From: an uncultured Jannaschia sp.
GTDB taxonomy: Bacteria > Pseudomonadota > Alphaproteobacteria > Rhodobacterales > Rhodobacteraceae
Direction: 5' to 3'
Assembly (NCBI GenBank): GCA_947494145.1
Contig: CANLTZ010000010.1
Location: forward strand, 124,001-188,000
DNA: 64,000 nucleotides
Positions 1 through 64,000 of this stretch are shown one piece after another. Every line of letters begins with the position of its first letter. The first letter of the stretch is position 1. A program made the position numbers and the translations under genes. The notes under the pieces were generated by a model, which saw only the letters and a program-made list of their open reading frames with translations, searched no databases and was not told the DNA's origin.

Positions 1-497
1 ATGGCCGCGGCCCCCGTCAGCACCAGTGCCCGGGGCCCGCCCAGCAGGGCCCAAGCCAGCGCGATGGTGCCGCCGAAGCTGTGGCCCAGCACCAACGGGG
101 CGGGCGCATCCAGTTGGGCGGCAGCATCTTTGAGAAGCTGCGCCTGTTCCAGCGGCGTCTCGGCCCGGGTGGAGAAGGGCGCGTCATAGCTGGGGTTGGT
201 GCGGCCCGTGTAACCGAGGCCCGGCCGGTCGAAGGCCAAAACGCGAAAGCGGGGCGCGAGCGCCCCCATGAGCGCGAAGGTGAAATCACGGACATTGCCC
301 GAGGCGCCGTGGATCAGGACAAGGTCCGGCCCGGTGCCCCGCACGACCCCATGGACGGGGATGCCACCCACATCGAGGATGTTACCTTCCGGCGGAAAGC
401 GCGCCTCGATCTCCCGCTCCCGGGCGGCGGCGCGGGCGCTTGCAGCTTTGCCGGTGCCAAGGGTTGCGGCTGTGGTAAGGGCGGTTCGCAGAAGCAT
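1..497 (-). CDS. alpha/beta hydrolase, C-terminal part beyond the window
   Basis: The minus strand is open from an ATG at 497 to the window edge, giving 165 residues of an alpha/beta hydrolase. The order is a short hydrophobic, Ala-rich N-terminus, the oxyanion-loop motif HGASG (about residues 63-67), FDRPGLGYTGR (about 89-99), and the nucleophile elbow GHSFGG with Ser140. Asp and His of the triad would lie outside the window. The N-terminus could be a signal or membrane anchor. The substrate cannot be told; this fold covers esterases, haloperoxidases and others. Confidence 0.8.
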   Translation of the reverse strand, partial: MLLRTALTTAATLGTGKAASARAAAREREIEARFPPEGNILDVGGIPVHGVVRGTGPDLVLIHGASGNVRDFTFALMGALAPRFRVLAFDRPGLGYTGRTNPSYDAPFSTRAETPLEQAQLLKDAAAQLDAPAPLVLGHSFGGTIALAWALLGGPRALVLTGAAA

Positions 498-779
498 GGT
501 CCATTTTCCGTCGTGCTGTCTTGGTCGATGTCGCTGTGCCCAGCTTCGGGTGGCGAAGGGTAGGTCGAACCATGTCGCTGTCCATTCGATCCCTCGCATG
601 GCCATGTCAGCCAACCACGGTGCCAGCAGGGCGGGGGCATTTGGCCTGACCTGCTGTGTTTCGTTGGCCTGCAAGACATGTGCGGGCACAAGGGCTATCC
701 GGTAAATTGCGATTAGCGCACTCTCTGGTTGCTGCTATCGCGATGTTCCGGGGGGCTTTCGAAGATCGGCTCAGGGAGA
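498..779. other. intergenic region, nothing recognised
   Basis: This 282-base gap lies between the start of the alpha/beta hydrolase and the stop of the next minus-strand gene. It should hold the hydrolase promoter. I see no convincing hairpin followed by a T-run, no RNA gene and no coding frame with family features. Confidence 0.4.
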
Positions 780-1853
780 TCAGTGGCCATTTCCCGCTGC
801 GGAGGGGGCGAGTTGATACCATTGGAGGGCATAGGTCTCAGGGCGGAAGGCGCCTATCTCCGTCCGCTGGGGCCAGTCGAACATGTAATCGATCTGCACA
901 TCGGCACGGTTGAGGTGGGGGACGGTATTGGCAAGTGTATCGGCGATGGCGGCCTCTAGATGGCTGAGTGAGGCGCTATCGAGCCCCAGTTCGGGCATGG
1001 CGGTGCGCACTATCTCCACAAGCGCTTCATCGCCCTTGGCAACGAAAGTGAGACCATGGAAATCCAACCCATGCAGCCAGATCGGATGTCCATCGGCATC
1101 GAGGACTTCGCCACCGACATCTGCGTTGACAAGGGGCATCCCTCGCAACGTGGTCAGGACCGGGTCGCCCAATGTCCAGACTGTGCCTTCTGGCGGCATG
1201 TTGGCGCGCAACGCGTCGGCCATGGCCTTTGCATGGGCGGCGACCCGTTCCTCCGCATCGGGCATATTGATCGGCAAGATCAGGCCCGGAATGTGGACGG
1301 GCACGGTGCCACGATAGGGGTGGCGACTTTCGAGTAAGGGCCCGATGAAAATCCGGTCCGGATCGGCCTTGATGCGGGCCACTTCGGCCATGTAGCCACC
1401 ATGGCCCGGCTCATGGCTGCCGGAGGTTTGCCGCGCCGGACGCCCAATTGCTGGCAAGCCGCGCAGATCCTGGCGGAAGCCTGGGCCGCCGGGGCAGTGG
1501 GTGACATGGCACCCGAAGATCGCCTCTCGCCCATCCGCCCAAAGAAGCGTTGCCACCGTTCGCTGCGAGATGCGTCCGCTGCCAAAGGGAAAGCGGTCGA
1601 CCACCCGGGAAAGGCGCTGCCAAGTGGCGGGCGGCAAGTCCGTGAAATAGGCGTCGGACGCTGCGCGCAAGGCTTCCGGGTCGGTGATGGCCACCACCGG
1701 ACCATCGCCACGCGGGTCGTTCAGGATGAGCCCGACCGGCATGTCGTCGGCCACGGCTTCGGTCAGGAAATAAACCTTCTGCGGCCCACCCAGAATGCCC
1801 GGCAGCAAAGGCCGCGCCATGGCCCAGATGATGGCGCCAATGGTGGCGGCCAA
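780..1853 (-). CDS. conserved hypothetical protein with N-terminal membrane segment
   Basis: This is a protein of about 357 residues that I do not recognise. A hydrophobic stretch near the N-terminus (AATIGAIIWAMARPLLPGIL) looks like one membrane anchor, and the rest looks globular and soluble. It is rich in short motifs such as HVTHCPGGPGF and WLHGLDFHGLTF, but I can assign no catalytic signature. The start is uncertain: the first possible codon is a TTG at 1853, and an ATG at 1820 would remove half of the hydrophobic segment. It follows metA after about 29 bases and is probably co-transcribed with it. Confidence 0.55.
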   Translation of the reverse strand: MAATIGAIIWAMARPLLPGILGGPQKVYFLTEAVADDMPVGLILNDPRGDGPVVAITDPEALRAASDAYFTDLPPATWQRLSRVVDRFPFGSGRISQRTVATLLWADGREAIFGCHVTHCPGGPGFRQDLRGLPAIGRPARQTSGSHEPGHGGYMAEVARIKADPDRIFIGPLLESRHPYRGTVPVHIPGLILPINMPDAEERVAAHAKAMADALRANMPPEGTVWTLGDPVLTTLRGMPLVNADVGGEVLDADGHPIWLHGLDFHGLTFVAKGDEALVEIVRTAMPELGLDSASLSHLEAAIADTLANTVPHLNRADVQIDYMFDWPQRTEIGAFRPETYALQWYQLAPSAAGNGH

Positions 1854-1882
1854 AAAGAAGGGGCCACAGCTTCAAAGCCCGA

Positions 1883-2800
1883 TCAATCCCGCCCGATCAG
1901 ACCCAGATCATAGGGCGTCGTCTGATAGATCTGATTGATCCAGTTGCCATAAAGAAGATGTCCATGGCTGCGCCAGCGATTGAGCGGCGGGCGCGACGGG
2001 TCGTCATCCGGGTAGTAGTTGCCGGGCACGTTGATGGGCGTGCCATTGCCCACGTCGCGTTCATATTCCAGCCGCAGCGTGTCGCTGTCATATTCGAAAT
2101 GGTTCATGATCGTCAGGCTGCGGGTGGATCTGTCCTCGATCAGACAGGGCCCCGTCTCGGCGCTGCCCAACAGCACGCGCATGCCCGCGGCCTCCACATC
2201 GGCGCGGCGCAGTTCCGTCCAGCGGGAGACGGGGATGACGCAATCGTCGGAAAAGCCGCGCAGATAGGGCGAAGACGGGTCTTCGTTGCGCACCCGAAAG
2301 CAGCCGAAATGCTTGGCGGACAGAATGTGCTTTTCGACCCCGTGGAAATGCCAGGCCATGGCCATGCCGCCCCAGCAAATGCCGAAGGTGGAATGGACGT
2401 TGGTCTGGGTCCAGTCCATGACCTCACGCAGTTCATCCCAATAGGTCACCTTCTCAAACGGCAGGTGTTCGATGGGGGAGCCGGTGATGATCAACCCGTC
2501 AAAGCGCTGCGCCTTCACATCCTGGAACGACTCATAGAAGGCCGACATATGCGCCGCGGGCGTGTTCTTCGACTGATGCTCCGTCATGCGGATCAGGGTC
2601 AGTTCGATCTGCAAGGGCGTGGCGCCGATCAGCCGGGCAAACTGCGTCTCGGTCGCGATCTTCATCGGCATCAGGTTCAGCAAGCCGATGCGCAGGGGCC
2701 GGATGTCCTGCCGCGTCGCGTCGTCTTCGCCCATGACCATGACGCCTTCGTCGGACAGGACGTCGAAGGCGGGCAGGTCGCGGGGCAGGGTGATGGGCAT
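1883..2800 (-). CDS. metA: homoserine O-acyltransferase (MetA), predicted acetyl-CoA type
   Basis: It acylates L-homoserine in the first committed step of methionine synthesis, in the cytoplasm. At 305 residues it has the normal family length. The catalytic Cys142 sits in FGICWGG and the catalytic His234 and Glu236 in NHFEYD. The residue that sets acyl-donor choice in this family, position 111 in SPIEHLPFE, is Glu. In characterised members Glu goes with acetyl-CoA and Gly with succinyl-CoA, so I infer homoserine O-acetyltransferase activity. Only 32 bases separate it from the upstream ATPase, so it is probably in that operon, and there is no room for a SAM riboswitch. Confidence 0.93.
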
Positions 2801-2832
2801 GGAACGTCTCGTGTGCTGGTGCGGGGCGTTAG

Positions 2833-3684
2833 CTATGCAGGCGCGGCACGGTTGCCAATGGCATCGGCCACCAGCGCCACGACATCGGCGGCGTCGCGCA
2901 TCTGTTCCACATCGGCCGACGACACCTTCACCCCCCAGCGCGCCATCTTGGCATAGCGTGGCTCTCGCGCGTGAATGGCGGCGGCATAGGTGTCGCGCAT
3001 GAAGGTGTCGGGGTCCACCTCAGCGCCGCCGATCCGGTCCCAATGGTGTTGCAGGAAGTCTGGGCGGTAGCACATGGGCTTCGGGTCGCGGGTGAAACGC
3101 GCAATCAGCGTGTCAGCATGGTCCGGGCGCCCCTCGATCCAGACGGGCAGGGTGGTCTGGCTGAGCGTCGCCATCACCTGGTCGTCGGGGTCATCGGGGT
3201 CCACGACTTCAACGATGGAGCCGCCGGTGTCGCAGACGAAATTGCCATAGCCATAGATATCCAATGCCCGCTCGATAAAGGCGGGTGTGTCCAGCAGCGC
3301 GTTGATCTCGGCGCGTTCATGCAAGGCTTGTCGCCGGGCATATTCGTCATAGGGCAGGCCGCCTTTGGCCGGGTCGCCGGGCTTGCCCAGGAAGGCCGAC
3401 AGAGGCGCCAGATTTTCGAACGTGATGTTGGAGCCGATATAGATGCTGTCGGAGCGCAAAAGCTCCGCCAGATAGGGCACCGTCATCGCGTGCCGCTTCA
3501 GATTATCGGCGATGTATTCGCCCATATAGGCGGTGCCGATGCGGTAATCGATGGAATAGTGGAACCAGTCACCGCCCGCGCGCAGCATCTGCGCCAGATG
3601 GGTCTTGCCCAGGCCCGACATGCCGAAGAACGTCACACGTTTGTGGGGGGCTTGGGTCCAGTCCTGCGGGGTCTCGTATATCAT
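2833..3684 (-). CDS. P-loop ATPase of unknown role
   Basis: This 283-residue protein has a clear Walker A motif, GMSGLGKTH, at about residues 20-28, directly after a predicted beta strand (RVTFFG). It resembles small nucleotide-kinase-like ATPases, and the rest gives no known domain by eye. The ATG at 3684 is chosen because it overlaps the stop of the upstream transporter gene in an ATGA arrangement, which suggests translational coupling; reading further upstream would give a Pro/Gly-rich shadow. It sits between a DMT exporter and metA, so a link to amino-acid metabolism is possible but only inferred from position. Confidence 0.75.
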
Positions 3685-4598
3685 GCCCCCCGCGTAGCGG
3701 CGGCACGCGCCGCGCGCAACAGCCGCCCATCCAGGATGATAAGGCCCAAGGCCAGCAGGGCGAAGCCTAGATAAACCTGGTTCGACAGCGCCTCCTCCCG
3801 CACCCATGCGCCCAGCAGGATCGCCACGGGCGGGATTATCAGCGTACACAGCATCAGGTTGCCGCTGCCCGCCATGGCCAGCACCCGGAAATAAAGCAGA
3901 TAGGCGATGGCGGTGGCGATGATCGCGTAATAGCCCACTGCCAGGATTGTATCGGTCTGGGTGGGGATGACGAAGCCATCGACCCACAGCGCCGCCGGGA
4001 TCATCACGAGGGACGAACCGGTCAACATACCCGCCGCCTGGACCTGCGGGGCAAGCCCGCCCAACTGCGTGCGCGCCCAGACGGAGGCCAAAGCGTAGCT
4101 GATCGTCCCCGCCACCACAGCCAATTGCGCCGCCGACCGGATGTCGAAATTTGCCAGGTTTTCGAGGCCGATGGCCGTGGCGACGCCCAGAAAGCCCAAG
4201 CCCACCCCGACGGCGCGAGGCAGCGTGAGCCGTTCATCGGCCAGGAAAAACGCGGCGGCCAGCACGCCAAAGACGGCCGTCCCCGCGTTCAGGATCGAGG
4301 TGAGCCCGCTTTCGATGTGAAGCTGTCCCCAGGCCATCAGGGAGAATGGCACCACGTTGTTGAGCAGCCCCATGACCAGCAGCGCGCCCCACATCTTCGG
4401 GTCGCGCGGCAGCGGCAGGCGGCGCAGCGCGACGTAGGTCCAAAGGACGATTGCCGCGACACCCACGCGGTAGGCGACCGAGGTCACGAAGGGGATTTCA
4501 TCCAGCGCGATGCGGATCGACAGAAAGCTCGCGCCCCAGATGAGGCCCAGCAGGGCCAATTCGGCCCAAGCGCGAGAGGAAAGCGTGCGCGTCGTCAT
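3681..4598 (-). CDS. DMT superfamily transporter (EamA family)
   Basis: This 305-residue inner-membrane protein has about ten hydrophobic segments in two halves, the usual layout of EamA/RhaT-type exporters. The N-terminal motif WGASFLSIRIALDEIP, the pattern GLLNNVVPFSLMAWGQLHIESG and a conserved Pro-rich segment before the last helices (IIPPVAILLGAWVREE) fit the family. Substrates in this family include amino acids and metabolites; none can be assigned here. Its stop overlaps the start of the downstream ATPase by four bases. Confidence 0.88.
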   Translation of the reverse strand: MTTRTLSSRAWAELALLGLIWGASFLSIRIALDEIPFVTSVAYRVGVAAIVLWTYVALRRLPLPRDPKMWGALLVMGLLNNVVPFSLMAWGQLHIESGLTSILNAGTAVFGVLAAAFFLADERLTLPRAVGVGLGFLGVATAIGLENLANFDIRSAAQLAVVAGTISYALASVWARTQLGGLAPQVQAAGMLTGSSLVMIPAALWVDGFVIPTQTDTILAVGYYAIIATAIAYLLYFRVLAMAGSGNLMLCTLIIPPVAILLGAWVREEALSNQVYLGFALLALGLIILDGRLLRAARAAATRGA

Positions 4599-4668
4599 GC
4601 CGCCTCGCTACCGGGCGGGCCGGGGCAGGGCCACCCGGATCATGCGCGTTGTCGGGTGTCTGAATGCG

Positions 4669-4695
4669 AAACGCCCCGCTTGCGGCGGGGCGTTT
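4669..4695 (-). terminator. intrinsic terminator of the FadL-like gene
   Basis: The 11-bp perfect stem AAACGCCCCGC / GCGGGGCGTTT has a 5-base loop (TTGCG on the plus strand) and is flanked by A/T runs on both sides. It lies just downstream of the minus-strand outer-membrane protein gene, and could also work in the other direction. Confidence 0.8.
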
Positions 4696-4718
4696 GGGCT
4701 GTCTGGTGGTCGGTGGAC

Positions 4719-5885
4719 TTAGAAACGGTAGCCGATCTTGAAGCCGAAGCCGAAGACTTCGCTGCCTTCGAGTTCTGTCAGTTCTGTTCCACCCACCGTC
4801 GCGGTGGCATCGCCTAATTCGGTGTAGTTGACACCGCCGGAGACGGTCAGGTTTTCGTCGATGTCGTAGCTTGCGCCCACGGTGACGCCCCAGCGGCCGT
4901 CGCTTGGGGCGAGGGGCGAAACGAGCGTATCGGGACCGCCATCGCTCCAGTTGAAAGAAACCGAACCGGCCAGCTTTTCGGTGAATTGACGTCCGACGCC
5001 GATATTGAAGTCGCGCACGATGTCGATACCAACGAGGCTGGCACCTCCAGTTGCGATGCCAAAAGCTTCGGGAGTGACAAGGACGTTCTGATATCGAGCA
5101 TACCGGAAGCTAGCAAAGGCCAGAGTATCCTTCGCGATGCCTGTTTGGAAGGAAACGTTGAGCGCTTCCGGGGTTTCTACATCCGTCGTGGACTCGCCAT
5201 CAGCCGTGATCCCCAACAGTGCGAAAGTTGGCGTAAGGGTCTCTGTAGTGTCAAAATCATGGTCGATTTCCGAGAAGTATGTCGCTGCGACACGCAGCGC
5301 AATTTCTGGGATCTCGTAAGATGCGCCAACCTGCCAACCGAAGTTGTAGTCACCGTCAAGTTGCACTTCGTATCCATTGAGGAGGTCGCCGTAACCAAGA
5401 CCGCTCAGATTAACTTGTGCGCTGATCTGTTCAAATCGAATGCCACCGTGGATGCCAAAGCCGTTGTCAAAACGGTAGCGAGCCATTCCAGTGAAAGTGT
5501 TCGAGTTGAGGAGGGCCTTTGTTCCGCCGAGGAGTATGCTGCCTTCACCTGTCACTGGGTTAAAATCAGGATATATGACGTCCGCGCCGTAGGGCTGGTC
5601 GACAATCAATGCGAAGGACAAGTTCGGAGTTACCTGCTGCTTGAATCCCACGCTGCCCTGGAAGAAGTTGTCGGCAACATCTCCGGTTTGCGATCCTGCA
5701 AACGGACCCGCGACCGCGCCATCCTCCCCCTCGATCTGCGGCCTCACCACGCCGAAGTTCAGCTCGGCATAGGTGCCCTCTTCGAAGATGATGTCGATAT
5801 CCTGGCCTGATCGGTCCAGGCCCTGGGCGTTGACGGCGGCGGTTGCGGCGAAGCTTGCCACCACAGCCAGAGTGAAACGGTTCAT
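4719..5885 (-). CDS. outer-membrane transport protein, OMPP1/FadL/TodX family
   Basis: This 388-residue protein starts with a signal peptide (MNRFTLAVVASFAATAAVNAQG) followed by a long series of alternating amphipathic strands, and ends in FGFGFKIGYRF. The terminal aromatic residue is the usual outer-membrane insertion signal. FadL-type barrels admit long-chain fatty acids or other hydrophobic compounds. The start at 5885 follows the ribosome site GAGGACAGGAC. The middle of the gene has lower GC than its neighbours (30 of 60 bases at 5401-5460), which fits variable surface loops or recent exchange. It is followed by its own terminator. Confidence 0.82.
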   Translation of the reverse strand: MNRFTLAVVASFAATAAVNAQGLDRSGQDIDIIFEEGTYAELNFGVVRPQIEGEDGAVAGPFAGSQTGDVADNFFQGSVGFKQQVTPNLSFALIVDQPYGADVIYPDFNPVTGEGSILLGGTKALLNSNTFTGMARYRFDNGFGIHGGIRFEQISAQVNLSGLGYGDLLNGYEVQLDGDYNFGWQVGASYEIPEIALRVAATYFSEIDHDFDTTETLTPTFALLGITADGESTTDVETPEALNVSFQTGIAKDTLAFASFRYARYQNVLVTPEAFGIATGGASLVGIDIVRDFNIGVGRQFTEKLAGSVSFNWSDGGPDTLVSPLAPSDGRWGVTVGASYDIDENLTVSGGVNYTELGDATATVGGTELTELEGSEVFGFGFKIGYRF

Positions 5886-6183
5886 GTCCTGTCCTCTTCC
5901 CATTCAATCCGACGGCGCGGGGCCCCATGCCGCGAATCACCCTCGGTGCCGCCTGGCCGGATCGAACGCCGACTCACGCGCTTGTGATGGCGGACGGTGA
6001 TGTAAAGTTGACCCGTCGGTCAAATCGGACCTCACGTCACAGCTCAAACATGTCGGGAATCGGGTGGGACGGTTGCGTCGCCGCAACAATCCGACATCTG
6101 GCAGCCCGATTTTGTAAAGTAATTGGGGGTTGCGGATGGCGCGTTTGCCACAGGGGAACGCGGCCCGGGCACGCCCCGCGATG
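5886..6183. other. upstream region of the FadL-like gene
   Basis: This 298-base gap lies between the end of a DMT transporter gene and the start of the FadL-like gene, both on the minus strand. It holds the perfect dyad TTGACC-N4-GGTCAA listed separately, in a locally AT-richer stretch suited to a promoter. No coding frame in it looks real. Confidence 0.5.
6008..6023. promoter_or_regulatory. candidate operator, TTGACC-N4-GGTCAA
   Basis: This is a perfect 6-bp inverted repeat with a 4-base centre (CGTC), about 123 bases upstream of the FadL-like start. On the minus strand its TTGACC could also serve as a -35 box. The geometry suits a dimeric repressor of the TetR or GntR kind, but which regulator binds is unknown. 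Confidence 0.4.
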
Positions 6184-7047
6184 TCAGGGGACCGGGCGGG
6201 CCAGGCGCAGATTGGCCCAGGCAGCGGCCACCACCACTGCGCCGCCCACCAGAACCAGCGGGTCCAGGGGTTCGGCATAGAACAGCGCGCCGATCACCGC
6301 GATCAGCGGCAGGCGTGCGAAATCCACGGGCATTACCGTCGAGGCGGGGGCCAGGCGCAGCGCATTCGTCAGGCACCAATGGGCGCACAGTCCCGCAATG
6401 CCGATCAACACCAGCCAAGGCGCTGTGCTGGCATCGGGCAAGGCGATGTCGCCATCGAAACCCGCACAGATCAGCCCGAAGATCAGTTGTAGCACCGTCA
6501 GCCAGAACAGGATGCCCGTCACCGTCTCATCCCGCGTCAGGCGGCGGGTCAGCAGGTTGGTCAGCGCGAAGAAGACAGCAGCCAGCCCCGCCCAGATCAA
6601 CCCCATGGACACCGCGCCCGAAAAGGGCTGCGCCACCAGCAGCACGCCGCCAAAGCCCAAAAGCGCCACGCCCACCTGGACGGGGCGCACCCGTTCACCC
6701 AGCACGATGGGCGCCAGCAGCAGCACCCAAAGGGGGGAGGTGAATTCCAGCGCGAAGACCTGGGCCAGCGGTGCCAGCGTGATCGCTAGAAACCACAGGT
6801 TCTGGCCCGTGAAATGGGCGATGTTGCGGCCTACTTGTAGCGGCAGGTTGCGCGTCGTCACTTCGCCCAGCCGTCCGGTGGTCGCGGCCAGCACGCAGAC
6901 GATCACCACCCCCACACAGGACCGGTAGAACATGATCTCGAATGTGTCGTGCGACAGGCTGACGGCCCGGCCAGCCACCGCCATGGAAGTGAACGAGACG
7001 ATGGCCCCGGTCATCCAGACCAGGGCGCGGAGCGTTGTAGGATTCAA
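6184..7047 (-). CDS. DMT superfamily transporter (EamA family)
   Basis: This 287-residue membrane protein has two EamA repeats of about five helices each. Typical features are FYRSCVGVVIV in the first repeat, LEFTSPLWVLLLAPIVLGERVRPVQ at the first repeat boundary, and YAEPLDPLVLVGGAVVVAAA near the C-terminus. It is not closely similar to the other DMT protein at 3681-4598. Only four bases separate its start from the ccmE stop, so it is likely the last gene of the acyltransferase-murI-ccmE run. The substrate is unknown. Confidence 0.87.
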   Translation of the reverse strand: MNPTTLRALVWMTGAIVSFTSMAVAGRAVSLSHDTFEIMFYRSCVGVVIVCVLAATTGRLGEVTTRNLPLQVGRNIAHFTGQNLWFLAITLAPLAQVFALEFTSPLWVLLLAPIVLGERVRPVQVGVALLGFGGVLLVAQPFSGAVSMGLIWAGLAAVFFALTNLLTRRLTRDETVTGILFWLTVLQLIFGLICAGFDGDIALPDASTAPWLVLIGIAGLCAHWCLTNALRLAPASTVMPVDFARLPLIAVIGALFYAEPLDPLVLVGGAVVVAAAWANLRLARPVP

Positions 7048-7051
7048 CCGG

Positions 7052-7498
7052 TCAGCTTTCGCCGGGTTCCTGATAGACGCCCTGTTCCTTCAGCGCATCG
7101 ACCACCTCGGCGGGCATGTATTTTTCATCATGGCGGGCCAGGATTTCGGTGGCGGCAAAAACCTCCCCATCGAAGCTGCCGGTGCCGACCATACCTTCGC
7201 CCTCCCCGAACAGGTCGGGCAGCACACCGGTATAGGTCACCGGGATGGAGGCGCCGCCATCGGTGACGCGGAAGCTGATTTCGGTGCCTTCGCCGCGGAT
7301 CAGGCTGCCTTCCTCGACCAGACCGCCGATGCGGAAAACCTCGTTCGGGGGCGGCGGCGCCTCGGCCACTTGGCTGGGCGAGCGGAAGAAGTTGATCCCG
7401 TCCTGGAAGCCATAGCCGATCAGCGCGGCGGATCCGGCCAGCGCCACGGCGGCAATGGCGATGATCTGGATGCGGCGGGTCTTCTTGAGCGATCTCAT
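7052..7498 (-). CDS. ccmE: cytochrome c-type biogenesis heme chaperone CcmE
   Basis: A periplasmic, membrane-anchored chaperone that binds heme covalently and passes it to the CcmF/CcmH ligase. The 148-residue protein has one N-terminal helix ([20 protein letters not shown]) and then an OB-fold. It carries the heme-binding His123 and Tyr127 in the signature [10 protein letters not shown]. Its start overlaps the murI stop by four bases. The partner genes ccmF and ccmH lie 8 kb away on the opposite strand, whereas in many relatives ccmE and ccmF are adjacent. Confidence 0.95.
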
Positions 7499-8304
7499 GT
7501 CACGGCCTCAAACGTCAGGGGACGGCGCAGGAATTGCGTGGCGCGGTCCGATACGCGGGCGGGGTCGCCCGTCGTCAGCATGCGCGCCGCACCCCCCTGG
7601 GCCATCTGCGGTCTCCGGTCGAGATAGTTGGCCAGGCTTTCGGCGACAATATCCGCCTGGCTGAAGACTTTCACATCCGGGCCCAAAGCGGCCTGAAACG
7701 CGTCTTGCACCAGCGGGTAATGGGTGCAGCCCAGGACGGCAGCCTGGGGGTGGGGCATCTTGCGCTTCAGCGCATCAACATGGCTGCGCACCAGCGCTTC
7801 GGCTAGGATCATGTCGCCATCTTCAATGGCATCGACGACGCCGCCGCAGGCCTGGGCCTCCACATCCACGCCCACGGCGCGGAATGCCAGTTCCCGTTGA
7901 AAGGCGCGGGAAGCCACGGTCGCGGGTGTGGCAAACAGCGCCACTTGGCTGACGGCGACTTCGCGGGGCGGGGAATTGTCGCCCCAATCCCGCTCGGTCA
8001 AGGCCTCGATCATAGGCACGAAGACACCCAGCACGCGCTTGCCCTCGGGCACCCCCGCTTCCTGCATGCGGCGCAAAGCTGCGGCAGAGGCGGTGTTGCA
8101 GGCCAAAACGACCAAATCCACGTCTTCCCACATGCGTTCGACAGCCTTTTTGGTCAGGCTGTGGACATCTTCGGACGTGCGCACGCCATAGGGCGCGTTG
8201 GCATTGTCGCCGAAATAGGTGACCGACAGGTTGGGCAGGCGCTTGGTCACCGCATTCCAGATGGTCAGGCCGCCCAGGCCGCTGTCGAAGATGCCCACGC
8301 TCAT
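7495..8304 (-). CDS. murI: glutamate racemase
   Basis: It makes D-glutamate for peptidoglycan in the cytoplasm. The 269-residue protein has the two catalytic cysteines of the Asp/Glu racemase family: Cys69 in ACNTAS and Cys193 in LGCTHYP. The N-terminal signature is FDSGLGGLT. It overlaps both neighbours by four bases: the acyltransferase stop upstream (8301-8304) and the ccmE start downstream (7495-7498). The three genes are therefore translationally coupled. Confidence 0.96.
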
Positions 8305-9167
8305 GTGCAGCCCGCCTTCTGCGTGTCCCAGTCAAAGCCCAGATCGTCGCCATCCTGGCCCGCGGCATAGGTGCGGCTGCGCAGGAAGGCCATCAACTCC
8401 GCCTGGTTGCCTTGGTGTGCGGCAATGTCTTCGGGCGGGATGGGTTGGCCCAAGGAGATGCGGACGGGCCGGTCCACGCGGGTCCGGAATTCGTGGATCA
8501 GAAGGCCTACGCGCAGGGTGTCGTGCAAGTGGCTGGCCAAGTGGAACAGACGTGAATTGGCCCCTTCAAAGTGGAGCGGGACCACGGTGGCGCCCGATTG
8601 GCGGATCAGCTTGGCCGAAAAGCCCCGCCAATACGGATCCTTGGCCGCGCCGAAGGGGCGCGCTGGGGTCGACACTGCGCCGCCGGGGAAGACGCCCACG
8701 ATGCCGCCATCGCGCAGATAGGCCAAAGCCTCGCGCCGCATGGTCAGGTTGATGGCCCGGGCCGCGCGGGTTTCATCGAAGGATACGGGCAGGATTACGT
8801 CGCGCAGATCGGGCGCGCGCAGGAAGACGTCATTGGCGATCACCTTGAAGCAACCCCGCGCGCGGCTCAGGATCAGGGACAGCATCAGCCCATCGAGGAT
8901 GCCATAAGGATGGTTGGCCACGACCACCACGGGGCCACTGGCCGGAATGTCCGACAGGCTGCCGCGGATCACATCGGGTTGCAGACCGTAGCGTGCGGCC
9001 ATTTCTTCCCAAAAGTCGGCCCCCGCGGCCACGGCCTTGTCGTAGCCTTCCGCGCGGCGCAGCAGGCCGGGTCGGCCGCCCAAGGCCTCCAACCCCCGGA
9101 TCACCAGGCGGCCACGCCGGGAGCGGGCCATGCCGGCATAGGTGATATCGCGCGCGATCTGCGTCAT
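8301..9167 (-). CDS. lysophospholipid acyltransferase family protein
   Basis: This 288-residue protein has the PlsC-type acyltransferase core. The acyl-transfer motif is [10 protein letters not shown] (His86, Asp92), an H-X5-D form rather than the usual H-X4-D and like that of OlsA-type and related acyltransferases. Further signatures are [14 protein letters not shown], and [14 protein letters not shown] in the place of the substrate-binding block. It likely acylates a lyso-lipid such as lysophosphatidate or lyso-ornithine lipid at the inner membrane; the exact substrate is inferred only at family level. Confidence 0.85.
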
Positions 9168-9200
9168 GGCCTGACCTGTAGCATCCGCCCGGGGCTGGGG

Positions 9201-10133
9201 CTACTGACTCTGCGGTGTGATCAGGGCCGTTTTCATACGCTCCGCCATGGGGATGTCGCCGGGCAACACGCCCTGTGCTTCCAGATATTCGGGCAGGCGA
9301 CCCGACATCAAAAGGCGGCGGTCCAGCGGCAGGTCATCGTCGGTCAGGACATGGGCGATGGACCAGGCCACCGTCGTGCAATTGGCCGTGACGGTGTTGT
9401 AGAAGCGCGGCGCCGCGACGAGATCGTTGCCAAGTTCGACATAGGCGCGGAACAGCTGCGCACCTTGTTCGGGCGTCAGCGTCGTCGGGAAACGGCGGAC
9501 CGTTTCGCCGCGGGCGTCCACGCGCAAGTCGATCAGGTCGGATTCGGGGGCGGCGATCAGGGCCAGCTCGAACTGTCGCAGAAAGCCGCCGCGGATGCTG
9601 AACGCCTCATGGGCTTCGCGCCGCACCTCGATGGACCAGGCCAGCGGGTCGCGACCCGCGAAATGGAAGCTGACGATGATATGGGCGATATCCGGGTCGT
9701 CCCAGACGGAAGTGAGCAGGTCCACCCGCTCGATCTTCGAGAGGTCGTAGGAGGCCTGGGTCCAGGCTTCCTCCGCGGTGTCGGGGTCGGACCAGGTGAA
9801 CGCGCGAATATCGCGCAAATCGGCGATGTCGCCGTTGATGGTCCCCGTGGTGGAATGGGCCAGGGGGGTGGCCCAGTCGCGGTCGCCGCTGGGTTGAAGC
9901 GCCAGGAACCAGCCCAGATGGGCGGCCAAGGTCAGCCCCACAACCGACCAAGCCAGGCGGCGAGACTTGAGCCAGACGCCAAGCCCGGCGGCGAGGGCTG
10001 CGAATGTTAGAAGTTGCAGCGGCAGGGTCAGGCCAGGTGCGGCATGGATGTCGAGCGCGTGCCACGAAAAGAAAGCCGCGCCCGCCGCGATGAGTGTCAG
10101 GACGCCATCGCCTAGAAACTGAAAGATCCGCAT
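9201..10133 (-). CDS. DUF4105 (Lnb N-terminal periplasmic domain) membrane protein
   Basis: This 310-residue protein has two or three hydrophobic segments in the first 80 residues and then a large periplasmic domain. The domain carries RDIRAFTW, FHFAGRDPLAWSIEVRRE and the conserved Cys motif FYNTVTANCTTV, which identify DUF4105. The family is thought to include thiol-dependent hydrolases or lipid-modifying enzymes, but its reaction here is unknown. The start at 10133 (MRIFQFLGD) is preferred because longer forms are Pro/Arg-rich and run through the acpP terminator. It precedes the acyltransferase by 33 bases. Confidence 0.78.
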   Translation of the reverse strand: MRIFQFLGDGVLTLIAAGAAFFSWHALDIHAAPGLTLPLQLLTFAALAAGLGVWLKSRRLAWSVVGLTLAAHLGWFLALQPSGDRDWATPLAHSTTGTINGDIADLRDIRAFTWSDPDTAEEAWTQASYDLSKIERVDLLTSVWDDPDIAHIIVSFHFAGRDPLAWSIEVRREAHEAFSIRGGFLRQFELALIAAPESDLIDLRVDARGETVRRFPTTLTPEQGAQLFRAYVELGNDLVAAPRFYNTVTANCTTVAWSIAHVLTDDDLPLDRRLLMSGRLPEYLEAQGVLPGDIPMAERMKTALITPQSQ

Positions 10134-10218
10134 CGTTACCCTTTCCCGTAGTGGCGCAGCCGGGGTGGTGCCACGGCACCATGGCCACAGAAAGGCAGCC
10201 AAATGACCGGGCTGCAAA

Positions 10219-10244
10219 GAAAAAGGCGCCCGCTGGGGCGCCTT
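10219..10244 (-). terminator. intrinsic terminator of acpP
   Basis: On the minus strand the stem AAGGCGCC-CCAGCG-GGCGCCTT is followed by TTTCTTTG, giving an 8-bp stem with a 6-base loop and a T-run. It sits 29 bases after the acpP stop. Confidence 0.85.
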
Positions 10245-10272
10245 CAAAGATTCGGTCCGGGGACCTGATGCG

Positions 10273-10506
10273 TCAGGAATTGGCCTTGATGAAGGACACC
10301 GCATCGCCGAAGGTCTGGATCGACTCGGCGGCGTCGTCGGGGATTTCAATCCCGAACTCTTCTTCGAAGGCCATGACCAACTCGACGGTGTCGAGCGAGT
10401 CGGCGCCCAGATCGTCGATGAACGACGCTGTTTCGGTCACCTTGTCTTCTTCGACGCCCAGATGTTCGACGACTTTCTTGCGGACGCGGTCCTCGATGTC
10501 GCTCAT
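10273..10506 (-). CDS. acpP: acyl carrier protein
   Basis: This 77-residue acidic protein carries the growing fatty acyl chain. The phosphopantetheine attachment site is Ser37 in GADSLDTVE. It lies downstream of fabD and fabG on the same strand, but after a 301-base gap, and ends in a strong terminator. The gene that usually follows acpP in relatives, fabF, is not here but at 19.2 kb on the opposite strand. Confidence 0.97.
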
Positions 10507-10807
10507 GTCTCTACCTCATTCCGTGACCCGTGGGGGGCCTGTCTCGCATGGTCTGAGCCCCATGCATGGCCGCCCCGAAGGGCTGTCCGGGAGTGCCCCG
10601 GTTCGTCTCGCGCCGCCCTATATCACGGGGGCCACAGATGGCAAATCGTTTCGCCGGGGCAGAATTGGTGCCCTGCTTTCGATGTCTTGCATGTGGCACG
10701 CGTCGTTTTGTGAGTATTTTTGGACCAGTGATGGAGGGGACGGTGCGCGGCTGGCCGCGCGCTTGCAAGATGCGGGTTGTCTGACGTCTGGGGCGCCGTG
10801 GCGGTCA
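10507..10807. other. fabG-acpP intergenic region with a short dispersed repeat
   Basis: A 301-base gap inside what is otherwise a fabD-fabG-acpP run. It contains one copy of the TGAGTATTTTTG repeat (10711-10734) and should hold a separate promoter for acpP, which is normally expressed far more than fabG. I see no reading frame with family features. Confidence 0.45.
10711..10734 (+). repeat. short intergenic repeat (TGAGTATTTTTG type), copy 1
   Basis: A 24-base sequence beginning TGAGTATTTTTGGACC and ending AGTGATGG. It is identical to bases 50606-50629 and similar to the reverse complement of 56729-56752. All three copies are intergenic, and no function can be read from the sequence. Confidence 0.7.
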
Positions 10808-11545
10808 TTAGACCATGGCCATGCCCCCGTTCACGTGCAGGACGGTGCCGGTGACATAGGCGGCCTCGGGCGAGGCCAGATAAAGCGCGGCGGCGGCGAT
10901 TTCCTCGGGCGTGCCCATGCGGCCCGCTGGGATTTGCGCGTCGATCTTGGCCTTCTGGTCATCGGTCAGCTTATCGGTCATGGCCGTCGCGATAAATCCT
11001 GGGGCCACCGCATTGACGGTAATCCCGCGGGAAGCGACTTCGTAGGCCAGGCTTTTCGACATGCCCACCAGACCTGCCTTGGAGGCCGCATAGTTCCCCT
11101 GGCCCGGATTGCCCGTGGTCCCCACGATGGAGGAGATATTCACGATCCGGCCCCAACGCGCCTTCATCATGCCGCGCAGCACGCCCTTGGACAGGCGGAA
11201 GGCCGATGTCAGGTTCACGTCCAGGACGGACTGCCATTCGTCGTCGGACATGCGCATGAAGAGGTTGTCGCGGGTGATGCCCGCATTGTTCACCAAGATG
11301 TCGACGGCGCCCATTGCCTCAGCGGCCTGTTTGGGCAGGGTATTGACCGCGTCGGCATCGGACAGGTTGCAGGGTAGAACATGGGCGTTTTCACCCAGCT
11401 CAGCGGCCAGGGCGTTGAGCGGGTCTTGGCGGGTGCCCGACAGGCCAACCGTGGCACCCGCGCCGTGAAGCGTTCGGGCGATGGCGGCGCCGATGCCACC
11501 GGAGGCGCCAGTTACCAATGCGGACTTTCCAGTCAGATCAAACAT
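10808..11545 (-). CDS. fabG: 3-oxoacyl-ACP reductase FabG
   Basis: An NADPH-dependent SDR that reduces 3-oxoacyl-ACP in fatty acid elongation. It is 245 residues long. The cofactor motif is TGASGGIG (residues 12-19), followed by NNAG, the catalytic Ser in NISSIVG and the Tyr-Lys pair in YAASKAG. The C-terminal PGFIATAMTDKL and TGTVLHVNGGMAMV are classic FabG blocks. It follows fabD after 13 bases. Confidence 0.96.
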   Translation of the reverse strand: MFDLTGKSALVTGASGGIGAAIARTLHGAGATVGLSGTRQDPLNALAAELGENAHVLPCNLSDADAVNTLPKQAAEAMGAVDILVNNAGITRDNLFMRMSDDEWQSVLDVNLTSAFRLSKGVLRGMMKARWGRIVNISSIVGTTGNPGQGNYAASKAGLVGMSKSLAYEVASRGITVNAVAPGFIATAMTDKLTDDQKAKIDAQIPAGRMGTPEEIAAAALYLASPEAAYVTGTVLHVNGGMAMV

Positions 11546-11558
11546 CTGCGTGCCTTCC

Positions 11559-12497
11559 TTAAAGTGATTGTGCGGCCTCGGTGACCTGATCGGACATGCC
11601 GATGGCGCGGGTGGCCACAGACTTGTCGATGCGGCGGATCATCCCCGACAGCGCCTTGCCTGCGCCGATTTCCCAGATTTCGGTCACGCCATCGGCGATC
11701 ACACGGTCCATGCTTTCGCGCCAGCGCACGGCACCCGTGACCTGATCCACCAGCAGCGACCGGATGTCGGCGGGGTCGGTAACCGGCGCAGCCGTCACAT
11801 TGGCCACCAGCGGCACGACGGGTGGGGCGATGTCCACATCGTTGAGCGCGATGGCCATCTGGCGGGCGGCGGGTTCCATCAGGTCGCAATGGAACGGGGC
11901 GGAGACGGGCAGCAGCACCGCCCGCTTGGCCCCCTTGGCCTTGGCGATGTCGAGGGCGCGCTCCACCGCTTCCCTGTGGCCGGAGACCACGACTTGGGTG
12001 GGGTCGTTGTCGTTGGCGGCCTGGCAGATCTGGCCTTGCGCGGCCTCTTGGGCCACGGCTTGGGCGTCGTCGAAACCCAGACCCAGCAGGGCGGCCATGG
12101 CGCCATCGCCCACGGGCACGGCGTTTTGCATGGCTTCACCGCGGATACGCAGAAGCCGCGCCGCATCGGCCAGATCCAGCGCACCTGCGGCCACGAGTGC
12201 GGTGTATTCGCCAAGCGAATGCCCCGCCACGAAGGCCGCATCGCGCGAAATATCAACACCTTGCGCCTCAAGTGCGCGCAAGGCGGCGATGGAGGTCGCC
12301 ATGAGGGCGGGTTGCGCGTTGCGCGTCAGGGTCAGGGTATCGGCGTCGCCGCCCCAGATCAGCTCCGTCAGCTTTTCGCCCAAGGCCTCGTCAACGATGT
12401 CGAAGACTGCCCGCGCCGCGGGCGCGCTTTCGGCCAGGTCACGGCCCATGCCGATGGTCTGGGCTCCTTGGCCCGGAAAGACGAATGCGCGGCTCAT
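11559..12497 (-). CDS. fabD: malonyl-CoA-ACP transacylase FabD
   Basis: It loads malonate from CoA onto acyl carrier protein. It is 312 residues long, begins with the family pattern FVFPGQGAQ, has the nucleophile Ser94 in GHSLGEY, and carries the partner His in SAPFHCDLM. It is the first gene of the fabD-fabG(-acpP) group and is divergent from the cytochrome gene at 12666. Confidence 0.96.
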   Translation of the reverse strand: MSRAFVFPGQGAQTIGMGRDLAESAPAARAVFDIVDEALGEKLTELIWGGDADTLTLTRNAQPALMATSIAALRALEAQGVDISRDAAFVAGHSLGEYTALVAAGALDLADAARLLRIRGEAMQNAVPVGDGAMAALLGLGFDDAQAVAQEAAQGQICQAANDNDPTQVVVSGHREAVERALDIAKAKGAKRAVLLPVSAPFHCDLMEPAARQMAIALNDVDIAPPVVPLVANVTAAPVTDPADIRSLLVDQVTGAVRWRESMDRVIADGVTEIWEIGAGKALSGMIRRIDKSVATRAIGMSDQVTEAAQSL

Positions 12498-12665
12498 GAC
12501 TTCCCCCCCTACACGATTGGGCCGGGATAGCGGGCGCGGCGCACCGCTTCAAGCAAGCTGGGGCCTGGGCCACGTTGTGCGATGCACGGGACCTGTGCGC
12601 ATTGTGCCATTTGCCTCGGCGTGGAACGCGATAATGTAGTGGCGACGCCAAACGGAGCCGCCGCC

Positions 12666-13901
12666 ATGACCGCCACCGATTCAGTGCCCGCGCGCCGGGT
12701 TGAGCCGACAAACACCACATCGACCTATGGTTGGGTGGAGCGGGCCTTTCACTGGTCCATCGCGATCCTGATCGTCACCGCCGTGATCTTGGGGCGCGAG
12801 GCCTATCATGCGCCTTTCGCCACGGATGAGGAATTGGCGCGAAAGGCGTGGCTGTTCAGCTTCCACAAGACGGTGGGGGTGTCGATTTTCTTCTTGGCGT
12901 TGTTGCGCATCGTCTGGGCGGTGATCCAGCCGCGGCCGCGGCCGCTGCATCCAGACCGGCAGGCCGAAACGATGGTCGCGGCGGCGGTGCACTGGCTGCT
13001 TTACGGCTCGCTTCTTTTGGTGCCGCTTCTGGGCTGGGTGGAACACGCGGCAACCACGGGCTTCGCACCGATCTGGTGGCCGTTCGGACAAGGTTTGCCT
13101 TTCGTGCCGCAGGACCCGGATTTGGCCAAGACCTTGGCAACGCTGCATACGACCTTTGTGAAGGTCCTGGTCGGAGCGGTGGTGCTGCATGTGGCGGGAA
13201 CTTTGAAACATGTCTTCCTGGACCGCGATCTGACGCTGGCGCGGATGTGGCGCGGGGCCGATCCGGGACCGCTGGAGGCCAGCAAGTCCCATGCTTTGCC
13301 CATCGTCATTGCCTTGGCCGTCTGGGGCGTAACATTGGGGGTCGGCCTGGCATTGGTGCCCGCAGGCGCGCCTGCCGCCCCGCAAGTGGCCGCGGAAGCG
13401 ACGGGGGCCGCGAATTGGCAAGTGGAGGACGGCACGCTGTCGATCACCGTGAGCCAGTTGGGCCAGCCCGTAACGGGTAGTTTCGGAGACTGGCAAGCTG
13501 CCATCGACTTCGATGAGGCCCCCCGCGCCGATGGCACGAACGGCAATGTGCAGGTCTCGGTCGCGACGGGCAGCCTGGCGCTTGGTTCGGTCTCGGAACA
13601 GGCGACGTCGGCCGATTTCCTGTCGTCTGAAGCCTTTCCCATCGCAACTTATGACGCCGTGATCCGGGCGGAGGGGGAGGGCTATGTCGCCGAAGGCACG
13701 TTCGCGCTGCGCGGTGTGGAGATCGAGTTGGCTTTACCCTTCACGCTCACCATCGAGGGCGACCAAGCCACTATGGCGGGCGAGGCGGCGCTGGACAGGC
13801 GCACCTTCGAGATGGGCGAGACCTATCCCGACGAATCGAGCGTGGGGTTCACCGTGACGGTGGGCGTGGCGCTGACGGCGTCGCGCAGCGCGGCGGAATA
13901 A
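12666..13901 (+). CDS. cytochrome b561 / YceI-like fusion protein
   Basis: This 411-residue protein fuses two domains. Residues about 20-215 are a four-helix b561-type cytochrome with candidate heme-ligand histidines (AFHW His29, FHKT His67, AVHW His109, and VVLHVAGTLKH in the last helix). A further helix, IVIALAVWGVTLGVGLALV, leads into a YceI-type lipocalin-like domain from about residue 225, ending EMGETYPDESSVGFTVTVGVAL. YceI proteins bind polyisoprenoids, so an electron-transfer step coupled to a quinone-like lipid is a reasonable inference. The ATG at 12666 follows GGAG and precedes the first helix by a suitable distance. Confidence 0.85.
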   Translation: MTATDSVPARRVEPTNTTSTYGWVERAFHWSIAILIVTAVILGREAYHAPFATDEELARKAWLFSFHKTVGVSIFFLALLRIVWAVIQPRPRPLHPDRQAETMVAAAVHWLLYGSLLLVPLLGWVEHAATTGFAPIWWPFGQGLPFVPQDPDLAKTLATLHTTFVKVLVGAVVLHVAGTLKHVFLDRDLTLARMWRGADPGPLEASKSHALPIVIALAVWGVTLGVGLALVPAGAPAAPQVAAEATGAANWQVEDGTLSITVSQLGQPVTGSFGDWQAAIDFDEAPRADGTNGNVQVSVATGSLALGSVSEQATSADFLSSEAFPIATYDAVIRAEGEGYVAEGTFALRGVEIELALPFTLTIEGDQATMAGEAALDRRTFEMGETYPDESSVGFTVTVGVALTASRSAAE

Positions 13902-13943
13902 GGCCGCAGCAGCGCGCGCTGACCACCTGGCGGAAAGGCTGCG

Positions 13944-13978
13944 TTAACCTTTCGGCCCGGCGGCAAGATCCCGTTAAC
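13944..13978. promoter_or_regulatory. paired TTAAC motifs upstream of the lysis genes
   Basis: Two GTTAACC sequences (TTAAC at 13944 and 13974) lie exactly 30 bases apart, 50 to 85 bases before the endolysin start. TTAAC is the CtrA half-site. They are not the full TTAA-N7-TTAA arrangement, so this is only a candidate, but CtrA does act on the GTA lysis genes in Rhodobacter capsulatus. Confidence 0.35.
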
Positions 13979-14027
13979 CGTTCACCCCGAGACCCGGCCC
14001 TTCCATTCATCAACGGAAGGCCGGACC

Positions 14028-14639
14028 ATGCTGAGCGTGCGCGACATTGCAGAAGAAATCGTCGCCCGAGAGGGCGGCTACGTGAACGACCCCGACGATC
14101 CGGGCGGGGCCACGAATTACGGGGTGACCATCCACACCATGCGGGCCCTGGGCCTCGACATGGATGGCGACGGGCGGGTCACCGCGAAGGACGTCAGGGC
14201 GTTGCCCAAGTCGAAAGCCGTGGACATCTTCGTGGAACATTACTTCCACCGGGTTCGCGTCGATCTGTTGCCGGATGTCCTGCAACCCTCGGTCTTCGAC
14301 ATGTATGTCAATGCGGGCGCCAATGCGGTGCGCATCTTGCAGCGCCTGCTGCGCCGCATGGGGCAGACCGTCACCGTTGATGGCGTGATCGGGCCGCAGA
14401 CCGCGGGCGCGGCCAGGGCGGCGGCGGAGGAGGCACCGGATCACATCGCCGACGCTTATGCCATTGCGCGGCGCAATTATTACTATTCGCTTGCCGACCG
14501 GCGCCCGTCATCGCGCAAATTCGCGCGGCGCCGCGATGGCGGCAAGGGCGGCTGGATCACCCGGGCCGAAGAATTCATGTCGCTCAAATATCGTCTAACG
14601 GACGCGCAACATCGCGCGCGGGTGGCAGCATGGGGCTGA
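14028..14639 (+). CDS. holin-associated N-acetylmuramidase (GH108-type endolysin)
   Basis: This 203-residue peptidoglycan hydrolase begins with the GH108 catalytic block EEIVAREGGYVNDPDDPGG, with predicted catalytic Glu15, then NYGVT. A C-terminal peptidoglycan-binding-like part follows (VDGVIGPQTAGA). It is the counterpart of the Rhodobacter capsulatus endolysin needed to release GTA particles by cell lysis. There is no signal peptide, so export depends on the holin, whose start overlaps this gene by ten bases. The start follows GGAAGGCCGGACC. Confidence 0.88.
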   Translation: MLSVRDIAEEIVAREGGYVNDPDDPGGATNYGVTIHTMRALGLDMDGDGRVTAKDVRALPKSKAVDIFVEHYFHRVRVDLLPDVLQPSVFDMYVNAGANAVRILQRLLRRMGQTVTVDGVIGPQTAGAARAAAEEAPDHIADAYAIARRNYYYSLADRRPSSRKFARRRDGGKGGWITRAEEFMSLKYRLTDAQHRARVAAWG

Positions 14640-15178
14640 TGAGCGGCATCGCAAAGGGCGCGGGCGCGGTGGAAACGCTGGGCCGCGCGGCGCAAGGCGT
14701 CGCGCGCGTCTTTCGGCCCGACGCGACCGAGGGGCAGCGCCTGGGCCATGAGGCCCAGCGCGCCGCACTTCGCCAATTGGGCGCGGAGTTCGAGTTGGAG
14801 CGCCGGGGCCTGTTTGACCGCTGCGTGGACGGGCTGAACCGTCTGCCTCGTCCCATGCTGGCTTTGGGCACGCTGGGTCTGTTCGTCTATGCCATGGTGG
14901 ACCCGTTGGGCTTTGCGGCGCGCATGGAGGGGCTGGGCTTCGTGCCAGACCCGCTTTGGTGGCTGCTGGGCGCCATTGTGGGCTTCTATTTCGGCGCACG
15001 GGAGATGCATTACGTGCGCCACCGCACCGCAAGCCGCCCGCCCATGCCAGAGCCGCGCATGTCGGCCTGGCACGCCCCTGAGCCAGACGCGGAGACGCCG
15101 GACCCCAAGCCCGAAGCGGAAGGTACGCCCGACAATCCAGCCCTGTCGGCTTGGCAGAACGCGCGTCGCGATACCTGA
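14630..15178 (+). CDS. holin family protein (3TM-type), GTA/phage lysis
   Basis: This 182-residue protein starts with about 60 soluble residues. A hydrophobic hairpin follows (MLALGTLGLFVYAMVDPLGFAARM, then PLWWLLGAIVGFYFGAREM), and a Pro-rich charged tail ends it. This is the layout of the 3TM holin family paired with GH108 endolysins, and holins of this kind let the endolysin reach the cell wall. Its ATG overlaps the endolysin stop (ATGGGGCTGA). An internal ATG at 14639 is an alternative start. Confidence 0.82.
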   Translation: MGLMSGIAKGAGAVETLGRAAQGVARVFRPDATEGQRLGHEAQRAALRQLGAEFELERRGLFDRCVDGLNRLPRPMLALGTLGLFVYAMVDPLGFAARMEGLGFVPDPLWWLLGAIVGFYFGAREMHYVRHRTASRPPMPEPRMSAWHAPEPDAETPDPKPEAEGTPDNPALSAWQNARRDT

Positions 15179-15238
15179 TCCCGCGACCCCCCGCCGCGCC
15201 CCATGGTCTGAGGCGGGGGAACGTCATATAATACGCCC

Positions 15239-17215
15239 ATGATAGTCGAGCTTGGACATTTCGCCCTGATCGCCGCCTTCGCCGTGGCCATCGTTCAAAT
15301 GATCGTCCCCATGATCGGGGCCTGGCAAAGATGGACGGGCTGGATGGCCGTCGCTTCACCGGCGGCGACGGTACAGGTTCTGCTGGTGGCGTTCAGCTTC
15401 GCGGCGCTGACCTATGCTTTCGTGACCTCCGACTTTTCGCTGCGGCTGGTCACGCTGAATTCCCATACCGACAAGCCGATGCTCTACAAAGTGAGCGGGG
15501 TTTGGGGCAATCATGAAGGCTCCTTGCTGCTTTGGGTGCTGATCCTGGCGCTGTTTGGGGCGGCGGCTGCCTGGTTCGGTGGGCAATTGCCCGACACGCT
15601 CCGCGCGCGGGTGCTGGCCGTGCAGGCCAGCGTTGGCGTGGCGTTCTATGCCTTCATCCTTTTCACCTCCAACCCCTTCACACGGCTCGAAATTCCGCCC
15701 TTCAACGGGCAGGATTTGAACCCGCTGCTGCAAGACCCCGGATTGGCCTTCCATCCGCCGTTCCTGTATCTCGGTTATGTGGGCCTCAGCATGGCGTTCA
15801 GTTTCGCGGTCGCCGCTTTGATCGAGGGGCGCGTGGACGCGGCCTGGGGCCGCTGGGTGCGGCCCTGGACGTTGGCGGCATGGCTTTTCCTCACCATCGG
15901 CATCGCGCTGGGCTCCTGGTGGGCCTATTACGAACTGGGCTGGGGCGGTTTCTGGTTCTGGGACCCGGTTGAAAACGCGTCCTTTATGCCTTGGCTGATC
16001 GCGGCGGCGCTGCTGCATTCGGCCATCGTGGTCGAAAAGCGCGAGGCGCTGAAATCCTGGACCATCCTGCTCGCCATCCTGGCCTTCGGTTTCAGCTTGG
16101 TGGGCACGTTCATCGTGCGCTCAGGCGTGCTGACCTCGGTCCATGCCTTCGCCAACGACCCGGAGCGGGGGGTGTACATCCTGGCCATCCTGGGCGTCTT
16201 CACGGGCGGCGCGCTGCTCTTATACGCAATCCGGGCGCCGCAGATGCAGGCCAAGGGCGTCTTCGGCGTGGTCAGCCGAGAATCGGCTCTGGTGGCCAAC
16301 AATCTGCTTCTGGCGGTGTCCTGTTTCGTGGTCTTCGTGGGCACGATCTGGCCCCTGGTTGCCGAGATGATGTTCGACCGGAAGCTGTCGGTGGGCCCGC
16401 CTTTCTTCAACGCGGCCTTCACCCCCTTCGTCATCGCGCTGGCTTTGCTGCTGCCTATCGGCTCTATCCTGCCCTGGAAGCGCGGATCAAGCCGCGTCAT
16501 GCGGGCTGTCTGGCCGGTGGCGCTGCTATCGGTGGCGGTGGCCGGGCTGATCTGGGCCATGCAGACCGGGCGCAGCCTGGGCGGGCCCTTGGGCGCTGCG
16601 CTGGGTGTCTGGTTGGTGGCCGGCGCCACGGTGGACCTGATGACACGGACGGGCCGCGGCGACCTGCGCGGGCGTCTGGGCCGGTTGACGCGGCTGCCAC
16701 GGGCCGATTGGGGCAAGGCCCTGGCCCACGGGGGCCTTGGCATCACGATCTTCGGTGTCGCGGGGCTGACGGCCTGGCAGCAGGAAGGCATCCAGGTTCT
16801 CGATATCGATCAATCCATGACGCTGGGGCGCTATGAGATCGTGCTGGAGGACGTGCAGCGCATCCAAGGTCCGAACTATATCGCCACGCAGGCCCGGATG
16901 CATGTCTACGAAGACGGGCGCGATATCGGCGTGCTGCTGCCAGAAAAGCGGGTCTATCCGGTGGCGCAGATGCCAACGACCGAGGCCGGGATCGATAACG
17001 GGTTCTTTCGCGACGTCTATGCCGTGATCGGTGATCCGCAGCAGGGCGGGGGCTATGCGGTGCGGGTCTATATCAAGCCGTTTGCCAACTGGATCTGGGG
17101 CGGAGCGATCATCATGGCCTTGGGCGGGATCGTGTCGCTGACGGACCGCCGTTACCGCGTGGCGGCGGGCGCGCGGCGGGATGCCGTCCCGTCGGGCGGA
17201 GTGCCTGCGGAATGA
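15239..17215 (+). CDS. ccmF: cytochrome c heme lyase subunit CcmF
   Basis: A large inner-membrane component of the system I cytochrome c maturation complex, which attaches heme to apocytochromes in the periplasm. It is 658 residues long with about fifteen membrane segments. The heme-handling Trp-rich block reads [19 protein letters not shown] at about residues 235-255. Histidines such as [19 protein letters not shown] and [13 protein letters not shown] fit the family. Its stop overlaps the ccmH start (ATGA). It begins 60 bases after the holin. Confidence 0.97.
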
Positions 17216-17673
17216 AGGTTTGGCTAACGGTCTTGTTGCTGGCGCTGGCCAGTCCGGCCCTGGCCGTGCAGCCCGATGAAGTGCTGGACGATCCCGCGCT
17301 TGAGGAACGTGCGCGCGAGCTGTCCAAGGGTTTGCGCTGTCTGGTTTGCCGCAACGAAAGCATCGACGAGTCCAATGCCGAACTGGCGCGCGACCTGCGC
17401 CTTTTGGTGCGCGAACGGCTGGTGGCGGGTGACACGGATACCGAGGTGATCGCCTATCTGGTAGATCGCTACGGGGAATATGTGTTGCTCAACCCGCCGG
17501 CGACGGGCTCCACCCTGATCTTGTGGGGGGCGCCTTTGGCTTTGTTGCTGCTCGGCAGCGGCGTGGCGGTGTTGCATGTGACGCGGCAGCGCAAGTCTGC
17601 CGCGCCCGAAGGGCTCGACCCGGAGGAAGAAGAACGGCTGCGCGCGCTTCTGGACGAGGACGCCAAGGGCTGA
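17212..17673 (+). CDS. ccmH: cytochrome c-type biogenesis protein CcmH/CycL
   Basis: A periplasmic, membrane-anchored thiol protein that keeps the apocytochrome CXXCH motif reduced for heme attachment. The 153-residue protein has a signal peptide (to about residue 19), the redox motif [16 protein letters not shown], and one C-terminal helix ([22 protein letters not shown]). It is translationally coupled to ccmF by a four-base overlap. Confidence 0.96.
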
Positions 17674-17844
17674 TAGGCGCCGCCCACGGTCCGCAGTTCA
17701 CCGAGGCGCCGCCGCCCCTGACGGGGCACGCTGAACCTGCCTTTTATGATGTCTATCACATCCCTCCGGCCCCGCGGCCTGGTGGAGAAGGGCGGCCCTC
17801 CTGGTCTGAATGTCAGGCTTTCGACGCGGGCAGGAGTTGAGACC

Positions 17845-18351
17845 ATGACACGAAGACCGATCCCTTTGCTGATCGAAGATGTGGGCCCGTTCGCGCGCGC
17901 CCTGTCGCGGGAAGCGGGCATCGAGATGCCCCATCAATCCCTCATGAACGCCGTGGCCCGCGCGGCGGGCTTTCGCAATCACCAGCATTTGCGCGCCGCG
18001 GTGACCGGCCCCGAGGCGGAGCCACCGCCCGATCTGGCCCGCCTGCGCCGGGCCGCGGCGCGCTTTGACGGGCAGGGTCGGTTCACGGGCTGGCCAGTGA
18101 AGCGCAGCCTGCGGCTTCTGTGCCTTTGGCCGATCTGGGCGCGGTTGCCCGCGGGCCAGGAGATGAATGAGCGCGCGATCTCGGACGTGATCCACGGGCT
18201 GTGTACCTTCCGCGACGCGGCGGGCATCCGCCGTGAGATGGTGGGCGAAGGCATGCTGTGGCGCACGCGGGACGGATCCGTCTATCGGCGGCTGGAAGTG
18301 CGGCCCGGCCCCACGGAACGTGCCTTGATCCGGGCGGTGACGTCCGGTTGA
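17845..18351 (+). CDS. DUF2087 domain protein
   Basis: This 168-residue basic protein begins MTRRPIPLLIEDVGPFARAL, then HQSLMNAVARAAGFRNHQHLRA, and has a C-terminal domain typical of DUF2087 (FTGWPVKRSLRLLCLWPIWARL, then FRDAAGIRREMVGEGMLWRTRDGSVYRRL). The family is suggested to contain a winged-helix fold and may be regulatory; no target is known to me. The ATG at 17845 follows AGGAG at the right spacing, and the frame extends upstream without good signals. Confidence 0.75.
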   Translation: MTRRPIPLLIEDVGPFARALSREAGIEMPHQSLMNAVARAAGFRNHQHLRAAVTGPEAEPPPDLARLRRAAARFDGQGRFTGWPVKRSLRLLCLWPIWARLPAGQEMNERAISDVIHGLCTFRDAAGIRREMVGEGMLWRTRDGSVYRRLEVRPGPTERALIRAVTSG

Positions 18352-18405
18352 GCTTTCGCCTCCGCGCGGCTCTGATAGTGTCGCGCGGAGATTGGCGGAG
18401 GCCCC

Positions 18406-19182
18406 ATGGACTATGAAACCATCCGAGTGAGCCTGCGGGACGGCGTGACCGTGCTGCAATTGGCTCGCCCCGACGTGATGAATGCGCTTTCCACACAGAT
18501 GCGCGCGGAAATCCTGCATGCCGTGAAAGACGCCGAGCGCGCGAGCCGCGTTCTGGTGATGACGGGCAAGGGGCGGGCCTTCTGTTCAGGCCAGGATCTG
18601 GGAGACCGCGCCAACGTGGACAACCTGAACCTGGAGCGCACGCTGCGCGACGAATATGAGCCGATGCTACGCGCTATCTTCGATTGCAAGGTGCCGACAA
18701 TTGCCGCCGTCAACGGGCCCGCTGCGGGGGCGGGGGCCAATCTGGCCTTGGCTTGCGATGTGGTGATTGCCACGGAATCGGCGGTGTTCTTGCAGGCGTT
18801 CACGCGGATCGGGCTGATCCCCGATGCGGGGGGGACCTATTGGTTGCCGCGCCAGATGGGGATGGCCAAGGCCATGGGCGCGGCCTTGTTCGCAGAGCCG
18901 GTGACGGCCCAGCAGGCCAGCGATTGGGGCATGATCTGGGAAGCGGTGCCCGACGACGCCTTTGCCGACCATTGGGCCGAGCGCGCGCGCCACCTGGCCA
19001 ATGGCCCCTCGGCGGCCTATGCGGCCGTCAAGCAGGCCATTCGCGGCAGCTTCGACAACAATCTCGACCAGCAGCTTGCCATGGAGGCGAAGTTGCAGGG
19101 CCAGTGCGGGCAGAGCCGCGATTTCAAGGAAGGGGTCTTGGCCTTCCTGGAAAAGCGGCCCGCCTCGTTCGAGGGCCGGTGA
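18406..19182 (+). CDS. enoyl-CoA hydratase/isomerase, PaaG-like
   Basis: This 258-residue crotonase-fold protein has the acyl-CoA oxyanion-hole blocks FCSGQDLGDRAN and VNGPAAGAGANLALACD. The pattern IGLIPDAGGTYWLPRQMG is most like PaaG, the isomerase that converts ring-1,2-epoxyphenylacetyl-CoA to the oxepin in aerobic phenylacetate breakdown. No other paa genes lie nearby, so a generic enoyl-CoA hydratase/isomerase role is equally possible. Confidence 0.85.
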   Translation: MDYETIRVSLRDGVTVLQLARPDVMNALSTQMRAEILHAVKDAERASRVLVMTGKGRAFCSGQDLGDRANVDNLNLERTLRDEYEPMLRAIFDCKVPTIAAVNGPAAGAGANLALACDVVIATESAVFLQAFTRIGLIPDAGGTYWLPRQMGMAKAMGAALFAEPVTAQQASDWGMIWEAVPDDAFADHWAERARHLANGPSAAYAAVKQAIRGSFDNNLDQQLAMEAKLQGQCGQSRDFKEGVLAFLEKRPASFEGR

Positions 19183-19240
19183 TGTTGCCCAGCCTTGGGC
19201 CCCCGTGTAGGTAGCCGCGAAACCGACGGAGGTGGGCAGA

Positions 19241-20503
19241 ATGCAATTGCGCCGTGTCGTTGTGACAGGTCTTGGAATGGTGACGCCGCTGGCCAGCGGT
19301 GTGGAAGAGACGTGGACGCGCCTGATCGACGGGCAAAGCGGCGCGGGCCCGATCACGCGCTTTGACGCCGCGCATATGGCGACGACCTATGCCTGTGAGA
19401 TTCCGCGCGGCGACGGAACCGGGGGCACGTTCAATCCCGACGAGTGGATGTTGCCGAAGGAACAGCGGAAGGTCGATGATTTCATCCTTTACGGGATGGC
19501 GGCGGCGGAACAGGCCATCAAGGATTCCGGGTGGGACCCGGATGAGGCGGGCAAGCTGCGCACGGGCGTGATGATCGGCGCGGGGATCGGTGGCCTGGAG
19601 ACGATTGCGGAAACGGCTGTCACGCTCAAGGAGCGGGGGCCGCGCCGGGTGTCGGCGTTCTTTATTACTGCGGCGTTAATTAACCTTGTGTCAGGGCAGG
19701 TAGGAATTCGTTATGGTTTCAAGGGTCCTAACCATGCGCCCGTGACGGCTTGTTCCACCGGGTGTCATGCCATCGGGGATGCGAGCCGTATGATCGCGCT
19801 GGGCGATGCGGATGTCATGATCGCGGGCGGGGCGGAAAGCCCGATCTGCGAGATCGGCATCGCGGGCTTCAATGCGTGCAAGGCTTTGTCAACCAGATGG
19901 GCCGATGATCCGACCAAGGCGTCACGGCCTTATTCGGAGGACCGCGACGGGTTCGTCATGGGCGAAGGCGCGGGCATCGTCGTGCTGGAGGAATATGAGC
20001 AGGCCGTGGCGCGAGGCGCCAAGATCTATGCCGAAATCCGCGGCTACGGCATGTCGGGCGACGCCTATCACATCACCGCGCCGTCGGAAGACGGTGACGG
20101 GGCGGAGCGGTCCATGCGCGCGGCACTGAAATCGGCCGGGATGGAGCCGGGGGATGTGGATTACATCAACGCCCACGGCACCTCGACCATGGCGGACACG
20201 ATCGAGCTGGCCGCGGTGGAGCGGATGATGGGCGATGCGGCGGCCAAGGCCACGATGTCGTCGACGAAATCGGCCATAGGGCATTTGCTGGGGGCTGCGG
20301 GCGCGGTGGAGGCGATCTTCTGCATCCTGGCCTTGCGCGACCAGGTGGCGCCGCCGACATTGAACCTGGATACGCCAGCGGTGGACAGTAAGTTGTCCCT
20401 TGCGCCGAACGTCGCCGAGCGGCGCAAGATCGACGTGGTCTTGTCGAATTCCTTCGGATTCGGCGGTACGAACGCATCGCTGGTCATGTCGAAACCAGTT
20501 TAA
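19241..20503 (+). CDS. fabF: 3-oxoacyl-ACP synthase II
   Basis: The condensing enzyme of fatty acid elongation, 420 residues long. Catalytic Cys lies in TACSTGCHAI and the two histidines in NAHGTSTMADTIE and AIGHLLGAAGA; the C-terminal block is NSFGFGGTNASLV. The ATG at 19241 is preferred over a GTG at 19232 because GGAGG ends eight bases before it. It is followed after 20 bases by mltG. In relatives fabF usually follows acpP, but here that gene is 8.7 kb away on the opposite strand. Confidence 0.96.
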   Translation: MQLRRVVVTGLGMVTPLASGVEETWTRLIDGQSGAGPITRFDAAHMATTYACEIPRGDGTGGTFNPDEWMLPKEQRKVDDFILYGMAAAEQAIKDSGWDPDEAGKLRTGVMIGAGIGGLETIAETAVTLKERGPRRVSAFFITAALINLVSGQVGIRYGFKGPNHAPVTACSTGCHAIGDASRMIALGDADVMIAGGAESPICEIGIAGFNACKALSTRWADDPTKASRPYSEDRDGFVMGEGAGIVVLEEYEQAVARGAKIYAEIRGYGMSGDAYHITAPSEDGDGAERSMRAALKSAGMEPGDVDYINAHGTSTMADTIELAAVERMMGDAAAKATMSSTKSAIGHLLGAAGAVEAIFCILALRDQVAPPTLNLDTPAVDSKLSLAPNVAERRKIDVVLSNSFGFGGTNASLVMSKPV

Positions 20504-20523
20504 CACCGAGGTGCAAGCGTCTG

Positions 20524-21690
20524 ATGTGGAAGCATATTGCAGCCAACGTGCTTACGCTTGGGGTGGTGGCCATTGCCTGCCTTGCGGCGATCATCCAGAT
20601 CGGAAAATCGCAATGGTCGGCAACGGGTCCGCTGGCGGAGGCGACGTTTTTCGAAGTGCCCCGCGGCGCATCCATGCGGTCGGTCAGTGAGCGGCTGGCG
20701 GAAGCGGGCATTATTTCGTCTGACAGCATCTTCCGGATCGGGGCCAATTATTCCGAGTTGGATGATGATCTGAAATTCGGAACTTATGAGATACCGGCCG
20801 GTGCCTCGATGCCGGATGTGCTGGAGATCGTGACGGCGGGGGGGCCATCGGTCTTTCCGTTCACGGTCACCTATCTGATCCGGTCCCAGGGCCCGGAAAT
20901 TCGCGTTCGGGAACGGTTGCCGGGCCAGGAGCAAGCGACCGAGCTTGCCACCTTCGCGCCGGGCGACCCGGTGCCGGAGGGCTACACGGCGTTGTTGGAC
21001 CGGGGCGTGCCGATCACCTGGCGCGTGTCGGTGGCGCCGGGTCTTACCTCCTGGGAGGTGATCGAGGGTTTGAAGGGCGCCGATTTCCTGACCGGGGCCG
21101 AGGACTTGGAGGTCCCGGCGGAGGGGAGCCTTGCGCCAGACACCTATGAAGTGGCGCAGGGGGACGATGCGGCGGACCTCGTGGCGCGGATGCGCGGCGC
21201 CCAGGAGCGGCTGTTGGCAGATGCCTGGGCCAGCCGCGTGCCGGGTCTGCCCATCGAGACGCCAGAGGAGGCGCTGACGCTGGCCTCGATCATCGAGAAG
21301 GAAACCGGGGTTGCGGAAGAACGTGGCGTAGTCGCGGGGGTTTTCACCAACCGGCTGAACCGCGGGATGCGTCTACAGACGGACCCGACGGTGATTTATG
21401 GGATCACCAACGGGCAGGGGCCTTTGGGACGCGGGATACGGGCCAGCGAGTTGCGGGCGGCGACGCCTTACAACACCTATGTCATCGACGGGCTGCCGCC
21501 CACGCCCATCGCGAATCCGGGGCCGGAAGCCATCCGCGCGGCGGTGAACCCGGAGGCGACGGATTATATCTTCTTCGTTGCGGACGGCACTGGGGGCCAC
21601 GCCTTTGCGGCGACCCTGGCGGAGCACAATGAGAACGTGGCTGCCTGGCGGGCCATCGAGGCAGAGCGGGACGCGGCTTCGGGGAATTGA
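20524..21690 (+). CDS. mltG: endolytic murein transglycosylase MltG
   Basis: This 388-residue membrane-anchored enzyme cuts nascent glycan strands and helps set their length. It has one N-terminal helix (VLTLGVVAIACLAAIIQI), a LysM-like segment (FEVPRGASMRSVSERLAEAGII) and the catalytic Glu region LASIIEKETGVAEER. The typical blocks LQTDPTVIYGI and TPYNTYVIDGLPPTPIANPG follow. It is the last housekeeping gene before the GTA cluster. Confidence 0.94.
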   Translation: MWKHIAANVLTLGVVAIACLAAIIQIGKSQWSATGPLAEATFFEVPRGASMRSVSERLAEAGIISSDSIFRIGANYSELDDDLKFGTYEIPAGASMPDVLEIVTAGGPSVFPFTVTYLIRSQGPEIRVRERLPGQEQATELATFAPGDPVPEGYTALLDRGVPITWRVSVAPGLTSWEVIEGLKGADFLTGAEDLEVPAEGSLAPDTYEVAQGDDAADLVARMRGAQERLLADAWASRVPGLPIETPEEALTLASIIEKETGVAEERGVVAGVFTNRLNRGMRLQTDPTVIYGITNGQGPLGRGIRASELRAATPYNTYVIDGLPPTPIANPGPEAIRAAVNPEATDYIFFVADGTGGHAFAATLAEHNENVAAWRAIEAERDAASGN

Positions 21691-22103
21691 GGCGGACAGT
21701 CATCAGGCTTGGTGGAAGCCGGGGTATCGGCGGGCCATGCTGCGGCCTTCAGACGGGTCTTCTGGTGGGCTTTATCCTTGCAAGGCCATTGCTCCGCCCC
21801 AGCGAGGCGCTGAGATCAGCCAAGTCGCCGTGCCGGGGGGGCAGCCCGGCGATTGACCCGGCGCTTTGCGGACTTGAACCCGGTCCGGGCGCGCAGAGCG
21901 CGCACGGGGCTGGAACCTTCATTATCAGTAGCTTACAAGAAAAGTGAGCAATTCGTGATTTAGGGTGTTGACCCACCGAGCGCTCAAAAACATCTTTCTG
22001 CCAAGCTGGAAGAAATGGGCAAGGCGGCCAGGGGGCAACCCCGGTCGCCTTTCTTGTTTCGATGTCGTGCGGACCAAACGAAACCTGCACGGAGCTTACG
22101 GGG
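21691..22103. promoter_or_regulatory. GTA upstream and leader region
   Basis: This 413-base non-coding stretch lies between mltG and GTA gene 1. It contains a GC-rich hairpin (GCGCGC-AGA-GCGCGC near 21889-21903) and an AT-rich segment at about 21915-21965 suited to a promoter. A possible -35/-10 pair follows: TTGACC at 21969-21974, then CATCTT after 17 bases. Last is the terminator-like hairpin at 22021-22060. I see no TTAA-N7-TTAA CtrA site, in keeping with indirect CtrA control of GTA clusters elsewhere. The promoter itself is inferred. Confidence 0.5.
22021..22060 (+). terminator. terminator-like hairpin just before GTA gene 1
   Basis: A 9-bp stem (AAGGCGGCC with GGTCGCCTT, one G-T pair) is extended by an inner GGGG-CAA-CCCC helix and followed by TTCTTGTTT. 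The whole has the form of an intrinsic terminator. It ends 44 bases before the g1 start, so it either stops upstream transcripts or acts as an attenuator in the GTA leader. Confidence 0.55.
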
Positions 22104-22457
22104 ATGCGAGAGCAAGAAGGAGTGTTTGAGTCCGACTTTGACGAGGCGGACGATTTGGGGCGGGCGGTGACGCGGGCGAGAGACATGCTCGTGTCGACGA
22201 CCAATTTGTTGTCGGGGCAAGTCAGGAAACTGAACGCCCTGTCAGAAGAAGAACGGCAAGTGAAGGGGCTGGATGCCGTGTTGAAGGATCTCAACAGGGC
22301 CCTGGCGGTTGCCGATGAAATGGAAAGGAAGGTGGCCGATGCAAAACGCATCGAAAGGGGCGGAGATGGCTTCGACCTCAACGAAGCACGCGCTCAGATC
22401 AGGGGCCGCCTTGATCGCATCCGCAAGCAAAGCGGAGCGGGAAGCATTTCTGAATGA
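22104..22457 (+). CDS. GTA gene 1, small terminase protein
   Basis: First gene of the GTA cluster. The 117-residue acidic, mostly helical protein has a coiled-coil core (LVSTTNLLSGQVRKLNALSEEERQ, DAVLKDLNRALAVADEMERKVAD). It corresponds to Rhodobacter capsulatus GTA gp1, the small terminase subunit that works with the large terminase in headful packaging of cell DNA. The ATG at 22104 follows GGAG with a nine-base spacer. The 3' end overlaps the large terminase gene by more than 90 bases. Confidence 0.82.
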   Translation: MREQEGVFESDFDEADDLGRAVTRARDMLVSTTNLLSGQVRKLNALSEEERQVKGLDAVLKDLNRALAVADEMERKVADAKRIERGGDGFDLNEARAQIRGRLDRIRKQSGAGSISE

Positions 22458-23736
22458 GTTGACTGAAAATGAGCTGGGATCATTACCCTGGCTTTTCGAT
22501 TTCTGGGCCTTGGAGCACCAATTGCCGCCAGAGGGAGAGTGGCGGACATGGGTCATCCTGGGTGGGCGCGGCGCGGGGAAAACCCGCGCCGGAGCCGAGT
22601 GGGTACGCTCGAAAGCGGAAGGGTCCCGGCCGTTGCAGGCCGGGACATGTCGGCGGATTGCGCTGGTGGGGGAAACCTTCGATCAGGTTCGAGAGGTCAT
22701 GATCGAGGGGGATAGCGGGGTACTGGCTTGTTCCCCCCCGGATCGCAGGCCGGTCTGGAAGGCAGGCCAGCGCAAGCTGGTTTGGCCCAACGGGGCGGAG
22801 GCGATTGCCTGTTCGGCCTATGACCCCGAGACGCTTCGCGGGCCGCAATTCGACGGGGCCTGGGCGGATGAATTGGGGAAATGGAAGCAGGCCGAAGAAG
22901 CCTGGACACAGTTGCAGTTTTGTTTGCGGCTTGGGGATTTGCCGCAATGCGCGGTGACGACGACGCCGCGGAATGTCGGTGTGCTGAAGGAGTTATTGGC
23001 ACGGCCGAGTACGGTAAAGACTCATGCCCCGACCGAGGCCAACCGCGCCAATCTGGCGGAAGGCTTCCTGGAAGAGGTTCGGGCGAAGTTCGAAGGGACG
23101 CGCCTGGGTCGGCAGGAATTGGATGGCATCCTGGTGGAAGATATGGAGGGGGCCTTCTGGAATTCGGCCATGTTGGAGGCTGGGCGCGACACGGCGCCCG
23201 AGAGTTTCGACCGGATCGTTGTGGGCGTTGACCCGGCGGTGACATCGGGCGGGGCCTCGGACGAGACAGGGATCGTCGTCGTCGGTGCGATCACGCAAGG
23301 TGCGGTGAAGGATTGGAAGGCCTGGGTGTTGGAAGATGCGTCGGTCGCGGCGGCATCGCCCACGCAATGGGCCGAGGCGGTGGCCGGGGCCTATGATAGG
23401 TGGGACGCCGACCGCGTGGTGGCCGAGGGCAACCAGGGCGGTGACATGATCGAAGCGGTGCTGCGGCAAGTGGCGCCGCAGGTGAGTTACCGCAAGGTGA
23501 CGGCGCGCGCGGCCAAGGGCGCGCGGGCAGAGCCGGTTGCAGCCCTTTATGAGCAGGGGCGGGTGCGCCATGTTCGCGGGTTGGCCGCGTTGGAAGACCA
23601 GATGTGCCGCATGGGCCGCGGAGGCTTTGGCGGGGCAGGGTCGCCCGACCGGGTCGACGCGCTGGTCTGGGCGCTGTGGGAAGCGTTGCTTGACCCGGCG
23701 AAGGGGCGAGCGGGACCGCGAATGCGGGTTCTGTAA
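22339..23736 (+). CDS. GTA gene 2, terminase large subunit
   Basis: The ATP-driven DNA-packaging motor and nuclease of the GTA, about 465 residues. Walker A is GGRGAGKT (about residues 75-82), an acidic Walker B-like region is FDGAWADELGKW, and the nuclease domain opens with VVGVDPAVTSGG. Two starts are plausible: ATG 22339, preceded by AGGAAGG, and ATG 22366. Either way the gene overlaps g1. A strong terminator follows the stop. Confidence 0.93.
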   Translation: MQNASKGAEMASTSTKHALRSGAALIASASKAEREAFLNELTENELGSLPWLFDFWALEHQLPPEGEWRTWVILGGRGAGKTRAGAEWVRSKAEGSRPLQAGTCRRIALVGETFDQVREVMIEGDSGVLACSPPDRRPVWKAGQRKLVWPNGAEAIACSAYDPETLRGPQFDGAWADELGKWKQAEEAWTQLQFCLRLGDLPQCAVTTTPRNVGVLKELLARPSTVKTHAPTEANRANLAEGFLEEVRAKFEGTRLGRQELDGILVEDMEGAFWNSAMLEAGRDTAPESFDRIVVGVDPAVTSGGASDETGIVVVGAITQGAVKDWKAWVLEDASVAAASPTQWAEAVAGAYDRWDADRVVAEGNQGGDMIEAVLRQVAPQVSYRKVTARAAKGARAEPVAALYEQGRVRHVRGLAALEDQMCRMGRGGFGGAGSPDRVDALVWALWEALLDPAKGRAGPRMRVL

Positions 23737-23746
23737 CGGATAAGCG

Positions 23747-23770
23747 GGGGCCTTCGGGCCCCTTTTTCTT
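23747..23770 (+). terminator. intrinsic terminator between GTA g2 and g3
   Basis: GGGGCC-TTCG-GGCCCC followed directly by TTTTTCTT: a perfect six-bp GC stem with an extra-stable TTCG tetraloop and a U-run. It lies inside the GTA operon, in the only sizeable gap (58 bases) between g2 and g3. Confidence 0.85.
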
Positions 23771-23794
23771 TGAACGCTACGAAGAGGACAGGCC

Positions 23795-24946
23795 ATGTTC
23801 GGATTTGGTCGAAAGACGACGCCAGTGGCAGAGGTAAAGGCCTCGGCGACGGGGCGTGTCGCGGCAATGGGAAGTAGCGGTCGGGCTGTCTGGTCGCCGC
23901 GCGATACCGGATCGCTGGTGCGGCTTGGCTTCACCGGGAACCCCGTGGGCTTTCGCGCGGTCAAGCTGGTGGCGGAGGCGGCGGCCGCCGTGCCGCTGGT
24001 GTTCCACGACCGGGAGGGCCGTTTGGACATCCATCCGGTGCTGGACCTGCTGGCGCGCCCTAACCCTGGGCAGAGCCGGTCGGAATGGCTTGAGGCGCTG
24101 TTTGGGCAGATCCTGCTGACCGGCAATGGCTATGTCGAGGGAGTTGGCGCGGGCGGTCTGCCGGGTGAGCTGCATGTTCTACGCTCGGACCGGATGTCGG
24201 TTGTGCCCGGACCGGATGGCTGGCCCGTGGCCTATGACTATACCGTCGGCGGGCGCAAGCATCGCTTCCAGGTGGGCGAGCTTTCCCCTGTCTGTCACAT
24301 CCGCGCGTTCCATCCGACGGATGACCATTACGGGCTGAGCCCGATGCAGGCGGCGGCGTCGGCGGTGGATGTGCACAATGCGGCGTCTCGCTGGTCGAAG
24401 GGGTTGCTGGACAATGCCGCGCGGCCCTCGGGCGCGATCGTGCATCTGGGCGAGCAGGAATTGTCGCCCGAGCAGTTCGACCGCCTGTCGGTGGAATTGG
24501 AGGCCAACCATCAGGGCGCGCGCAATGCCGGGCGGCCCATGCTGTTGGAAGGCGGGTTGGACTGGAAGCCCATGGGGTTCTCGCCCTCGGACATGGAGTT
24601 CCAGAAGACCAAGGAAGCCGCCGCGCGAGAGATCGCCACGGCGTTCGGTGTGCCGCCCATGATGCTGGGTATCCCGGGGGACGCGACCTATGCCAATTAC
24701 GCAGAGGCCAATCGGGCTTTCTATCGCCTGACGGTTCTGCCGCTGGTGGGCAAGGTTTGCGAGGCCTTGTCCCATTGGCTGGGGCTGCATCTGGGGGAGC
24801 GCGCGGCGCTGCTGGTGGATCGCGACCGCGTGCCCGCTTTGGGTTCCGAGCGCGATGCGGAATGGACCCGGATTGCCGCCGCCGATTTCCTGACCACCGA
24901 CGAGAAGCGGAGGCTTCTGGGATTGGCGCCATTGGGTGAGGCGTGA
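23795..24946 (+). CDS. GTA gene 3, portal protein (HK97 family)
   Basis: The dodecameric ring at the head vertex through which DNA enters and leaves. The 383-residue protein shows HK97-portal blocks: NPVGFRAVKLVAEAAAAVPLVF, HPVLDLLARPNPGQSRSEWLEAL, LSPMQAAASAVDVHNAASRW and AFGVPPMMLGIPGDATYANYAEANRAF. It starts after the g2/g3 terminator, with AGAGGACAGG as ribosome site. Its stop overlaps the next start (GTGA). Confidence 0.94.
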   Translation: MFGFGRKTTPVAEVKASATGRVAAMGSSGRAVWSPRDTGSLVRLGFTGNPVGFRAVKLVAEAAAAVPLVFHDREGRLDIHPVLDLLARPNPGQSRSEWLEALFGQILLTGNGYVEGVGAGGLPGELHVLRSDRMSVVPGPDGWPVAYDYTVGGRKHRFQVGELSPVCHIRAFHPTDDHYGLSPMQAAASAVDVHNAASRWSKGLLDNAARPSGAIVHLGEQELSPEQFDRLSVELEANHQGARNAGRPMLLEGGLDWKPMGFSPSDMEFQKTKEAAAREIATAFGVPPMMLGIPGDATYANYAEANRAFYRLTVLPLVGKVCEALSHWLGLHLGERAALLVDRDRVPALGSERDAEWTRIAAADFLTTDEKRRLLGLAPLGEA

Positions 24947-25176
24947 GCGCGCTGCGCAGCGGAGGCTCCCGCTTTTTGTATGACAGCTTCGACGCCGCCA
25001 ATGCCCGGATCGACGCCAACGAGCGCGTCATGGAGGAGCGCTGGGAGGGGCTGAATTTTCGGCTTCGCCAGATCGAATGTTCGCTTGAACGCCTGGAGCG
25101 CCGGCTTTGGCTGGCGGTGATGGGTGTCGCGGGAACGGTCCTGGCGCAGGGCGTCAGCTATTTGATTTCACTCTGA
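24943..25176 (+). CDS. GTA gene 3.5, small membrane-type head-formation protein
   Basis: A 77-residue protein with a charged amphipathic N-terminal half, likely coiled (DAANARIDANERVMEERWEGLNFRLRQIE), and one C-terminal hydrophobic segment (LWLAVMGVAGTVLAQGVSYLISL). Position and layout match the small gene between portal and protease in Rhodobacter capsulatus GTA, which is needed for particle formation. It begins with GTG overlapping the portal stop by four bases. Confidence 0.75.
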   Translation: MSALRSGGSRFLYDSFDAANARIDANERVMEERWEGLNFRLRQIECSLERLERRLWLAVMGVAGTVLAQGVSYLISL

Positions 25177-25193
25177 CAAAAAGGAGACCCCGC

Positions 25194-25721
25194 ATGGGTC
25201 TGGAACGGAAGTTCGCGCATGGGGATGCCCCCGTGCGGCTGGAGGAGGGTGCCCGGATCACGGGCTATGCCTCATGGTTCGGGGTCGAAGATACGGGCCG
25301 CGACGTGGTGGCGCCGGGCGCCTATTGCGACAGCCTGGCACGCGCCTCGGCCGAAAGTCGGTCGATCAAGATGCTGTGGCAGCACGACCCGGCGCAGGTG
25401 ATCGGCGTTTGGGACGAAGTCCGAGAGGATGATCGCGGGCTCTTCGTGAAGGGCCGTTTGCTGCCTGGCGTCGAAAAAGCCCGCGAGGCGGCTGCCTTGA
25501 TCGAGGCGGGCGCGCTGGACGGGCTGTCCATCGGCTACACGGTCCGACGGGCTGTCAAAGACAATCAGGGGCGCAGGCTTCTGAAGGAACTGGAGCTTTG
25601 GGAAGTGTCGCTTGTGACCTTTCCGATGCTGCCCAGTGCGCGGGTCGGGGCCAAGGCGGACCCCATGCGCGACGTGGCGCGGGCACTGAGGGCCGCGCGT
25701 GAGGAACTGGCGCGCGACTGA
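25194..25721 (+). CDS. GTA gene 4, prohead protease (HK97 family)
   Basis: It processes the capsid protein during head maturation. It is 175 residues long and shows the herpesvirus/HK97 serine protease pattern: IKMLWQHDPAQVIGVW with the catalytic His, and GALDGLSIGYTV with the catalytic Ser. The start at 25194 follows AAGGAG, which rules out the longer in-frame extension. The capsid gene follows with a gap of about 30 bases. Confidence 0.92.
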   Translation: MGLERKFAHGDAPVRLEEGARITGYASWFGVEDTGRDVVAPGAYCDSLARASAESRSIKMLWQHDPAQVIGVWDEVREDDRGLFVKGRLLPGVEKAREAAALIEAGALDGLSIGYTVRRAVKDNQGRRLLKELELWEVSLVTFPMLPSARVGAKADPMRDVARALRAAREELARD

Positions 25722-25750
25722 TGCCGCCGAACACCGGAAAGGGACGTCCC

Positions 25751-26893
25751 ATGAGCCATGACGGCGTGGGCGAAGTCACCGAGGCGCTGGCTGGATTGGT
25801 CAGCGACTTCAAGGGCTTTCGCCAACAGATCACTGAAAAGATGCAAAAACAGGAAGAGCGTCTGATGACCCAACATACCCCCCGCCCGATGCTTGAGACC
25901 GCCGGCGCCGTCGACGCGCCCCACCAGAAGGCCATGGATGCCTATCTGCGTTCGGGCGATGATGACGGGCTGCGTGCCCTGGCATTGGACGCCAAGTCCA
26001 TGAACACGACCGTGTCCGCCGAGGGCGGCTATCTGGTCGATCCGCAGACCGCGGAGACGGTGAAGACGGTTCTGACCTCGTCGGCCTCGATCCGTGCCAT
26101 TGCCAATGTCGTCAACGTCGAGGCCACGTCCTATGACGTGCTGATCGACCGCAGCGAAACCGGTGCTGGCTGGGCCACGGAAGCGGGCCCCGGCGGCGAG
26201 ACCGGCACGCCGATCTTCGATCGTATCTCGATCCCGCTCAATGAGTTGTCGGCGCTGCCGAAGGCAAGCCAGCGTCTGCTGGATGACGCCGCCTTCGACA
26301 TCGAAAGCTGGTTGGCGGGTCGGATCGCCGATAAGTTTTCCACCGCGGAAGCGGCGGCTTTTGTCGCGGGCGACGGCGTGGACAAGCCTACGGGCTTTCT
26401 GACCTATGCCTCCGTCCCGGATGCGTCCTGGGCTTGGGGTTCGCTAGGCTATGTGGCGACGGGTGCCGCGGGCGAGTTCGACGTCGACAAGCCGTCGGAT
26501 GCGGTCGTGGATCTGGTCTATGCGCTGGGTGCCAAGTACCGCGCCAACGCGACCTTCGTCATGAATTCGAAGACGGCGGGCGCCGTTCGCAAGATGAAGG
26601 ATGCCGATGGCCGCTTCCTCTGGAGTGACAGCCTGTCGTCGGGCCAGCCCGCGCAGCTGATGGGCTATCCGGTGCTGATCGCCGAGGACATGCCTGACAT
26701 CGGCGAAGATGCGACGGCCATCGCGTTTGGCGACTTCGGCACCGGCTACACCGTGGCTGAACGCCCCGATCTGCGGATCCTGCGGGACCCGTTCAGCGCC
26801 AAGCCCCACGTGCTGTTCTATGCGACCAAGCGCGTTGGTGGCGATGTGACGGACTTTGCCGCGATCAAGCTGCTGAAGTTCGCAGAAGCCTGA
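25751..26893 (+). CDS. GTA gene 5, major capsid protein (HK97 fold)
   Basis: The main head subunit, about 380 residues. A helical, charged N-terminal delta region (about residues 1-50) is expected to be removed by the gp4 protease. The HK97 core then runs from MNTTVSAEGGYLVDPQTAETV to the end, with typical blocks ASQRLLDDAAFDIESWLAGRI, GDGVDKPTGFL and MGYPVLIAEDMP. The ATG at 25751 is preceded by GGAAAGGGA. An ATG overlapping the g4 stop (25721) is an alternative. A strong hairpin follows the stop. Confidence 0.95.
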   Translation: MSHDGVGEVTEALAGLVSDFKGFRQQITEKMQKQEERLMTQHTPRPMLETAGAVDAPHQKAMDAYLRSGDDDGLRALALDAKSMNTTVSAEGGYLVDPQTAETVKTVLTSSASIRAIANVVNVEATSYDVLIDRSETGAGWATEAGPGGETGTPIFDRISIPLNELSALPKASQRLLDDAAFDIESWLAGRIADKFSTAEAAAFVAGDGVDKPTGFLTYASVPDASWAWGSLGYVATGAAGEFDVDKPSDAVVDLVYALGAKYRANATFVMNSKTAGAVRKMKDADGRFLWSDSLSSGQPAQLMGYPVLIAEDMPDIGEDATAIAFGDFGTGYTVAERPDLRILRDPFSAKPHVLFYATKRVGGDVTDFAAIKLLKFAEA

Positions 26894-26901
26894 TTTGGTT
26901 T

Positions 26902-26921
26902 GGCAGCCCTGGCGGGCTGCC
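26902..26921 (+). other. hairpin after the capsid gene
   Basis: GGCAGCCC-TGGC-GGGCTGCC is a perfect 8-bp stem with a 4-base loop, nine bases after the capsid stop. No T-run follows, so it is more likely an mRNA-stabilising or processing element than a full terminator. It would help raise capsid above downstream products. Confidence 0.6.
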
Positions 26922-27051
26922 CCAAGCACCCCCCGCATCAGTGCGGGTGCGGGGGTGGGACGGGGCCGGTGGCCTCCGGCCTGGTCCGCACGCGCGGCCT
27001 GCCGGTTCCGTCCTGACTTCAATCGAAATTCTTGCCCATGCGGAGGTGCCG

Positions 27052-27594
27052 ATGGCGATGATGGTGCTCAGTCAAGAGGGGATCGCGGATGATGCCCTGC
27101 CCGTGGCGGCATTGGCCGCCCAGATGCGGCTGCCCGACCTTTGGGATGCGGTGCCCTCGCAGGTGGATCGTTTGCGGCAACGGCTACGCGCGGCGATTTC
27201 CATGGTCGAGACGCGCAGTGGTCGTCTGCTGATCGCGCGGGATGTCATTCTCGGAGGTGAAGCGCCGGGTGGCAACTGCGTGCCGGTGCCGTTGCTGCCG
27301 GTCAGCGACCATCTTGGGGCGGAGATCGGCGGTGTCGCTGTGACAACGCTGCGGGTGGAGAACGGCTTGTCGGGACCCGTTATCGTCTTGGCGCGATCGG
27401 TGTCCGGCGGCGTTCGGATCACGGTGCGTGTCCGGGCAGGCTACGAGACATGGGCTGAGGTGCCCGACGGCTTAGCGCAGGCTGTGTTGGTGCTGGCTGA
27501 AGCGCTGGATATGGGGACGCTCGATGCCGTTGAGGGCACGGCACGGGCCTTGATCGGGCCCTACCGGTTGCGCCGAATCGGGGGGCGCGGCTGA
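27052..27594 (+). CDS. GTA gene 6, head-tail connector protein
   Basis: About 180 residues, similar in position and layout to RcGTA gp6, an adaptor ring protein beneath the portal. Helical N-terminal blocks (PVAALAAQMRLPDLWDAVPSQVDRLRQRLRAAISMVE) are followed by a beta-rich middle. The ATG at 27052 follows GGAGG with a five-base spacer, and the ATG at 27058 would give a longer spacer. The stop shares a base with the g7 start. Confidence 0.78.
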   Translation: MAMMVLSQEGIADDALPVAALAAQMRLPDLWDAVPSQVDRLRQRLRAAISMVETRSGRLLIARDVILGGEAPGGNCVPVPLLPVSDHLGAEIGGVAVTTLRVENGLSGPVIVLARSVSGGVRITVRVRAGYETWAEVPDGLAQAVLVLAEALDMGTLDAVEGTARALIGPYRLRRIGGRG

Positions 27595-27935
27595 TGCCAA
27601 GGGTTTTCACACGCCGGTTGGTGTTGTCATCGGTCGTTCGCGTGCCCGATGGCGGCGGCGGCTTTCTGGAGGAGTGGGTCGAGAAGGGCGCATTCTGGGG
27701 CGAGGTGCGGATGCGGTCGGGCAGTCTGCGGGCCACCGAATTCGGTGAAACCCCGCGTTTGCGGGTCAAGATCCAAACCCACGGGCTGCCGGAGGGACAC
27801 CCGATGCGCCCGGTCACCGGAGAGCGGATCGCCGATGGTGGGCGGCGGTTCGAAGTGGAGGCCGTCCATGACGGCGATCGTCGCATCCTGGTGATTTTGG
27901 CACGGGAGTTGGCTGAAGCGGAGGATGCGGCATGA
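27594..27935 (+). CDS. GTA gene 7, head-tail adaptor (head closure)
   Basis: A 113-residue beta-rich protein with the pattern of phage head-closure proteins: LVLSSVVRVPDGGGGFLEEWVEKGAFWGEV, then MRPVTGERIADGGRRFEVEAVHDGDRRILVILAREL. It lies in the conserved g6-g7-g8 order and overlaps both neighbours (one base with g6, ATGA with g8). Confidence 0.85.
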   Translation: MPRVFTRRLVLSSVVRVPDGGGGFLEEWVEKGAFWGEVRMRSGSLRATEFGETPRLRVKIQTHGLPEGHPMRPVTGERIADGGRRFEVEAVHDGDRRILVILARELAEAEDAA

Positions 27936-28345
27936 CCTATGCCATGAGCGAGAGCCTTCAGATGGGCATCTATGGGCTTCTGGTGGCGGATCCCGAGTTG
28001 GACAGCCTGGTCGCAGGCGCGGTCTATGACGCGGTGCCTGGCAACGCGCCCGACCTGTTCGTGGCGCTGGGCCCCGAGCAGGCCCGTGGGCGCGACGATG
28101 CCAGTGGCCAAGGCTCGGTCCATGATCTGCGGATCAGCGTTGTCACAAGCCGGGACGGTTTTCTGGCGGCCAAGGGCGTCGCGGCCAGGGTGTCCGATTT
28201 GTTGGTCGGAGGCGGTGTTGCGCTGACACGGGGCCGTCTTGTGTCGATGCGGTTTCTGCGGGCGCGGGCCCGCCGGGATGAAGGCGAGGGGACGCGGCGG
28301 ATCGACTTATGGTTTCGCGCCCGTCTGGACGATCAAGCCGCTTGA
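27932..28345 (+). CDS. GTA gene 8, DUF3168 tail terminator-like protein
   Basis: This 137-residue protein matches DUF3168: MSESLQMGIYGLLVADPELDSLVAGAVYDAVPG near the N-terminus and HDLRISVVTSRDGFLAAKGVAARVSDLLVGG in the middle. Such proteins cap the tail tube at the head end. It overlaps g7 by four bases. Confidence 0.88.
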   Translation: MTYAMSESLQMGIYGLLVADPELDSLVAGAVYDAVPGNAPDLFVALGPEQARGRDDASGQGSVHDLRISVVTSRDGFLAAKGVAARVSDLLVGGGVALTRGRLVSMRFLRARARRDEGEGTRRIDLWFRARLDDQAA

Positions 28346-28371
28346 GCGCGGCACTTCTAAGGAGAAATGAG

Positions 28372-28785
28372 ATGGCTGTTCAAAGCGGCAAGGACCTGTT
28401 GCTGAAGGTCGATCTGGACGGAACCGGCGTGTTTGTGACGCTGGCAGGTCTACGGGCCACGCGGCTGACCTTCAATGCGGGGTCGATTGATGTGACATCG
28501 ACGGAAAGCGCTGGAGGCTGGCGCGAATTGCTGGGCGGCGGTGGCGTGAAGTCGGCGCAGATTGCGGGGTCCGGCATCTTCCGCGATGCGGATACGGATG
28601 CCCGGGCGCGGCAACTTTTCTTCGATGGGGAAGTGCCGGGCTTTCAAGTCATCTTGCCAGATTTCGGCATCGTGGAGGGCCCGTTCCAGATCACGTCGCT
28701 GGAATATGGCGGAAGCCATGATGGCGAGGCGACGTATGAGATCGCCCTCGCATCTGCGGGCGAATTGATCTTCACGCCGCTGTGA
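28372..28785 (+). CDS. GTA gene 9, major tail protein (TP901-1 family)
   Basis: The tail tube subunit, 137 residues: MAVQSGKDLLLKVDLDG at the start, NAGSIDVTSTESAGGWRELLGGGGVKSAQIAGSGIF in the middle and YEIALASAGELIFTPL at the end. The start at 28372 follows AAGGAG with a six-base spacer, a stronger ribosome site than most genes in the cluster, as expected for an abundant protein. Longer in-frame forms run through g8. Confidence 0.92.
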   Translation: MAVQSGKDLLLKVDLDGTGVFVTLAGLRATRLTFNAGSIDVTSTESAGGWRELLGGGGVKSAQIAGSGIFRDADTDARARQLFFDGEVPGFQVILPDFGIVEGPFQITSLEYGGSHDGEATYEIALASAGELIFTPL

Positions 28786-29105
28786 TGGGCGACGGCAACC
28801 CGTTTGCGGGCGAAGTGGCGCTGGTTCTGAACGGGAAGCGCCAGGTCCTGAAGCTGACCTTGGGCGCTTTGGCGGAGCTGGAAGCGTCGATGGAGGCGGA
28901 CAGTTTGGTCACCTTGGTGGAGCGGTTCGAGACGGGCCGCTTCGCGACGCGCGACGTGGCGCGGTTGCTGCTGGCCGGGTTGCGCGGAGGCGGGTGGCGC
29001 GGAGACGCGGCCACCCTACTTGACGCGGAAATCGAAGGCGGGCCGGTGGCGGCGACGCGCGTGGCGGCGCTGCTTCTGGGCCGTGCCTTCGCGCTGCCGA
29101 CATGA
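28785..29105 (+). CDS. GTA gene 10, tail assembly protein (GTA family)
   Basis: A 106-residue protein of the GTA gp10 family, with a short beta part (GEVALVLNGKRQVLKLTLGAL) and helical remainder (AELEASMEADSLVTLVERFETGRFATRDVARLLLAGLRGGG). It probably helps tail assembly around the tape measure. Start is ATG 28785 or the adjoining GTG 28782; both overlap the g9 stop. Confidence 0.85.
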   Translation: MGDGNPFAGEVALVLNGKRQVLKLTLGALAELEASMEADSLVTLVERFETGRFATRDVARLLLAGLRGGGWRGDAATLLDAEIEGGPVAATRVAALLLGRAFALPT

Positions 29106-29305
29106 GCGGGCGGTTCGATTGGCCCGCGCTGATGGCGGCGGGGATGCGCGGGCTTGGGCTGCGGCCGACTGAGTTTTGGGCGCTGACCCCGGCGGAATTG
29201 GCGTTTCTGCTGGGCCATGGGGACGGGAAGCTGCCGATGGATCGCGCTGGGCTCGACGCTTTGGCGGCACGGTTCCCGGATAAGGTGGAGACAGGTGATG
29301 GATGA
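29102..29305 (+). CDS. GTA gene 10.1, phage tail assembly chaperone
   Basis: A 67-residue protein with the pattern of small tail assembly chaperones: FDWPALMAAGMRGLGLRPTEFWALTPAELAFLLG. It overlaps g10 by ATGA and the tape measure gene by eight bases. In longer phages this position often uses a programmed frameshift; here the two frames are simply overlapping genes. Confidence 0.82.
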   Translation: MSGRFDWPALMAAGMRGLGLRPTEFWALTPAELAFLLGHGDGKLPMDRAGLDALAARFPDKVETGDG

Positions 29306-29954
29306 ATTGGATGGCGCCGGGGTCGACCGGTTCGAAGACAAGCTGGACGCGCTTGAGGCCCGTCTGGGTGATGCACAAACCACGGTGTCGCGCTTCACCG
29401 ACGAGCTTGGGACGTTGCAGGGGCAGATGCTGTTCACGCAGCGCGAAGTCTCGGGGCTGTCGCGATCTTTCGGAGGCACGCTGAAGCGCGCGTTTGATGG
29501 CGTGGTGTTCGATGGGATGAAGCTGTCGGATGCCTTGTCGCGCGTAGCACAATCCATGGTGAACGCAGCATACAACACGGCTGTCCGGCCCGTGACGCAA
29601 GCCCTGGGCGGAGCCGTTGCGTCGGGCGTGAACGCTGTCTTGCCGTTCGCCGATGGTGGCACGTTTAGTCAGGGTCGCGTCATGCCCTTTGCAAAGGGTG
29701 GCGTCGTGGCTGGCCCCACGACCTTCCCGATGCGGGGCGCCACGGGGCTGATGGGAGAAGCGGGGCCTGAGGCCATCATGCCGCTGACCCGCGGCCCCGA
29801 TGGGCGTTTGGGGGTGCAGACCCATGGCGGTCGGGGTGCCGTGTCTGTGACGATGAATATCTCGTCGCCCGATGCCGAAAGCTTCCGTCGTTCCCGTAGT
29901 CAGATCGCAGCCGAAATGTCCCGAGCCTTGGCCCGGGGCGGTCGCAACCGGTGA
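29298..29954 (+). CDS. GTA gene 11, short tape measure protein
   Basis: This 218-residue protein sets tail length, and its short length fits the short tail of GTA particles. The N-terminal coiled-coil part (DRFEDKLDALEARLGDAQTTVSRFTDELGTLQGQ) is followed by a small hydrophobic segment and the conserved tail tape measure end ADGGTFSQGRVMPFAKGGVVAGPTTFPM...GEAGPEAIMPL. The ATG at 29298 lies within the overlap ATGGATGA with the chaperone stop. Confidence 0.86.
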   Translation: MDELDGAGVDRFEDKLDALEARLGDAQTTVSRFTDELGTLQGQMLFTQREVSGLSRSFGGTLKRAFDGVVFDGMKLSDALSRVAQSMVNAAYNTAVRPVTQALGGAVASGVNAVLPFADGGTFSQGRVMPFAKGGVVAGPTTFPMRGATGLMGEAGPEAIMPLTRGPDGRLGVQTHGGRGAVSVTMNISSPDAESFRRSRSQIAAEMSRALARGGRNR

Positions 29955-29963
29955 GGTAGAGCC

Positions 29964-30596
29964 ATGTCATTCCACGAAATCAGGTTCCCGGCGCGGCTGT
30001 CGCTGGGGTCAATCGGTGGGCCGGAACGGCTGACCGAGATCGTCACCCTGGCCAACGGTCACGAGGAGCGGAACACGCCCTGGTCCCATTCGCGACGGCG
30101 CTACGATGCCGGTGTGGGGATGCGGTCGCTCGACGACGTTGGCGAGTTGATCGATTTCTTCGAGGCCCGGCGCGGGCGGCTCTATGGATTTCGTTGGAAG
30201 GACTGGGCGGACTACAAGTCATGCCGTCCCTCCGAAGAGGTTGCGTTCGACGACCAGGCGATTGGGAGCGGAGATGGTGTAACAACCGTTTTTCAGCTTT
30301 CGAAGACCTATCGATCTGGGGCGCAGGATTATGTCCGGCCCATCACGAAGCCCGTGCCTGGGTCAGTCAGAATTGGTGTATCGGACGACGAGCTGCAGGA
30401 TACGATCGGGTATCTTGTGGATACGGCGACGGGTTTGGTCACGTTCCAATCGCCGCCTGATCTTGGCACCGAGATAACGGCTGGTTTTGAGTTCGATGTG
30501 CCGGTTCGTTTCGATAGCGATTCCATTCTTACGTCGGTTGCCAATTTCAAGGCGGGCGAAGTCCCCGATGTGCCGGTGGTTGAGGTGCGGACATGA
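29964..30596 (+). CDS. GTA gene 12, DUF2460 distal tail protein
   Basis: This 210-residue baseplate ring protein of the DUF2460 family has typical blocks: FHEIRFPARLSLGSIGGPE, RRRYDAGVGMRSLDDVGELIDFFEARRGRLYGFRWKDW and the C-terminal SVANFKAGEVPDVPVVEVR. It overlaps g13 by ATGA. GC falls in its 3' half, at the start of the lower-GC part of the cluster. Confidence 0.92.
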   Translation: MSFHEIRFPARLSLGSIGGPERLTEIVTLANGHEERNTPWSHSRRRYDAGVGMRSLDDVGELIDFFEARRGRLYGFRWKDWADYKSCRPSEEVAFDDQAIGSGDGVTTVFQLSKTYRSGAQDYVRPITKPVPGSVRIGVSDDELQDTIGYLVDTATGLVTFQSPPDLGTEITAGFEFDVPVRFDSDSILTSVANFKAGEVPDVPVVEVRT

Positions 30597-31462
30597 CCGC
30601 GCTTTCAGATCATCTGGCCTCGGGGGCGTCGTCGGTTTGTCGTGCCTGGGTTGTCACGCGAACCGACGGCGTCGTGCTAGGGTTTACGGATCATGACCGA
30701 GACCTGATTGTCGATGGTGTTCAATGCACGGCGTCAACGGGGCTGAGCGCAGGCGCGCTTCAGGCGACGTCTGGGCTGGCGGTGGACAATTCCGAAGCGC
30801 AGGGTGCGTTGAGCCACGATGCGATCACCGAGGCGGATATTCGCGCGGGCCGTTGGGATGCCGCCGAAGTTGTCTCATATCTTGTGAATTGGGCGGATCC
30901 GGCTGCTTTCGAGATCGTGTTTCGGGGTACTTTGGGCGAAATAAGCTGGGGCGAGGGGGCTTTCTCGGCCGAGCTGCGGGGATTGTCTGAAGCGCTGAAC
31001 GTGACGCGCGGTCGGGTCTTTCAGGGCCGTTGCGATGCCGTTTTGGGCGATACGCGCTGCAAGGTTGAAATGGGTCCGCTTTTTGCTGTTGAAGCCGAGG
31101 TCCGATCCGTTTCTGAAGGGCGGCTTTTTGTCTTCGATGCGCTGCGTGAATATGCGCCCAAGTGGTTTGAACGGGGGCGTCTGATTGTCATCAGCGGCGA
31201 AGCTGCTGGCCTGGAAGAGCGGATAAAGACCGATCGAGGCAATGACACGCAACGCACGGTGGAATTGTGGTCCATGTTGCGTGCCCCGATTGTTCCTGGT
31301 GACCGTATCCGTCTAGAAGCAGGATGCGACAAACGGGCTGAAACCTGTCGCTTGAAGTTCAACAACATTCTGAATTTCAGGGGGTTTCCGTCGATTCCGG
31401 GTGAAGACTGGCTGATGGCCTACCCAACCCGAGACGGCCGCAATGATGGTGGGTCGCTATGA
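30593..31462 (+). CDS. GTA gene 13, DUF2163 hub protein
   Basis: This 289-residue tail hub protein has an N-terminal DUF2163 domain and the C-terminal phage BR0599-type domain. Four cysteines lie in two pairs, GRCDAVLGDTRCKV and AGCDKRAETCRLKF, before FNNILNFRGFPSIPGEDWL. In the related lambda-type hub, cysteines coordinate an iron-sulfur cluster, so a metal site is likely here. The overlap with g14 is again ATGA. Confidence 0.92.
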   Translation: MTALSDHLASGASSVCRAWVVTRTDGVVLGFTDHDRDLIVDGVQCTASTGLSAGALQATSGLAVDNSEAQGALSHDAITEADIRAGRWDAAEVVSYLVNWADPAAFEIVFRGTLGEISWGEGAFSAELRGLSEALNVTRGRVFQGRCDAVLGDTRCKVEMGPLFAVEAEVRSVSEGRLFVFDALREYAPKWFERGRLIVISGEAAGLEERIKTDRGNDTQRTVELWSMLRAPIVPGDRIRLEAGCDKRAETCRLKFNNILNFRGFPSIPGEDWLMAYPTRDGRNDGGSL

Positions 31463-31905
31463 ATGAGATCGTTGTCGAGGCCCGTCGCTGGCTTGGGACA
31501 CCATATGTCCATCAGGCAGCGTCATGCGGTGCGGGGTCGGATTGCCTTGGTTTGATTAGGGGCATCTGGAGAATGCTCTTCGGTGAGGAACCAACGGGTA
31601 TCCCCGCCTATACAGCGGACTGGTCCGAACCGCAGAGAGACGAGACATTGATGCGGACGGCTGCGGAGCATCTTGTTCCGCTTGCGATGTCGCAACCGTT
31701 TCGCCCGGGTGAGGTACTTCTTTTCCGCATGAAGCGTGGCGCTATCGCAAAGCATCTGGGCGTGGTTGCTGAGCCCGATCCTTTGCCGACTTTTATCCAT
31801 GCTTACAGCGGCCACGCTGTTGTCGAGAGCTCCCTTTCTAATCCATGGCGTAACCGGATCGCGGCACGCTTTGAGTTCCCTAAGACGATTCAAAGGAACA
31901 TCTGA
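31459..31905 (+). CDS. GTA gene 14, NlpC/P60 cell-wall peptidase
   Basis: This 148-residue peptidase in the tail tip opens peptidoglycan during DNA delivery. The catalytic Cys lies in CGAGSDCLGLIRGIWR and the His in AIAKHLGVVAEPD; the N-terminal EARRWLGTPYVHQAAS is typical of NlpC/P60. One base separates its stop from the g15 start. Confidence 0.93.
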   Translation: MNEIVVEARRWLGTPYVHQAASCGAGSDCLGLIRGIWRMLFGEEPTGIPAYTADWSEPQRDETLMRTAAEHLVPLAMSQPFRPGEVLLFRMKRGAIAKHLGVVAEPDPLPTFIHAYSGHAVVESSLSNPWRNRIAARFEFPKTIQRNI

Positions 31906-31906
31906 T

Positions 31907-34900
31907 ATGGCCACATTGGTTCTAGGCGCCGTTGGCGCGGCTGTCGGCGGCAGTCTGGGCGGATCGTTCCTGGGGCTGAGCGCCGCCGTGATCGGGCGTG
32001 CCGCTGGTGCGACCCTTGGCCGGGTCATCGATCAATCTGTCCTTGGCTCCGGCTCGGATGCGATCGAGCATGGCCGGGTGGACCGTATCCGAGTTGTTGG
32101 TGCGTCAGAGGGCGCCGCGATCCCCCGTGTGGTCGGTCGCGTGCGTGTACCGGGTCAAGTGATTTGGGCCACTCGTTTCAAGGAAACCCGCGAGACATCT
32201 GGGGGCGGTGGAGGCAAAGGGGCGCCAAAGCCCCCAAAGACGACAACATACAGTTATTCTGTGTCTTGCGCGATGGCGCTTTGCGAAGGGCAGATTGCGC
32301 GCGTTGGACGAATTTGGGCCGACGGTGTCGAGATTGCGCGCAATTCGCTTCAGATGCGTGTTTATGATGGCGCAGACGACCAGCAGCCTGATGCCCTCAT
32401 GGAAGCGCTGGACGGCGCTGGCAATGTCCCTGCCTATCGTGGAACTGCCTATGTTGTCATCGAGGATATGGATCTGACACCTTTTGGAAATCGGATTCCA
32501 AATTTGTCTTTTGAAGTTGTCCGTTTTGCGAATGCGCCCGGTGAGATTGCCTCGCCTGCTGAGTTGATTGAAGGCGTCTGTATCGTTCCGGGAACGGGGG
32601 AATACTCTCTGTCAACTACGGCTGTGCACTATAATCAAGGTGGCGGCACGCGCGATTCGGCCAACGTTAACACGGAGCAGGCCGTTGCGGATTTCAAGGT
32701 ATCAATGGATGACCTTGTGGAAGAACTGCCAAACATAAAGACAGGATTGCTGGTCGTCTCTTGGTTTGGGGACGATCTACGTTGTGGTTCCTGCACAATT
32801 CGACCAATGGTCGAACAGAAAAAGGCAGAAGGCGATCCACAGCCCTGGCGTGTCTCCGGACTAACGCGGAGCACCGCGCTGGCTGTTCCCGAGCGAGACG
32901 GGCGTCCGATATATGGTGGCACACCAAGTGACACGTCAGTGGTCGAAGCCATTCGCGACCTTCGGGAACGCGGGCTCGATGTCACTTTCTATCCGTTTAT
33001 TCTGATGACTCCGAATACGGGGAACGGACTGCCTGATCCCTACGGCGGCGATGAGCAGGCTGCCTTGCCCTGGCGAGGGCGGATTACGACATCTGTCGCG
33101 CCGATGCGCGATGGCAGTGTCGATCGGACTAGCGCAGCAGAGGATGAGGTTGCTGCATTCTTCGGCACGACGTCGGGGGCGGATTTCTGGCAAGGTGGCT
33201 CTGGGCCTGAGCCTACCATTAGCGGTCCTGCGAATGATTGGTCCTACCGGAGGTTTATTCTTCACTACGCGAAGCTGTGTGCTGCTGCTGGCGGGGTCGA
33301 GGCCTTTTGCATTGGTTCCGAAATGCGTGGAATAACGCAGATTCGAGGCAATGAAGACCGCTTTCCGTCGGTGGATCAAATGGTATCACTTGCAGCGGAA
33401 GTGCGGGCAATCTTGCCAAGTGCGAAAATAAGCTACGCAGCAGACTGGTCGGAGTATTTTGGATATACGCCCGAAGATACTGGAAACTTGCACTACCATC
33501 TAGACCCGCTCTGGGCATCTGAAGATATCGACTTCATTGCTATTGACAATTATATGCCACTTGCGGATTGGCGTGATGGAGAAGAACACGCAGATTTCGA
33601 GGCGGAGTCTGAGCATCGAATTGAGTATCTGCAAAGCAATATCGAAGGCGGTGAGGGTTTTGATTGGTTCTATTCGACAAGTGAGGCGCGCGAGGCGCAG
33701 CGTCGAACAGACATTACTGACGGTGAAGGGAGCCCTTGGGTTTGGCGCTTCAAAGACATTCGTTCATGGTGGTCTAACCTCCACTACAACAGAATCGATG
33801 GAGTTGTCGCAAACATTCCGACTGGCTGGGAGCCTGGCCTAAAGCCAATCCGTTTTACAGAATACGGATGTGCGGCAATTGACAAAGGAGCCAATCAACC
33901 CAATAAGTTTCTAGACCCAAAGTCTTCTGAATCGGCGTTGCCCTATTTCTCAAATGGTCGGCGAGACGATACTGCGCAGATGCAATATCACCGCGCGCTT
34001 CTTAGCTATTGGAAGCAAGATGATCGGAATCCTGTTTCAACCGTTTATGGCGGGCAAATGCTTGACTTGGCGCATTCGGCCGCTTGGGCTTGGGACGCGC
34101 GTCCTTGGCCGGCATTCCCGGGTCTGGACCAATTCTGGACGGATGCTCCGAATTATGATCGCGGACATTGGCTGTCCGGACGCGCCGCGTCTCAACCATT
34201 GGCGAACGTGATCGCAGAGATATGCGATGCGGTCGGCATCGCACGTTATGATGTGCGCAAAGTCCACGGGGTCGTTCGCGGATATTCAGTCTCAAGTGTC
34301 CAGTCAGCACGAGCTGATTTGCAACCGTTGCTGATGGCGAATGGGGTCGATGTTACTGAACGAGACGGTACCCTCGTCTTCTTCATGAGGGCGGAAGCAA
34401 CCTTGCATGAAGTACCCGCGGACCGACTCGTTCGAACCGAGCAACCCCTGGTGCAGACGGAGAGGGGTGCATCTGCAGAAGTGCCAGCGCGCGTTGTCGT
34501 GCATCACATCGATGCGAACGGCGATTTCGAGGCCAGAGTCGGCGTGGCGACGCAACCTGGTACGAAGTCGCTCCCGGTGGCGGAGTCGGAGTTGCCTTTG
34601 GCTTTGACGCGAGGAGAGGCGCACGGGCTGGCGGAACGTTTCCTGGCCGAGGCAAGGGTATCGCGGGATGGCGTCGAGATGACGTTGCCTCCGTCCATGC
34701 GTCAAATCGGGAGCGGTGACTATCTGCGCCTGAAGGGTCAGGACGAAACCTGGCGGATCGACCGGCTTGAGGACATGGGTGCGCGGGGCGTTTCAGCCAC
34801 ACGGACTGAGCGAGCGGTTTTTGAGGCGAGTGACGCGGTTGAGGATGGGTCTGGTCGGGTGAGACCTCTGGCCCCTCTTCCGGTCGATGCGCTGATCATG

Positions 34901-35803
34901 GACCTACCACAGCTGCGCTCGGATGACGTGCCTCATGCACCATATATTGCTGTTTCAGCACGTCCGTGGCCTGGCTCGGTCACGGTGTATTCTTCGCCCG
35001 AGGATGCAGGCTACCGTGTCAACTCGGAGTTTCGGGAACCCGCGATGGTCGGCACGACCGAGACGGAACTTCTGGCGTCTCAGCCTGGCATTTGGGACTA
35101 TGGTCCTGAGTTGCTCGTCCGTCTACCTGCTGGGGCGCTTTCTTCCGTCTCTTCGACTGCATTGTTTGCGGGGGGCAATGCCGCGGCGATTGGGACAGAG
35201 GGCGCGGACTGGGAAGTGTTTCAGTTTCGGGATGCTCGCTTAGTCGGTTCTGGCCTTTGGGCCTTGTCTAAGCGGCTGCGAGGTCAGAAGGGGACGGTGC
35301 CAGCAATAGCTGATGTCCGGCCTGTCGGCAGTCGTGTCGTGATCCTTAACGAGGGCATTGGTCAGCTTGATCTGCCATTGGAAGCGGTTGGGCTTGAGCG
35401 TCATTTGCGCATCGGGCCGTCTCGGTTGTCCAACGATCATGAGTCGTTCCGATACTCCAAAATCGTCCCCGTTGGCGCGGGATTGCGTCCCTTTCCGCCA
35501 GTTCACGTCCTGGTGAGGCGTGAAGGACAAAATGTTGAAGTGAGCTGGATCCGGCAATCCCGGATTGCAACTGCCGACTGGGGGGCTGTCGATGTTCCGC
35601 TTGGCGAAGCGCGGGAGCAGTATCTTGTAACGGTGACAGATGCAGAGGGGACAATCCGGCTTGAACGAATTGTGAGTGAGCCGAAGACAGCCTTCAACCG
35701 CACAATTATTGGTGACCAACAGGACGCTCCGTTCAAGGTATCGGTTGCGCAGGTTTCCGAACTTGTTGGTCCGGGTGTCGCTTCAAGCATCACGGTTTCG
35801 TGA
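31907..35803 (+). CDS. GTA gene 15, tail-tip megatron with TIM-barrel-like domain
   Basis: The largest tail protein, 1298 residues, close to the usual length for GTA gp15. A Gly-rich hydrophobic N-terminus (GAVGAAVGGSLGGSFLGLSAAVIG) leads into a tail-hub region (ALCEGQIARVGRIWADGVEI). The GTA TIM-barrel/glycosidase-like domain is at about residues 350-780 (CIGSEMRGITQIRG, YAADWSEYFGYTPED, IDFIAIDNYMPLADWRDG, FTEYGCAAIDKGANQPNKF). A receptor- or wall-binding C-terminal part follows. The start at 31907 follows AAAGGA. Bases 32.5-34.3 kb have much lower GC than the head genes. Confidence 0.94.
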   Translation: MATLVLGAVGAAVGGSLGGSFLGLSAAVIGRAAGATLGRVIDQSVLGSGSDAIEHGRVDRIRVVGASEGAAIPRVVGRVRVPGQVIWATRFKETRETSGGGGGKGAPKPPKTTTYSYSVSCAMALCEGQIARVGRIWADGVEIARNSLQMRVYDGADDQQPDALMEALDGAGNVPAYRGTAYVVIEDMDLTPFGNRIPNLSFEVVRFANAPGEIASPAELIEGVCIVPGTGEYSLSTTAVHYNQGGGTRDSANVNTEQAVADFKVSMDDLVEELPNIKTGLLVVSWFGDDLRCGSCTIRPMVEQKKAEGDPQPWRVSGLTRSTALAVPERDGRPIYGGTPSDTSVVEAIRDLRERGLDVTFYPFILMTPNTGNGLPDPYGGDEQAALPWRGRITTSVAPMRDGSVDRTSAAEDEVAAFFGTTSGADFWQGGSGPEPTISGPANDWSYRRFILHYAKLCAAAGGVEAFCIGSEMRGITQIRGNEDRFPSVDQMVSLAAEVRAILPSAKISYAADWSEYFGYTPEDTGNLHYHLDPLWASEDIDFIAIDNYMPLADWRDGEEHADFEAESEHRIEYLQSNIEGGEGFDWFYSTSEAREAQRRTDITDGEGSPWVWRFKDIRSWWSNLHYNRIDGVVANIPTGWEPGLKPIRFTEYGCAAIDKGANQPNKFLDPKSSESALPYFSNGRRDDTAQMQYHRALLSYWKQDDRNPVSTVYGGQMLDLAHSAAWAWDARPWPAFPGLDQFWTDAPNYDRGHWLSGRAASQPLANVIAEICDAVGIARYDVRKVHGVVRGYSVSSVQSARADLQPLLMANGVDVTERDGTLVFFMRAEATLHEVPADRLVRTEQPLVQTERGASAEVPARVVVHHIDANGDFEARVGVATQPGTKSLPVAESELPLALTRGEAHGLAERFLAEARVSRDGVEMTLPPSMRQIGSGDYLRLKGQDETWRIDRLEDMGARGVSATRTERAVFEASDAVEDGSGRVRPLAPLPVDALIMDLPQLRSDDVPHAPYIAVSARPWPGSVTVYSSPEDAGYRVNSEFREPAMVGTTETELLASQPGIWDYGPELLVRLPAGALSSVSSTALFAGGNAAAIGTEGADWEVFQFRDARLVGSGLWALSKRLRGQKGTVPAIADVRPVGSRVVILNEGIGQLDLPLEAVGLERHLRIGPSRLSNDHESFRYSKIVPVGAGLRPFPPVHVLVRREGQNVEVSWIRQSRIATADWGAVDVPLGEAREQYLVTVTDAEGTIRLERIVSEPKTAFNRTIIGDQQDAPFKVSVAQVSELVGPGVASSITVS

Positions 35804-35866
35804 CTGTTGGTTTGCCGGAGAGATTGAAAATGACTAGATCAGGGGAGTGCTGGAAAGGATAGCATC

Positions 35867-36682
35867 ATGACCCGTCCAGAAGCCTCGGTCCGTTCGGTGG
35901 ATTTCGTTTGGGAACGCGTAAGGGATGAAGCCGAACAGGCTTTGCGGGATGAACCGCTGCTTGGAGGTCTAGTTCACGCGACAATCCTGCATCACGAAAC
36001 GCTGGAGCAAGCGCTTGCCTACCGTTTTGCCCAGAAACTCGCGTCGAGCGAGATGAGCGAGCAGGTTTTGCGCGAGATTGCTGATGCTGCCATCTCTGCG
36101 GACCCGCAGATCGGTCAGGCTGCACGATCAGACGTAGTGGCCGTATTCGAGCGTGACCCTGCGTGCCACCGTTTTCTTCAGCCAATGATCTTCTTCAAGG
36201 GATTTCAGGCGGTTCAAGCATACCGGATTGGCCGTTGGCTCTGGACGAATGGGCGCAAGGACTTGGCGTATTTCATCCAGATGCGCGTGAGCGAAGTGCT
36301 TGGGGCGGATATCCATCCCGGCGCGCAGGTGGGTAAGGGCATCATGATTGACCACGCCCATTCCGTCGTGATCGGCGAGACGGCTGTCGTGGGAGACAAC
36401 GTGTCCATGCTCCATTCCGTGACTCTTGGCGGCACGGGGAAGGATGACGATGACCGACATCCCAAGATCGGCGACGGCGTTCTGATCGGGGCAGGGGCGA
36501 AGGTGCTCGGCAATATCAGCGTTGGCTATTGCTCGCGCATTGCGGCGGGTTCCGTCGTTCTGGAAGATGTGCCGCCGATGAAGACAGTGGCCGGTGTGCC
36601 GGCGCGCATTGTGGGCGAAGCCGGATGCTCACAGCCATCGATCATGATGGATCAATTGCTGCGGGCATCCGAACCGGAGTGA
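35867..36682 (+). CDS. cysE: serine O-acetyltransferase
   Basis: It makes O-acetylserine from serine and acetyl-CoA for cysteine synthesis. It is 271 residues long, with a helical N-terminal domain and a left-handed beta-helix of hexapeptide repeats (ADIHPGAQVGKGIMIDHAHSVV, VVGDNVSMLHSVTLGGTG, IGDGVLIGAGAKVLGNISVG). Active-site His residues lie in DHAH and LHSVT. It follows the GTA cluster on the same strand with no terminator in the 63-base gap, and cysE is a constant neighbour of GTA clusters in this family. Confidence 0.96.
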   Translation: MTRPEASVRSVDFVWERVRDEAEQALRDEPLLGGLVHATILHHETLEQALAYRFAQKLASSEMSEQVLREIADAAISADPQIGQAARSDVVAVFERDPACHRFLQPMIFFKGFQAVQAYRIGRWLWTNGRKDLAYFIQMRVSEVLGADIHPGAQVGKGIMIDHAHSVVIGETAVVGDNVSMLHSVTLGGTGKDDDDRHPKIGDGVLIGAGAKVLGNISVGYCSRIAAGSVVLEDVPPMKTVAGVPARIVGEAGCSQPSIMMDQLLRASEPE

Positions 36683-36702
36683 ACGCCAAGCCTGGCGCTC
36701 GC

Positions 36703-38046
36703 TTAGGCGAGCATGGCGATGGGGTTTTCGATATTGTCCGCCAGCGATCTGAGGAAATTCGACCCGAGGGCGCCATCGATCACGCGGTGATCAACGCTTA
36801 GGGTCACTGACATGACTGTTGCCGTTGCCAGTTCGCCGTCAGCGCCCACTATGGGTTTCTTGACCCCGGCGCCCACAGCCAGGATCGAGCCGTGAGGCGG
36901 GTTGATGACCGCGTCGAAATTATCAATTCCAAACATCCCAAGATTTGAGATCGCGAAGCTGCCGCCCTGGTATTCATGAGGCGCCAGTTTGCGGTCGCGC
37001 GCGCGTGTGGCCAAGTCTTTCATTTCGGTCGACAGGGCCGAGAGCGACTTAAGATGGGCGTCTTTCAGGACAGGTGTGAACAGTCCGCCTTCGATGGCAA
37101 CCGCGACAGCGACGTCTGAGGCCGCCATGCGCAAGATCCGATCCCCGGCCCAAACGGCATTTGCGTCGGGTACTTCTTGCAAGGCGAGCGCAGATGCCTT
37201 GATGATGAAATCGTTGACGCTGAGCTTCACGCCCCGTTCGGCCAACTGCTTGTTGAGTTGACTGCGGAACTTCAGAAGCGCATCGAGATGGATGTCGCGG
37301 CGCAGGTAGAAGTGCGGGATCGTCTGTTTGGCCTCGGTGAGGCGTGCAGCGATGGTTTTCCGCATCCCGTCGAGCTTGATTTCCTCATATTGACGGTCGG
37401 CATACATCGCCGCCACTTGGTCGCTGCCCATGCCCGACGGCATGCTGGCTTTTTGCGCTTCCGCCGCCTTTGAAGCAGCCGCCGAGGTGGTTGGTGCAGA
37501 TACGGCTGAGGCGTCAAACCCTTCCACATCCGCTTTGACGATCCGGCCTCGGGGGCCGGAGCCCTTGATTTGCGCCAGATCTATGCCCTTGTCTTTGGCG
37601 ATCCGCCGCGCGACTGGCGTGGCAAAGAGGCGCTTGCCGTCCGCGCCGGATGGGGGCTGGGCGGTCCCACCGGCTGATTTCTCGTCGGCTGCTGCCGCCT
37701 CGCGTCCGTAGCCTTTTGCGGGTTCGGTGTCAGGGGTCGGCTGGGCTGGTGCGACATGTGATGACCCATCGGAGGAAGCGTCAACGACGGCGGACGCGTC
37801 TTCTCCATCTTCCAGAAGCACCGCGATAGGGGAATTGACCTTCACCCCTTCGGTTCCTTCGGCCACCAGGATCTTGCCGACAACCCCTTCGTCCACGGCC
37901 TCGAATTCCATCGTGGCCTTGTCGGTTTCAATCTCAGCCAGAAGGTCACCGGACGACACGCTGTCGCCCTCCTTCACCAGCCATTTCGCGAGCGTGCCTT
38001 CCTCCATCGTGGGGGACAAAGCGGGCATCAGGATTTCGGTCGCCAT
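36703..38046 (-). CDS. pdhC: pyruvate dehydrogenase E2, dihydrolipoamide acetyltransferase
   Basis: The core of the pyruvate dehydrogenase complex, 447 residues. One N-terminal lipoyl domain has the lipoylated Lys in [14 protein letters not shown] subunit-binding domain follows ([39 protein letters not shown]), then the catalytic domain ending with [25 protein letters not shown]. It lies 12 bases after pdhB in the pdhA-pdhB-pdhC operon and converges on cysE. Confidence 0.96.
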
Positions 38047-38058
38047 GGTGCGAGCCTC

Positions 38059-39435
38059 TCAGCGGTAGGTGACGGACTTGACGGCCTCAATGACTTCGGC
38101 GGTCGAAGTCAGGGCCAGCTTTTCCAGGTTGGCGGCGTAGGGCATGGGCACGTCCTTGCCCGTGCAGGTCACCACCGGCGCGTCCAGATAATCGAAGGCG
38201 CGCTGCATGATGGTCGACGCCATATGGTCGCTGAAGCTGGCCACCGGGAAGCCTTCTTCGACGATGACGCAGCGGTTGGTCTTCATGACTGAAGCCAGCA
38301 CCGTGTCGTAATCGACAGGTCGCAGCGTTCGCAGGTCGATGATTTCGGCGTCGATGCCCTCTTCGGCCAGCTTTTCGGCGGCCTCCATCGCGTAAGTCAT
38401 GCCAATCCCCCAACTCACCAAAGTGACGTCGCCGCCTTCGCGCCAGATGCGGGCCTTGCCGAAGGGAACGGTGAAATCGTCGAGCTTCGGCACGTCGAAG
38501 GATTTGCCGTACAGGATCTCATTTTCCAGGAAGATCACCGGGTTCGGGTCACGGATGGCCGTCTTCATCAGACCTTTGGCGTCGGACGCCGAATAGGGCA
38601 TCACCACCTTCAACCCAGGGATCGAGGCATACCACGCCGCGTAATCCTGGCTGTGCTGGGCGCCCACCCGGGCGGCGGCCCCGTTGGGGCCGCGGAATAC
38701 CATGGGCGCGCCCATCTGGCCGCCAGACATGTAGAGCGTCTTGGCAGCGGAGTTGATAATCTGGTCAATGGCTTGCATGGCGAAGTTAAACGTCATGAAC
38801 TCGACGATGGGCTTTAGCCCGCCAAAGGCCGCGCCGACGCCGATACCGGTGAAGCCGTGCTCGGTGATCGGGGTGTCGATGACGCGCTTGGCGCCGAATT
38901 CGTCCAGCAATCCCTGACTTATCTTATAGGCGCCCTGGTATTCGGCCACCTCTTCCCCCATCAGAAAGACCGTCTCGTCGCGGCGCATTTCCTCGGCCAT
39001 AGCGTCGCGCAGGGCCTCGCGGACTGTGGTTTGGACCATCTCGGTCCCTTCGGGCCAGTCGGGCGAGGCGTTGGATTGCGGCGCTGGGGTATCATCGGCG
39101 ACCTGGGCGGGGGCTGCTGCGGCGGGCGCCTCTGCCGGGGCCGCCTCCTGGGCCTGGGCCGGGGCCGCGCTGGCCACGTCATCGGCGCTTTCGCCGTCTT
39201 CCAGCAGCACCGCGATAGGGGAATTCACCTTCACCCCTTCTGTGCCCTCGGCCACCATGATCTTGCCGATCGTGCCTTCATCGACGGCTTCGAACTCCAT
39301 CGTCGCCTTGTCGGTCTCGATTTCGGCCAGGATATCGCCGGACGACACCGTGTCGCCTTCCTTCACAAGCCATTTGGCGAGCGTCCCCTCTTCCATCGTG
39401 GGGGACAGAGCGGGCATCAGGATTTCGGTCGCCAT
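38059..39435 (-). CDS. pdhB: pyruvate dehydrogenase E1 beta subunit with N-terminal lipoyl domain
   Basis: The 458-residue E1 beta subunit carries an extra lipoyl domain (about residues 1-80, [13 protein letters not shown]) almost identical to that of the E2 gene next door. An Ala/Pro-rich linker leads to the transketolase-like body ([37 protein letters not shown]). Such a lipoyl-bearing E1 beta is known in alphaproteobacteria. The start at 39435 shares one base with the pdhA stop (TGATG). Confidence 0.95.
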
Positions 39436-40454
39436 CACACGGCCTCCTGCGGGATTTCGTCTGCATAGATATCGGTCCAAAGCTCCTCCAAGGCGGGCTC
39501 AGGGCTTTCCTTGGCGAATTCGGCGCTTTCGTTAACGATGTTCTTGATGTCCTTGTCGATGGCCTTCAGGTCGTCCTCGCTGGCGTGCTTTCCGGTCAGC
39601 AGCATCTGGCGGACATGTTCGATGGCGTCGCGTTCTTCGCGCATCTTCTGGACTTCGTCGCGGGTGCGGTACTTGGCTGGGTCCGACATGGAATGGCCGC
39701 GATAGCGATAGGTCTTCACCTCCAGGATGTAAGGGCCCTTGCCCGCGCGGCACTGGGCCACGGCCTTCTCGCCCGCGGCCTTCACAGCCAGCACATCCAT
39801 GCCGTCCACTTCCTCCCCCTTGATGCCGTAGGCGGCGCCCCGTTCCCAGTAAGATGGCGAATGGGTGGACCGCTGGGTCGAGGTGCCCATGGCGTATTGG
39901 TTATTCTCGATCACGAAGACGACGGGCAGGTTCCACAACTCGGCCATGTTGTAGGTCTCATAGACCTGGCCCTGGTTGGCCGCGCCATCCCCGAAATAGG
40001 TGAACGTGACGTTGTCGTTGCCCTTGTACTTGTCGGCAAAGGCCAGTCCCGCGCCCAAAGGCACTTGGGCCGCAACGATGCCATGGCCGCCGTAGAAATC
40101 CTTCTCTTTCGAGAACATGTGCATCGAGCCGCCCTTGCCCTTGGAATAACCCCCCTCGCGGCCCGTCAACTCGGCCATCACACCCTTGGGGTCCATGCCG
40201 CAGGCCAGCATATGGCCGTGGTCGCGGTAGCTGGTGATGCGTTTGTCGCCATCCTTGGCGGCGGCTTCCAGGCCGACGACAACGGCTTCCTGCCCGATAT
40301 AGAGGTGGCAAAACCCCCCGATCAGACCCATCCCGTAAAGCTGACCCGCCTTTTCCTCGAACCGTCGGATCAGCAGCATGTCCCGGTAATATTGCAGCAA
40401 GTCTTCTTTGGAGACATTGGGCTTCGCTTTCGCGGCGGTCTTACGGGTGGCCAT
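39435..40454 (-). CDS. pdhA: pyruvate dehydrogenase E1 alpha subunit
   Basis: This thiamine-diphosphate subunit decarboxylates pyruvate. At 339 residues it shows the ThDP motif from [23 protein letters not shown] to NNQYAMGTS, and the regulatory/active-site loop [20 protein letters not shown]. It is the first gene of the pdhABC operon. A 28-base palindrome lies 22 bases upstream of its start. Confidence 0.96.
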
Positions 40455-40475
40455 GGTCGGGCGGTCCTCCGGTCA

Positions 40476-40503
40476 GGGAATCGTTCAACGTTAAACAATT
40501 CCC
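40476..40503. promoter_or_regulatory. candidate LacI-type operator upstream of pdhA
   Basis: A 28-base near-perfect palindrome (12 of 14 pairs match), with GGGAAT and ATTCCC at the ends and the core GTTCAACGTTAAAC around a central CG. LacI-family operators usually have such a central CG. It sits just upstream of the pdhA start, where a bound repressor could block transcription. Confidence 0.5.
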
Positions 40504-40650
40504 TAGCCCAAAGGTTCCGCAGGGGGAACACCCAGACGCGAATGAGCAGCGCGGCGCTCGCGTAGGCGGTTTGCAGGGGCCAATGCGCGCCCCGTGCGAG
40601 GAGGGCCGCGGCCCCATACGGGCCGCAAAGGCCCGACGAGCGGGCCGCGC

Positions 40651-40678
40651 TCAGTCAGGACAGGGTCAGTCAGGACAG
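40651..40678. repeat. 13-base direct repeat pair between ftsB and pdhA
   Basis: TCAGTCAGGACAG occurs at 40651-40663 and again at 40666-40678, two bases apart, directly after the ftsB stop and about 200 bases upstream of pdhA. It may be a slippage product or a binding site. Confidence 0.6.
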
Positions 40679-40680
40679 CG

Positions 40681-40980
40681 TTATTCGACGATGATTTCGT
40701 CCAACCGGGCCACGCCCAACACGGCGCGGGCCCGTTCATCCAGCAGGTCCAGATCAAGAAAGTCGTCCGACAATCGCCGCGTGCGGTCGCGCATCTTGGC
40801 TGCTTCCGCTTCCAACAGCGCCAGCTCCGCCGTCAGCATGTCCTTTTCGGCCTCAAGCTCCACCCGGCGCAGCACGCCGTATTCGCCCTGGACGGCCGAG
40901 AATACGAAATATCCCGCAAACAGAACCAAAACCACAGGAAGCACCAGGCCATAGCCCGCGCGATTGCGTTGTCCGATCAT
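40681..40980 (-). CDS. ftsB: septum formation initiator FtsB/DivIC-type protein
   Basis: This 99-residue protein has one N-terminal membrane helix (YGLVLPVVLVLFAGYFVFSAVQG) and a coiled coil (RRVELEAEKDMLTAELALLEAEAAKMRDRTRRL), ending LLDERARAVLGVARLDEIIV. This is the FtsB/DivIC layout, part of the FtsQLB divisome complex. The start at 40980 is chosen because the upstream extension is Arg/Pro-rich, runs into a dispersed repeat and has no ribosome site. Location before the pdh genes is usual in relatives. Confidence 0.9.
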   Translation of the reverse strand: MIGQRNRAGYGLVLPVVLVLFAGYFVFSAVQGEYGVLRRVELEAEKDMLTAELALLEAEAAKMRDRTRRLSDDFLDLDLLDERARAVLGVARLDEIIVE

Positions 40981-41321
40981 TGCCCGTTCCTGCTCCGACC
41001 CTCTGACGGGGCCCTTTGGCGCGGTTATGGCATGGCTTGGGGCGCGTGTGAATCCCCCGTGAGCGGTTCGGGGCCGCCCTGCGACATCTGCCGTTGCCGC
41101 TTTGCCCCGTGGACCGCATTCAAACCCGCAGGGCGCCGGTCCATCGCCGGGTCGCCCGCTGGCCCGGCGATCTGGTTGGCGTCGGCGCATCGCTGGGACG
41201 GTGGGCGGATGTGGCAGCCATAAGCCACATCAGCAGACCCGTCAGATCGCCGAACCCCGGCCCGCCGATGGACCGGCTCGCGCCCGACGGTCGGGACGAT
41301 CGCAAGGCCCCCAACCCAAAC
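40981..41321. other. intergenic region dominated by a dispersed palindromic element
   Basis: A 341-base gap between the ftsB start and the stop of the aldolase gene. More than half is the palindromic element at 41132-41284. The part next to ftsB (40981-41100) should hold the ftsB promoter. I see no protein-coding signal. Confidence 0.55.
41132..41284 (+). repeat. dispersed palindromic intergenic element, copy A
   Basis: About 153 bases, with imperfect inverted ends (GCGCCGGTCCATCGCCGGG at the left and CCCGCCGATGGACCGGC at the right). It resembles 48317-48430 and 55011-55170. Shared internal blocks are CGATCTGGTTGGCGT, GCATCGCTGG and, with copy C, AGACCCGTC-GATCGCCGA. Such elements can be MITEs or transcribed hairpins. 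Confidence 0.7.
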
Positions 41322-42215
41322 TCACCCCGCCACGGACGCATCCCGAATACTGTCCACCGTCGCGCCCAGCCGCGCGTCGAAAGCCGCGTCGTCCATTTCG
41401 TCCGACAGACCCTCCGTCAGCGCCCGGCTGAAACTGGCGATGACGCCGCGGTTGCGCGCCAGCATCGCGTTGGCGTCTTCGCGGGAATAGCCGCCCGACA
41501 AAGCCACCACGCGCATCACCTTGGGGTGGTCCACCAGCGGCGCATAGAAATCGTCCTCACTGGGCAAGCTCAGCTTCAACATGATCTCCTGCCCGTCGGG
41601 CAGCGTGTCCAGATGGGCCAGGATGCGGTCGCGCAAGATCGCCTCCGCCTCGGCCTTGTCGACGATGGAAATCGTCACCTCGGGTTCCAGAATGGGCACC
41701 ATGTCATGGGCCAGGACCTGGCGGCCCACCTCGAATTGCTGGGCCACGATGGCCTCGATCCCGTCCGCGTTCGCGGCATTGATGACCGAGCGTTCCTTGG
41801 TCCCGAACACGCCCAACCCATGGGCGCGGTCCAGCGTTGCGTCGAGCCCGGGAATGGGCTTCATCAGTTGGACGCCATCGGCCTCATCGGCCAAACCCTT
41901 ATCGATCTTCAGAAACGGCACGACCTGCTTTTCGGCCCATAGAAACTCTGCCGCCGGGCGCCCGGCAAAGGTGCGGTCCATGGTCTGCTCGAACAGAATG
42001 GCACCCACCACCTTGTCGCCGTCAAACGCATCAGACCGCACGATCCGCTCCCGCATCCCGTGGATCAGATCGAACATCTCGGCCTCCGACCCATAGCGAT
42101 CTTCCTCAATCCCATAAAGCCGCAGCGCCTTGGGCGTGGACCCGCCCGATTGGTCCAGCGCGGCGATGAAACCCTGGCCCGCGCGGATACGGGCGGCTTT
42201 GTCGAGATCGGGCAT
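41322..42215 (-). CDS. fructose-bisphosphate aldolase, class I
   Basis: A Schiff-base aldolase of about 297 residues for glycolysis/gluconeogenesis. Family blocks are QGFIAALDQSGGSTPKALRLYGI near the N-terminus, GAILFEQTMDR, VVPFLKIDKGLADEADGVQLMKPIPGLD, PILEPEVTIS and VVALSGGYSREDAN. There is no zinc-ligand set of class II enzymes. The start at 42215 gives the normal length; the frame extends upstream without signals. It lies in a minus-strand stretch with pgk and gap. Confidence 0.93.
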   Translation of the reverse strand: MPDLDKAARIRAGQGFIAALDQSGGSTPKALRLYGIEEDRYGSEAEMFDLIHGMRERIVRSDAFDGDKVVGAILFEQTMDRTFAGRPAAEFLWAEKQVVPFLKIDKGLADEADGVQLMKPIPGLDATLDRAHGLGVFGTKERSVINAANADGIEAIVAQQFEVGRQVLAHDMVPILEPEVTISIVDKAEAEAILRDRILAHLDTLPDGQEIMLKLSLPSEDDFYAPLVDHPKVMRVVALSGGYSREDANAMLARNRGVIASFSRALTEGLSDEMDDAAFDARLGATVDSIRDASVAG

Positions 42216-42292
42216 GGGGCGGACTCCTGGATGACGTATCTGTGATGGGCGGCTCCTACCGCGGGGGCAGGGGCGCGGCAACGTTGGTGGCG

Positions 42293-43075
42293 CTAACGGC
42301 TGGGATGGGCCATCAAACGCGCCGCAATACCGGTGATGACACCACGCGGCAGAAACTTCGGCATCAGCGCCGTCAGCTTGTTCATGCCCCCCGGCACCTC
42401 GATGCGCCGGCCCGTCACGGCGGCATTCCACCCCGCCTCCGCAACCGACTTCGCCGTGGCGATGGGTCCGGCCTTCAGAAGCGGCAGATCGTGCATGTCG
42501 GCAGCCTCGAAGAAGCCGGATGCCGTCGGCCCGGGGCAAAGCGCGGTGACCGTGACCTTGCTGTCCTTCAACTCGACGGCTACGGCCTCAGACAGCGACA
42601 GCAAAAACGCCTTGCTGGCATGGTATATGGCAAAGCCCGGCCCGGGCATGAACCCGGCCAGAGACGCCACGTTGATGATCCGTGACGGGGCGCCATGGCC
42701 CTTCATGTGCGGAACCGCCAGCTTCACCATCCGCGTGGCGGCGACGACATTGACGGCCAGCGTCGCTTCTTCGCGCGCCCAGCCTTCGGCATTGTCGAAC
42801 GGCCCGTTATAGCCAAGCCCCGCATTGTTCACGAGGATATCCACCTCGCGCCCATCGGTGGCCTTTTCCCACAGCAGATCGGCGGCGCCGGGCTTGGACA
42901 GATCGGCGGGAATGACGACCACATCCACATCTTGGCCGCGCATTTCCTCGGCCAGCGCTTCCAGCTTGTCGACCGAGCGGGCCGTCACGATGACATCGCG
43001 CCCTTTCCGCGCGGCCAACCGCGCGAATTCCGCACCGATTCCGTCCGACGCGCCTGTAACCAGCGTCCAAGCCAT
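42293..43075 (-). CDS. short-chain dehydrogenase/reductase
   Basis: This 260-residue SDR has the cofactor motif TGASDGIG (residues 7-14), NNAGLG, catalytic Ser in NVASLAG and Tyr-Lys in YHASKAF. The C-terminal extension with MPKFLPRGVITGIAARLMAHPSR suggests a membrane-associated member. Substrate unknown. It follows the exported protein gene by 33 bases. Confidence 0.88.
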   Translation of the reverse strand: MAWTLVTGASDGIGAEFARLAARKGRDVIVTARSVDKLEALAEEMRGQDVDVVVIPADLSKPGAADLLWEKATDGREVDILVNNAGLGYNGPFDNAEGWAREEATLAVNVVAATRMVKLAVPHMKGHGAPSRIINVASLAGFMPGPGFAIYHASKAFLLSLSEAVAVELKDSKVTVTALCPGPTASGFFEAADMHDLPLLKAGPIATAKSVAEAGWNAAVTGRRIEVPGGMNKLTALMPKFLPRGVITGIAARLMAHPSR

Positions 43076-43108
43076 TCCGATCTCCCTCTGTCTGGATCGG
43101 GCGGCAGG

Positions 43109-44650
43109 CTACTGGCCCGCCAACCACGCGTCCAGCGCCAGCGCTTCGGCGTCTGCCACGACAGCGGCCCATTGGTCTGCCCCGTCGCTGGGCACGGCGC
43201 GTTCAACCCGGCCCAGCAGCGATTGCGCCAGCGGGTCACCGCGCCCGGCGGCCACCAACGCATAGATCAACGCCGCCCGGAGCGAGCGGGGGGCGCCCAC
43301 GCCGCGCAGATGCGCCTCAGCCCGGGCGCGCAACTCGTCGCTGGGCCCCGACAGATCCGCGGCATCGGGCGCATGGGCCGCATCTTGCAGGCGCAATTGC
43401 GTGGCAAAGGGCAGATCCGCTTCCAACGCATCCAGCAAGCCGCGCAGCCCCGCAGCACCCGACGGCCCCGCCGCCAGCGCCTGGGCATAGGCCGCCGCCG
43501 GGTCGCTTGCCGCCTGGGCGCGGGCCAGCGCCAACGCCACCTCGCCGTCGCCGCCTTGGGCCAAAGGCTCCAACAGCGCCACGCCAAGCGCCAGGTTGCG
43601 CGGCGCGCGCAGCCCGCTCAGGAAGGCCAGACCCGCTTCGCGCGCCTCCGCCTCCGACAGGGCATCGGGCGCGGCCAGGGCCCGGCGCACCAGATCGCCG
43701 GGCAGCACGTCCCGCTCCACCGCGCGGTCCACGCCGACGACGGGTTCCAACAGGTCGATCAGGGGCAGAGGACCGTCCTCCAAGTCTTCGATGAAAGCCC
43801 GCCCGAAGCTGCGTGGGGCGCTGGCCGGAAACCCCGTCTCGACCACAAGGCGCCGCGGGTCGGTCACGAAGGCAGCCCAGCCTTCGGCCATCTCCGCCGT
43901 GAAAGCCTGCGCCGCATCCGAGGGTGGCCCGCCCGCGGTCAGCCCCCGCAGCGCGCCATCCAAACCCTTGGTCACAAAGGCCGCCGCCCGCTCCGGGTCG
44001 GTGGCTTCGGGCGGCAGGAAGGGCTGGGCGCTCTCGAAGCCGCCCAGATTGTCCAGCGTCACCGCCGCGCTGCGCAACTCCCCTTCGGCCCAGCTGTTCG
44101 CAGTGTCGTTACGCGGTGAGATATAGTCGAAGGCCACATCCACCGACACAGCCGCCACATTGTCGAGCCGGGTGCGGATATTGCCGGTCAGCGCCGCGCT
44201 GCGCGCGTCATAGGCCAGTGTCACGACGCTTTGCGGCACCACGATCCGCCCGCCCGGCAGGAACGCACCCGCGGCCAAGGCCTGGGGCCCGAAACAGGTC
44301 ACCGGGAGGTCCACGCCGCGCAACTCGATCCGGCCTTCGATTTCATCAACCAAGAAGGCCGAGATACTGTCCAGTTCCACCGCGTCGATGCGCAGCGGGC
44401 AAGCCACGCCGCCGGTCAATTCGCTGGGCACCACCACATCGATGCCCTCCATCATCAGGGTGCCGTCCAGGATCGAGACGGTCAGGTCTTCGTATTGCAT
44501 CTGAACCTGCGTGCGCGCGGCGGTCACGAAGGTGTTGATCACGTGGGCAACAATCGCATTGGGATCGACCAGATCCCAATAGCTGGCCTCATCGGCAATG
44601 GCAGCTGCGGGCGCAGTGGCGAGGGTCGTGGCAAGAAGCAGGCGGTGCAT
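43109..44650 (-). CDS. exported hypothetical protein, Ala-rich
   Basis: This 513-residue protein starts with a signal peptide (MHRLLLATTLATAPAAAIADE). The first 250 residues are beta-rich and include RTQVQMQYEDLTVSILDGTLMMEGIDVVV and two conserved-looking cysteines (GGVACPLRI, PVTCFGPQ) that may form a disulfide. The C-terminal half is almost all Ala-rich helices resembling Sel1/TPR-type repeats (ALALARAQAASDPAAAYAQALAAG, AHLRGVGAPRSLRAALIYALVAAGRGDPLAQSLLGRVERA). I recognise no family. A periplasmic scaffold role is a guess. Confidence 0.65.
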   Translation of the reverse strand: MHRLLLATTLATAPAAAIADEASYWDLVDPNAIVAHVINTFVTAARTQVQMQYEDLTVSILDGTLMMEGIDVVVPSELTGGVACPLRIDAVELDSISAFLVDEIEGRIELRGVDLPVTCFGPQALAAGAFLPGGRIVVPQSVVTLAYDARSAALTGNIRTRLDNVAAVSVDVAFDYISPRNDTANSWAEGELRSAAVTLDNLGGFESAQPFLPPEATDPERAAAFVTKGLDGALRGLTAGGPPSDAAQAFTAEMAEGWAAFVTDPRRLVVETGFPASAPRSFGRAFIEDLEDGPLPLIDLLEPVVGVDRAVERDVLPGDLVRRALAAPDALSEAEAREAGLAFLSGLRAPRNLALGVALLEPLAQGGDGEVALALARAQAASDPAAAYAQALAAGPSGAAGLRGLLDALEADLPFATQLRLQDAAHAPDAADLSGPSDELRARAEAHLRGVGAPRSLRAALIYALVAAGRGDPLAQSLLGRVERAVPSDGADQWAAVVADAEALALDAWLAGQ

Positions 44651-44727
44651 GGGCGGAACACTCCGAATGACATGGTGGTCAATGACAGCGCAGAAACTGC
44701 GCCCCCGCCGCCCCAAGCGCAACCGGG

Positions 44728-45906
44728 TCAGGCCGACAGGGCCGCGACGCCCGGAAGTTCCTTGCCTTCCATCCATTCCAGAAAGGCGCCGCCCGCGGTG
44801 GAGATATAGGTGAAGTCGCCCGCCACCCCCGCATGGTTGAGCGCGGCCACCGTGTCGCCGCCGCCGGCCACGGATACCAGCTTGCCCGCCCGCGTCAGTG
44901 CCGCCGCATGGCGCGCCGCAGCGCTGGTGGCGGCATCGAAAGGCGTCATCTCGAAGGCGCCCAGCGGGCCGTTCCAGACCAGCGTGCCGCAACCGTCGAG
45001 CACCTGACAGATATGCGCCACCGCATCGGGCCCGGCATCCAGGATCATCTGGCCGGTGGGAACCTCCTCCGCCCTGACGGTCGTCGTCGGGGGATCCGCG
45101 CGGAACTCGGCGGCGCAGACCACATCGCGGGGCAGCAGGATGGCGCAGCCCGCCCCGTCCGCCTTCGCCATGATGTCGCGCGCCGTGTCCAGAAGGTCAT
45201 GTTCGCACAGGGATTTCTGCACATCCAAGCCCTTGGCCGCCAGGAACGTGTTGGCCATGCCGCCCCCGATGATCAGGTGCTGCACCTTGTCCACCAGATT
45301 GCCCAGCAGGTCCAGCTTGGTCGACACCTTCGCCCCGCCAACCAAAGCCGCCACCGGTGGCTTGGGCGTGCCGAGCGCGCGGTCCAAAGCCGTCAATTCC
45401 GCTTCCATGGACCGGCCCGCAAAAGCGGGCAGCAACCGTGCTAGCGCGTGGGTCGTGGCATGCGCGCGGTGGGCCGCGGAAAACGCGTCGTTGCAGTAAA
45501 GATCCCCGATCGCCGCCAGGCGCTGCGCGAAGCCCGCATCGTCCTGTTCTTCGCCGGGGTTGAAGCGCACATTCTCAAACAAAAGCACATCGCCCGGCGC
45601 CATGGCGGCGACGGCGGCACCATAGCCGCCATCGGCAAAGCCCACCTCGACCCCCAGATGTTCGCTCAGGGCAGGGACAAGCTGGCGCAGCGACATCTCG
45701 GGCACGACCTTGCCCTTGGGCCGTCCGAAATGCGCCAGCAGCACCACTTTGGCACCGCCTGCGCGCAAATCGGCGATGGTGGGTGCGATGCGCTGGATGC
45801 GCGTGACATCGGTGACGCGGCCGTCTTCCACCGGCACGTTGATATCCACGCGGGTCAGCACGACCTGTCCCGAAAGCGCCATGTCGTCGATCGTCTTGAA
45901 AGCCAT
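44728..45906 (-). CDS. pgk: phosphoglycerate kinase
   Basis: It transfers phosphate between 1,3-bisphosphoglycerate and ADP. At 392 residues it has the signature [19 protein letters not shown], the substrate block [24 protein letters not shown], and the nucleotide-binding end [16 protein letters not shown]. The start at 45906 gives the usual N-terminus and follows GGAGG; the longer frame is Arg/Gly-rich shadow. Confidence 0.97.
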
Positions 45907-46099
45907 GGAAATCTCCTCCCGGTTGGGTCGTTTGGGGTGGCCCTGCCGGCCAGTAACATCGGGGCGGCCTATCCGCCCGGGTCGGCGAATACCACCCCAG
46001 CCCAAGGCGCGCGACCGCCTTCGCAGCCCGGTTGCCCGTGCCGGATGGGCCTTCTATCCTGGCGCGCGCCGATCATTTTCAAACCGCCAGGATTTCACC

Positions 46100-46525
46100 A
46101 TGCGCATGTCCGCCATCATCGCCGCGGCCTTGGCCGCCACCCTTGGCCATCCGGGCGCCGTGTCCGCCGACAGCCAAGTCGCGTCCTTCTACATCGAAAC
46201 GGGCCGCGAGGATTTCTTCAATTCCCGAGGTGTGCCGCTCAAGGACGTGGCCGCCGTGATCCGCCAGGACCGCGCCAATTTCCATCGCTTCGGCATTCGC
46301 CATCCCGGCGATGAAAGCGATCCGTATTTTTCGGCCAACGGGTTCCGGCAATCCATCCCGGACCTGGTCAATGCCGGAAATCTGGATGGCTATCTGCGGG
46401 GCGTGTTGGGACAGGGCTGGCAAGGCTATGGCGCGTCATGGCTTATCCAGCTTTGCGCGCAAGGGGATGAGCTGACCCGGATGCTGATCGACCCGGCCGA
46501 TGGGGATGGCTATTCAAGCTGCTGA
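46100..46525 (+). CDS. exported hypothetical protein
   Basis: This 141-residue protein has a signal peptide (MRMSAIIAAALAATLGHPGAVSA) and an acidic mature part with FYIETGREDFFNSRGVPLKDVAAVIRQDRANFHRFGIRHPGDESDPYF. I do not recognise a family. Two late cysteines (QLCAQG and the C-terminal SSC) could pair. It is divergent from pgk, and a full CtrA-type site lies 44 bases after its stop. Confidence 0.7.
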   Translation: MRMSAIIAAALAATLGHPGAVSADSQVASFYIETGREDFFNSRGVPLKDVAAVIRQDRANFHRFGIRHPGDESDPYFSANGFRQSIPDLVNAGNLDGYLRGVLGQGWQGYGASWLIQLCAQGDELTRMLIDPADGDGYSSC

Positions 46526-46568
46526 GTCTTTGCCCGAAGGCGTGCAAACAGGGGGGGCGCCCCGCTTG

Positions 46569-46583
46569 TTAACATCTTGTTAA
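46569..46583. promoter_or_regulatory. CtrA-type site TTAA-N7-TTAA
   Basis: TTAACATCTTGTTAA matches the full CtrA consensus of alphaproteobacteria, here with the favoured C and G next to the half-sites. It lies between two convergent genes (exported protein and gap), 120 bases beyond the gap stop, so its target is unclear. Confidence 0.45.
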
Positions 46584-46593
46584 TCATCTGAAA

Positions 46594-46613
46594 ATGTTTC
46601 GCGTGCGAAACAT
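46594..46613. promoter_or_regulatory. 20-base palindrome ATGTTTCGC-GT-GCGAAACAT
   Basis: A perfect 9-bp inverted repeat with a two-base centre, 11 bases from the CtrA-type site. It resembles parS (TGTTTCACGTGAAACA), but its half-sites are two bases further apart. A DNA-binding site or the stem of an RNA hairpin are both possible. Confidence 0.5.
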
Positions 46614-46702
46614 CGGGGGCGCGGCACGCGCGCCCACCCCGGGTGGTCGTGACGGGCCGCGCCTGGGCCATCACTTTGCCGATAAAGCGGATCTGGTCTG
46701 CG

Positions 46703-47704
46703 TTAGATGAGCTTGCCCATGGCCACGGCCGTGTCGCTCATCCGGTTGGAGAAGCCCCATTCGTTGTCATACCACGTCAGGATGCGCACCAGCTTCCCGG
46801 CCTCCATCACCTTGGTCTGGTCCATGTGGAAGACCGACGAATGGGGGTCGTGGTTGAAGTCGACAGAGACGAGCTTCTTGTCCGTATAGCCCAAAATACC
46901 CTTCAGCGGCCCATCGGCGGCGGCCCGGATGGCGCCGTTGATTTCATCCACACTGGTGTCGCGCGCCGCCGTGAAGGTCAGGTCCACGACCGAGACATTG
47001 GGCGTCGGCACCCGGATAGCCACGCCGTCCAGCTTGCCGTTCAATTCCGGCATCACCAGCCCCACGGCCTTGGCCGCGCCCGTAGTGGTGGGAATCATAG
47101 ACAGGGCGGCGGCGCGGGCGCGGTACAAATCCTTATGCATCGTATCCAGCGTCGGCTGGTCGCCGGTATAGGAATGGATCGTGGTCATGAATCCCCGCTC
47201 GATCCCGATGGCATTGTGCAGCGCATAGGCCACGGGCGTCAGGCAGTTGGTGGTGCAGGACGCGTTCGACACGATCAGGTCATCGGCGGTCAGCGTGTCG
47301 TGGTTGACGCCGTAGACGATGGTCTTGTCGGCATCGGTGCCAGGGGCGGAGATGAGGACGCGGCTGGAGCCGTTCTCCAGATGGGCCTGGCACTTGTCCT
47401 TGGAGGTGAAGATGCCGGTGCATTCCATCACGACGTCGACGTCGGACCAGGGCAGGTCGGCGGGGTTGCGCAGGGCGGTGACGCGCATCCGGCCGCGGCC
47501 GACATCGATCCAGTCGTCGCCGGTCTTCACCTCGGCAGGGAAGCGGCCGTGGACGCTGTCATATTGCAGCAGATGGGCATTGGTCTCGACCGGGCCCAGA
47601 TCGTTGATGGCCACGACCTCGATATCGGTGCGGCCCGACTCGATGATGCTGCGCAGCACGTTGCGACCGATCCGGCCGAAGCCATTGATTGCTACCTTGA
47701 CCAT
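46703..47704 (-). CDS. gap: glyceraldehyde-3-phosphate dehydrogenase, type I
   Basis: This NAD-dependent glycolytic enzyme is 333 residues long. It has the Rossmann motif INGFGRIGRNVLR (residues 5-17), the catalytic Cys in SNASCTTNCLTPV, and the typical end ILTWYDNEWGFSNRM. The start at 47704 (MVKVAINGF) follows GGAGG; the longer frame has no ribosome site. With pgk, aldolase, transketolase and pdh nearby, the region is rich in central carbon genes. Confidence 0.97.
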   Translation of the reverse strand: MVKVAINGFGRIGRNVLRSIIESGRTDIEVVAINDLGPVETNAHLLQYDSVHGRFPAEVKTGDDWIDVGRGRMRVTALRNPADLPWSDVDVVMECTGIFTSKDKCQAHLENGSSRVLISAPGTDADKTIVYGVNHDTLTADDLIVSNASCTTNCLTPVAYALHNAIGIERGFMTTIHSYTGDQPTLDTMHKDLYRARAAALSMIPTTTGAAKAVGLVMPELNGKLDGVAIRVPTPNVSVVDLTFTAARDTSVDEINGAIRAAADGPLKGILGYTDKKLVSVDFNHDPHSSVFHMDQTKVMEAGKLVRILTWYDNEWGFSNRMSDTAVAMGKLI

Positions 47705-47810
47705 GGTGTCCTCCGGGGGATGTCGTCTGGTTTTTGCGGTGCGGCAACGGGGCCGCCGCCGACGCCTGCCCGCTATCACGGGGGCGTGTGCGTCCGCAAC
47801 CTGGGGTGAT

Positions 47811-48179
47811 TCAGGGGCTGGGCGCGCCGAAGAAGATGAGGGTGCAGTCTTCATCAAACACGTGGAATTCGCGTTGCCCGTAGGGTTGGTCGAAGGGCGC
47901 GCGGACCCGGCCTTGGGGCAGGTCGGCCAGCGCCGGGGCCATCTGCGCCCAAAGCGCCTCGATATCGGTCGTGTCGATATAGAAGGAGGTTTCGCGCTTG
48001 GGGTCGGTCAGATCCACATCGGCATCCACCTCGATCAGTCGGAGGGCGGCAGCATCGCGTTTAAGGAAGGCATAATTGTCGGCCTTGAAGCCCAGGATGA
48101 AGCCCAGCCGGTCCCGGTAGAAGGCGATGGCGCGGTCGAGATCGGCACAGGGGACGAAAGGGGTGATCTGGGTGAGCAT
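47811..48179 (-). CDS. VOC family protein (glyoxalase/bleomycin resistance fold)
   Basis: This 122-residue protein has paired beta-alpha-beta-beta-beta units: ITPFVPCADLDRAIAFYRDRLGFILGFKADNYAFLKRDAAALRLIEV and TSFYIDTTDIEALWAQM...GQREFHVFDEDCTLIFFG. This is typical of small VOC proteins that resemble bleomycin-binding or glyoxalase enzymes; substrate unknown. The ATG at 48179 gives the usual N-terminus. Confidence 0.87.
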   Translation of the reverse strand: MLTQITPFVPCADLDRAIAFYRDRLGFILGFKADNYAFLKRDAAALRLIEVDADVDLTDPKRETSFYIDTTDIEALWAQMAPALADLPQGRVRAPFDQPYGQREFHVFDEDCTLIFFGAPSP

Positions 48180-48316
48180 GGTTTGGGGCCCACGATACGC
48201 TTTGGAGAGAGGACGATCTAGGCTGCGTAGTTTATGCGAGCATGGCGAAAGGTTTGCAGCATAAAACAAGAGGCATGGCGGTCCCGCCTATCCCCGGCTC
48301 GGACCCAAGCCCAAGG

Positions 48317-48430
48317 GGCGCCGGTCCATTGCCGGGTCGCTCCCCGGCCCGACGATTTGGGGGACGTTGGCGCATCGCTGGCGCGCCGGTTCCTCCTCAT
48401 CGCGGCCTGTCGATGGACCGGCTTGCGCGC
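48317..48430 (+). repeat. dispersed palindromic intergenic element, copy B
   Basis: About 114 bases, the shortest copy. Left end GGCGCCGGTCCATTGCCGGG, internal GGCGCATCGCTGG, right end TCGATGGACCGGCTTGCGC. It lacks the AGACCCGTC block present in copies A and C, so it looks like an internally deleted form. It ends three bases before the stop codon of the 47-residue gene. Confidence 0.7.
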
Positions 48431-48433
48431 CCC

Positions 48434-48577
48434 TCACCGCCAGAAGGCCATATACTCCGTTAACTGGATCATCCGCCGTCCCAGAAACGTCAGCGCACCG
48501 GCATCGTTCAACACCGCGTCGGCGGCCAGAAGGGCGACGATCAGCAAAGCAAGCGCGGCGGCAGTGGCGTTGTTCAT
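48434..48577 (-). CDS. 47-residue membrane microprotein
   Basis: A short gene: ATG at 48577, preceded by GAGGGGCC. It codes for one hydrophobic helix (AAALALLIVALLAADAVL) followed by NDAGALTFLGRRMIQLTEYMAFWR. I recall similar small proteins ending in an aromatic -FWR motif in other Rhodobacteraceae, sometimes mislabelled as glyceraldehyde-3-phosphate dehydrogenase because they lie near gap. The function is unknown, possibly a regulator or subunit of a membrane complex. Confidence 0.7.
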   Translation of the reverse strand: MNNATAAALALLIVALLAADAVLNDAGALTFLGRRMIQLTEYMAFWR

Positions 48578-48656
48578 GGCCCCCTCATCGGCCCCCCGCG
48601 CGCGCCGTGCAAGGCACAGCTTTGACCGGGCCCCGGATGCGGCTAAGTCTGTTGCC

Positions 48657-49562
48657 ATGATGCGCTGGCACGCCACCGAAAGGGTCCACCCCACGCCCGA
48701 GACTTGCGCGGTCTCCGGGCGGATCGTCTGGGACGGGCCGCAATCGCTTTGGACCATCGCCCATGGGGTCGGCGGGCTGGCGGCCTTGGTCCTGTTCCCG
48801 TCCTGGGGTGGGTTTGCGGCTTTTGTGATCCTATCGGGCCTCACGATCTGCGCTGGCCATTCGGTCGGGATGCACCGGCTGTTGATCCACCGATCCTTCC
48901 AAGTGCCCAAGCCTTTGGAATACTTCATGGTTTGGCTCGGCGTGCTGGTGGGTATGGCGGGACCCATGGGTATGATCCGCGCCCATGACATGCGCGATTG
49001 GCACCAGCGCCAAGACACTTGCCCACCCCACCCGTCCCATGGGGCAGGGCCGCTCAAGGACATGTGGTGGCAGATGCATTGCCGCTTCCGCCTCGATCAC
49101 CCCCCGGTTTTCGAGATCGAGCCAGAGGTGGCGGACGACCCCGTCTATCGCTGGATGGAGCGGACATGGAGGTGGCAGCAACTGCCTGTCGCACTTGCCC
49201 TTTTCGCCATCGGCGGTGTGGGATGGGTGCTGTGGGGCATATGCCTGCGGGTCTTCGTGTCGCTGACCGGGCATTGGGCCGTGGGCCATTACGCCCATCG
49301 CGGCCCGGCGCGCACCGGCTGGCGCATCGCGGGGCTGCCTGTGCAGGGGCGGAACTTACCGGGGCTGGGGGTGTTGACCTTCGGTGAAAACTGGCACGGC
49401 AATCACCACGCCTTTCCCCATTCCGCGCGGCTTGGCGTCGAAAAAGGCCAGGCGGACCCCGGCTGGTGGTTGATCTGCGTGCTGGAATGGCTGGGCCTGG
49501 CGCGCGACGTGACGGGGCCCGGCGATCAGCCTGCGCGCCCCGGGTTGGAGCGGATCGGTTGA
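48657..49562 (+). CDS. acyl-CoA desaturase (membrane fatty acid desaturase)
   Basis: This 301-residue diiron membrane enzyme would introduce a double bond into a fatty acyl chain. Histidine boxes are GHSVGMHRLLIH, HDMRDWHQRQD and GENWHGNHHAFPHSARLG, with hydrophobic pairs between them. The last box is longer than in plant-type enzymes and matches bacterial delta-9-type desaturases. Two adjacent ATGs (48657, 48660) can start it, and no strong ribosome site is visible. Confidence 0.85.
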   Translation: MMRWHATERVHPTPETCAVSGRIVWDGPQSLWTIAHGVGGLAALVLFPSWGGFAAFVILSGLTICAGHSVGMHRLLIHRSFQVPKPLEYFMVWLGVLVGMAGPMGMIRAHDMRDWHQRQDTCPPHPSHGAGPLKDMWWQMHCRFRLDHPPVFEIEPEVADDPVYRWMERTWRWQQLPVALALFAIGGVGWVLWGICLRVFVSLTGHWAVGHYAHRGPARTGWRIAGLPVQGRNLPGLGVLTFGENWHGNHHAFPHSARLGVEKGQADPGWWLICVLEWLGLARDVTGPGDQPARPGLERIG

Positions 49563-49620
49563 CCCCACGCGCGGACGGAGGGAAAGCTTCGCGGGCCCGG
49601 GACAGAGGGAATGGGATGAT

Positions 49621-50592
49621 ATGAGCGGACTTCTGGCGCTATTCGACGACGTGGCGGCCATCGCCAAGGTGGCCTCGGCCAGCGTGGACGACGTGATCGG
49701 CCAAGCCTCCAAGGCGGGGGCGAAGGCGGCGGGCGCGGTGATCGACGACGCGGCGGTGACGCCGAAATATGTGCAAGGCTTCGCTGCGGCGCGCGAATTG
49801 CCCATCGTCTGGAAAATCGCCCGCGCCTCGGCGTTCAACAAGCTGGTGATCCTGCTGCCTGCGGCCTTGCTGCTATCGCAATTCGCACCCTGGCTGATCC
49901 CCTATCTGCTTATCCTGGGCGGGGGGTATCTGTGCTACGAGGGGGCGCATAAGGTCTGGCACGCCGTGGCGCATCGCCAGAGCGAGGCAAAGATACAAGA
50001 CCCCGAACACACACCCCTGGACGCCGCCCATCTGGAAGAACAGCGCGTGCGCGGCGCCATCAAGACCGATTTCATCCTTTCGGCCGAAATCATGACCATC
50101 GCCCTGGCCGCCACCGATGCAAGCGCCGGGCTGTGGTTTCAGGGTGCGGTGCTGGCTGTGATCGCGATTGTGATCACAGTGGCGGTCTATGGCGCCGTGG
50201 CGGTGATTGTGAAGGCCGACGATTTCGGTCTGCATCTGGCCCAGAACGGCTTCACGGAGCTTGGGCGCAAGACGGGCGCGGCGATCGTGCGGGGGATGCC
50301 CCATTTCCTGAGGGGTCTGACCATCGTGGGCACGGCGGCCATGCTTTGGGTGGGCGGCAACATCGTCGTCCACGCCCTGCATGAGATCGGCTGGCATCTG
50401 CCCTACGACGTGATCAAGGGCGCGGCCAAAGCCGCGTCTGGCGGTGAGACGGGCCCCGTGGGCTTCGTGGGTTGGTTCGTCACCGCGCTGCTGGACGGGA
50501 TCATCGGCCTAGCCCTGGGCTTGGCGCTATTGCCCGGGGTGGCGCGGCTATCGGCGATGTTCGGCAAAGGGGGCGACGCCACCGCGCATTGA
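49621..50592 (+). CDS. DUF808 (YedI-type) membrane protein
   Basis: This 323-residue inner-membrane protein opens with the family signature MSGLLALFDDVAAIAKVASASVDDV. It continues with GQASKAGAKAAGAVIDDAAVTPKYVQG, then several membrane segments. Known only as a conserved membrane family of unknown role. It follows the desaturase by 58 bases. Confidence 0.9.
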   Translation: MSGLLALFDDVAAIAKVASASVDDVIGQASKAGAKAAGAVIDDAAVTPKYVQGFAAARELPIVWKIARASAFNKLVILLPAALLLSQFAPWLIPYLLILGGGYLCYEGAHKVWHAVAHRQSEAKIQDPEHTPLDAAHLEEQRVRGAIKTDFILSAEIMTIALAATDASAGLWFQGAVLAVIAIVITVAVYGAVAVIVKADDFGLHLAQNGFTELGRKTGAAIVRGMPHFLRGLTIVGTAAMLWVGGNIVVHALHEIGWHLPYDVIKGAAKAASGGETGPVGFVGWFVTALLDGIIGLALGLALLPGVARLSAMFGKGGDATAH

Positions 50593-50605
50593 GAGCGTGG
50601 CGTTT

Positions 50606-50629
50606 TGAGTATTTTTGGACCAGTGATGG
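50606..50629 (+). repeat. short intergenic repeat (TGAGTATTTTTG type), copy 2
   Basis: Identical over 24 bases to 10711-10734, and again preceded by CGTTTTG. It lies 14 bases after the DUF808 stop, between two convergent genes. Confidence 0.7.
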
Positions 50630-50692
50630 GGGCGGGGTTGGCGCGCACCTTCAAGGCCTTGATGTTGAAAAGGTTTCTGAAAATATGGTGTG

Positions 50693-51916
50693 TCAGGTCT
50701 TTTGAGGGCCGCCATCGCCTTGGAAATGTGCGCGCCAGAGTTCGGTGCGGGCCCGGTCGCGGCTTTCGTAGTCCGCAATCGCGTCGTGGAGCGTGGGCGG
50801 CATGTCGCCGTCGCGATCTTCGGCCAGGGCCGTCAGGCGCATGGTGTACCAGGCCGTGATGCCGCCTTCGGGCGGGTCTGTGAAGCGCGGGAAGACGGGG
50901 TCGCCGCCCGCCTTTTCCGCCCAATGCCGCGGTAAATCCGGGTTCAGCACCAGCGGGCGGGCCAGGCCCACCACGTCCGCCGCCCCTTCCGCCAGCACCG
51001 CGATGGCCTGAGCGTGGGTCTTGATGCCGCCGGTCAGCATCAGGGGCGTCCGCGTCACGGTCCGCGCGCGGCGGGCGAAGTCGAGGAAATAGGCGCCCTC
51101 GGTCACCCGGTCCGAGGCGGAGGGCGCGCCGGGGAAATACGTGCCGCCGCTGATGTCGATCAGGTCCAGACCAGCGCCGGATAGGGCGGCCACGACCTCC
51201 AAAGCCTCCGCCTCGGCGAAGCCGCCCTCTAGCTGGTCGGTGGCGTTGAGCTTCAGCGCCACGGGGATGCGCGGGCCAAGGGCCGTGCGGACCGCGGCGA
51301 TGACCTCACCCACCAGACGCATCCGGTTGGCCAGCGTGCCGCCATAGTGGTCGGTGCGGTGGTTGAAGAGCGGCGACAGGAACTGGCTCAGCAAAAACCC
51401 GTGGGCTGCGTGGATTTGCACGCCGGTGAAGCCGTGATCCACCGCGCGCCGGGCCGTGGCGGCGAAGGCGTTGGGCAAGGCAGCGATGGCGGCGCGGCTG
51501 AGCGCGTCGCAGCGCAGGCCGGGCAGGTCCAGCGCGCTGGGGCCGCGCGGATGGCCGGTGGCAGGGTGGGTCATGGCGCCCGCATGGCCAAGCTGGGCCC
51601 AGAGATGGGCGCCGTCTTGGGTGGCCGCCGATGTCAGCGCCCGCAATCGCGCGCCGTCGGAGCCATCATGTAGCACCAGATTGCCAGGCTTTTCTGCGGC
51701 AAGGGGGTCGCCCTGGACTTCGCCGATGATCGAGCCGGCAATCCCGCCTTCGGCCCACCGCGCATAAAGCCGGGCCTGCCCCGGCCCCGGGTCACCCCGC
51801 CCATCGCCCAGGGAATCGGACATGGCGGATTTCACCAGCCGGTTCCGCAGCACCGCGCCGCAGGGCAGCGCCAGCGGGCGGAAAAGCGTCGCCTCCTCGC
51901 CCGCCAAATCACTCAC
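50693..51916 (-). CDS. NADH:flavin oxidoreductase, old yellow enzyme family
   Basis: This 407-residue FMN-dependent TIM-barrel oxidoreductase has family blocks [66 protein letters not shown] and [27 protein letters not shown]. Similar enzymes reduce activated alkenes or act as dienoyl-CoA-type reductases; substrate unknown. The likely start is the GTG at 51916, which overlaps the transketolase stop by GTGA and suggests coupled translation. Confidence 0.88.
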
Positions 51917-53946
51917 AGAAGGGACCGGACGGATTTCGCCACGGCCTCGGCCGTGATCCCGAAATGGTCGAACAGCACGCCGGCGGGCGCTGAGGCGCCG
52001 AAATCGTCCATGCCGACGAAGGCGCCCTTGTCGCGGCGGCCACGTTCGCCCGTCAGCCAGCGGTCCCAGCCCAGGCGCGCGCCCGCCTCGACGGCCACGC
52101 GGACGGGGCCGGCGGGCAGCACTTTCTTGCAGTATTTCTCGTCCTGGCGCTCGAACAGTTCCCAACAGGGCATGGACACGACGCGGGTGCCGATGCCTTC
52201 CTTGTGCAGAATATCGCGGGCGGCCAGAGCCACCTGAACCTCTGACCCGGTGGCCATGATGATGGCCATGCGCTTGCCTTCGGCCTCGGCCAGGACATAG
52301 GCGCCGTGGGACACCATGTTTTTGTTGGTGTAATCGGTGCGCACAGTGGGCAGGCCCTGGCGGGTCAGCACCAGAACCGACGGCGTGCGGTCGGCGGTCA
52401 GGGCCAATTCCCAGGCTTCCGCCGTTTCCACCGTGTCGCAGGGGCGGAAGGTGTTGGTGTTGGGCGTGGCGCGGCAGATGGCCAGGTGTTCCACCGGTTG
52501 GTGGGTCGGGCCGTCTTCGCCCAGGCCGATGGAATCGTGGGTCATCACGAAGGTCGAGGGCACGCCCATAAGCGCGGCCAAGCGCATGGCGGGGCGGGCG
52601 TAGTCGGTGAAGGCGAAGAACGTGCCGCCATAGCCCCGCGCGCCGCCATGGAGCGTGATGCCGTTGATGGCGGCGGCCATGCCGTGTTCGCGGATCCCGT
52701 AATAGATGTAGCGTCCGGCACGGTTTTCGGGGCCGAAAATGCCCAGATCGTGGGTCAGGGTGTTGTTCGACCCGGTCAGGTCGGCCGAGCCGCCCACGGT
52801 TTCGGGCATGATGGGGTTCACGACCTCCAGCACCATTTCCGAGGATTTGCGGGTGGCGACTTTTGGTTGGCTTTCCGCCACTTGGCGTTTCAGCGCCTTG
52901 ATCGTGGCCGACAGCTTCTTGGGCGGTTCGCCCTTCAGGGTCCGATCAAAGGTGGCGCGTTTGCCGCTGCCAAGCTCGGCCAGGTTCACCTCCCACTGGG
53001 CGCGGGCCTCCGCGCCACGGGCGCCGATGGCCTCCCATTGGGATTTGATATGTTCGGGGATCTCAAAAGGCGCGTGCTCCCACCCATAGGCGCGTTTGGT
53101 GGCGGAAATCAGATCGGGGTCGGTCAGCGCGCCGTGGCCCTTGGCGGTGTCCTGCGCGCTGGAGCCGATGGCGATGTGGGTCTTGCAGGCCACCATGGTG
53201 GGTTTGCGGCCCTTCTTGGCGTCGGTCAGGGCGGCGTCGATGGCGGCGGGGTCGTGGCCATCCACCTCGATCACGTCCCAGCCGCTGGCCTTGAAGCGCT
53301 GGCGCTGGTCGGTGACATCGGCGATGGAGACCTGGCCGTCGATGGTGATGCCATTGTCGTCCCAGAGCACGATCAGATGCGACAATTCCAGCTTGCCCGC
53401 CAGCGCGATGGCCTCTTGGCTGACGCCTTCCATCAGGCAGCCATCGCCCGCGATGACCCAGGTGTAATGGTCCACGATCTTGCGGCCAAAGCGCGCGCGC
53501 TGGATTTCTTCGGCGATGGCCATGCCCACGGCGGTGGCGAGGCCCTGGCCCAGCGGGCCAGTGGTCGTCTCGATCCCGGGCGCGTGGCCGTATTCGGGGT
53601 GACCGGCGGTGATGGCGCCAAGCTGGCGGAAGTTGCGGAGTTGATCCAGCGTCATCTCCGGGAAGCCGGTCAGATGCAGCAGCGAATAAAGCAGCATGGA
53701 GCCGTGGCCCGCCGACAGAACGAAGCGGTCGCGGTCGGCCCAATCGGGGCGGGAGGCGTCGAATTTCAGGTGTTTTTCCCAAAGAACCGTTGCCACATCG
53801 GCCATGCCCATGGGCATGCCGGAATGGCCCGAATTGGCGGCGGCCACGGCGTCCAATGTCAGGGTACGGATGGCGGCGGCGCGATTCCAATGATCGGGGT
53901 TTGCGGCGCGCAGCGCGTCGAGGTCGGGGCCGGGTGCGTCGGTCAT
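51913..53946 (-). CDS. tkt: transketolase
   Basis: This thiamine-diphosphate enzyme of the pentose phosphate pathway or Calvin cycle is 677 residues long. It has the N-terminal block [19 protein letters not shown], the ThDP motif from [13 protein letters not shown] to [10 protein letters not shown], and [22 protein letters not shown]-type sequence in the second domain. It is divergent from the coiled-coil/zapA pair. Confidence 0.97.
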
Positions 53947-54094
53947 CTGGGTCTCCGTCGGTTTGGGCCCGTCCTAGCAGGTCGATGCCGCCGTGCAACC
54001 CGGGGGCGGGGGCCCTTTGACACTGGCGCGCATTTGCGGTCTGCATGGGCGCGGGCGGGCGGCACGTCCCGCGAGTGCAAGAAGGGGATGGGAC

Positions 54095-54541
54095 ATGCCC
54101 GAGCAGGCAGAATTGGACGGCCGGATCGCGCGGCTGGAAGCGGCGCTTGGCGCCACGGCCAAAGCGTTGGAGGCCGCCAAGGCGGCCTCCGATCTGAGCG
54201 GCGAATTGGCCGAGGCGCGCGCCGCTTTGGCCGAAGCCCAGGCCCGGATCGAAACCTTGGAAGCCGAAGCGCAATTGCGTGCCGAGGATGTGCAGGCGCC
54301 CGTGGCCGCGGTGCCGCCGCCAGCCGCGCAGGCGCCCGCAGAAGACGGGGTCAAGCTGCGCGCCGCCCTTGATGAGTTGCAGGCCAGCGCGGATGCCCTG
54401 CGCGACGGCAACGAAGGCGCCGCCGATGCCGCCCTGCGCGCCGAGAATGAGGCCTTGCGCGCCGCCCGCGCCATGGACCTGGCCGAAATGCGTGCCCTTC
54501 TGGAAGAGCTTGAGCCGATGTTGGAGAGTGCCAATGCCTGA
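54095..54541 (+). CDS. coiled-coil protein upstream of zapA
   Basis: This 148-residue acidic protein is almost all heptad coiled coil (ELDGRIARLEAALGATAKALEAAK, LAEARAALAEAQARIETLEAEAQL, then ALRAENEALRAARAMDLAEMRALLEELEPML), interrupted by a Pro/Ala-rich linker. The last 8 bases overlap zapA (ATGCCTGA), so the two products are probably made together. A role beside ZapA in Z-ring bundling is inferred from position and shape. It resembles ZapB-like proteins only in being a coiled coil. Confidence 0.72.
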   Translation: MPEQAELDGRIARLEAALGATAKALEAAKAASDLSGELAEARAALAEAQARIETLEAEAQLRAEDVQAPVAAVPPPAAQAPAEDGVKLRAALDELQASADALRDGNEGAADAALRAENEALRAARAMDLAEMRALLEELEPMLESANA

Positions 54542-54956
54542 CATGACCATCGAAATCGGCGGTCGCGCCTTCACCGTCGCCTGCCAGGAAGGCGAAGAGG
54601 GCTACCTGACCGCCGCCGCGGCCCTTCTGGACCGGGAAGCCCAGGCCTTGGCGTCGGCCGGTGTGCGGCTGACACAGGACCGGATGCTGCTGATGGCGGG
54701 GCTGATGCTGGCCGACAAATCCATTTCCGCCGATGAGGAACTGCGCGCCCTGGACCGTCGCCTGGCCCAGCAGACCAAGCTTCTCGATGAGGTGCAGGCC
54801 CAGAGCGCCGCGCCCCCGAAGGAAGTCATCAAGGAGGTCGAAGTGGTCAAGGAGGTCGAGAAAGAAGTCGTGCCCAAATCTGCCATCGACCGGCTGGAGA
54901 AGCTGGCCTCCATGGCCGAAGATGTGGCGGCGCAGGCGGGCGAATTGGCGTCCTGA
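54534..54956 (+). CDS. zapA: cell division protein ZapA
   Basis: A Z-ring-associated protein that cross-links FtsZ filaments. The 140-residue protein begins with the ZapA core (DMTIEIGGRAFTVACQEGEEGYLTAAAALLDREAQAL, then LTQDRMLLMAGLMLADK). It ends in an extended coiled coil with a Val/Glu/Lys repeat (PPKEVIKEVEVVKEVEKEVVPKS). The start overlaps the upstream gene by eight bases. Confidence 0.88.
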   Translation: MPDMTIEIGGRAFTVACQEGEEGYLTAAAALLDREAQALASAGVRLTQDRMLLMAGLMLADKSISADEELRALDRRLAQQTKLLDEVQAQSAAPPKEVIKEVEVVKEVEKEVVPKSAIDRLEKLASMAEDVAAQAGELAS

Positions 54957-55281
54957 GGGGGCGGCTGATCTACTCGACTGAGCGGCTTGGCCGTCGGACC
55001 GGAATCAAGCTTGCAGGCTGCCCGTCCTTCGACGGGCTGCTTTCCGGCCCGTCGATCTGGCTGGCGTTGTTGCATCGCCTGGGGCCACGCTGGGATGCGA
55101 CCAGCACAGAGCGCGGCAGAAGACCCGTCTGATCGCCGATCCGCGGCCCGTCCATGAACCGGCTTTCGCCTTGCGTTGTCTGGCGCTGCCTAAAGCGGTT
55201 TTCGAAAAACCTGAATCAGTATTTTCGAAAAACGTCCCGACATCGCATTGACGTTGCACCGTTTCACGAAAAGCTGATGGC
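54957..55281. other. intergenic region built from two different repeats
   Basis: This 325-base gap between the convergent zapA and SDR genes is nearly filled by palindromic element copy C (55011-55170) and a 109-bp MITE-like element (55194-55302). No gene is seen in it. Confidence 0.6.
55011..55170 (+). repeat. dispersed palindromic intergenic element, copy C
   Basis: About 160 bases, the most diverged copy. It shares CGGCCCGTCGATCTGGCTGG (copy A has CGGCCCG-like sequence before CGATCTGGTTGG), GCATCGC-TGG, AGACCCGTCTGATCGCCGAT and the right end ATGAACCGGCTTTCGCC with copy A. Confidence 0.65.
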
Positions 55282-55302
55282 TCAGGTTTTTCGAGAACCG
55301 CT
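55194..55302. mobile_element. 109-bp MITE-like element
   Basis: Inverted ends of 21 bases with one mismatch: left AGCGGTTTTCGAAAAACCTG plus A, right TCAGGTTTTTCGAGAACCGC plus T. TA dinucleotides lie just outside both ends (TAA at the left, ATA at the right), as with Tc1/mariner-IS630-type targets. The interior is AT-richer and has no reading frame. The right end runs into the SDR gene and supplies its last codons. Confidence 0.7.
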
Positions 55303-55968
55303 ATAAAGCCCAATCTCTGCCATGAGCCGCGCGGCTTCGGCCCCCGTATCGGCCAGCGCGGTCCTGTCTTCGCCGGGATGGAACCGGGCGCGCACGGCGG
55401 TGGCCATGGGCGCAGGCGTCAACAGGTGGATGTCGGGCGCGGTGGGCGTCGTGGCCTCAGCCTGCCAGGACGTCACCAGCGCCCGCTGCGCGGCTTTGGT
55501 GGCCAGGTAGCCGCCTGCGAAATGGGGCGGGTGGGGGTCGTCGAAGAACACCGCGCGCCCGCCGCCCGCCGCCTGCAAAAGCGGCGCCACGTAGGAAATC
55601 AGCCGCGAAAACGCCGTGACATTCACGTCGAGCGATTTCGCCAGGTCCTTTTCGGGCACCATATGGGCCGGCGTCAGGGGCGGCGCATGCACTGCCGTGT
55701 GAACCCAAAGCGGCAGCTTGCCCCAGCGGTCATGGATACTGCGGCACAGATGCTGCATGGCCTGCGGGTCGGTGATGTCCATGGGGGCCAGCGTGGCTTC
55801 GCCGCCCGCGTCCTGGATGCGGTCATCCAAGTCTTCCAGCGCGCCTTGGGTGCGGGCCACGGCCACCACATGGGTGCCGCGCGCGGCCAAATGGCTGGCA
55901 ATGGCCGCGCCCAGGCCGCGCGACGCGCCGGTGACCAGGGCCAGGGAAGGGGTTTCGATGATGCTCAT
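55282..55968 (-). CDS. short-chain dehydrogenase/reductase with element-derived C-terminus
   Basis: This 228-residue SDR has the cofactor motif TGASRGLG (residues 13-20). The usual active-site pattern is altered: RAVFFDDPHPPHFAGGYLATKAA keeps Tyr-x-x-x-Lys, but the catalytic Ser position reads Asp. The last residues SGSRKT and the stop lie within the inverted end of the adjacent MITE-like element, so the original C-terminus was probably cut or replaced. The start at 55968 puts the cofactor motif at the normal distance. Confidence 0.8.
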   Translation of the reverse strand: MSIIETPSLALVTGASRGLGAAIASHLAARGTHVVAVARTQGALEDLDDRIQDAGGEATLAPMDITDPQAMQHLCRSIHDRWGKLPLWVHTAVHAPPLTPAHMVPEKDLAKSLDVNVTAFSRLISYVAPLLQAAGGGRAVFFDDPHPPHFAGGYLATKAAQRALVTSWQAEATTPTAPDIHLLTPAPMATAVRARFHPGEDRTALADTGAEAARLMAEIGLYSGSRKT

Positions 55969-56074
55969 GCCGTGCCCCCTGCCATGGGGCGCGGGCGCCC
56001 ACAAGCGGCGGGCGTTGACATTGGGCGCGGCGCGGGCGGAAAAGGTGACAGCAGATTTTCCGACGGAGGAACAC

Positions 56075-56659
56075 ATGACCCTGACCGCAATGGCCCTGGG
56101 CCGGATGAATTGGGCCCGGCAGGTCGCGCTTGTATTGGGCGGATCGCTCTTTATCGCCATGGCGAGCCAGGTGTCGGTGCCGTTCTATCCGGTGCCCATG
56201 ACGCTGCAGACCTTCGCCATCCTGACGGTGGGCTTCGCCTTTGGCGCGCGCCTGGGGCTCGCCACCGTGGCGGTCTGGCTGATGCAAGGCGCCATGGGCG
56301 CGCCCGTTTTCTCCAATTTCGGCAATGGCGCCGCGTTCTTTGGGCCTACGGCGGGCTTCCTGGTGGGTTTCCTGGGCCTTGCCTATCTGGCCGGTCTTGC
56401 GGTGGATCGGGGCCTTCGCCACCCGTTGGCCTTGGCAGGCGTGGGCATCGTGGCCTCGCTGCTGCTTTATCTGCCGGGCCTCGCCTGGCCGCTTGGCGTG
56501 GCGCAGGCGATGGGTCTGCAAGTCTGGGGCCACGATCTGGCGCTGCCTGACTTGCTGGGGGCCTTTATGACGCCCTTCCTGATCGGCGATGCCATCAAGG
56601 CCGTGCTGGCGGCCCTGGTCGTGGGTGGTGCGATGTCGATGCTGCGCAACCGCGCCTGA
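56075..56659 (+). CDS. bioY: biotin transporter substrate-specific component BioY
   Basis: The S-component of an ECF-type biotin importer, 194 residues with six hydrophobic segments. Family signatures are SQVSVPFYPVPMTLQTFAIL and GAMGAPVFSNFGNGAAFFGPTAGFLVGF. The start at 56075 follows GGAGGA, and the upstream frame is a shadow of the SDR gene. No bioM/bioN genes are in view, so it may act alone or with a shared energising module. A strong terminator follows. Confidence 0.93.
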   Translation: MTLTAMALGRMNWARQVALVLGGSLFIAMASQVSVPFYPVPMTLQTFAILTVGFAFGARLGLATVAVWLMQGAMGAPVFSNFGNGAAFFGPTAGFLVGFLGLAYLAGLAVDRGLRHPLALAGVGIVASLLLYLPGLAWPLGVAQAMGLQVWGHDLALPDLLGAFMTPFLIGDAIKAVLAALVVGGAMSMLRNRA

Positions 56660-56683
56660 CGCGCCAAAGACCGAAACCAAACG

Positions 56684-56710
56684 GGGCCGCCTGCTCAGGC
56701 GGCCCTTTTT
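56684..56710 (+). terminator. intrinsic terminator of bioY
   Basis: GGGCCGCCTG-CT-CAGGCGGCCC followed by TTTTT: a perfect 10-bp stem (the tightest base pairs open to form the loop) and a U-run, 24 bases after the bioY stop. Confidence 0.9.
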
Positions 56711-56728
56711 CATGCGAAACCGCTGCCC

Positions 56729-56752
56729 CTTCATCCTGGCAAAAATACTCAT
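56729..56752 (-). repeat. short intergenic repeat (TGAGTATTTTTG type), copy 3
   Basis: On the minus strand this reads ATGAGTATTTTTG and then CCAGGATGAAG. It matches copies 1 and 2 in the TGAGTATTTTTG core and the CCAG-ATG part, but is not identical. It lies between the convergent bioY and methyltransferase genes. Confidence 0.6.
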
Positions 56753-56795
56753 ATCGAAGCGCGCCCCACAGGCGGTCCACCCGCATTGGCGCGCG

Positions 56796-57503
56796 TTACG
56801 CGGCCAATTGCCATTCCATCACAAACAGATACGGCGCGTTGTTATACGCTTCCCGCTTGGGATGCGTTGGGTCGGTCACGGCGGGTTCGTCGAAATGCCG
56901 TAGCGCGAAGCCGCGGCCCAGAAGCGCCTGCATGTAGAAGGACAGGGGGCGGTGCCAGTTCGTTGCGCTGAAGCCGCCATGTTCGAAGCTGACCCCCACA
57001 TGTTGCAGATAATTCGCGACGACCATTTCGCGGGCGCCATCTGCGCGCCGGATCCACCCGCCTGCGGTGATGTTGCTTGCCGTGGCGAAGCTGGCCAGAT
57101 TGGCGACCAGAAAGTGGCCGCCCGGGGCCAGGACGCGCCGCACCTCGTCCAACGCGGTCTCGATCCCTTCGATGTCCAGAAGGCTCAGGTAGCTGACCAC
57201 CATGTCGAAGGCAGCCGCGTCGAAGGGCAGCGCCTCGGCCCGGCCTTCGACGAAATGCGCGCCGCCGCGTTGTCGCGCATGGGCGATCAGGCTGGGCGCC
57301 GGGTCCAGGCCGATGACGTGGGGCACATGGTCCGCCACCATGCGGCAAAACCGGCCTTCGCCGCAGCCCAGATCCAGAAGCCGGTCTGGCCGCGCCGCCG
57401 CCACGCGCGCCAGCATCGGCGCGTCGAGCACGTAGCGGCGACTGAAATCGCCGTCATCCCCTTGCGCGGCGATCCAGGCATTGGCCGCGTTGTCCCAATC
57501 CAT
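56796..57503 (-). CDS. class I SAM-dependent methyltransferase
   Basis: This 235-residue protein has a Rossmann-type methyltransferase domain: motif I LLDLGCGEGRFCRMVADH, the acidic loop GLDPAPSLIAHAR, and motif post-I/II AFDMVVSYLSLLDIEGIETALDEVRRVLAPGGHFLVANL. It resembles ubiquinone/malonyl-ACP-type small-molecule methyltransferases; the substrate is unknown. The start at 57503 (MDWDNAANAW) is more convincing than a codon 18 bases upstream. Confidence 0.87.
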   Translation of the reverse strand: MDWDNAANAWIAAQGDDGDFSRRYVLDAPMLARVAAARPDRLLDLGCGEGRFCRMVADHVPHVIGLDPAPSLIAHARQRGGAHFVEGRAEALPFDAAAFDMVVSYLSLLDIEGIETALDEVRRVLAPGGHFLVANLASFATASNITAGGWIRRADGAREMVVANYLQHVGVSFEHGGFSATNWHRPLSFYMQALLGRGFALRHFDEPAVTDPTHPKREAYNNAPYLFVMEWQLAA

Positions 57504-57558
57504 CACTGCCTCCGTCCGCAAAAGCGTCTTGTCGTCAGGTAAAGTTGCGCGAAACGCT

Positions 57559-58404
57559 TTAGGCCAGGGTCAGGCGATCACCATCGGCGGGGATGTGAAC
57601 CCGGGCGCGGTGTGCGGCGGGCATGTCGGCCACGGCGGTCTCAAGATCGGTGCGGGTCGAAAAGCAATGGTCCAACGCGTCCATATGGATCGCCACGATT
57701 TGCACGTTTGGGTTGGCGTCGAAGGCCAAATCAAAGAAGCGGCGGGCTTCGGCCGCGTCCATCAGCAGAAGATCGGGTGATAGCCCCTCGATCACCGGCC
57801 CGCCGGTATGGGCGATGATGATGTCGGGCTTGCATTCGGTCAGCACAGCCGCGACCTCGCCTCCATCGTCCAAGATCGTGTCGCCCGCCCAATAGATTGT
57901 CGGCTGGCCCGCGGCCTCGAAGATGATGCCGTTCACGCCGCCCATGAACGGGATCAGCTTGCCCTTGCCATGGAGCGCAAAGACCTGGCGGAGCGTGATA
58001 CCACCGATTTCGAGCGCGCCGCCCGGCTCGGCCTCGATTTCGCGCACATCGGTAAATCCCTTGGCCATCAGCCCCTCTTTGAACGATTGGACGACGTCCG
58101 GGTTCGACGTTTCCACGGGCGAGGTGTTCGTTGGTGTGACGACGGGTAGGTCCTTGTCCAGAAGGTCGGCCGCGACACTGTCGAAATGGTCGCCATGCAG
58201 GTGGCTGACGATGGCCGCGTCGATGCCGTCCACCACCTCGGCCGCCGGGAGTGGTAGATCGGCGGTGGGGTTTGGTGCGACGCCCGCGAAGGATGGCAGC
58301 GTGCCCTTGTCGGACAGCATCGGATCGAGCAGCAGGACTTGGCCGTTATAATGCAGCCGGGCGGTCGCGTTGCGGATGAAGTGATAGATGACGGGGGCTG
58401 TCAT
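57559..58404 (-). CDS. MBL-fold metal-dependent hydrolase
   Basis: This 281-residue protein has a metallo-beta-lactamase fold of the UlaG/YddR-like type. The main metal motif is SHLHGDHFDSV (about residues 67-77), with further ligands in WAGDTIL and IAIHMDALDH. Such enzymes hydrolyse phosphodiesters or lactones; none can be assigned. It lies 55 bases upstream of the methyltransferase on the same strand. Confidence 0.87.
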   Translation of the reverse strand: MTAPVIYHFIRNATARLHYNGQVLLLDPMLSDKGTLPSFAGVAPNPTADLPLPAAEVVDGIDAAIVSHLHGDHFDSVAADLLDKDLPVVTPTNTSPVETSNPDVVQSFKEGLMAKGFTDVREIEAEPGGALEIGGITLRQVFALHGKGKLIPFMGGVNGIIFEAAGQPTIYWAGDTILDDGGEVAAVLTECKPDIIIAHTGGPVIEGLSPDLLLMDAAEARRFFDLAFDANPNVQIVAIHMDALDHCFSTRTDLETAVADMPAAHRARVHIPADGDRLTLA

Positions 58405-58519
58405 TGCCGGACCTCGGTTTGGGAAAGATGGCGCGCGCGGCGGGTTCCGCGCGACAATAGCTGCACCGCACCAGGGGGCGAGGGCGCGGCGCGTGCGTTC
58501 AAGCGTGTGTGATGACCGG

Positions 58520-58960
58520 TTACTCGGGCTTGGGGGCGTCCGGGGGGGCGTCGCCTGCTTTTAGGCGCGCCACGGCCGTTTTGCAGAGGCCCATCGGCAG
58601 CCAGACGCAGCCGGTGCAGATCGTGTCGAGGTCTTCGGGCGCGATCTTCTGGCGGACCAGATCAAGACATTCGCCCCATGTCAGCTTATCGCCCGCCGCG
58701 ATCCCCAAGGCGGCGCCGTGGTCGTTATCGAGCCGGTCGATCTTCGCCTGTTCCGCGCAGCCCAGCCCCACGCGATGGGGGCAGGGCGCGCAAATCGCAT
58801 CGGCGTTGCCCGTGATCAGGATTTCCTGGTCCGGGCCCTCGGGGGTGCGAAGTTGCTGATACACCAGACGGGACATGTTGGCGCGAAACGCGTCGTCGTA
58901 GCCTTCGCCGCGAAAGCCCACACAACAAAGGACATGGTGGCGGCGCAAACGAAGGGTCAT
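58520..58960 (-). CDS. DUF1284 cysteine-rich protein
   Basis: This 146-residue protein opens with the family signature LRRHHVLCCVGFRGEGYDDAF. It carries cysteines in CAPCPHRVGLGC and CTGCVWLPMGLC that look suited to an iron-sulfur cluster or zinc. DUF1284 is predicted to be iron-sulfur binding; its role is unknown. It follows purF by 56 bases on the same strand. The start at 58960 fits the family N-terminus. Confidence 0.85.
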   Translation of the reverse strand: MTLRLRRHHVLCCVGFRGEGYDDAFRANMSRLVYQQLRTPEGPDQEILITGNADAICAPCPHRVGLGCAEQAKIDRLDNDHGAALGIAAGDKLTWGECLDLVRQKIAPEDLDTICTGCVWLPMGLCKTAVARLKAGDAPPDAPKPE

Positions 58961-59016
58961 GGACCGTCTTGTTGACGTTTTCGTAAACCTTCGCAAACCA
59001 AATGGTTAACGCAGGC

Positions 59017-60501
59017 TTATTCGGCGGCCTTAAGCTGAAACCCTTTTTCGAGCTGATCGGCGGGTTCCACCGGGTATTCGCCCGAAAAGCAGGCGTCGCA
59101 ATATTGCGGGGCTGCCGGGTCGCGGCCCTTGGCCTCGCCCACCGCGCGGTACAGCCCGTCGAGCGTGATGAAGCGCAGGCTGTCCACGCCCAGATGATCG
59201 CGCATTTCTTCCTCGGACATTGTGGCGGCCAGCAGCTTTTCGCGCTGCGGCGTGTCGACACCGTAAAAGCAAGGCCAAGCCGTGGGCGGGCTGGCGATGC
59301 GGAAATGGACCTCTGCCGCGCCCGCATCGAGGATCATCTCTTTGATCTTGCGGGACGTGGTGCCGCGCACGACCGAATCGTCCACCAGAATCACCCGTTT
59401 GCCGCGAATGAGCGCGCGATTGACGTTCAGCTTCAGGCGCACGCCCATATTGCGGATCGATTCCGTCGGCTCGATGAAGGTGCGGCCCATGTACTGGTTG
59501 CGGATGATGCCCATGGCGTAGGGAATGCCCGATTCCAGACTGTAGCCGATGGCCGCAGGCGTGCCCGAATCGGGGACGGGGCAGACCAGATCGGCGTCGA
59601 CCGGGGCTTCCTTGGCCAATTCGCGGCCGATGGCTTCGCGCGTGGAATAGACGGATTGCCCGCCCAAGATGGAATCGGGTCGGCTGAAATAGACATGTTC
59701 GAAGATGCAAAAGCGCGGGCGCGCGGGCTCGAACGGGCGGTGCGATGTGATCTTGTCGCCGGTGATGACGACCATCTCACCTGGCTCGATTTCGCGCAGG
59801 AACTCCGCCCCGATGATGTCGAGGGCGCAGGTCTCGGACGCCAGGCACCAGCCCGGACTGGGTCCGTCGCCAACGCGGCCCAGCACCAGGGGCCGCACGC
59901 CCAGCGGGTCACGCACCCCGATCAGCTTGGTGCGCGTCATGGCGACGACGGAAAACGCGCCTTCGACCCGGCGCAGCGCGTCTTTCATGCGTTCGGGGAT
60001 GTTGCGTTGCAGGCTGCGCGCCATCAGGTGGATGATGCATTCGCTGTCGCTTGAGGATTGGAAGATGGAGCCGCGTTCGATCAATTCGCGGCGCAGGGCA
60101 TCGGCATTGGTGATGTTGCCATTATGCGCAATGGCGGCCCCGCCCATGGCGAATTCGCCGAAGAAGGGCTGCACATCGCGGATGGCGGTGGCGCCCTTGG
60201 ACCCGGCGGTGGAATAGCGCACATGGCCGATGGCCAGCCCGCCCGGCAGCGTGTCCATCACGTCTTTCGACGTGAAGTTGTCGCGCACATACCCGAATCG
60301 CCGGGCCGAGTTGAAGCCCTGGTCGGGGTCATGGACGACGATGCCGCCCGCTTCCTGCCCGCGATGTTGCAGCGCGTGCAGGCCAAGCGCGGTGAAATTC
60401 GCGGCTTCGCCGACGCCGATGACGCCGAAGATTCCGCATTCTTCCTTGAGCTTGTCGCCATCGGCGAGGTCGTCGAAGGGATGGCTGCGCCAGTCAGTCA
60501 T
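59017..60501 (-). CDS. purF: amidophosphoribosyltransferase
   Basis: The first enzyme of purine synthesis, 494 residues. The N-terminal glutaminase has its nucleophile Cys in EECGIFGV, with a short propeptide (about 21 residues) before it. The phosphoribosyltransferase domain carries the PRPP loop ILVDDSVVRGTTSRKI. It lies downstream of cvpA, the usual purF neighbour. Confidence 0.97.
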   Translation of the reverse strand: MTDWRSHPFDDLADGDKLKEECGIFGVIGVGEAANFTALGLHALQHRGQEAGGIVVHDPDQGFNSARRFGYVRDNFTSKDVMDTLPGGLAIGHVRYSTAGSKGATAIRDVQPFFGEFAMGGAAIAHNGNITNADALRRELIERGSIFQSSSDSECIIHLMARSLQRNIPERMKDALRRVEGAFSVVAMTRTKLIGVRDPLGVRPLVLGRVGDGPSPGWCLASETCALDIIGAEFLREIEPGEMVVITGDKITSHRPFEPARPRFCIFEHVYFSRPDSILGGQSVYSTREAIGRELAKEAPVDADLVCPVPDSGTPAAIGYSLESGIPYAMGIIRNQYMGRTFIEPTESIRNMGVRLKLNVNRALIRGKRVILVDDSVVRGTTSRKIKEMILDAGAAEVHFRIASPPTAWPCFYGVDTPQREKLLAATMSEEEMRDHLGVDSLRFITLDGLYRAVGEAKGRDPAAPQYCDACFSGEYPVEPADQLEKGFQLKAAE

Positions 60502-60588
60502 GGGCGAGGATCCTGCGAGGGGCCGGGCGTTGCGCCTGACATAGTGCAGCCTGCCACCGCTGTCATCGCTTTGACATGAGACGTGAGG

Positions 60589-61179
60589 TCACTCTGACGG
60601 GGTCGTTGCGTCAACGGTGTCTTCGGGGGCGAAGCATTGGCCCACCAGCGACTCGTAACGCGACAGGATCCAGCCCGGCGCGTCATCGGGAATTTGTTCC
60701 TCGATCCCCTGCTGGGCGCGGCTGAAGACGGAGGCGGAGCGGCTTTCTTCCACGACGGCCACGCCTTCGCCCACGGTCACGCGGTCATAGACCACGAAGG
60801 CCACCGCCACGAGAAGGATGCCGCGCAGCACCCCGAAGATGAAGCCCAGCCCCTGGTCGAACGGCCCCAGGATGGAATGGCGCACCGCCGATGACAGAAG
60901 CGGCGTGAAAAAACTGGCCAGCACCAGTGCCAGCGCGAAGACTACTGCGAAGGCCGCAATTACCGCCAATTCGCAACTATCGCCCAGCACATCGCCCACA
61001 TAGGGGATTTCCTTGACCAAGGGTTCGGCGGCGCCCGCGAAGGTGAAGGCCACCACGGCGGCGGCCACCCAGCCCAGAATGGCCATGGCCTCGCGCACCA
61101 GGCCCCGGGAATAGGCAAGGATGGCCGAAATCAGGATGACGGCTGCGACCGCGCCGTCCACCATGGTAAAACCGTCCAT
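60589..61179 (-). CDS. cvpA: CvpA family membrane protein
   Basis: This 196-residue inner-membrane protein has four hydrophobic segments, starting VDGAVAAVILISAILAYSRGLVREAMAILGWVAAAVVAF. It belongs to the colicin V production protein family, which is linked to envelope stress and to purF. The C-terminal tail is soluble and acidic. The ATG at 61179 follows GAGGG. It lies between radA and purF on the same strand. Confidence 0.92.
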   Translation of the reverse strand: MDGFTMVDGAVAAVILISAILAYSRGLVREAMAILGWVAAAVVAFTFAGAAEPLVKEIPYVGDVLGDSCELAVIAAFAVVFALALVLASFFTPLLSSAVRHSILGPFDQGLGFIFGVLRGILLVAVAFVVYDRVTVGEGVAVVEESRSASVFSRAQQGIEEQIPDDAPGWILSRYESLVGQCFAPEDTVDATTPSE

Positions 61180-61202
61180 TCCCAACCCTCGACCGTCGGG
61201 GG

Positions 61203-62570
61203 TCAGCCTGCGCCGAAGACGTCACCCACCAAGGTGGCCAAATCCGGCAGAAGCCGCAGGGCCATATCGCCCGCATCCCCTGTTTTGCACCCTTTGGGCG
61301 CCATTGCGGCGGTAAAACCAAGTTTGGCCGCTTCCTTCAAGCGATTTTCGGCTTGGGCCACGGGGCGCAGGGCCCCCGATAGGGACAGTTCCCCAAAGAC
61401 CACGGTTTCAGGGGGAACGGCGGCGTCTTCGCGGGCGGAAAGCAGCGCACAGGCGACGGCCAGGTCGGCGGCGGGTTCCTGAATGCGGATGCCGCCCGCC
61501 ACGTTGAGATAGACGTCGAGACCCTGGAAGCCGATGCCCGTGCGTGCCTCTAACACCGCCAGGATCATGCTCAGCCGCGATCCGTCCCAGCCCACCACCG
61601 CGCGCCGGGGCTGGCTGAGTTGCGAGGGCGCCACGAGCGCCTGGATTTCCACCAGCACGGGCCGCGTGCCTTCGATGCCCGCAAAGACCACAGCGCCGGG
61701 CGCCGGCGCGTCGCGTTCGCCGAGAAACAGCGCCGAGGGGTTCGCCACTTCCGCCAACCCCGCGCCCGTCATCTCGAAGACGCCGATCTCATCGGCGGGG
61801 CCGAAGCGGTTCTTGACCGCGCGCAGGATGCGGAACTGATGGCCCCGCTCCCCTTCGAAATAAAGCACCGTGTCCACCATATGCTCGACCACGCGGGGGC
61901 CCGCGATCTGGCCTTCCTTGGTGACATGGCCCACCAGCACGACCGAGGTGCCGAAGCGCTTGGCAAAGCTGGTCAATTCATGGGCCGAGGCGCGCACCTG
62001 GCTGACGGAGCCGGGCGCGCTGTCCACGGTATCGGCCCACATGGTCTGGATCGAATCGATGATGGCCAGGTCGGGTTTTTCGGCCTCCAAAGTGGTCAGC
62101 ACGTCGCGCAGGTTTGTTTCGGCCGCCAGCTTCACGCTGGCGTCCGACAGGCCCAACCGCTGGGCGCGCATGCGCACCTGGGCCGTCGCCTCTTCGCCCG
62201 ACACATAGATGACGGAATGGCCCGTCCGCGCAAAGGCCGCGGCGGCCTGTAACAGCAGCGTGGACTTCCCGATCCCGGGATCACCGCCCACCAACGTGGC
62301 CGAAGCGGGCACCAACCCGCCCCCCAGCACGCGGTCCAATTCGCTCAGGCCCGACAGGCTTCGGGGCGGCGGCGCTTCCTGGGTCTGCAAGTCGGTCAGC
62401 GCCATCTTGCGGCCCTTGGCCGTGCCCAGCGACTTCTTCGACGGCCCCTGGCTCAGCGGGACTTCTTCCTGGATGGAATTCCATGCCCCGCACCCATCGC
62501 AGCGCCCGGTCCATTTCTTGTGGATGGCGCCGCATTCGGTGCAGGCGAATTGGGTAACAGGTTTGGCCAT
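61203..62570 (-). CDS. radA: DNA repair protein RadA
   Basis: A branch-migration helicase acting on recombination intermediates, 455 residues. It has an N-terminal zinc finger (CTECGAIHKKWTGRCDGCGAWNS), Walker A GDPGIGKST, Walker B LAIIDSIQTMW, the KNRFG motif (VKNRFGPADEIGVFEM) and a C-terminal Lon-like domain. It is the first gene of a radA-cvpA-purF run. Confidence 0.97.
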   Translation of the reverse strand: MAKPVTQFACTECGAIHKKWTGRCDGCGAWNSIQEEVPLSQGPSKKSLGTAKGRKMALTDLQTQEAPPPRSLSGLSELDRVLGGGLVPASATLVGGDPGIGKSTLLLQAAAAFARTGHSVIYVSGEEATAQVRMRAQRLGLSDASVKLAAETNLRDVLTTLEAEKPDLAIIDSIQTMWADTVDSAPGSVSQVRASAHELTSFAKRFGTSVVLVGHVTKEGQIAGPRVVEHMVDTVLYFEGERGHQFRILRAVKNRFGPADEIGVFEMTGAGLAEVANPSALFLGERDAPAPGAVVFAGIEGTRPVLVEIQALVAPSQLSQPRRAVVGWDGSRLSMILAVLEARTGIGFQGLDVYLNVAGGIRIQEPAADLAVACALLSAREDAAVPPETVVFGELSLSGALRPVAQAENRLKEAAKLGFTAAMAPKGCKTGDAGDMALRLLPDLATLVGDVFGAG

Positions 62571-62651
62571 GTTCGCGGTTTGGTCCAGTTTCTTGCCCGT
62601 GGCAAGACGCTCAGGCCCGCCATCGGTGAAAACCTGGCCACGCCGTGTCTG

Positions 62652-63767
62652 TCAGCTGCGCAGCTTACGAAGGGCCTTCTTGGCGGACTTTCTAAGCTGT
62701 CCAAGGTTCAAGCGGCGGGCAGGCGCCGCGATTTCATTGCGAAACCTGTCTTCCAGGCCCGGCACTTTGTCGATGGTCCCGCGCGCGCGGGCTTCCTGAT
62801 AGCAGTCGATGAAGAGGGTCCGCTCGATCGTGTTGCTGAGATCGATGCCGTCCACTTGCGTCCGGCTCAACCCGCCTTCCAGAAAGATATCGGGTTGCTT
62901 CGCGAGAGTTGCGGCAAATGCCAATTTCGAGCGGACGCATTTACTGCAGGTCCCGCAATTTCGCGGGCGGACATCCTTGATTTTGCAAAACGATGTCGTC
63001 GTCAAAGCAAGCGGGTCGGCCCCGATGCGGGCCGCCTTCAACGTGCGCGACACGTCTTCGTTGCGTGCCCGCATCGCGAAGCCGGTTCCCTTGAAATAGG
63101 CCCCGGTCACGTGGTTCAGGCCCCAGGGCGATATCGCCATGTCCTGTTCCATGTTGAAGTCGGCGGCGAATTCGGCCCGTCCGAACAACCCAGACAGAAG
63201 AAAACCGTGGCCCGCCAGCGACATGCCCCAGGCCTGAAAGCCTCGGGCGATGGTCGGGGCATTGGTGCGCAGGATGATCCGCCGGTAATTCAGCTTGTCC
63301 AGCAGGGGCTGCGTCATGTCCAGCAAGGCATCGAACTGGGTGGATCGGTCAAGTTTGTAATCCATCCCTTGGACGGTCAGGATGGTTTGCGTATCGGACT
63401 GGTGGCCCTTTTCAAGCAGCATATAGGTGGAATCCATACCGCCTGAAAAGAAGGTCAGCTTGTCCGGCTGGGGCGTGCTTCGGATCGTCTCGCGCGCGCC
63501 GATTTCGATATGCTTGAACGTGTCGGGGCACCAAAGCTCCCAGGTACGGACCATGCGGCGGGCATTGACCAGCACCTCTGCATCCACGGGGCCTTCCACG
63601 AAGATGTCTTCGCCGCGCGTCATGGCCATGGGCAGGAAGTGCCAGACGGCGAAGGCATGGTCGGTCAGGGCGGGCAGGTCAGCGCCGTCCAGGTCGTAGG
63701 TGATCCGGTGGTCCGCCCCGGACGCTTCCACATGATTGCCTGATTGCGTGACGGAAATGCTGATCAA
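62652..63767 (-). CDS. PP-loop ATP pyrophosphatase-type protein with Cys cluster
   Basis: This 371-residue protein has a clear PP-loop motif, FFSGGMDSTYMLL (about residues 105-117), as in QueC, tRNA thiolases and asparagine-synthetase-type enzymes. A metal-type Cys cluster (CKIKDVRPRNCGTCSKCVRSK) follows about 155 residues later, similar to the zinc-binding CxxC-type cluster of QueC. However, the first 95 residues and the overall length differ from QueC (about 230). I infer an enzyme that adenylates a carboxyl or amide group; its product is unknown. The C-terminus is strongly basic. Confidence 0.7.
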   Translation of the reverse strand: MISISVTQSGNHVEASGADHRITYDLDGADLPALTDHAFAVWHFLPMAMTRGEDIFVEGPVDAEVLVNARRMVRTWELWCPDTFKHIEIGARETIRSTPQPDKLTFFSGGMDSTYMLLEKGHQSDTQTILTVQGMDYKLDRSTQFDALLDMTQPLLDKLNYRRIILRTNAPTIARGFQAWGMSLAGHGFLLSGLFGRAEFAADFNMEQDMAISPWGLNHVTGAYFKGTGFAMRARNEDVSRTLKAARIGADPLALTTTSFCKIKDVRPRNCGTCSKCVRSKLAFAATLAKQPDIFLEGGLSRTQVDGIDLSNTIERTLFIDCYQEARARGTIDKVPGLEDRFRNEIAAPARRLNLGQLRKSAKKALRKLRS

Positions 63768-63829
63768 GCTGCGTCCCCCGGCTTGGGGCGTTTTGCCCGT
63801 ATCCTTTGTGTGCGAGGGCGATAACGGCT

Positions 63830-63860
63830 TTTCGCAGAACCTGGAAGAGGTTCTGCGAAA
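63830..63860. repeat. 13-bp perfect inverted repeat
   Basis: TTTCGCAGAACCT-GGAAG-AGGTTCTGCGAAA. It lies 29 bases after the stop of the last gene in the window (minus strand) and upstream of the PP-loop gene. There is no clear T-run, so a terminator is not certain. A short repeat element or a binding site are alternatives. Confidence 0.6.
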
Positions 63861-63888
63861 TCACGCGGTGCGGCGTGTGGCGGATGTT

Positions 63889-64000
63889 TTACTCCGCCGG
63901 TGTCGCCATCAGGTCCGTGGCGCTCATGGCGCGGCGGGACATGTCGACCACGTTGCGGCGCGGCACCGGGTTGGTCAGCTTCAGCGCGTCGGTCATCTCG
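63889..64000 (-). CDS. C-terminal end of an unidentified gene
   Basis: On the minus strand the frame is open from the window edge to a TAA at 63889-63891. The last residues include MTDALKLTNPVPRRNVVDMSRRAMSATDLMATPAE; an ATG lies at the window edge, but the true start may lie outside. Codon use fits the genome. Too little is visible to name a family. Confidence 0.5.
   Translation of the reverse strand, partial: EMTDALKLTNPVPRRNVVDMSRRAMSATDLMATPAE

Follow-up and report, generated by a model that had tools for sequence, protein, structure and literature searches.

The window analysed here, 64,000 nucleotides from an uncultured Jannaschia sp., carries a cluster of gene transfer agent (GTA) genes, and it raises the question of whether this is an ordinary agent of the kind known from Rhodobacter capsulatus (RcGTA) and how transcription of its structural genes is controlled. 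The cluster (Table 1) consists of 17 open plus-strand genes in RcGTA order between 22104 and 35803, as the first-pass annotation had claimed, and the TerL P-loop GGRGAGKT, the protease His/Ser and the NlpC Cys/His, which we take to be the catalytic motifs, are visible by eye. Its assignment to the Rhodobacterales GTA is supported by Pfam and PHROGs matches and by a full-length match (1371 bits) between g15 and the RcGTA megatron 6tba_8A, with a single GTA_TIM match in the genome; gene order and megatron alike correspond to those of RcGTA (rcc01682-01698 plus outlying loci). The same annotation had seen no integrase, repressor or replication gene, and a Pfam scan of the cluster genes and 12 flanking genes (within 11562-40454) likewise finds none. 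The small terminase g1, which in an RcGTA-type agent would be expected to lack an N-terminal DNA-binding domain, is most alike within the genus in its C-terminal part, and its start at 22104 is favored over 22062 because the conserved leader extends beyond 22062. An ordinary, intact RcGTA-type agent is thus the supported reading of the cluster, and the strain probably also produces the particle, which in an agent of this type would carry random host DNA of about 4 kb. In the excerpts to which our citations by PMC number refer, a complete GTA cluster was announced in 2015 for Jannaschia aquimarina, with only its presence stated (PMC4408345); this is the same cluster in the same genus-level group.

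Table 1. Features of the GTA cluster, its upstream element and the lysis genes, in window coordinates. The start codons used for g1, g2, g4, g6, g9, g11 and g15 are the first positions given.
Feature	Coordinates	Strand	Basis or remark
Endolysin, rcc00555 type (GH108 + PG_binding_3)	14028..14639	+	Pfam
Holin, rcc00556 type (GTA_holin_3TM)	14630..15178	+	Pfam; 20/20 genus genomes
-35 hexamer TTGACC of g1 promoter	21968..21973	+	
Near-palindrome GAGCGCTC in promoter spacer	21978..21985	+	candidate GafA C-terminal domain element
-10-like hexamer CATCTT	21991..21996	+	17 nt after -35
Near-invariant transcript start AAGCTGGAAGAAATGGGC	22003..22020	+	possible sigma pause element
Intrinsic-terminator-like leader hairpin + T-rich tail, downstream of promoter and upstream of g1	22012..22060	+	-32.9 kcal/mol, z -3.6
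g1, small terminase, 117 aa	22104..22457	+	position; genus comparison; no Pfam match
g2, large terminase (TerL)	22366..23736	+	Terminase_6N/6C
Intrinsic terminator between g2 and g3	23746..23771	+	18/19 genus loci, 0.9 expected
g3, portal	23795..24946	+	Phage_portal
g3.5	24943..25176	+	position; no Pfam match
g4, prohead protease	25194..25721	+	Peptidase_S78
g5, major capsid protein (HK97-type)	25721..26893	+	Phage_capsid
g6, head-tail adaptor	27049..27594	+	phrog_442 (PHROGs)
g7, head completion (stopper)	27594..27935	+	Phage_HCP
g8, tail terminator	27932..28345	+	Tail_completion_gp17
g9, tail tube	28372..28785	+	Phage_tail_2
g10	28782..29105	+	Phage_TAC_11 (GTA-gp10)
g10.1, tail assembly chaperone	29102..29305	+	Phage_TAC_6
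g11, short tape measure, 218 aa	29298..29954	+	phrog_32885 and others
g12, distal tail protein	29964..30596	+	DUF2460
g13, hub	30593..31462	+	phiJL001_Gp84_N / BR0599
g14, peptidase	31459..31905	+	NLPC_P60 below Pfam cut-off; phrog_329
g15, megatron, 1298 aa	31907..35803	+	GTA_TIM/Rcc01698_C; 6tba_8A

While the cluster itself is of an already-known kind, the element that precedes it, made up of a promoter (21968-21996), a near-invariant transcript start and a hairpin with a T-rich tail (22012-22060), is a new part. The best-fitting -35 hexamer is TTGACC in 18 of 19 promoters of the genus and TTGAC(T/C/A) in 43 of 44 others, and the best-fit spacing to the -10 is 17 nt in 57/63; the -10 hexamers of the genus are far from consensus, so that an activator may be required as well. 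A spacer box of the form GnnCGnT[CT] is found in 53/64 promoters (8% expected in shuffles), and 52 of these 53 agree in offset to within one base. From the promoter spacing we place the start of the transcript at about 22003, 101 nt upstream of g1, the -35 lying 136 nt upstream of g1. A core resembling TGCTAGAAG, a possible sigma-dependent pause element, is present in many relatives and weaker in the genus. A leader peptide was considered and rejected, as many loci, the window included, have no ATG where the conserved region begins. A simple consensus scan lists neither promoter nor leader terminator in the window or in locus L016, and in L054 it lists the terminator and not the promoter.

In order to characterize the hairpin we used 63 loci, that is 68 hits minus 5 without the core pattern, and in 59 of these a hairpin is followed by at least 3 T in 6, a mild criterion; the combination is absent in G003, G005, G006 and L053. 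Hairpins with a dG of -14 or below occur in 58/63 loci, as against 11-23 in ten sets of shuffled sequences. Pairing is seen in 382 of 413 arm cells compared with a mean of 272 when arms are swapped among loci, values to be read with the caveat that the arms were selected because they pair (6 or more of 7) and start at differing offsets, which biases the first number toward pairing and makes the swap control less than strict. RNAalifold predicted no pair from a MAFFT alignment of 50 sequences, which we think reflects differing loop lengths and misaligned arms, and pairing was hence measured on the arms of each individual sequence; the RNA model R1, which has no base pairs, is a sequence model only. 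When the scan is tightened (5 T in 8, no more than 1 mismatch), only 7/19 genus loci yield a leader terminator (0.7 expected). The terminator between g2 and g3 is much rarer outside the genus (23/72, 9.4 expected). As for other transcription units, a leader terminator is found at the tspA candidate in 12/16 cases (0.8 expected), endolysin leaders have no terminator excess (0/20 in the genus, 2/30 in others), and none of the 19 genus loci has a terminator in the gap between g15 and cysE.

The element is recovered by nhmmer (E<=0.01) in 19/19 genus loci and in 50/76 loci of other relatives, the remaining 26 of the 76 being without a match, and every match lies upstream of g2. The 2.13 Mb searched with nhmmer contain no match elsewhere, and they include the regions of gafA, the tspA candidate, the fibre and the lysis genes in this genome. 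A 25-base core is present on 39 IMG/VR contigs, of which 38 have a GTA terL 335-510 nt downstream, while the sequence of the 39th ends 244 nt past the core, with mltG upstream. The element can therefore serve as a very specific DNA tag for locating GTA clusters.

Promoters of the lambda Q and AlpA type have a binding element in the spacer and a terminator downstream (PMC11150451). With its candidate element in the spacer and its predicted terminator, the g1 promoter resembles lambda Q late promoters and the Pseudomonas AlpA promoter, a likeness of layout for which no sequence relation is claimed and in which the pause element is, on our side, only possible. Closer parallels are offered by the GTA of Caulobacter crescentus (CcGTA), where GafZ is described as an antiterminator with an element between -35 and -10, and GafA as homologous to GafY/GafZ, with GafZ homologous to the C-terminal part of GafA (PMC11150451). 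That domain of GafA binds an RcGTA promoter fragment containing -35, -10 and start site (PMC9638019). The Caulobacter authors note that GafA binding elements had not been mapped to the nucleotide and that an unrecognised antitermination activity was possible (PMC11150451). CcGTA (GafY/GafZ, terGTA) has in common with the present system an antiterminator homologue, a -35/-10 element, which on our side is a candidate, and an early-operon terminator; it differs in that GafY and GafZ correspond here to the two ends of the single protein GafA, and in that its terminators are 150-bp repeats, whereas ours are short intrinsic hairpins, one in the leader and one behind g2. RcGTA differs as well, since neither a leader nor a g2-g3 terminator is described for it in the excerpts considered. 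Among the open-licence PMC matches listed, judged by titles and the beginnings of abstracts, none deals with a leader terminator of a Rhodobacterales GTA; a Bartonella antitermination paper is cited in PMC13236601.

The comparisons above establish, at the level of sequence, a predicted sigma-70-like promoter with a spacer box, a conserved initial transcribed region, a leader hairpin with T tail and a terminator after g2, and the function that we infer for them is one of control. We consider it probable that this is an intact RcGTA-type agent maintained by selection, in which termination gates the structural operon and GafA-driven read-through opens it. In cells without GafA, RNA polymerase would start at the g1 promoter and mostly stop about 50 nt further on, or after terL, and these early stops would leave the capsid and tail genes silent. 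CtrA, through its site in the gafA promoter, together with quorum sensing would turn on gafA, and the C-terminal domain of GafA, the GafZ homologue, would bind the spacer box and load onto the polymerase, which could then pass both terminators in the manner of lambda Q, AlpA and GafZ. Particles would be assembled, host DNA packaged and release effected by the endolysin and holin. For Rhodobacterales in general we lean toward the same picture, in which a conserved promoter that carries a GafA element would act together with a leader terminator, often backed by another one after terL, to hold the operon off, and in which GafA would be a processive, Q-like antiterminator moving along with the polymerase through the 14-kb operon. 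If this is true the control of RcGTA and CcGTA would be unified, and the element supplies exact sites at which antitermination by GafA can be tested.

Other explanations have to be weighed against termination gating. An ordinary RcGTA in which GafA only recruits RNA polymerase via omega, the leader hairpin merely guarding the 5' end of the mRNA, is unlikely in our estimation. In its favor, omega binding by GafA is reported and polymerase recruitment has been proposed (PMC9638019, PMC11150451), and a good T tract is missing from several hairpins of the genus. Nevertheless, the T-rich tail follows the hairpin in 59/63 loci, the second terminator, after terL, cannot guard a 5' end, and the spacer box is positioned as in the Caulobacter GafZ element, which argues against recruitment alone. 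The compactness of the unit from promoter to terminator and its conserved sequence might instead reflect a stand-alone small RNA some 55 nt long, with the GTA operon beginning further down. We regard this as improbable, because in RcGTA RNA-seq and EMSA place the start and the GafA sites 76-125 nt upstream of g1 (PMC6363796), to be compared with the -35 and start distances obtained here, and because the unit accompanies g1-g2 even in the inverted block of locus L050. Since mltG ends upstream, the hairpin could also be the mltG terminator or an insulator that is there by chance, a very improbable arrangement given that a promoter directed into the hairpin separates it from mltG, and that the element begins 381-451 nt before g2 even though the distance from mltG to g2 ranges between 452 and 1586 nt within the genus. 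Finally, a decaying or active prophage in place of a domesticated GTA is hardly credible and was rejected on flanks, synteny and selection: although relatives have prophage-like blocks with RcGTA-like baseplates, the cluster, with no integrase among the genes scanned, is flanked by host genes on both sides (upstream including fabF, mltG, ccmF and ccmH, downstream cysE and three pyruvate dehydrogenase genes, from the Pfam scan), occupies the same place in 19 genus loci and has coding sequences under purifying selection, and the GTA parts are spread across four contigs of the genome.

The GC content at third codon positions drops from 75-79% in g2-g8 to 56% in g15. As an explanation, a horizontal exchange of the tail module was considered and dropped, since a drop in the same direction occurs in the relatives too (weak in G007, G010, G016 and G019) and agrees with the decrease in translational adaptation reported for g12-g15 (PMC9765227).

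A search for the outlying GTA loci, head spike, tail fibre and gafA, on which the first-pass annotation had made its reading depend, returned gafA and the DUF2793 tail fibre gene, both outside the cluster; the head-spike fibre GhsB was not detected. The reading has thereby withstood most of the refutation test proposed in that annotation. The product of gafA is a DUF6456 protein, and its promoter contains a CtrA site, TTAAC-N6-GTAAC, with the first base at -66, such sites usually being located at 65-71 (PMC6363796). DUF2793 was also considered as the head spike, an assignment rejected because it is shown to be the RcGTA tail fibre (PMC10883770, PMC8265664). A GhsB query, the RcapMu homologue, which scores 554 bits against Rcc01080, has no match in the genome, an absence common to most relatives tested, with matches in only 14 of 296 genomes of the family, and three RcapNL proteins used as stand-ins for GhsA gave no PDB match. 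A TspA candidate, a pectate-lyase-fold protein, is located one gene from lysS and is present in 16/20 genus genomes at 63-100% identity, a comparison internal to the genus.

The likeness to RcGTA thus extends to gafA, the CtrA site in its promoter, the DUF2793 fibre and the endolysin-holin genes, and the differences include the missing GhsB match and the position of the lysis pair, here only 7 kb from the cluster. Both this pair and the promoter-leader-terminator element had been overlooked in the first-pass annotation. The order endolysin-holin-ccmF is found in 20/20 genus loci and, outside the genus, in 22 of the 30 loci with the best scores.

In the window genome (4.9 Mb, 53 contigs) the gene transfer agent (GTA) cluster is as the first-pass annotation described it, with 17 genes, every one open and in the order of the Rhodobacter capsulatus reference (RcGTA), and a 1298-residue g15 (megatron). 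The g15 protein matches the RcGTA megatron chain along its whole length. It is flanked upstream by mltG and fabF and downstream by cysE and three pyruvate dehydrogenase genes. Among the portal matches listed, where 80 of at least 548 loci were kept, the closest, at 76-81% identity, belong to Jannaschia species; for J. aquimarina a complete GTA was already announced in 2015 (PMC4408345), and the window cluster is one more GTA of established type.

The cluster genes keep place and order in 19 genus loci (the window and 18 relatives; the G012 cluster was not recovered). Among the 18 relatives, tblastn did not recover g1 in 3 and g3.5 in 2, and a g1-like frame is present in all 19 loci. Nei-Gojobori dN/dS values, which were obtained at high synonymous divergence and are not exact rates, range from 0.09 to 0.56 between the window and relative G010 across the 13 GTA genes for which an estimate was possible (g3.5 was left out, g1 gave no match that could be used, and g14 and g15 showed saturation), with 0.12 and 0.19 for the flanking cysE and mltG, and reach 0.79 for g6 and 0.94 for g7 in other genome pairs. 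Most GTA genes should be read as being under purifying selection. The deposited sequence of relative G002 has g2, g10 and g15 split or partial and the remaining genes whole, reflecting either decay or sequencing error. Third-position GC drops towards g15 in the window and, to differing degrees, in the relatives.

Coordinates of the features discussed (window positions unless marked L050)
Feature	Coordinates	Strand
GTA cluster, g1 (small terminase) to g15	22104-35803	+
g1 promoter	21968-21996	
Spacer box in g1 promoter	21978-21985	
Leader hairpin with T-rich tail	22012-22060	
Conserved segment after hairpin	22060-22100	
Terminator between g2 (terL) and g3 (portal)	23746-23771	
Endolysin-holin pair	14028-15178	
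Region examined for GTTAAC-type box	13890-14034	
RF02940 match	17687-17742	
DUF2087 gene	17746-18351	
L050, fabF-mltG-leader-g1-g2	4011-8320	inverted relative to g3-g15
L050, g3-g15	10001-21124	

Ahead of g1 lies a promoter-leader-terminator unit that is undescribed as far as the searched open-licence literature shows, and that makes the mode of action of the RcGTA activator GafA directly testable. The 19 genus loci have in common a TTGACC-N17-CATCTT-like promoter followed by a near-invariant AAGCTGGAAGAAATGGGC, and most of them a G+C hairpin with T-rich tail. For 16 of 18 relatives a 64-base match of the leader clearly exceeds shuffles; it is near the shuffle maximum in G006, G013 and G001, in the last owing to a shift of one base, and a profile recovers the leaders of all three. 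Other genera have an equivalent block upstream of terL, with TTGACT, a TATAAC-like element and GCTAGAAGAAGTGGGC. The profile, made from 47 regex-selected sequences that are counted among its matches, finds (E<=0.01) all 19 genus loci and 50 of 76 others, 46 of these 50 at E<1e-5, and every match lies 358-564 nt upstream of terL. In the 2.13 Mb searched there was no further match save a weak minus-strand one in G018 overlapping the same hairpin, and none in the gafA, fibre, tspA and lysis regions of the window genome. Scanning IMG/VR independently for the 25-base core yielded 39 contigs: 38 of them have a GTA terL 335-510 nt downstream and there is one, with mltG upstream, whose sequence stops 244 nt past the core. 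The window leader matched neither phage records (E<=0.1) nor any Rfam family at gathering threshold.

In one locus, L050, the leader lies ∼420 nt from terL, and promoter, g1 and g2 are jointly inverted away from g3, the two blocks being separated by a frame that by eye looks transposase-like; this is a GTA operon split after terL. Three Roseovarius loci (L068, L077, L083) have g3-g15, and the 10 kb upstream of these genes contains neither a g2 match nor the leader element; their terL must be located elsewhere or have been replaced. Most of the 50 aligned relatives conserve the CGTGCGGA that follows the hairpin, and in the genus this segment could base-pair with a GCAC close to the ribosome site of g1.

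Of 68 plus-strand leader matches, the 63 with the core pattern were each folded singly. A hairpin with at least three T in the next 6 nt is present in 59, and 58 reach -14 kcal/mol, as against 11-23 in ten dinucleotide-shuffle sets; for the window leader folded by itself the value is -32.9 kcal/mol (z -3.6). Across the seven outer pairs, 382 of 413 cells hold a standard pair, a count that leans towards pairing since the arms were selected for it; swapping 3' arms among loci gives a mean of 272 and at most 294, and pair types vary on both sides. RNAalifold on the MAFFT alignment of the leaders predicted no pairs. Under a stricter terminator scan 7 of the 19 genus leaders qualify (0.7 expected), and a simple scan lists the leader of L054 and neither that of the window nor that of L016.

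A second intrinsic terminator occupies the terL-portal spacer in 18 of 19 genus loci, where shuffles predict 0.9; a terminator placed after gene two of an operon that is transcribed as a unit is understandable if polymerase is driven through it. Outside the genus the scan is passed by 23 of 72 g2-g3 spacers (9.4 expected) and by 47 of 60 mltG-g2 regions (17.6 expected), and there is little or no excess in g3-g4 (4/76 vs 4.6), g5-g7 (34/73 vs 30.6) and g8-g9 (3/72 vs 0.8). The operon end ahead of cysE has a terminator in none of the 19 genus loci. The genus tspA leader has one in 12 of 16 cases (0.8 expected), that of L193 differing from the hairpin common to the other eleven.

Of 64 promoters, 53 carry a GnnCGnT[CT] box in the spacer (shuffles predict 8%). 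Its offset agrees to within one base in 52 of the 53, and in 37 it is self-complementary at 6 or 8 of its 8 positions; in the window it is a perfect palindrome, GAGCGCTC. Caulobacter GafZ is reported to have a single target, a palindrome in the main GTA promoter that lies between its -35 and -10, and to enable polymerase passage of the terminator behind the first gene; R. capsulatus GafA corresponds to GafY in its N-terminal and to GafZ in its C-terminal part, and the same authors raise a previously unrecognised antitermination activity of GafA as possible (PMC11150451). GafA-C bound an RcGTA fragment holding the -35, -10 and start site (PMC9638019). Like the GafZ target as reported, the leader element here is limited, within what was searched, to the main cluster promoter. 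On the most parsimonious view GafA would be a Rhodobacterales antiterminator acting at the leader and terL terminators, where we infer the steps from sequence to function.

Among the outlying loci proposed for checking in the first-pass annotation, gafA and the tail fibre were located, and the head-spike fibre GhsB gave no match in the window genome. The gafA gene (contig C3; DUF6456, 367 aa) is accompanied by a small divergent DUF6477 gene, with a guaA-like frame (named by eye) ∼3.3 kb away. Its promoter has TTAAC-N6-GTAAC with the first base 66 nt ahead of the start, resembling the CtrA site, usually at 65-71 nt, of a reported alignment with 14 species (PMC6363796). The fibre (C4) has DUF2793 and 353 aa. 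The TspA candidate, a protein of 775 aa that has a pectate-lyase-type domain, is one gene away from lysS on C1, close to the location reported for TspA (PMC13420450); 16 of the 20 genus genomes conserve it strongly, one has a weak partial match and three have none.

The endolysin-holin pair precedes ccmF in all 20 genus loci and, in other genera, in 22 of the 30 loci that score best, and because this order is kept so widely the site is probably the old place of the pair. In 17 of 20 genus genomes the pair and the megatron TIM domain share a strand and are 17.6-20.4 kb apart, and in 3 they are on separate contigs; in other genera the separation (by eye) is ∼28 kb or more where both share a contig.

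Prophage-like blocks with an RcGTA-like baseplate occur in the genus relatives G004 (L147/L148), G011 (L149/L150) and G010 (L151/L152), with homologues of the g11 C-terminal part and of g12-g15, the latter at 42-55% identity; g1-g10 homologues were not found in them, and the window genome contains a single GTA_TIM match. The final part of the g15 homologue in G010 has 30% identity, and directly behind the megatron of G004 stands a fibre that by eye is DUF2793-like. By eye, a GTTAAC(C/T)G(C/T)TC-like box, in which a half-site resembling that of CtrA continues into CGCTC, stands upstream of the genus endolysin and tspA and perhaps of the tail fibre (L084); it is a candidate site for the GafY-like N-terminal part of GafA, or for CtrA. 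An Rfam match in the window, RF02940 (COG3860 RNA), lies directly upstream of a DUF2087 gene.
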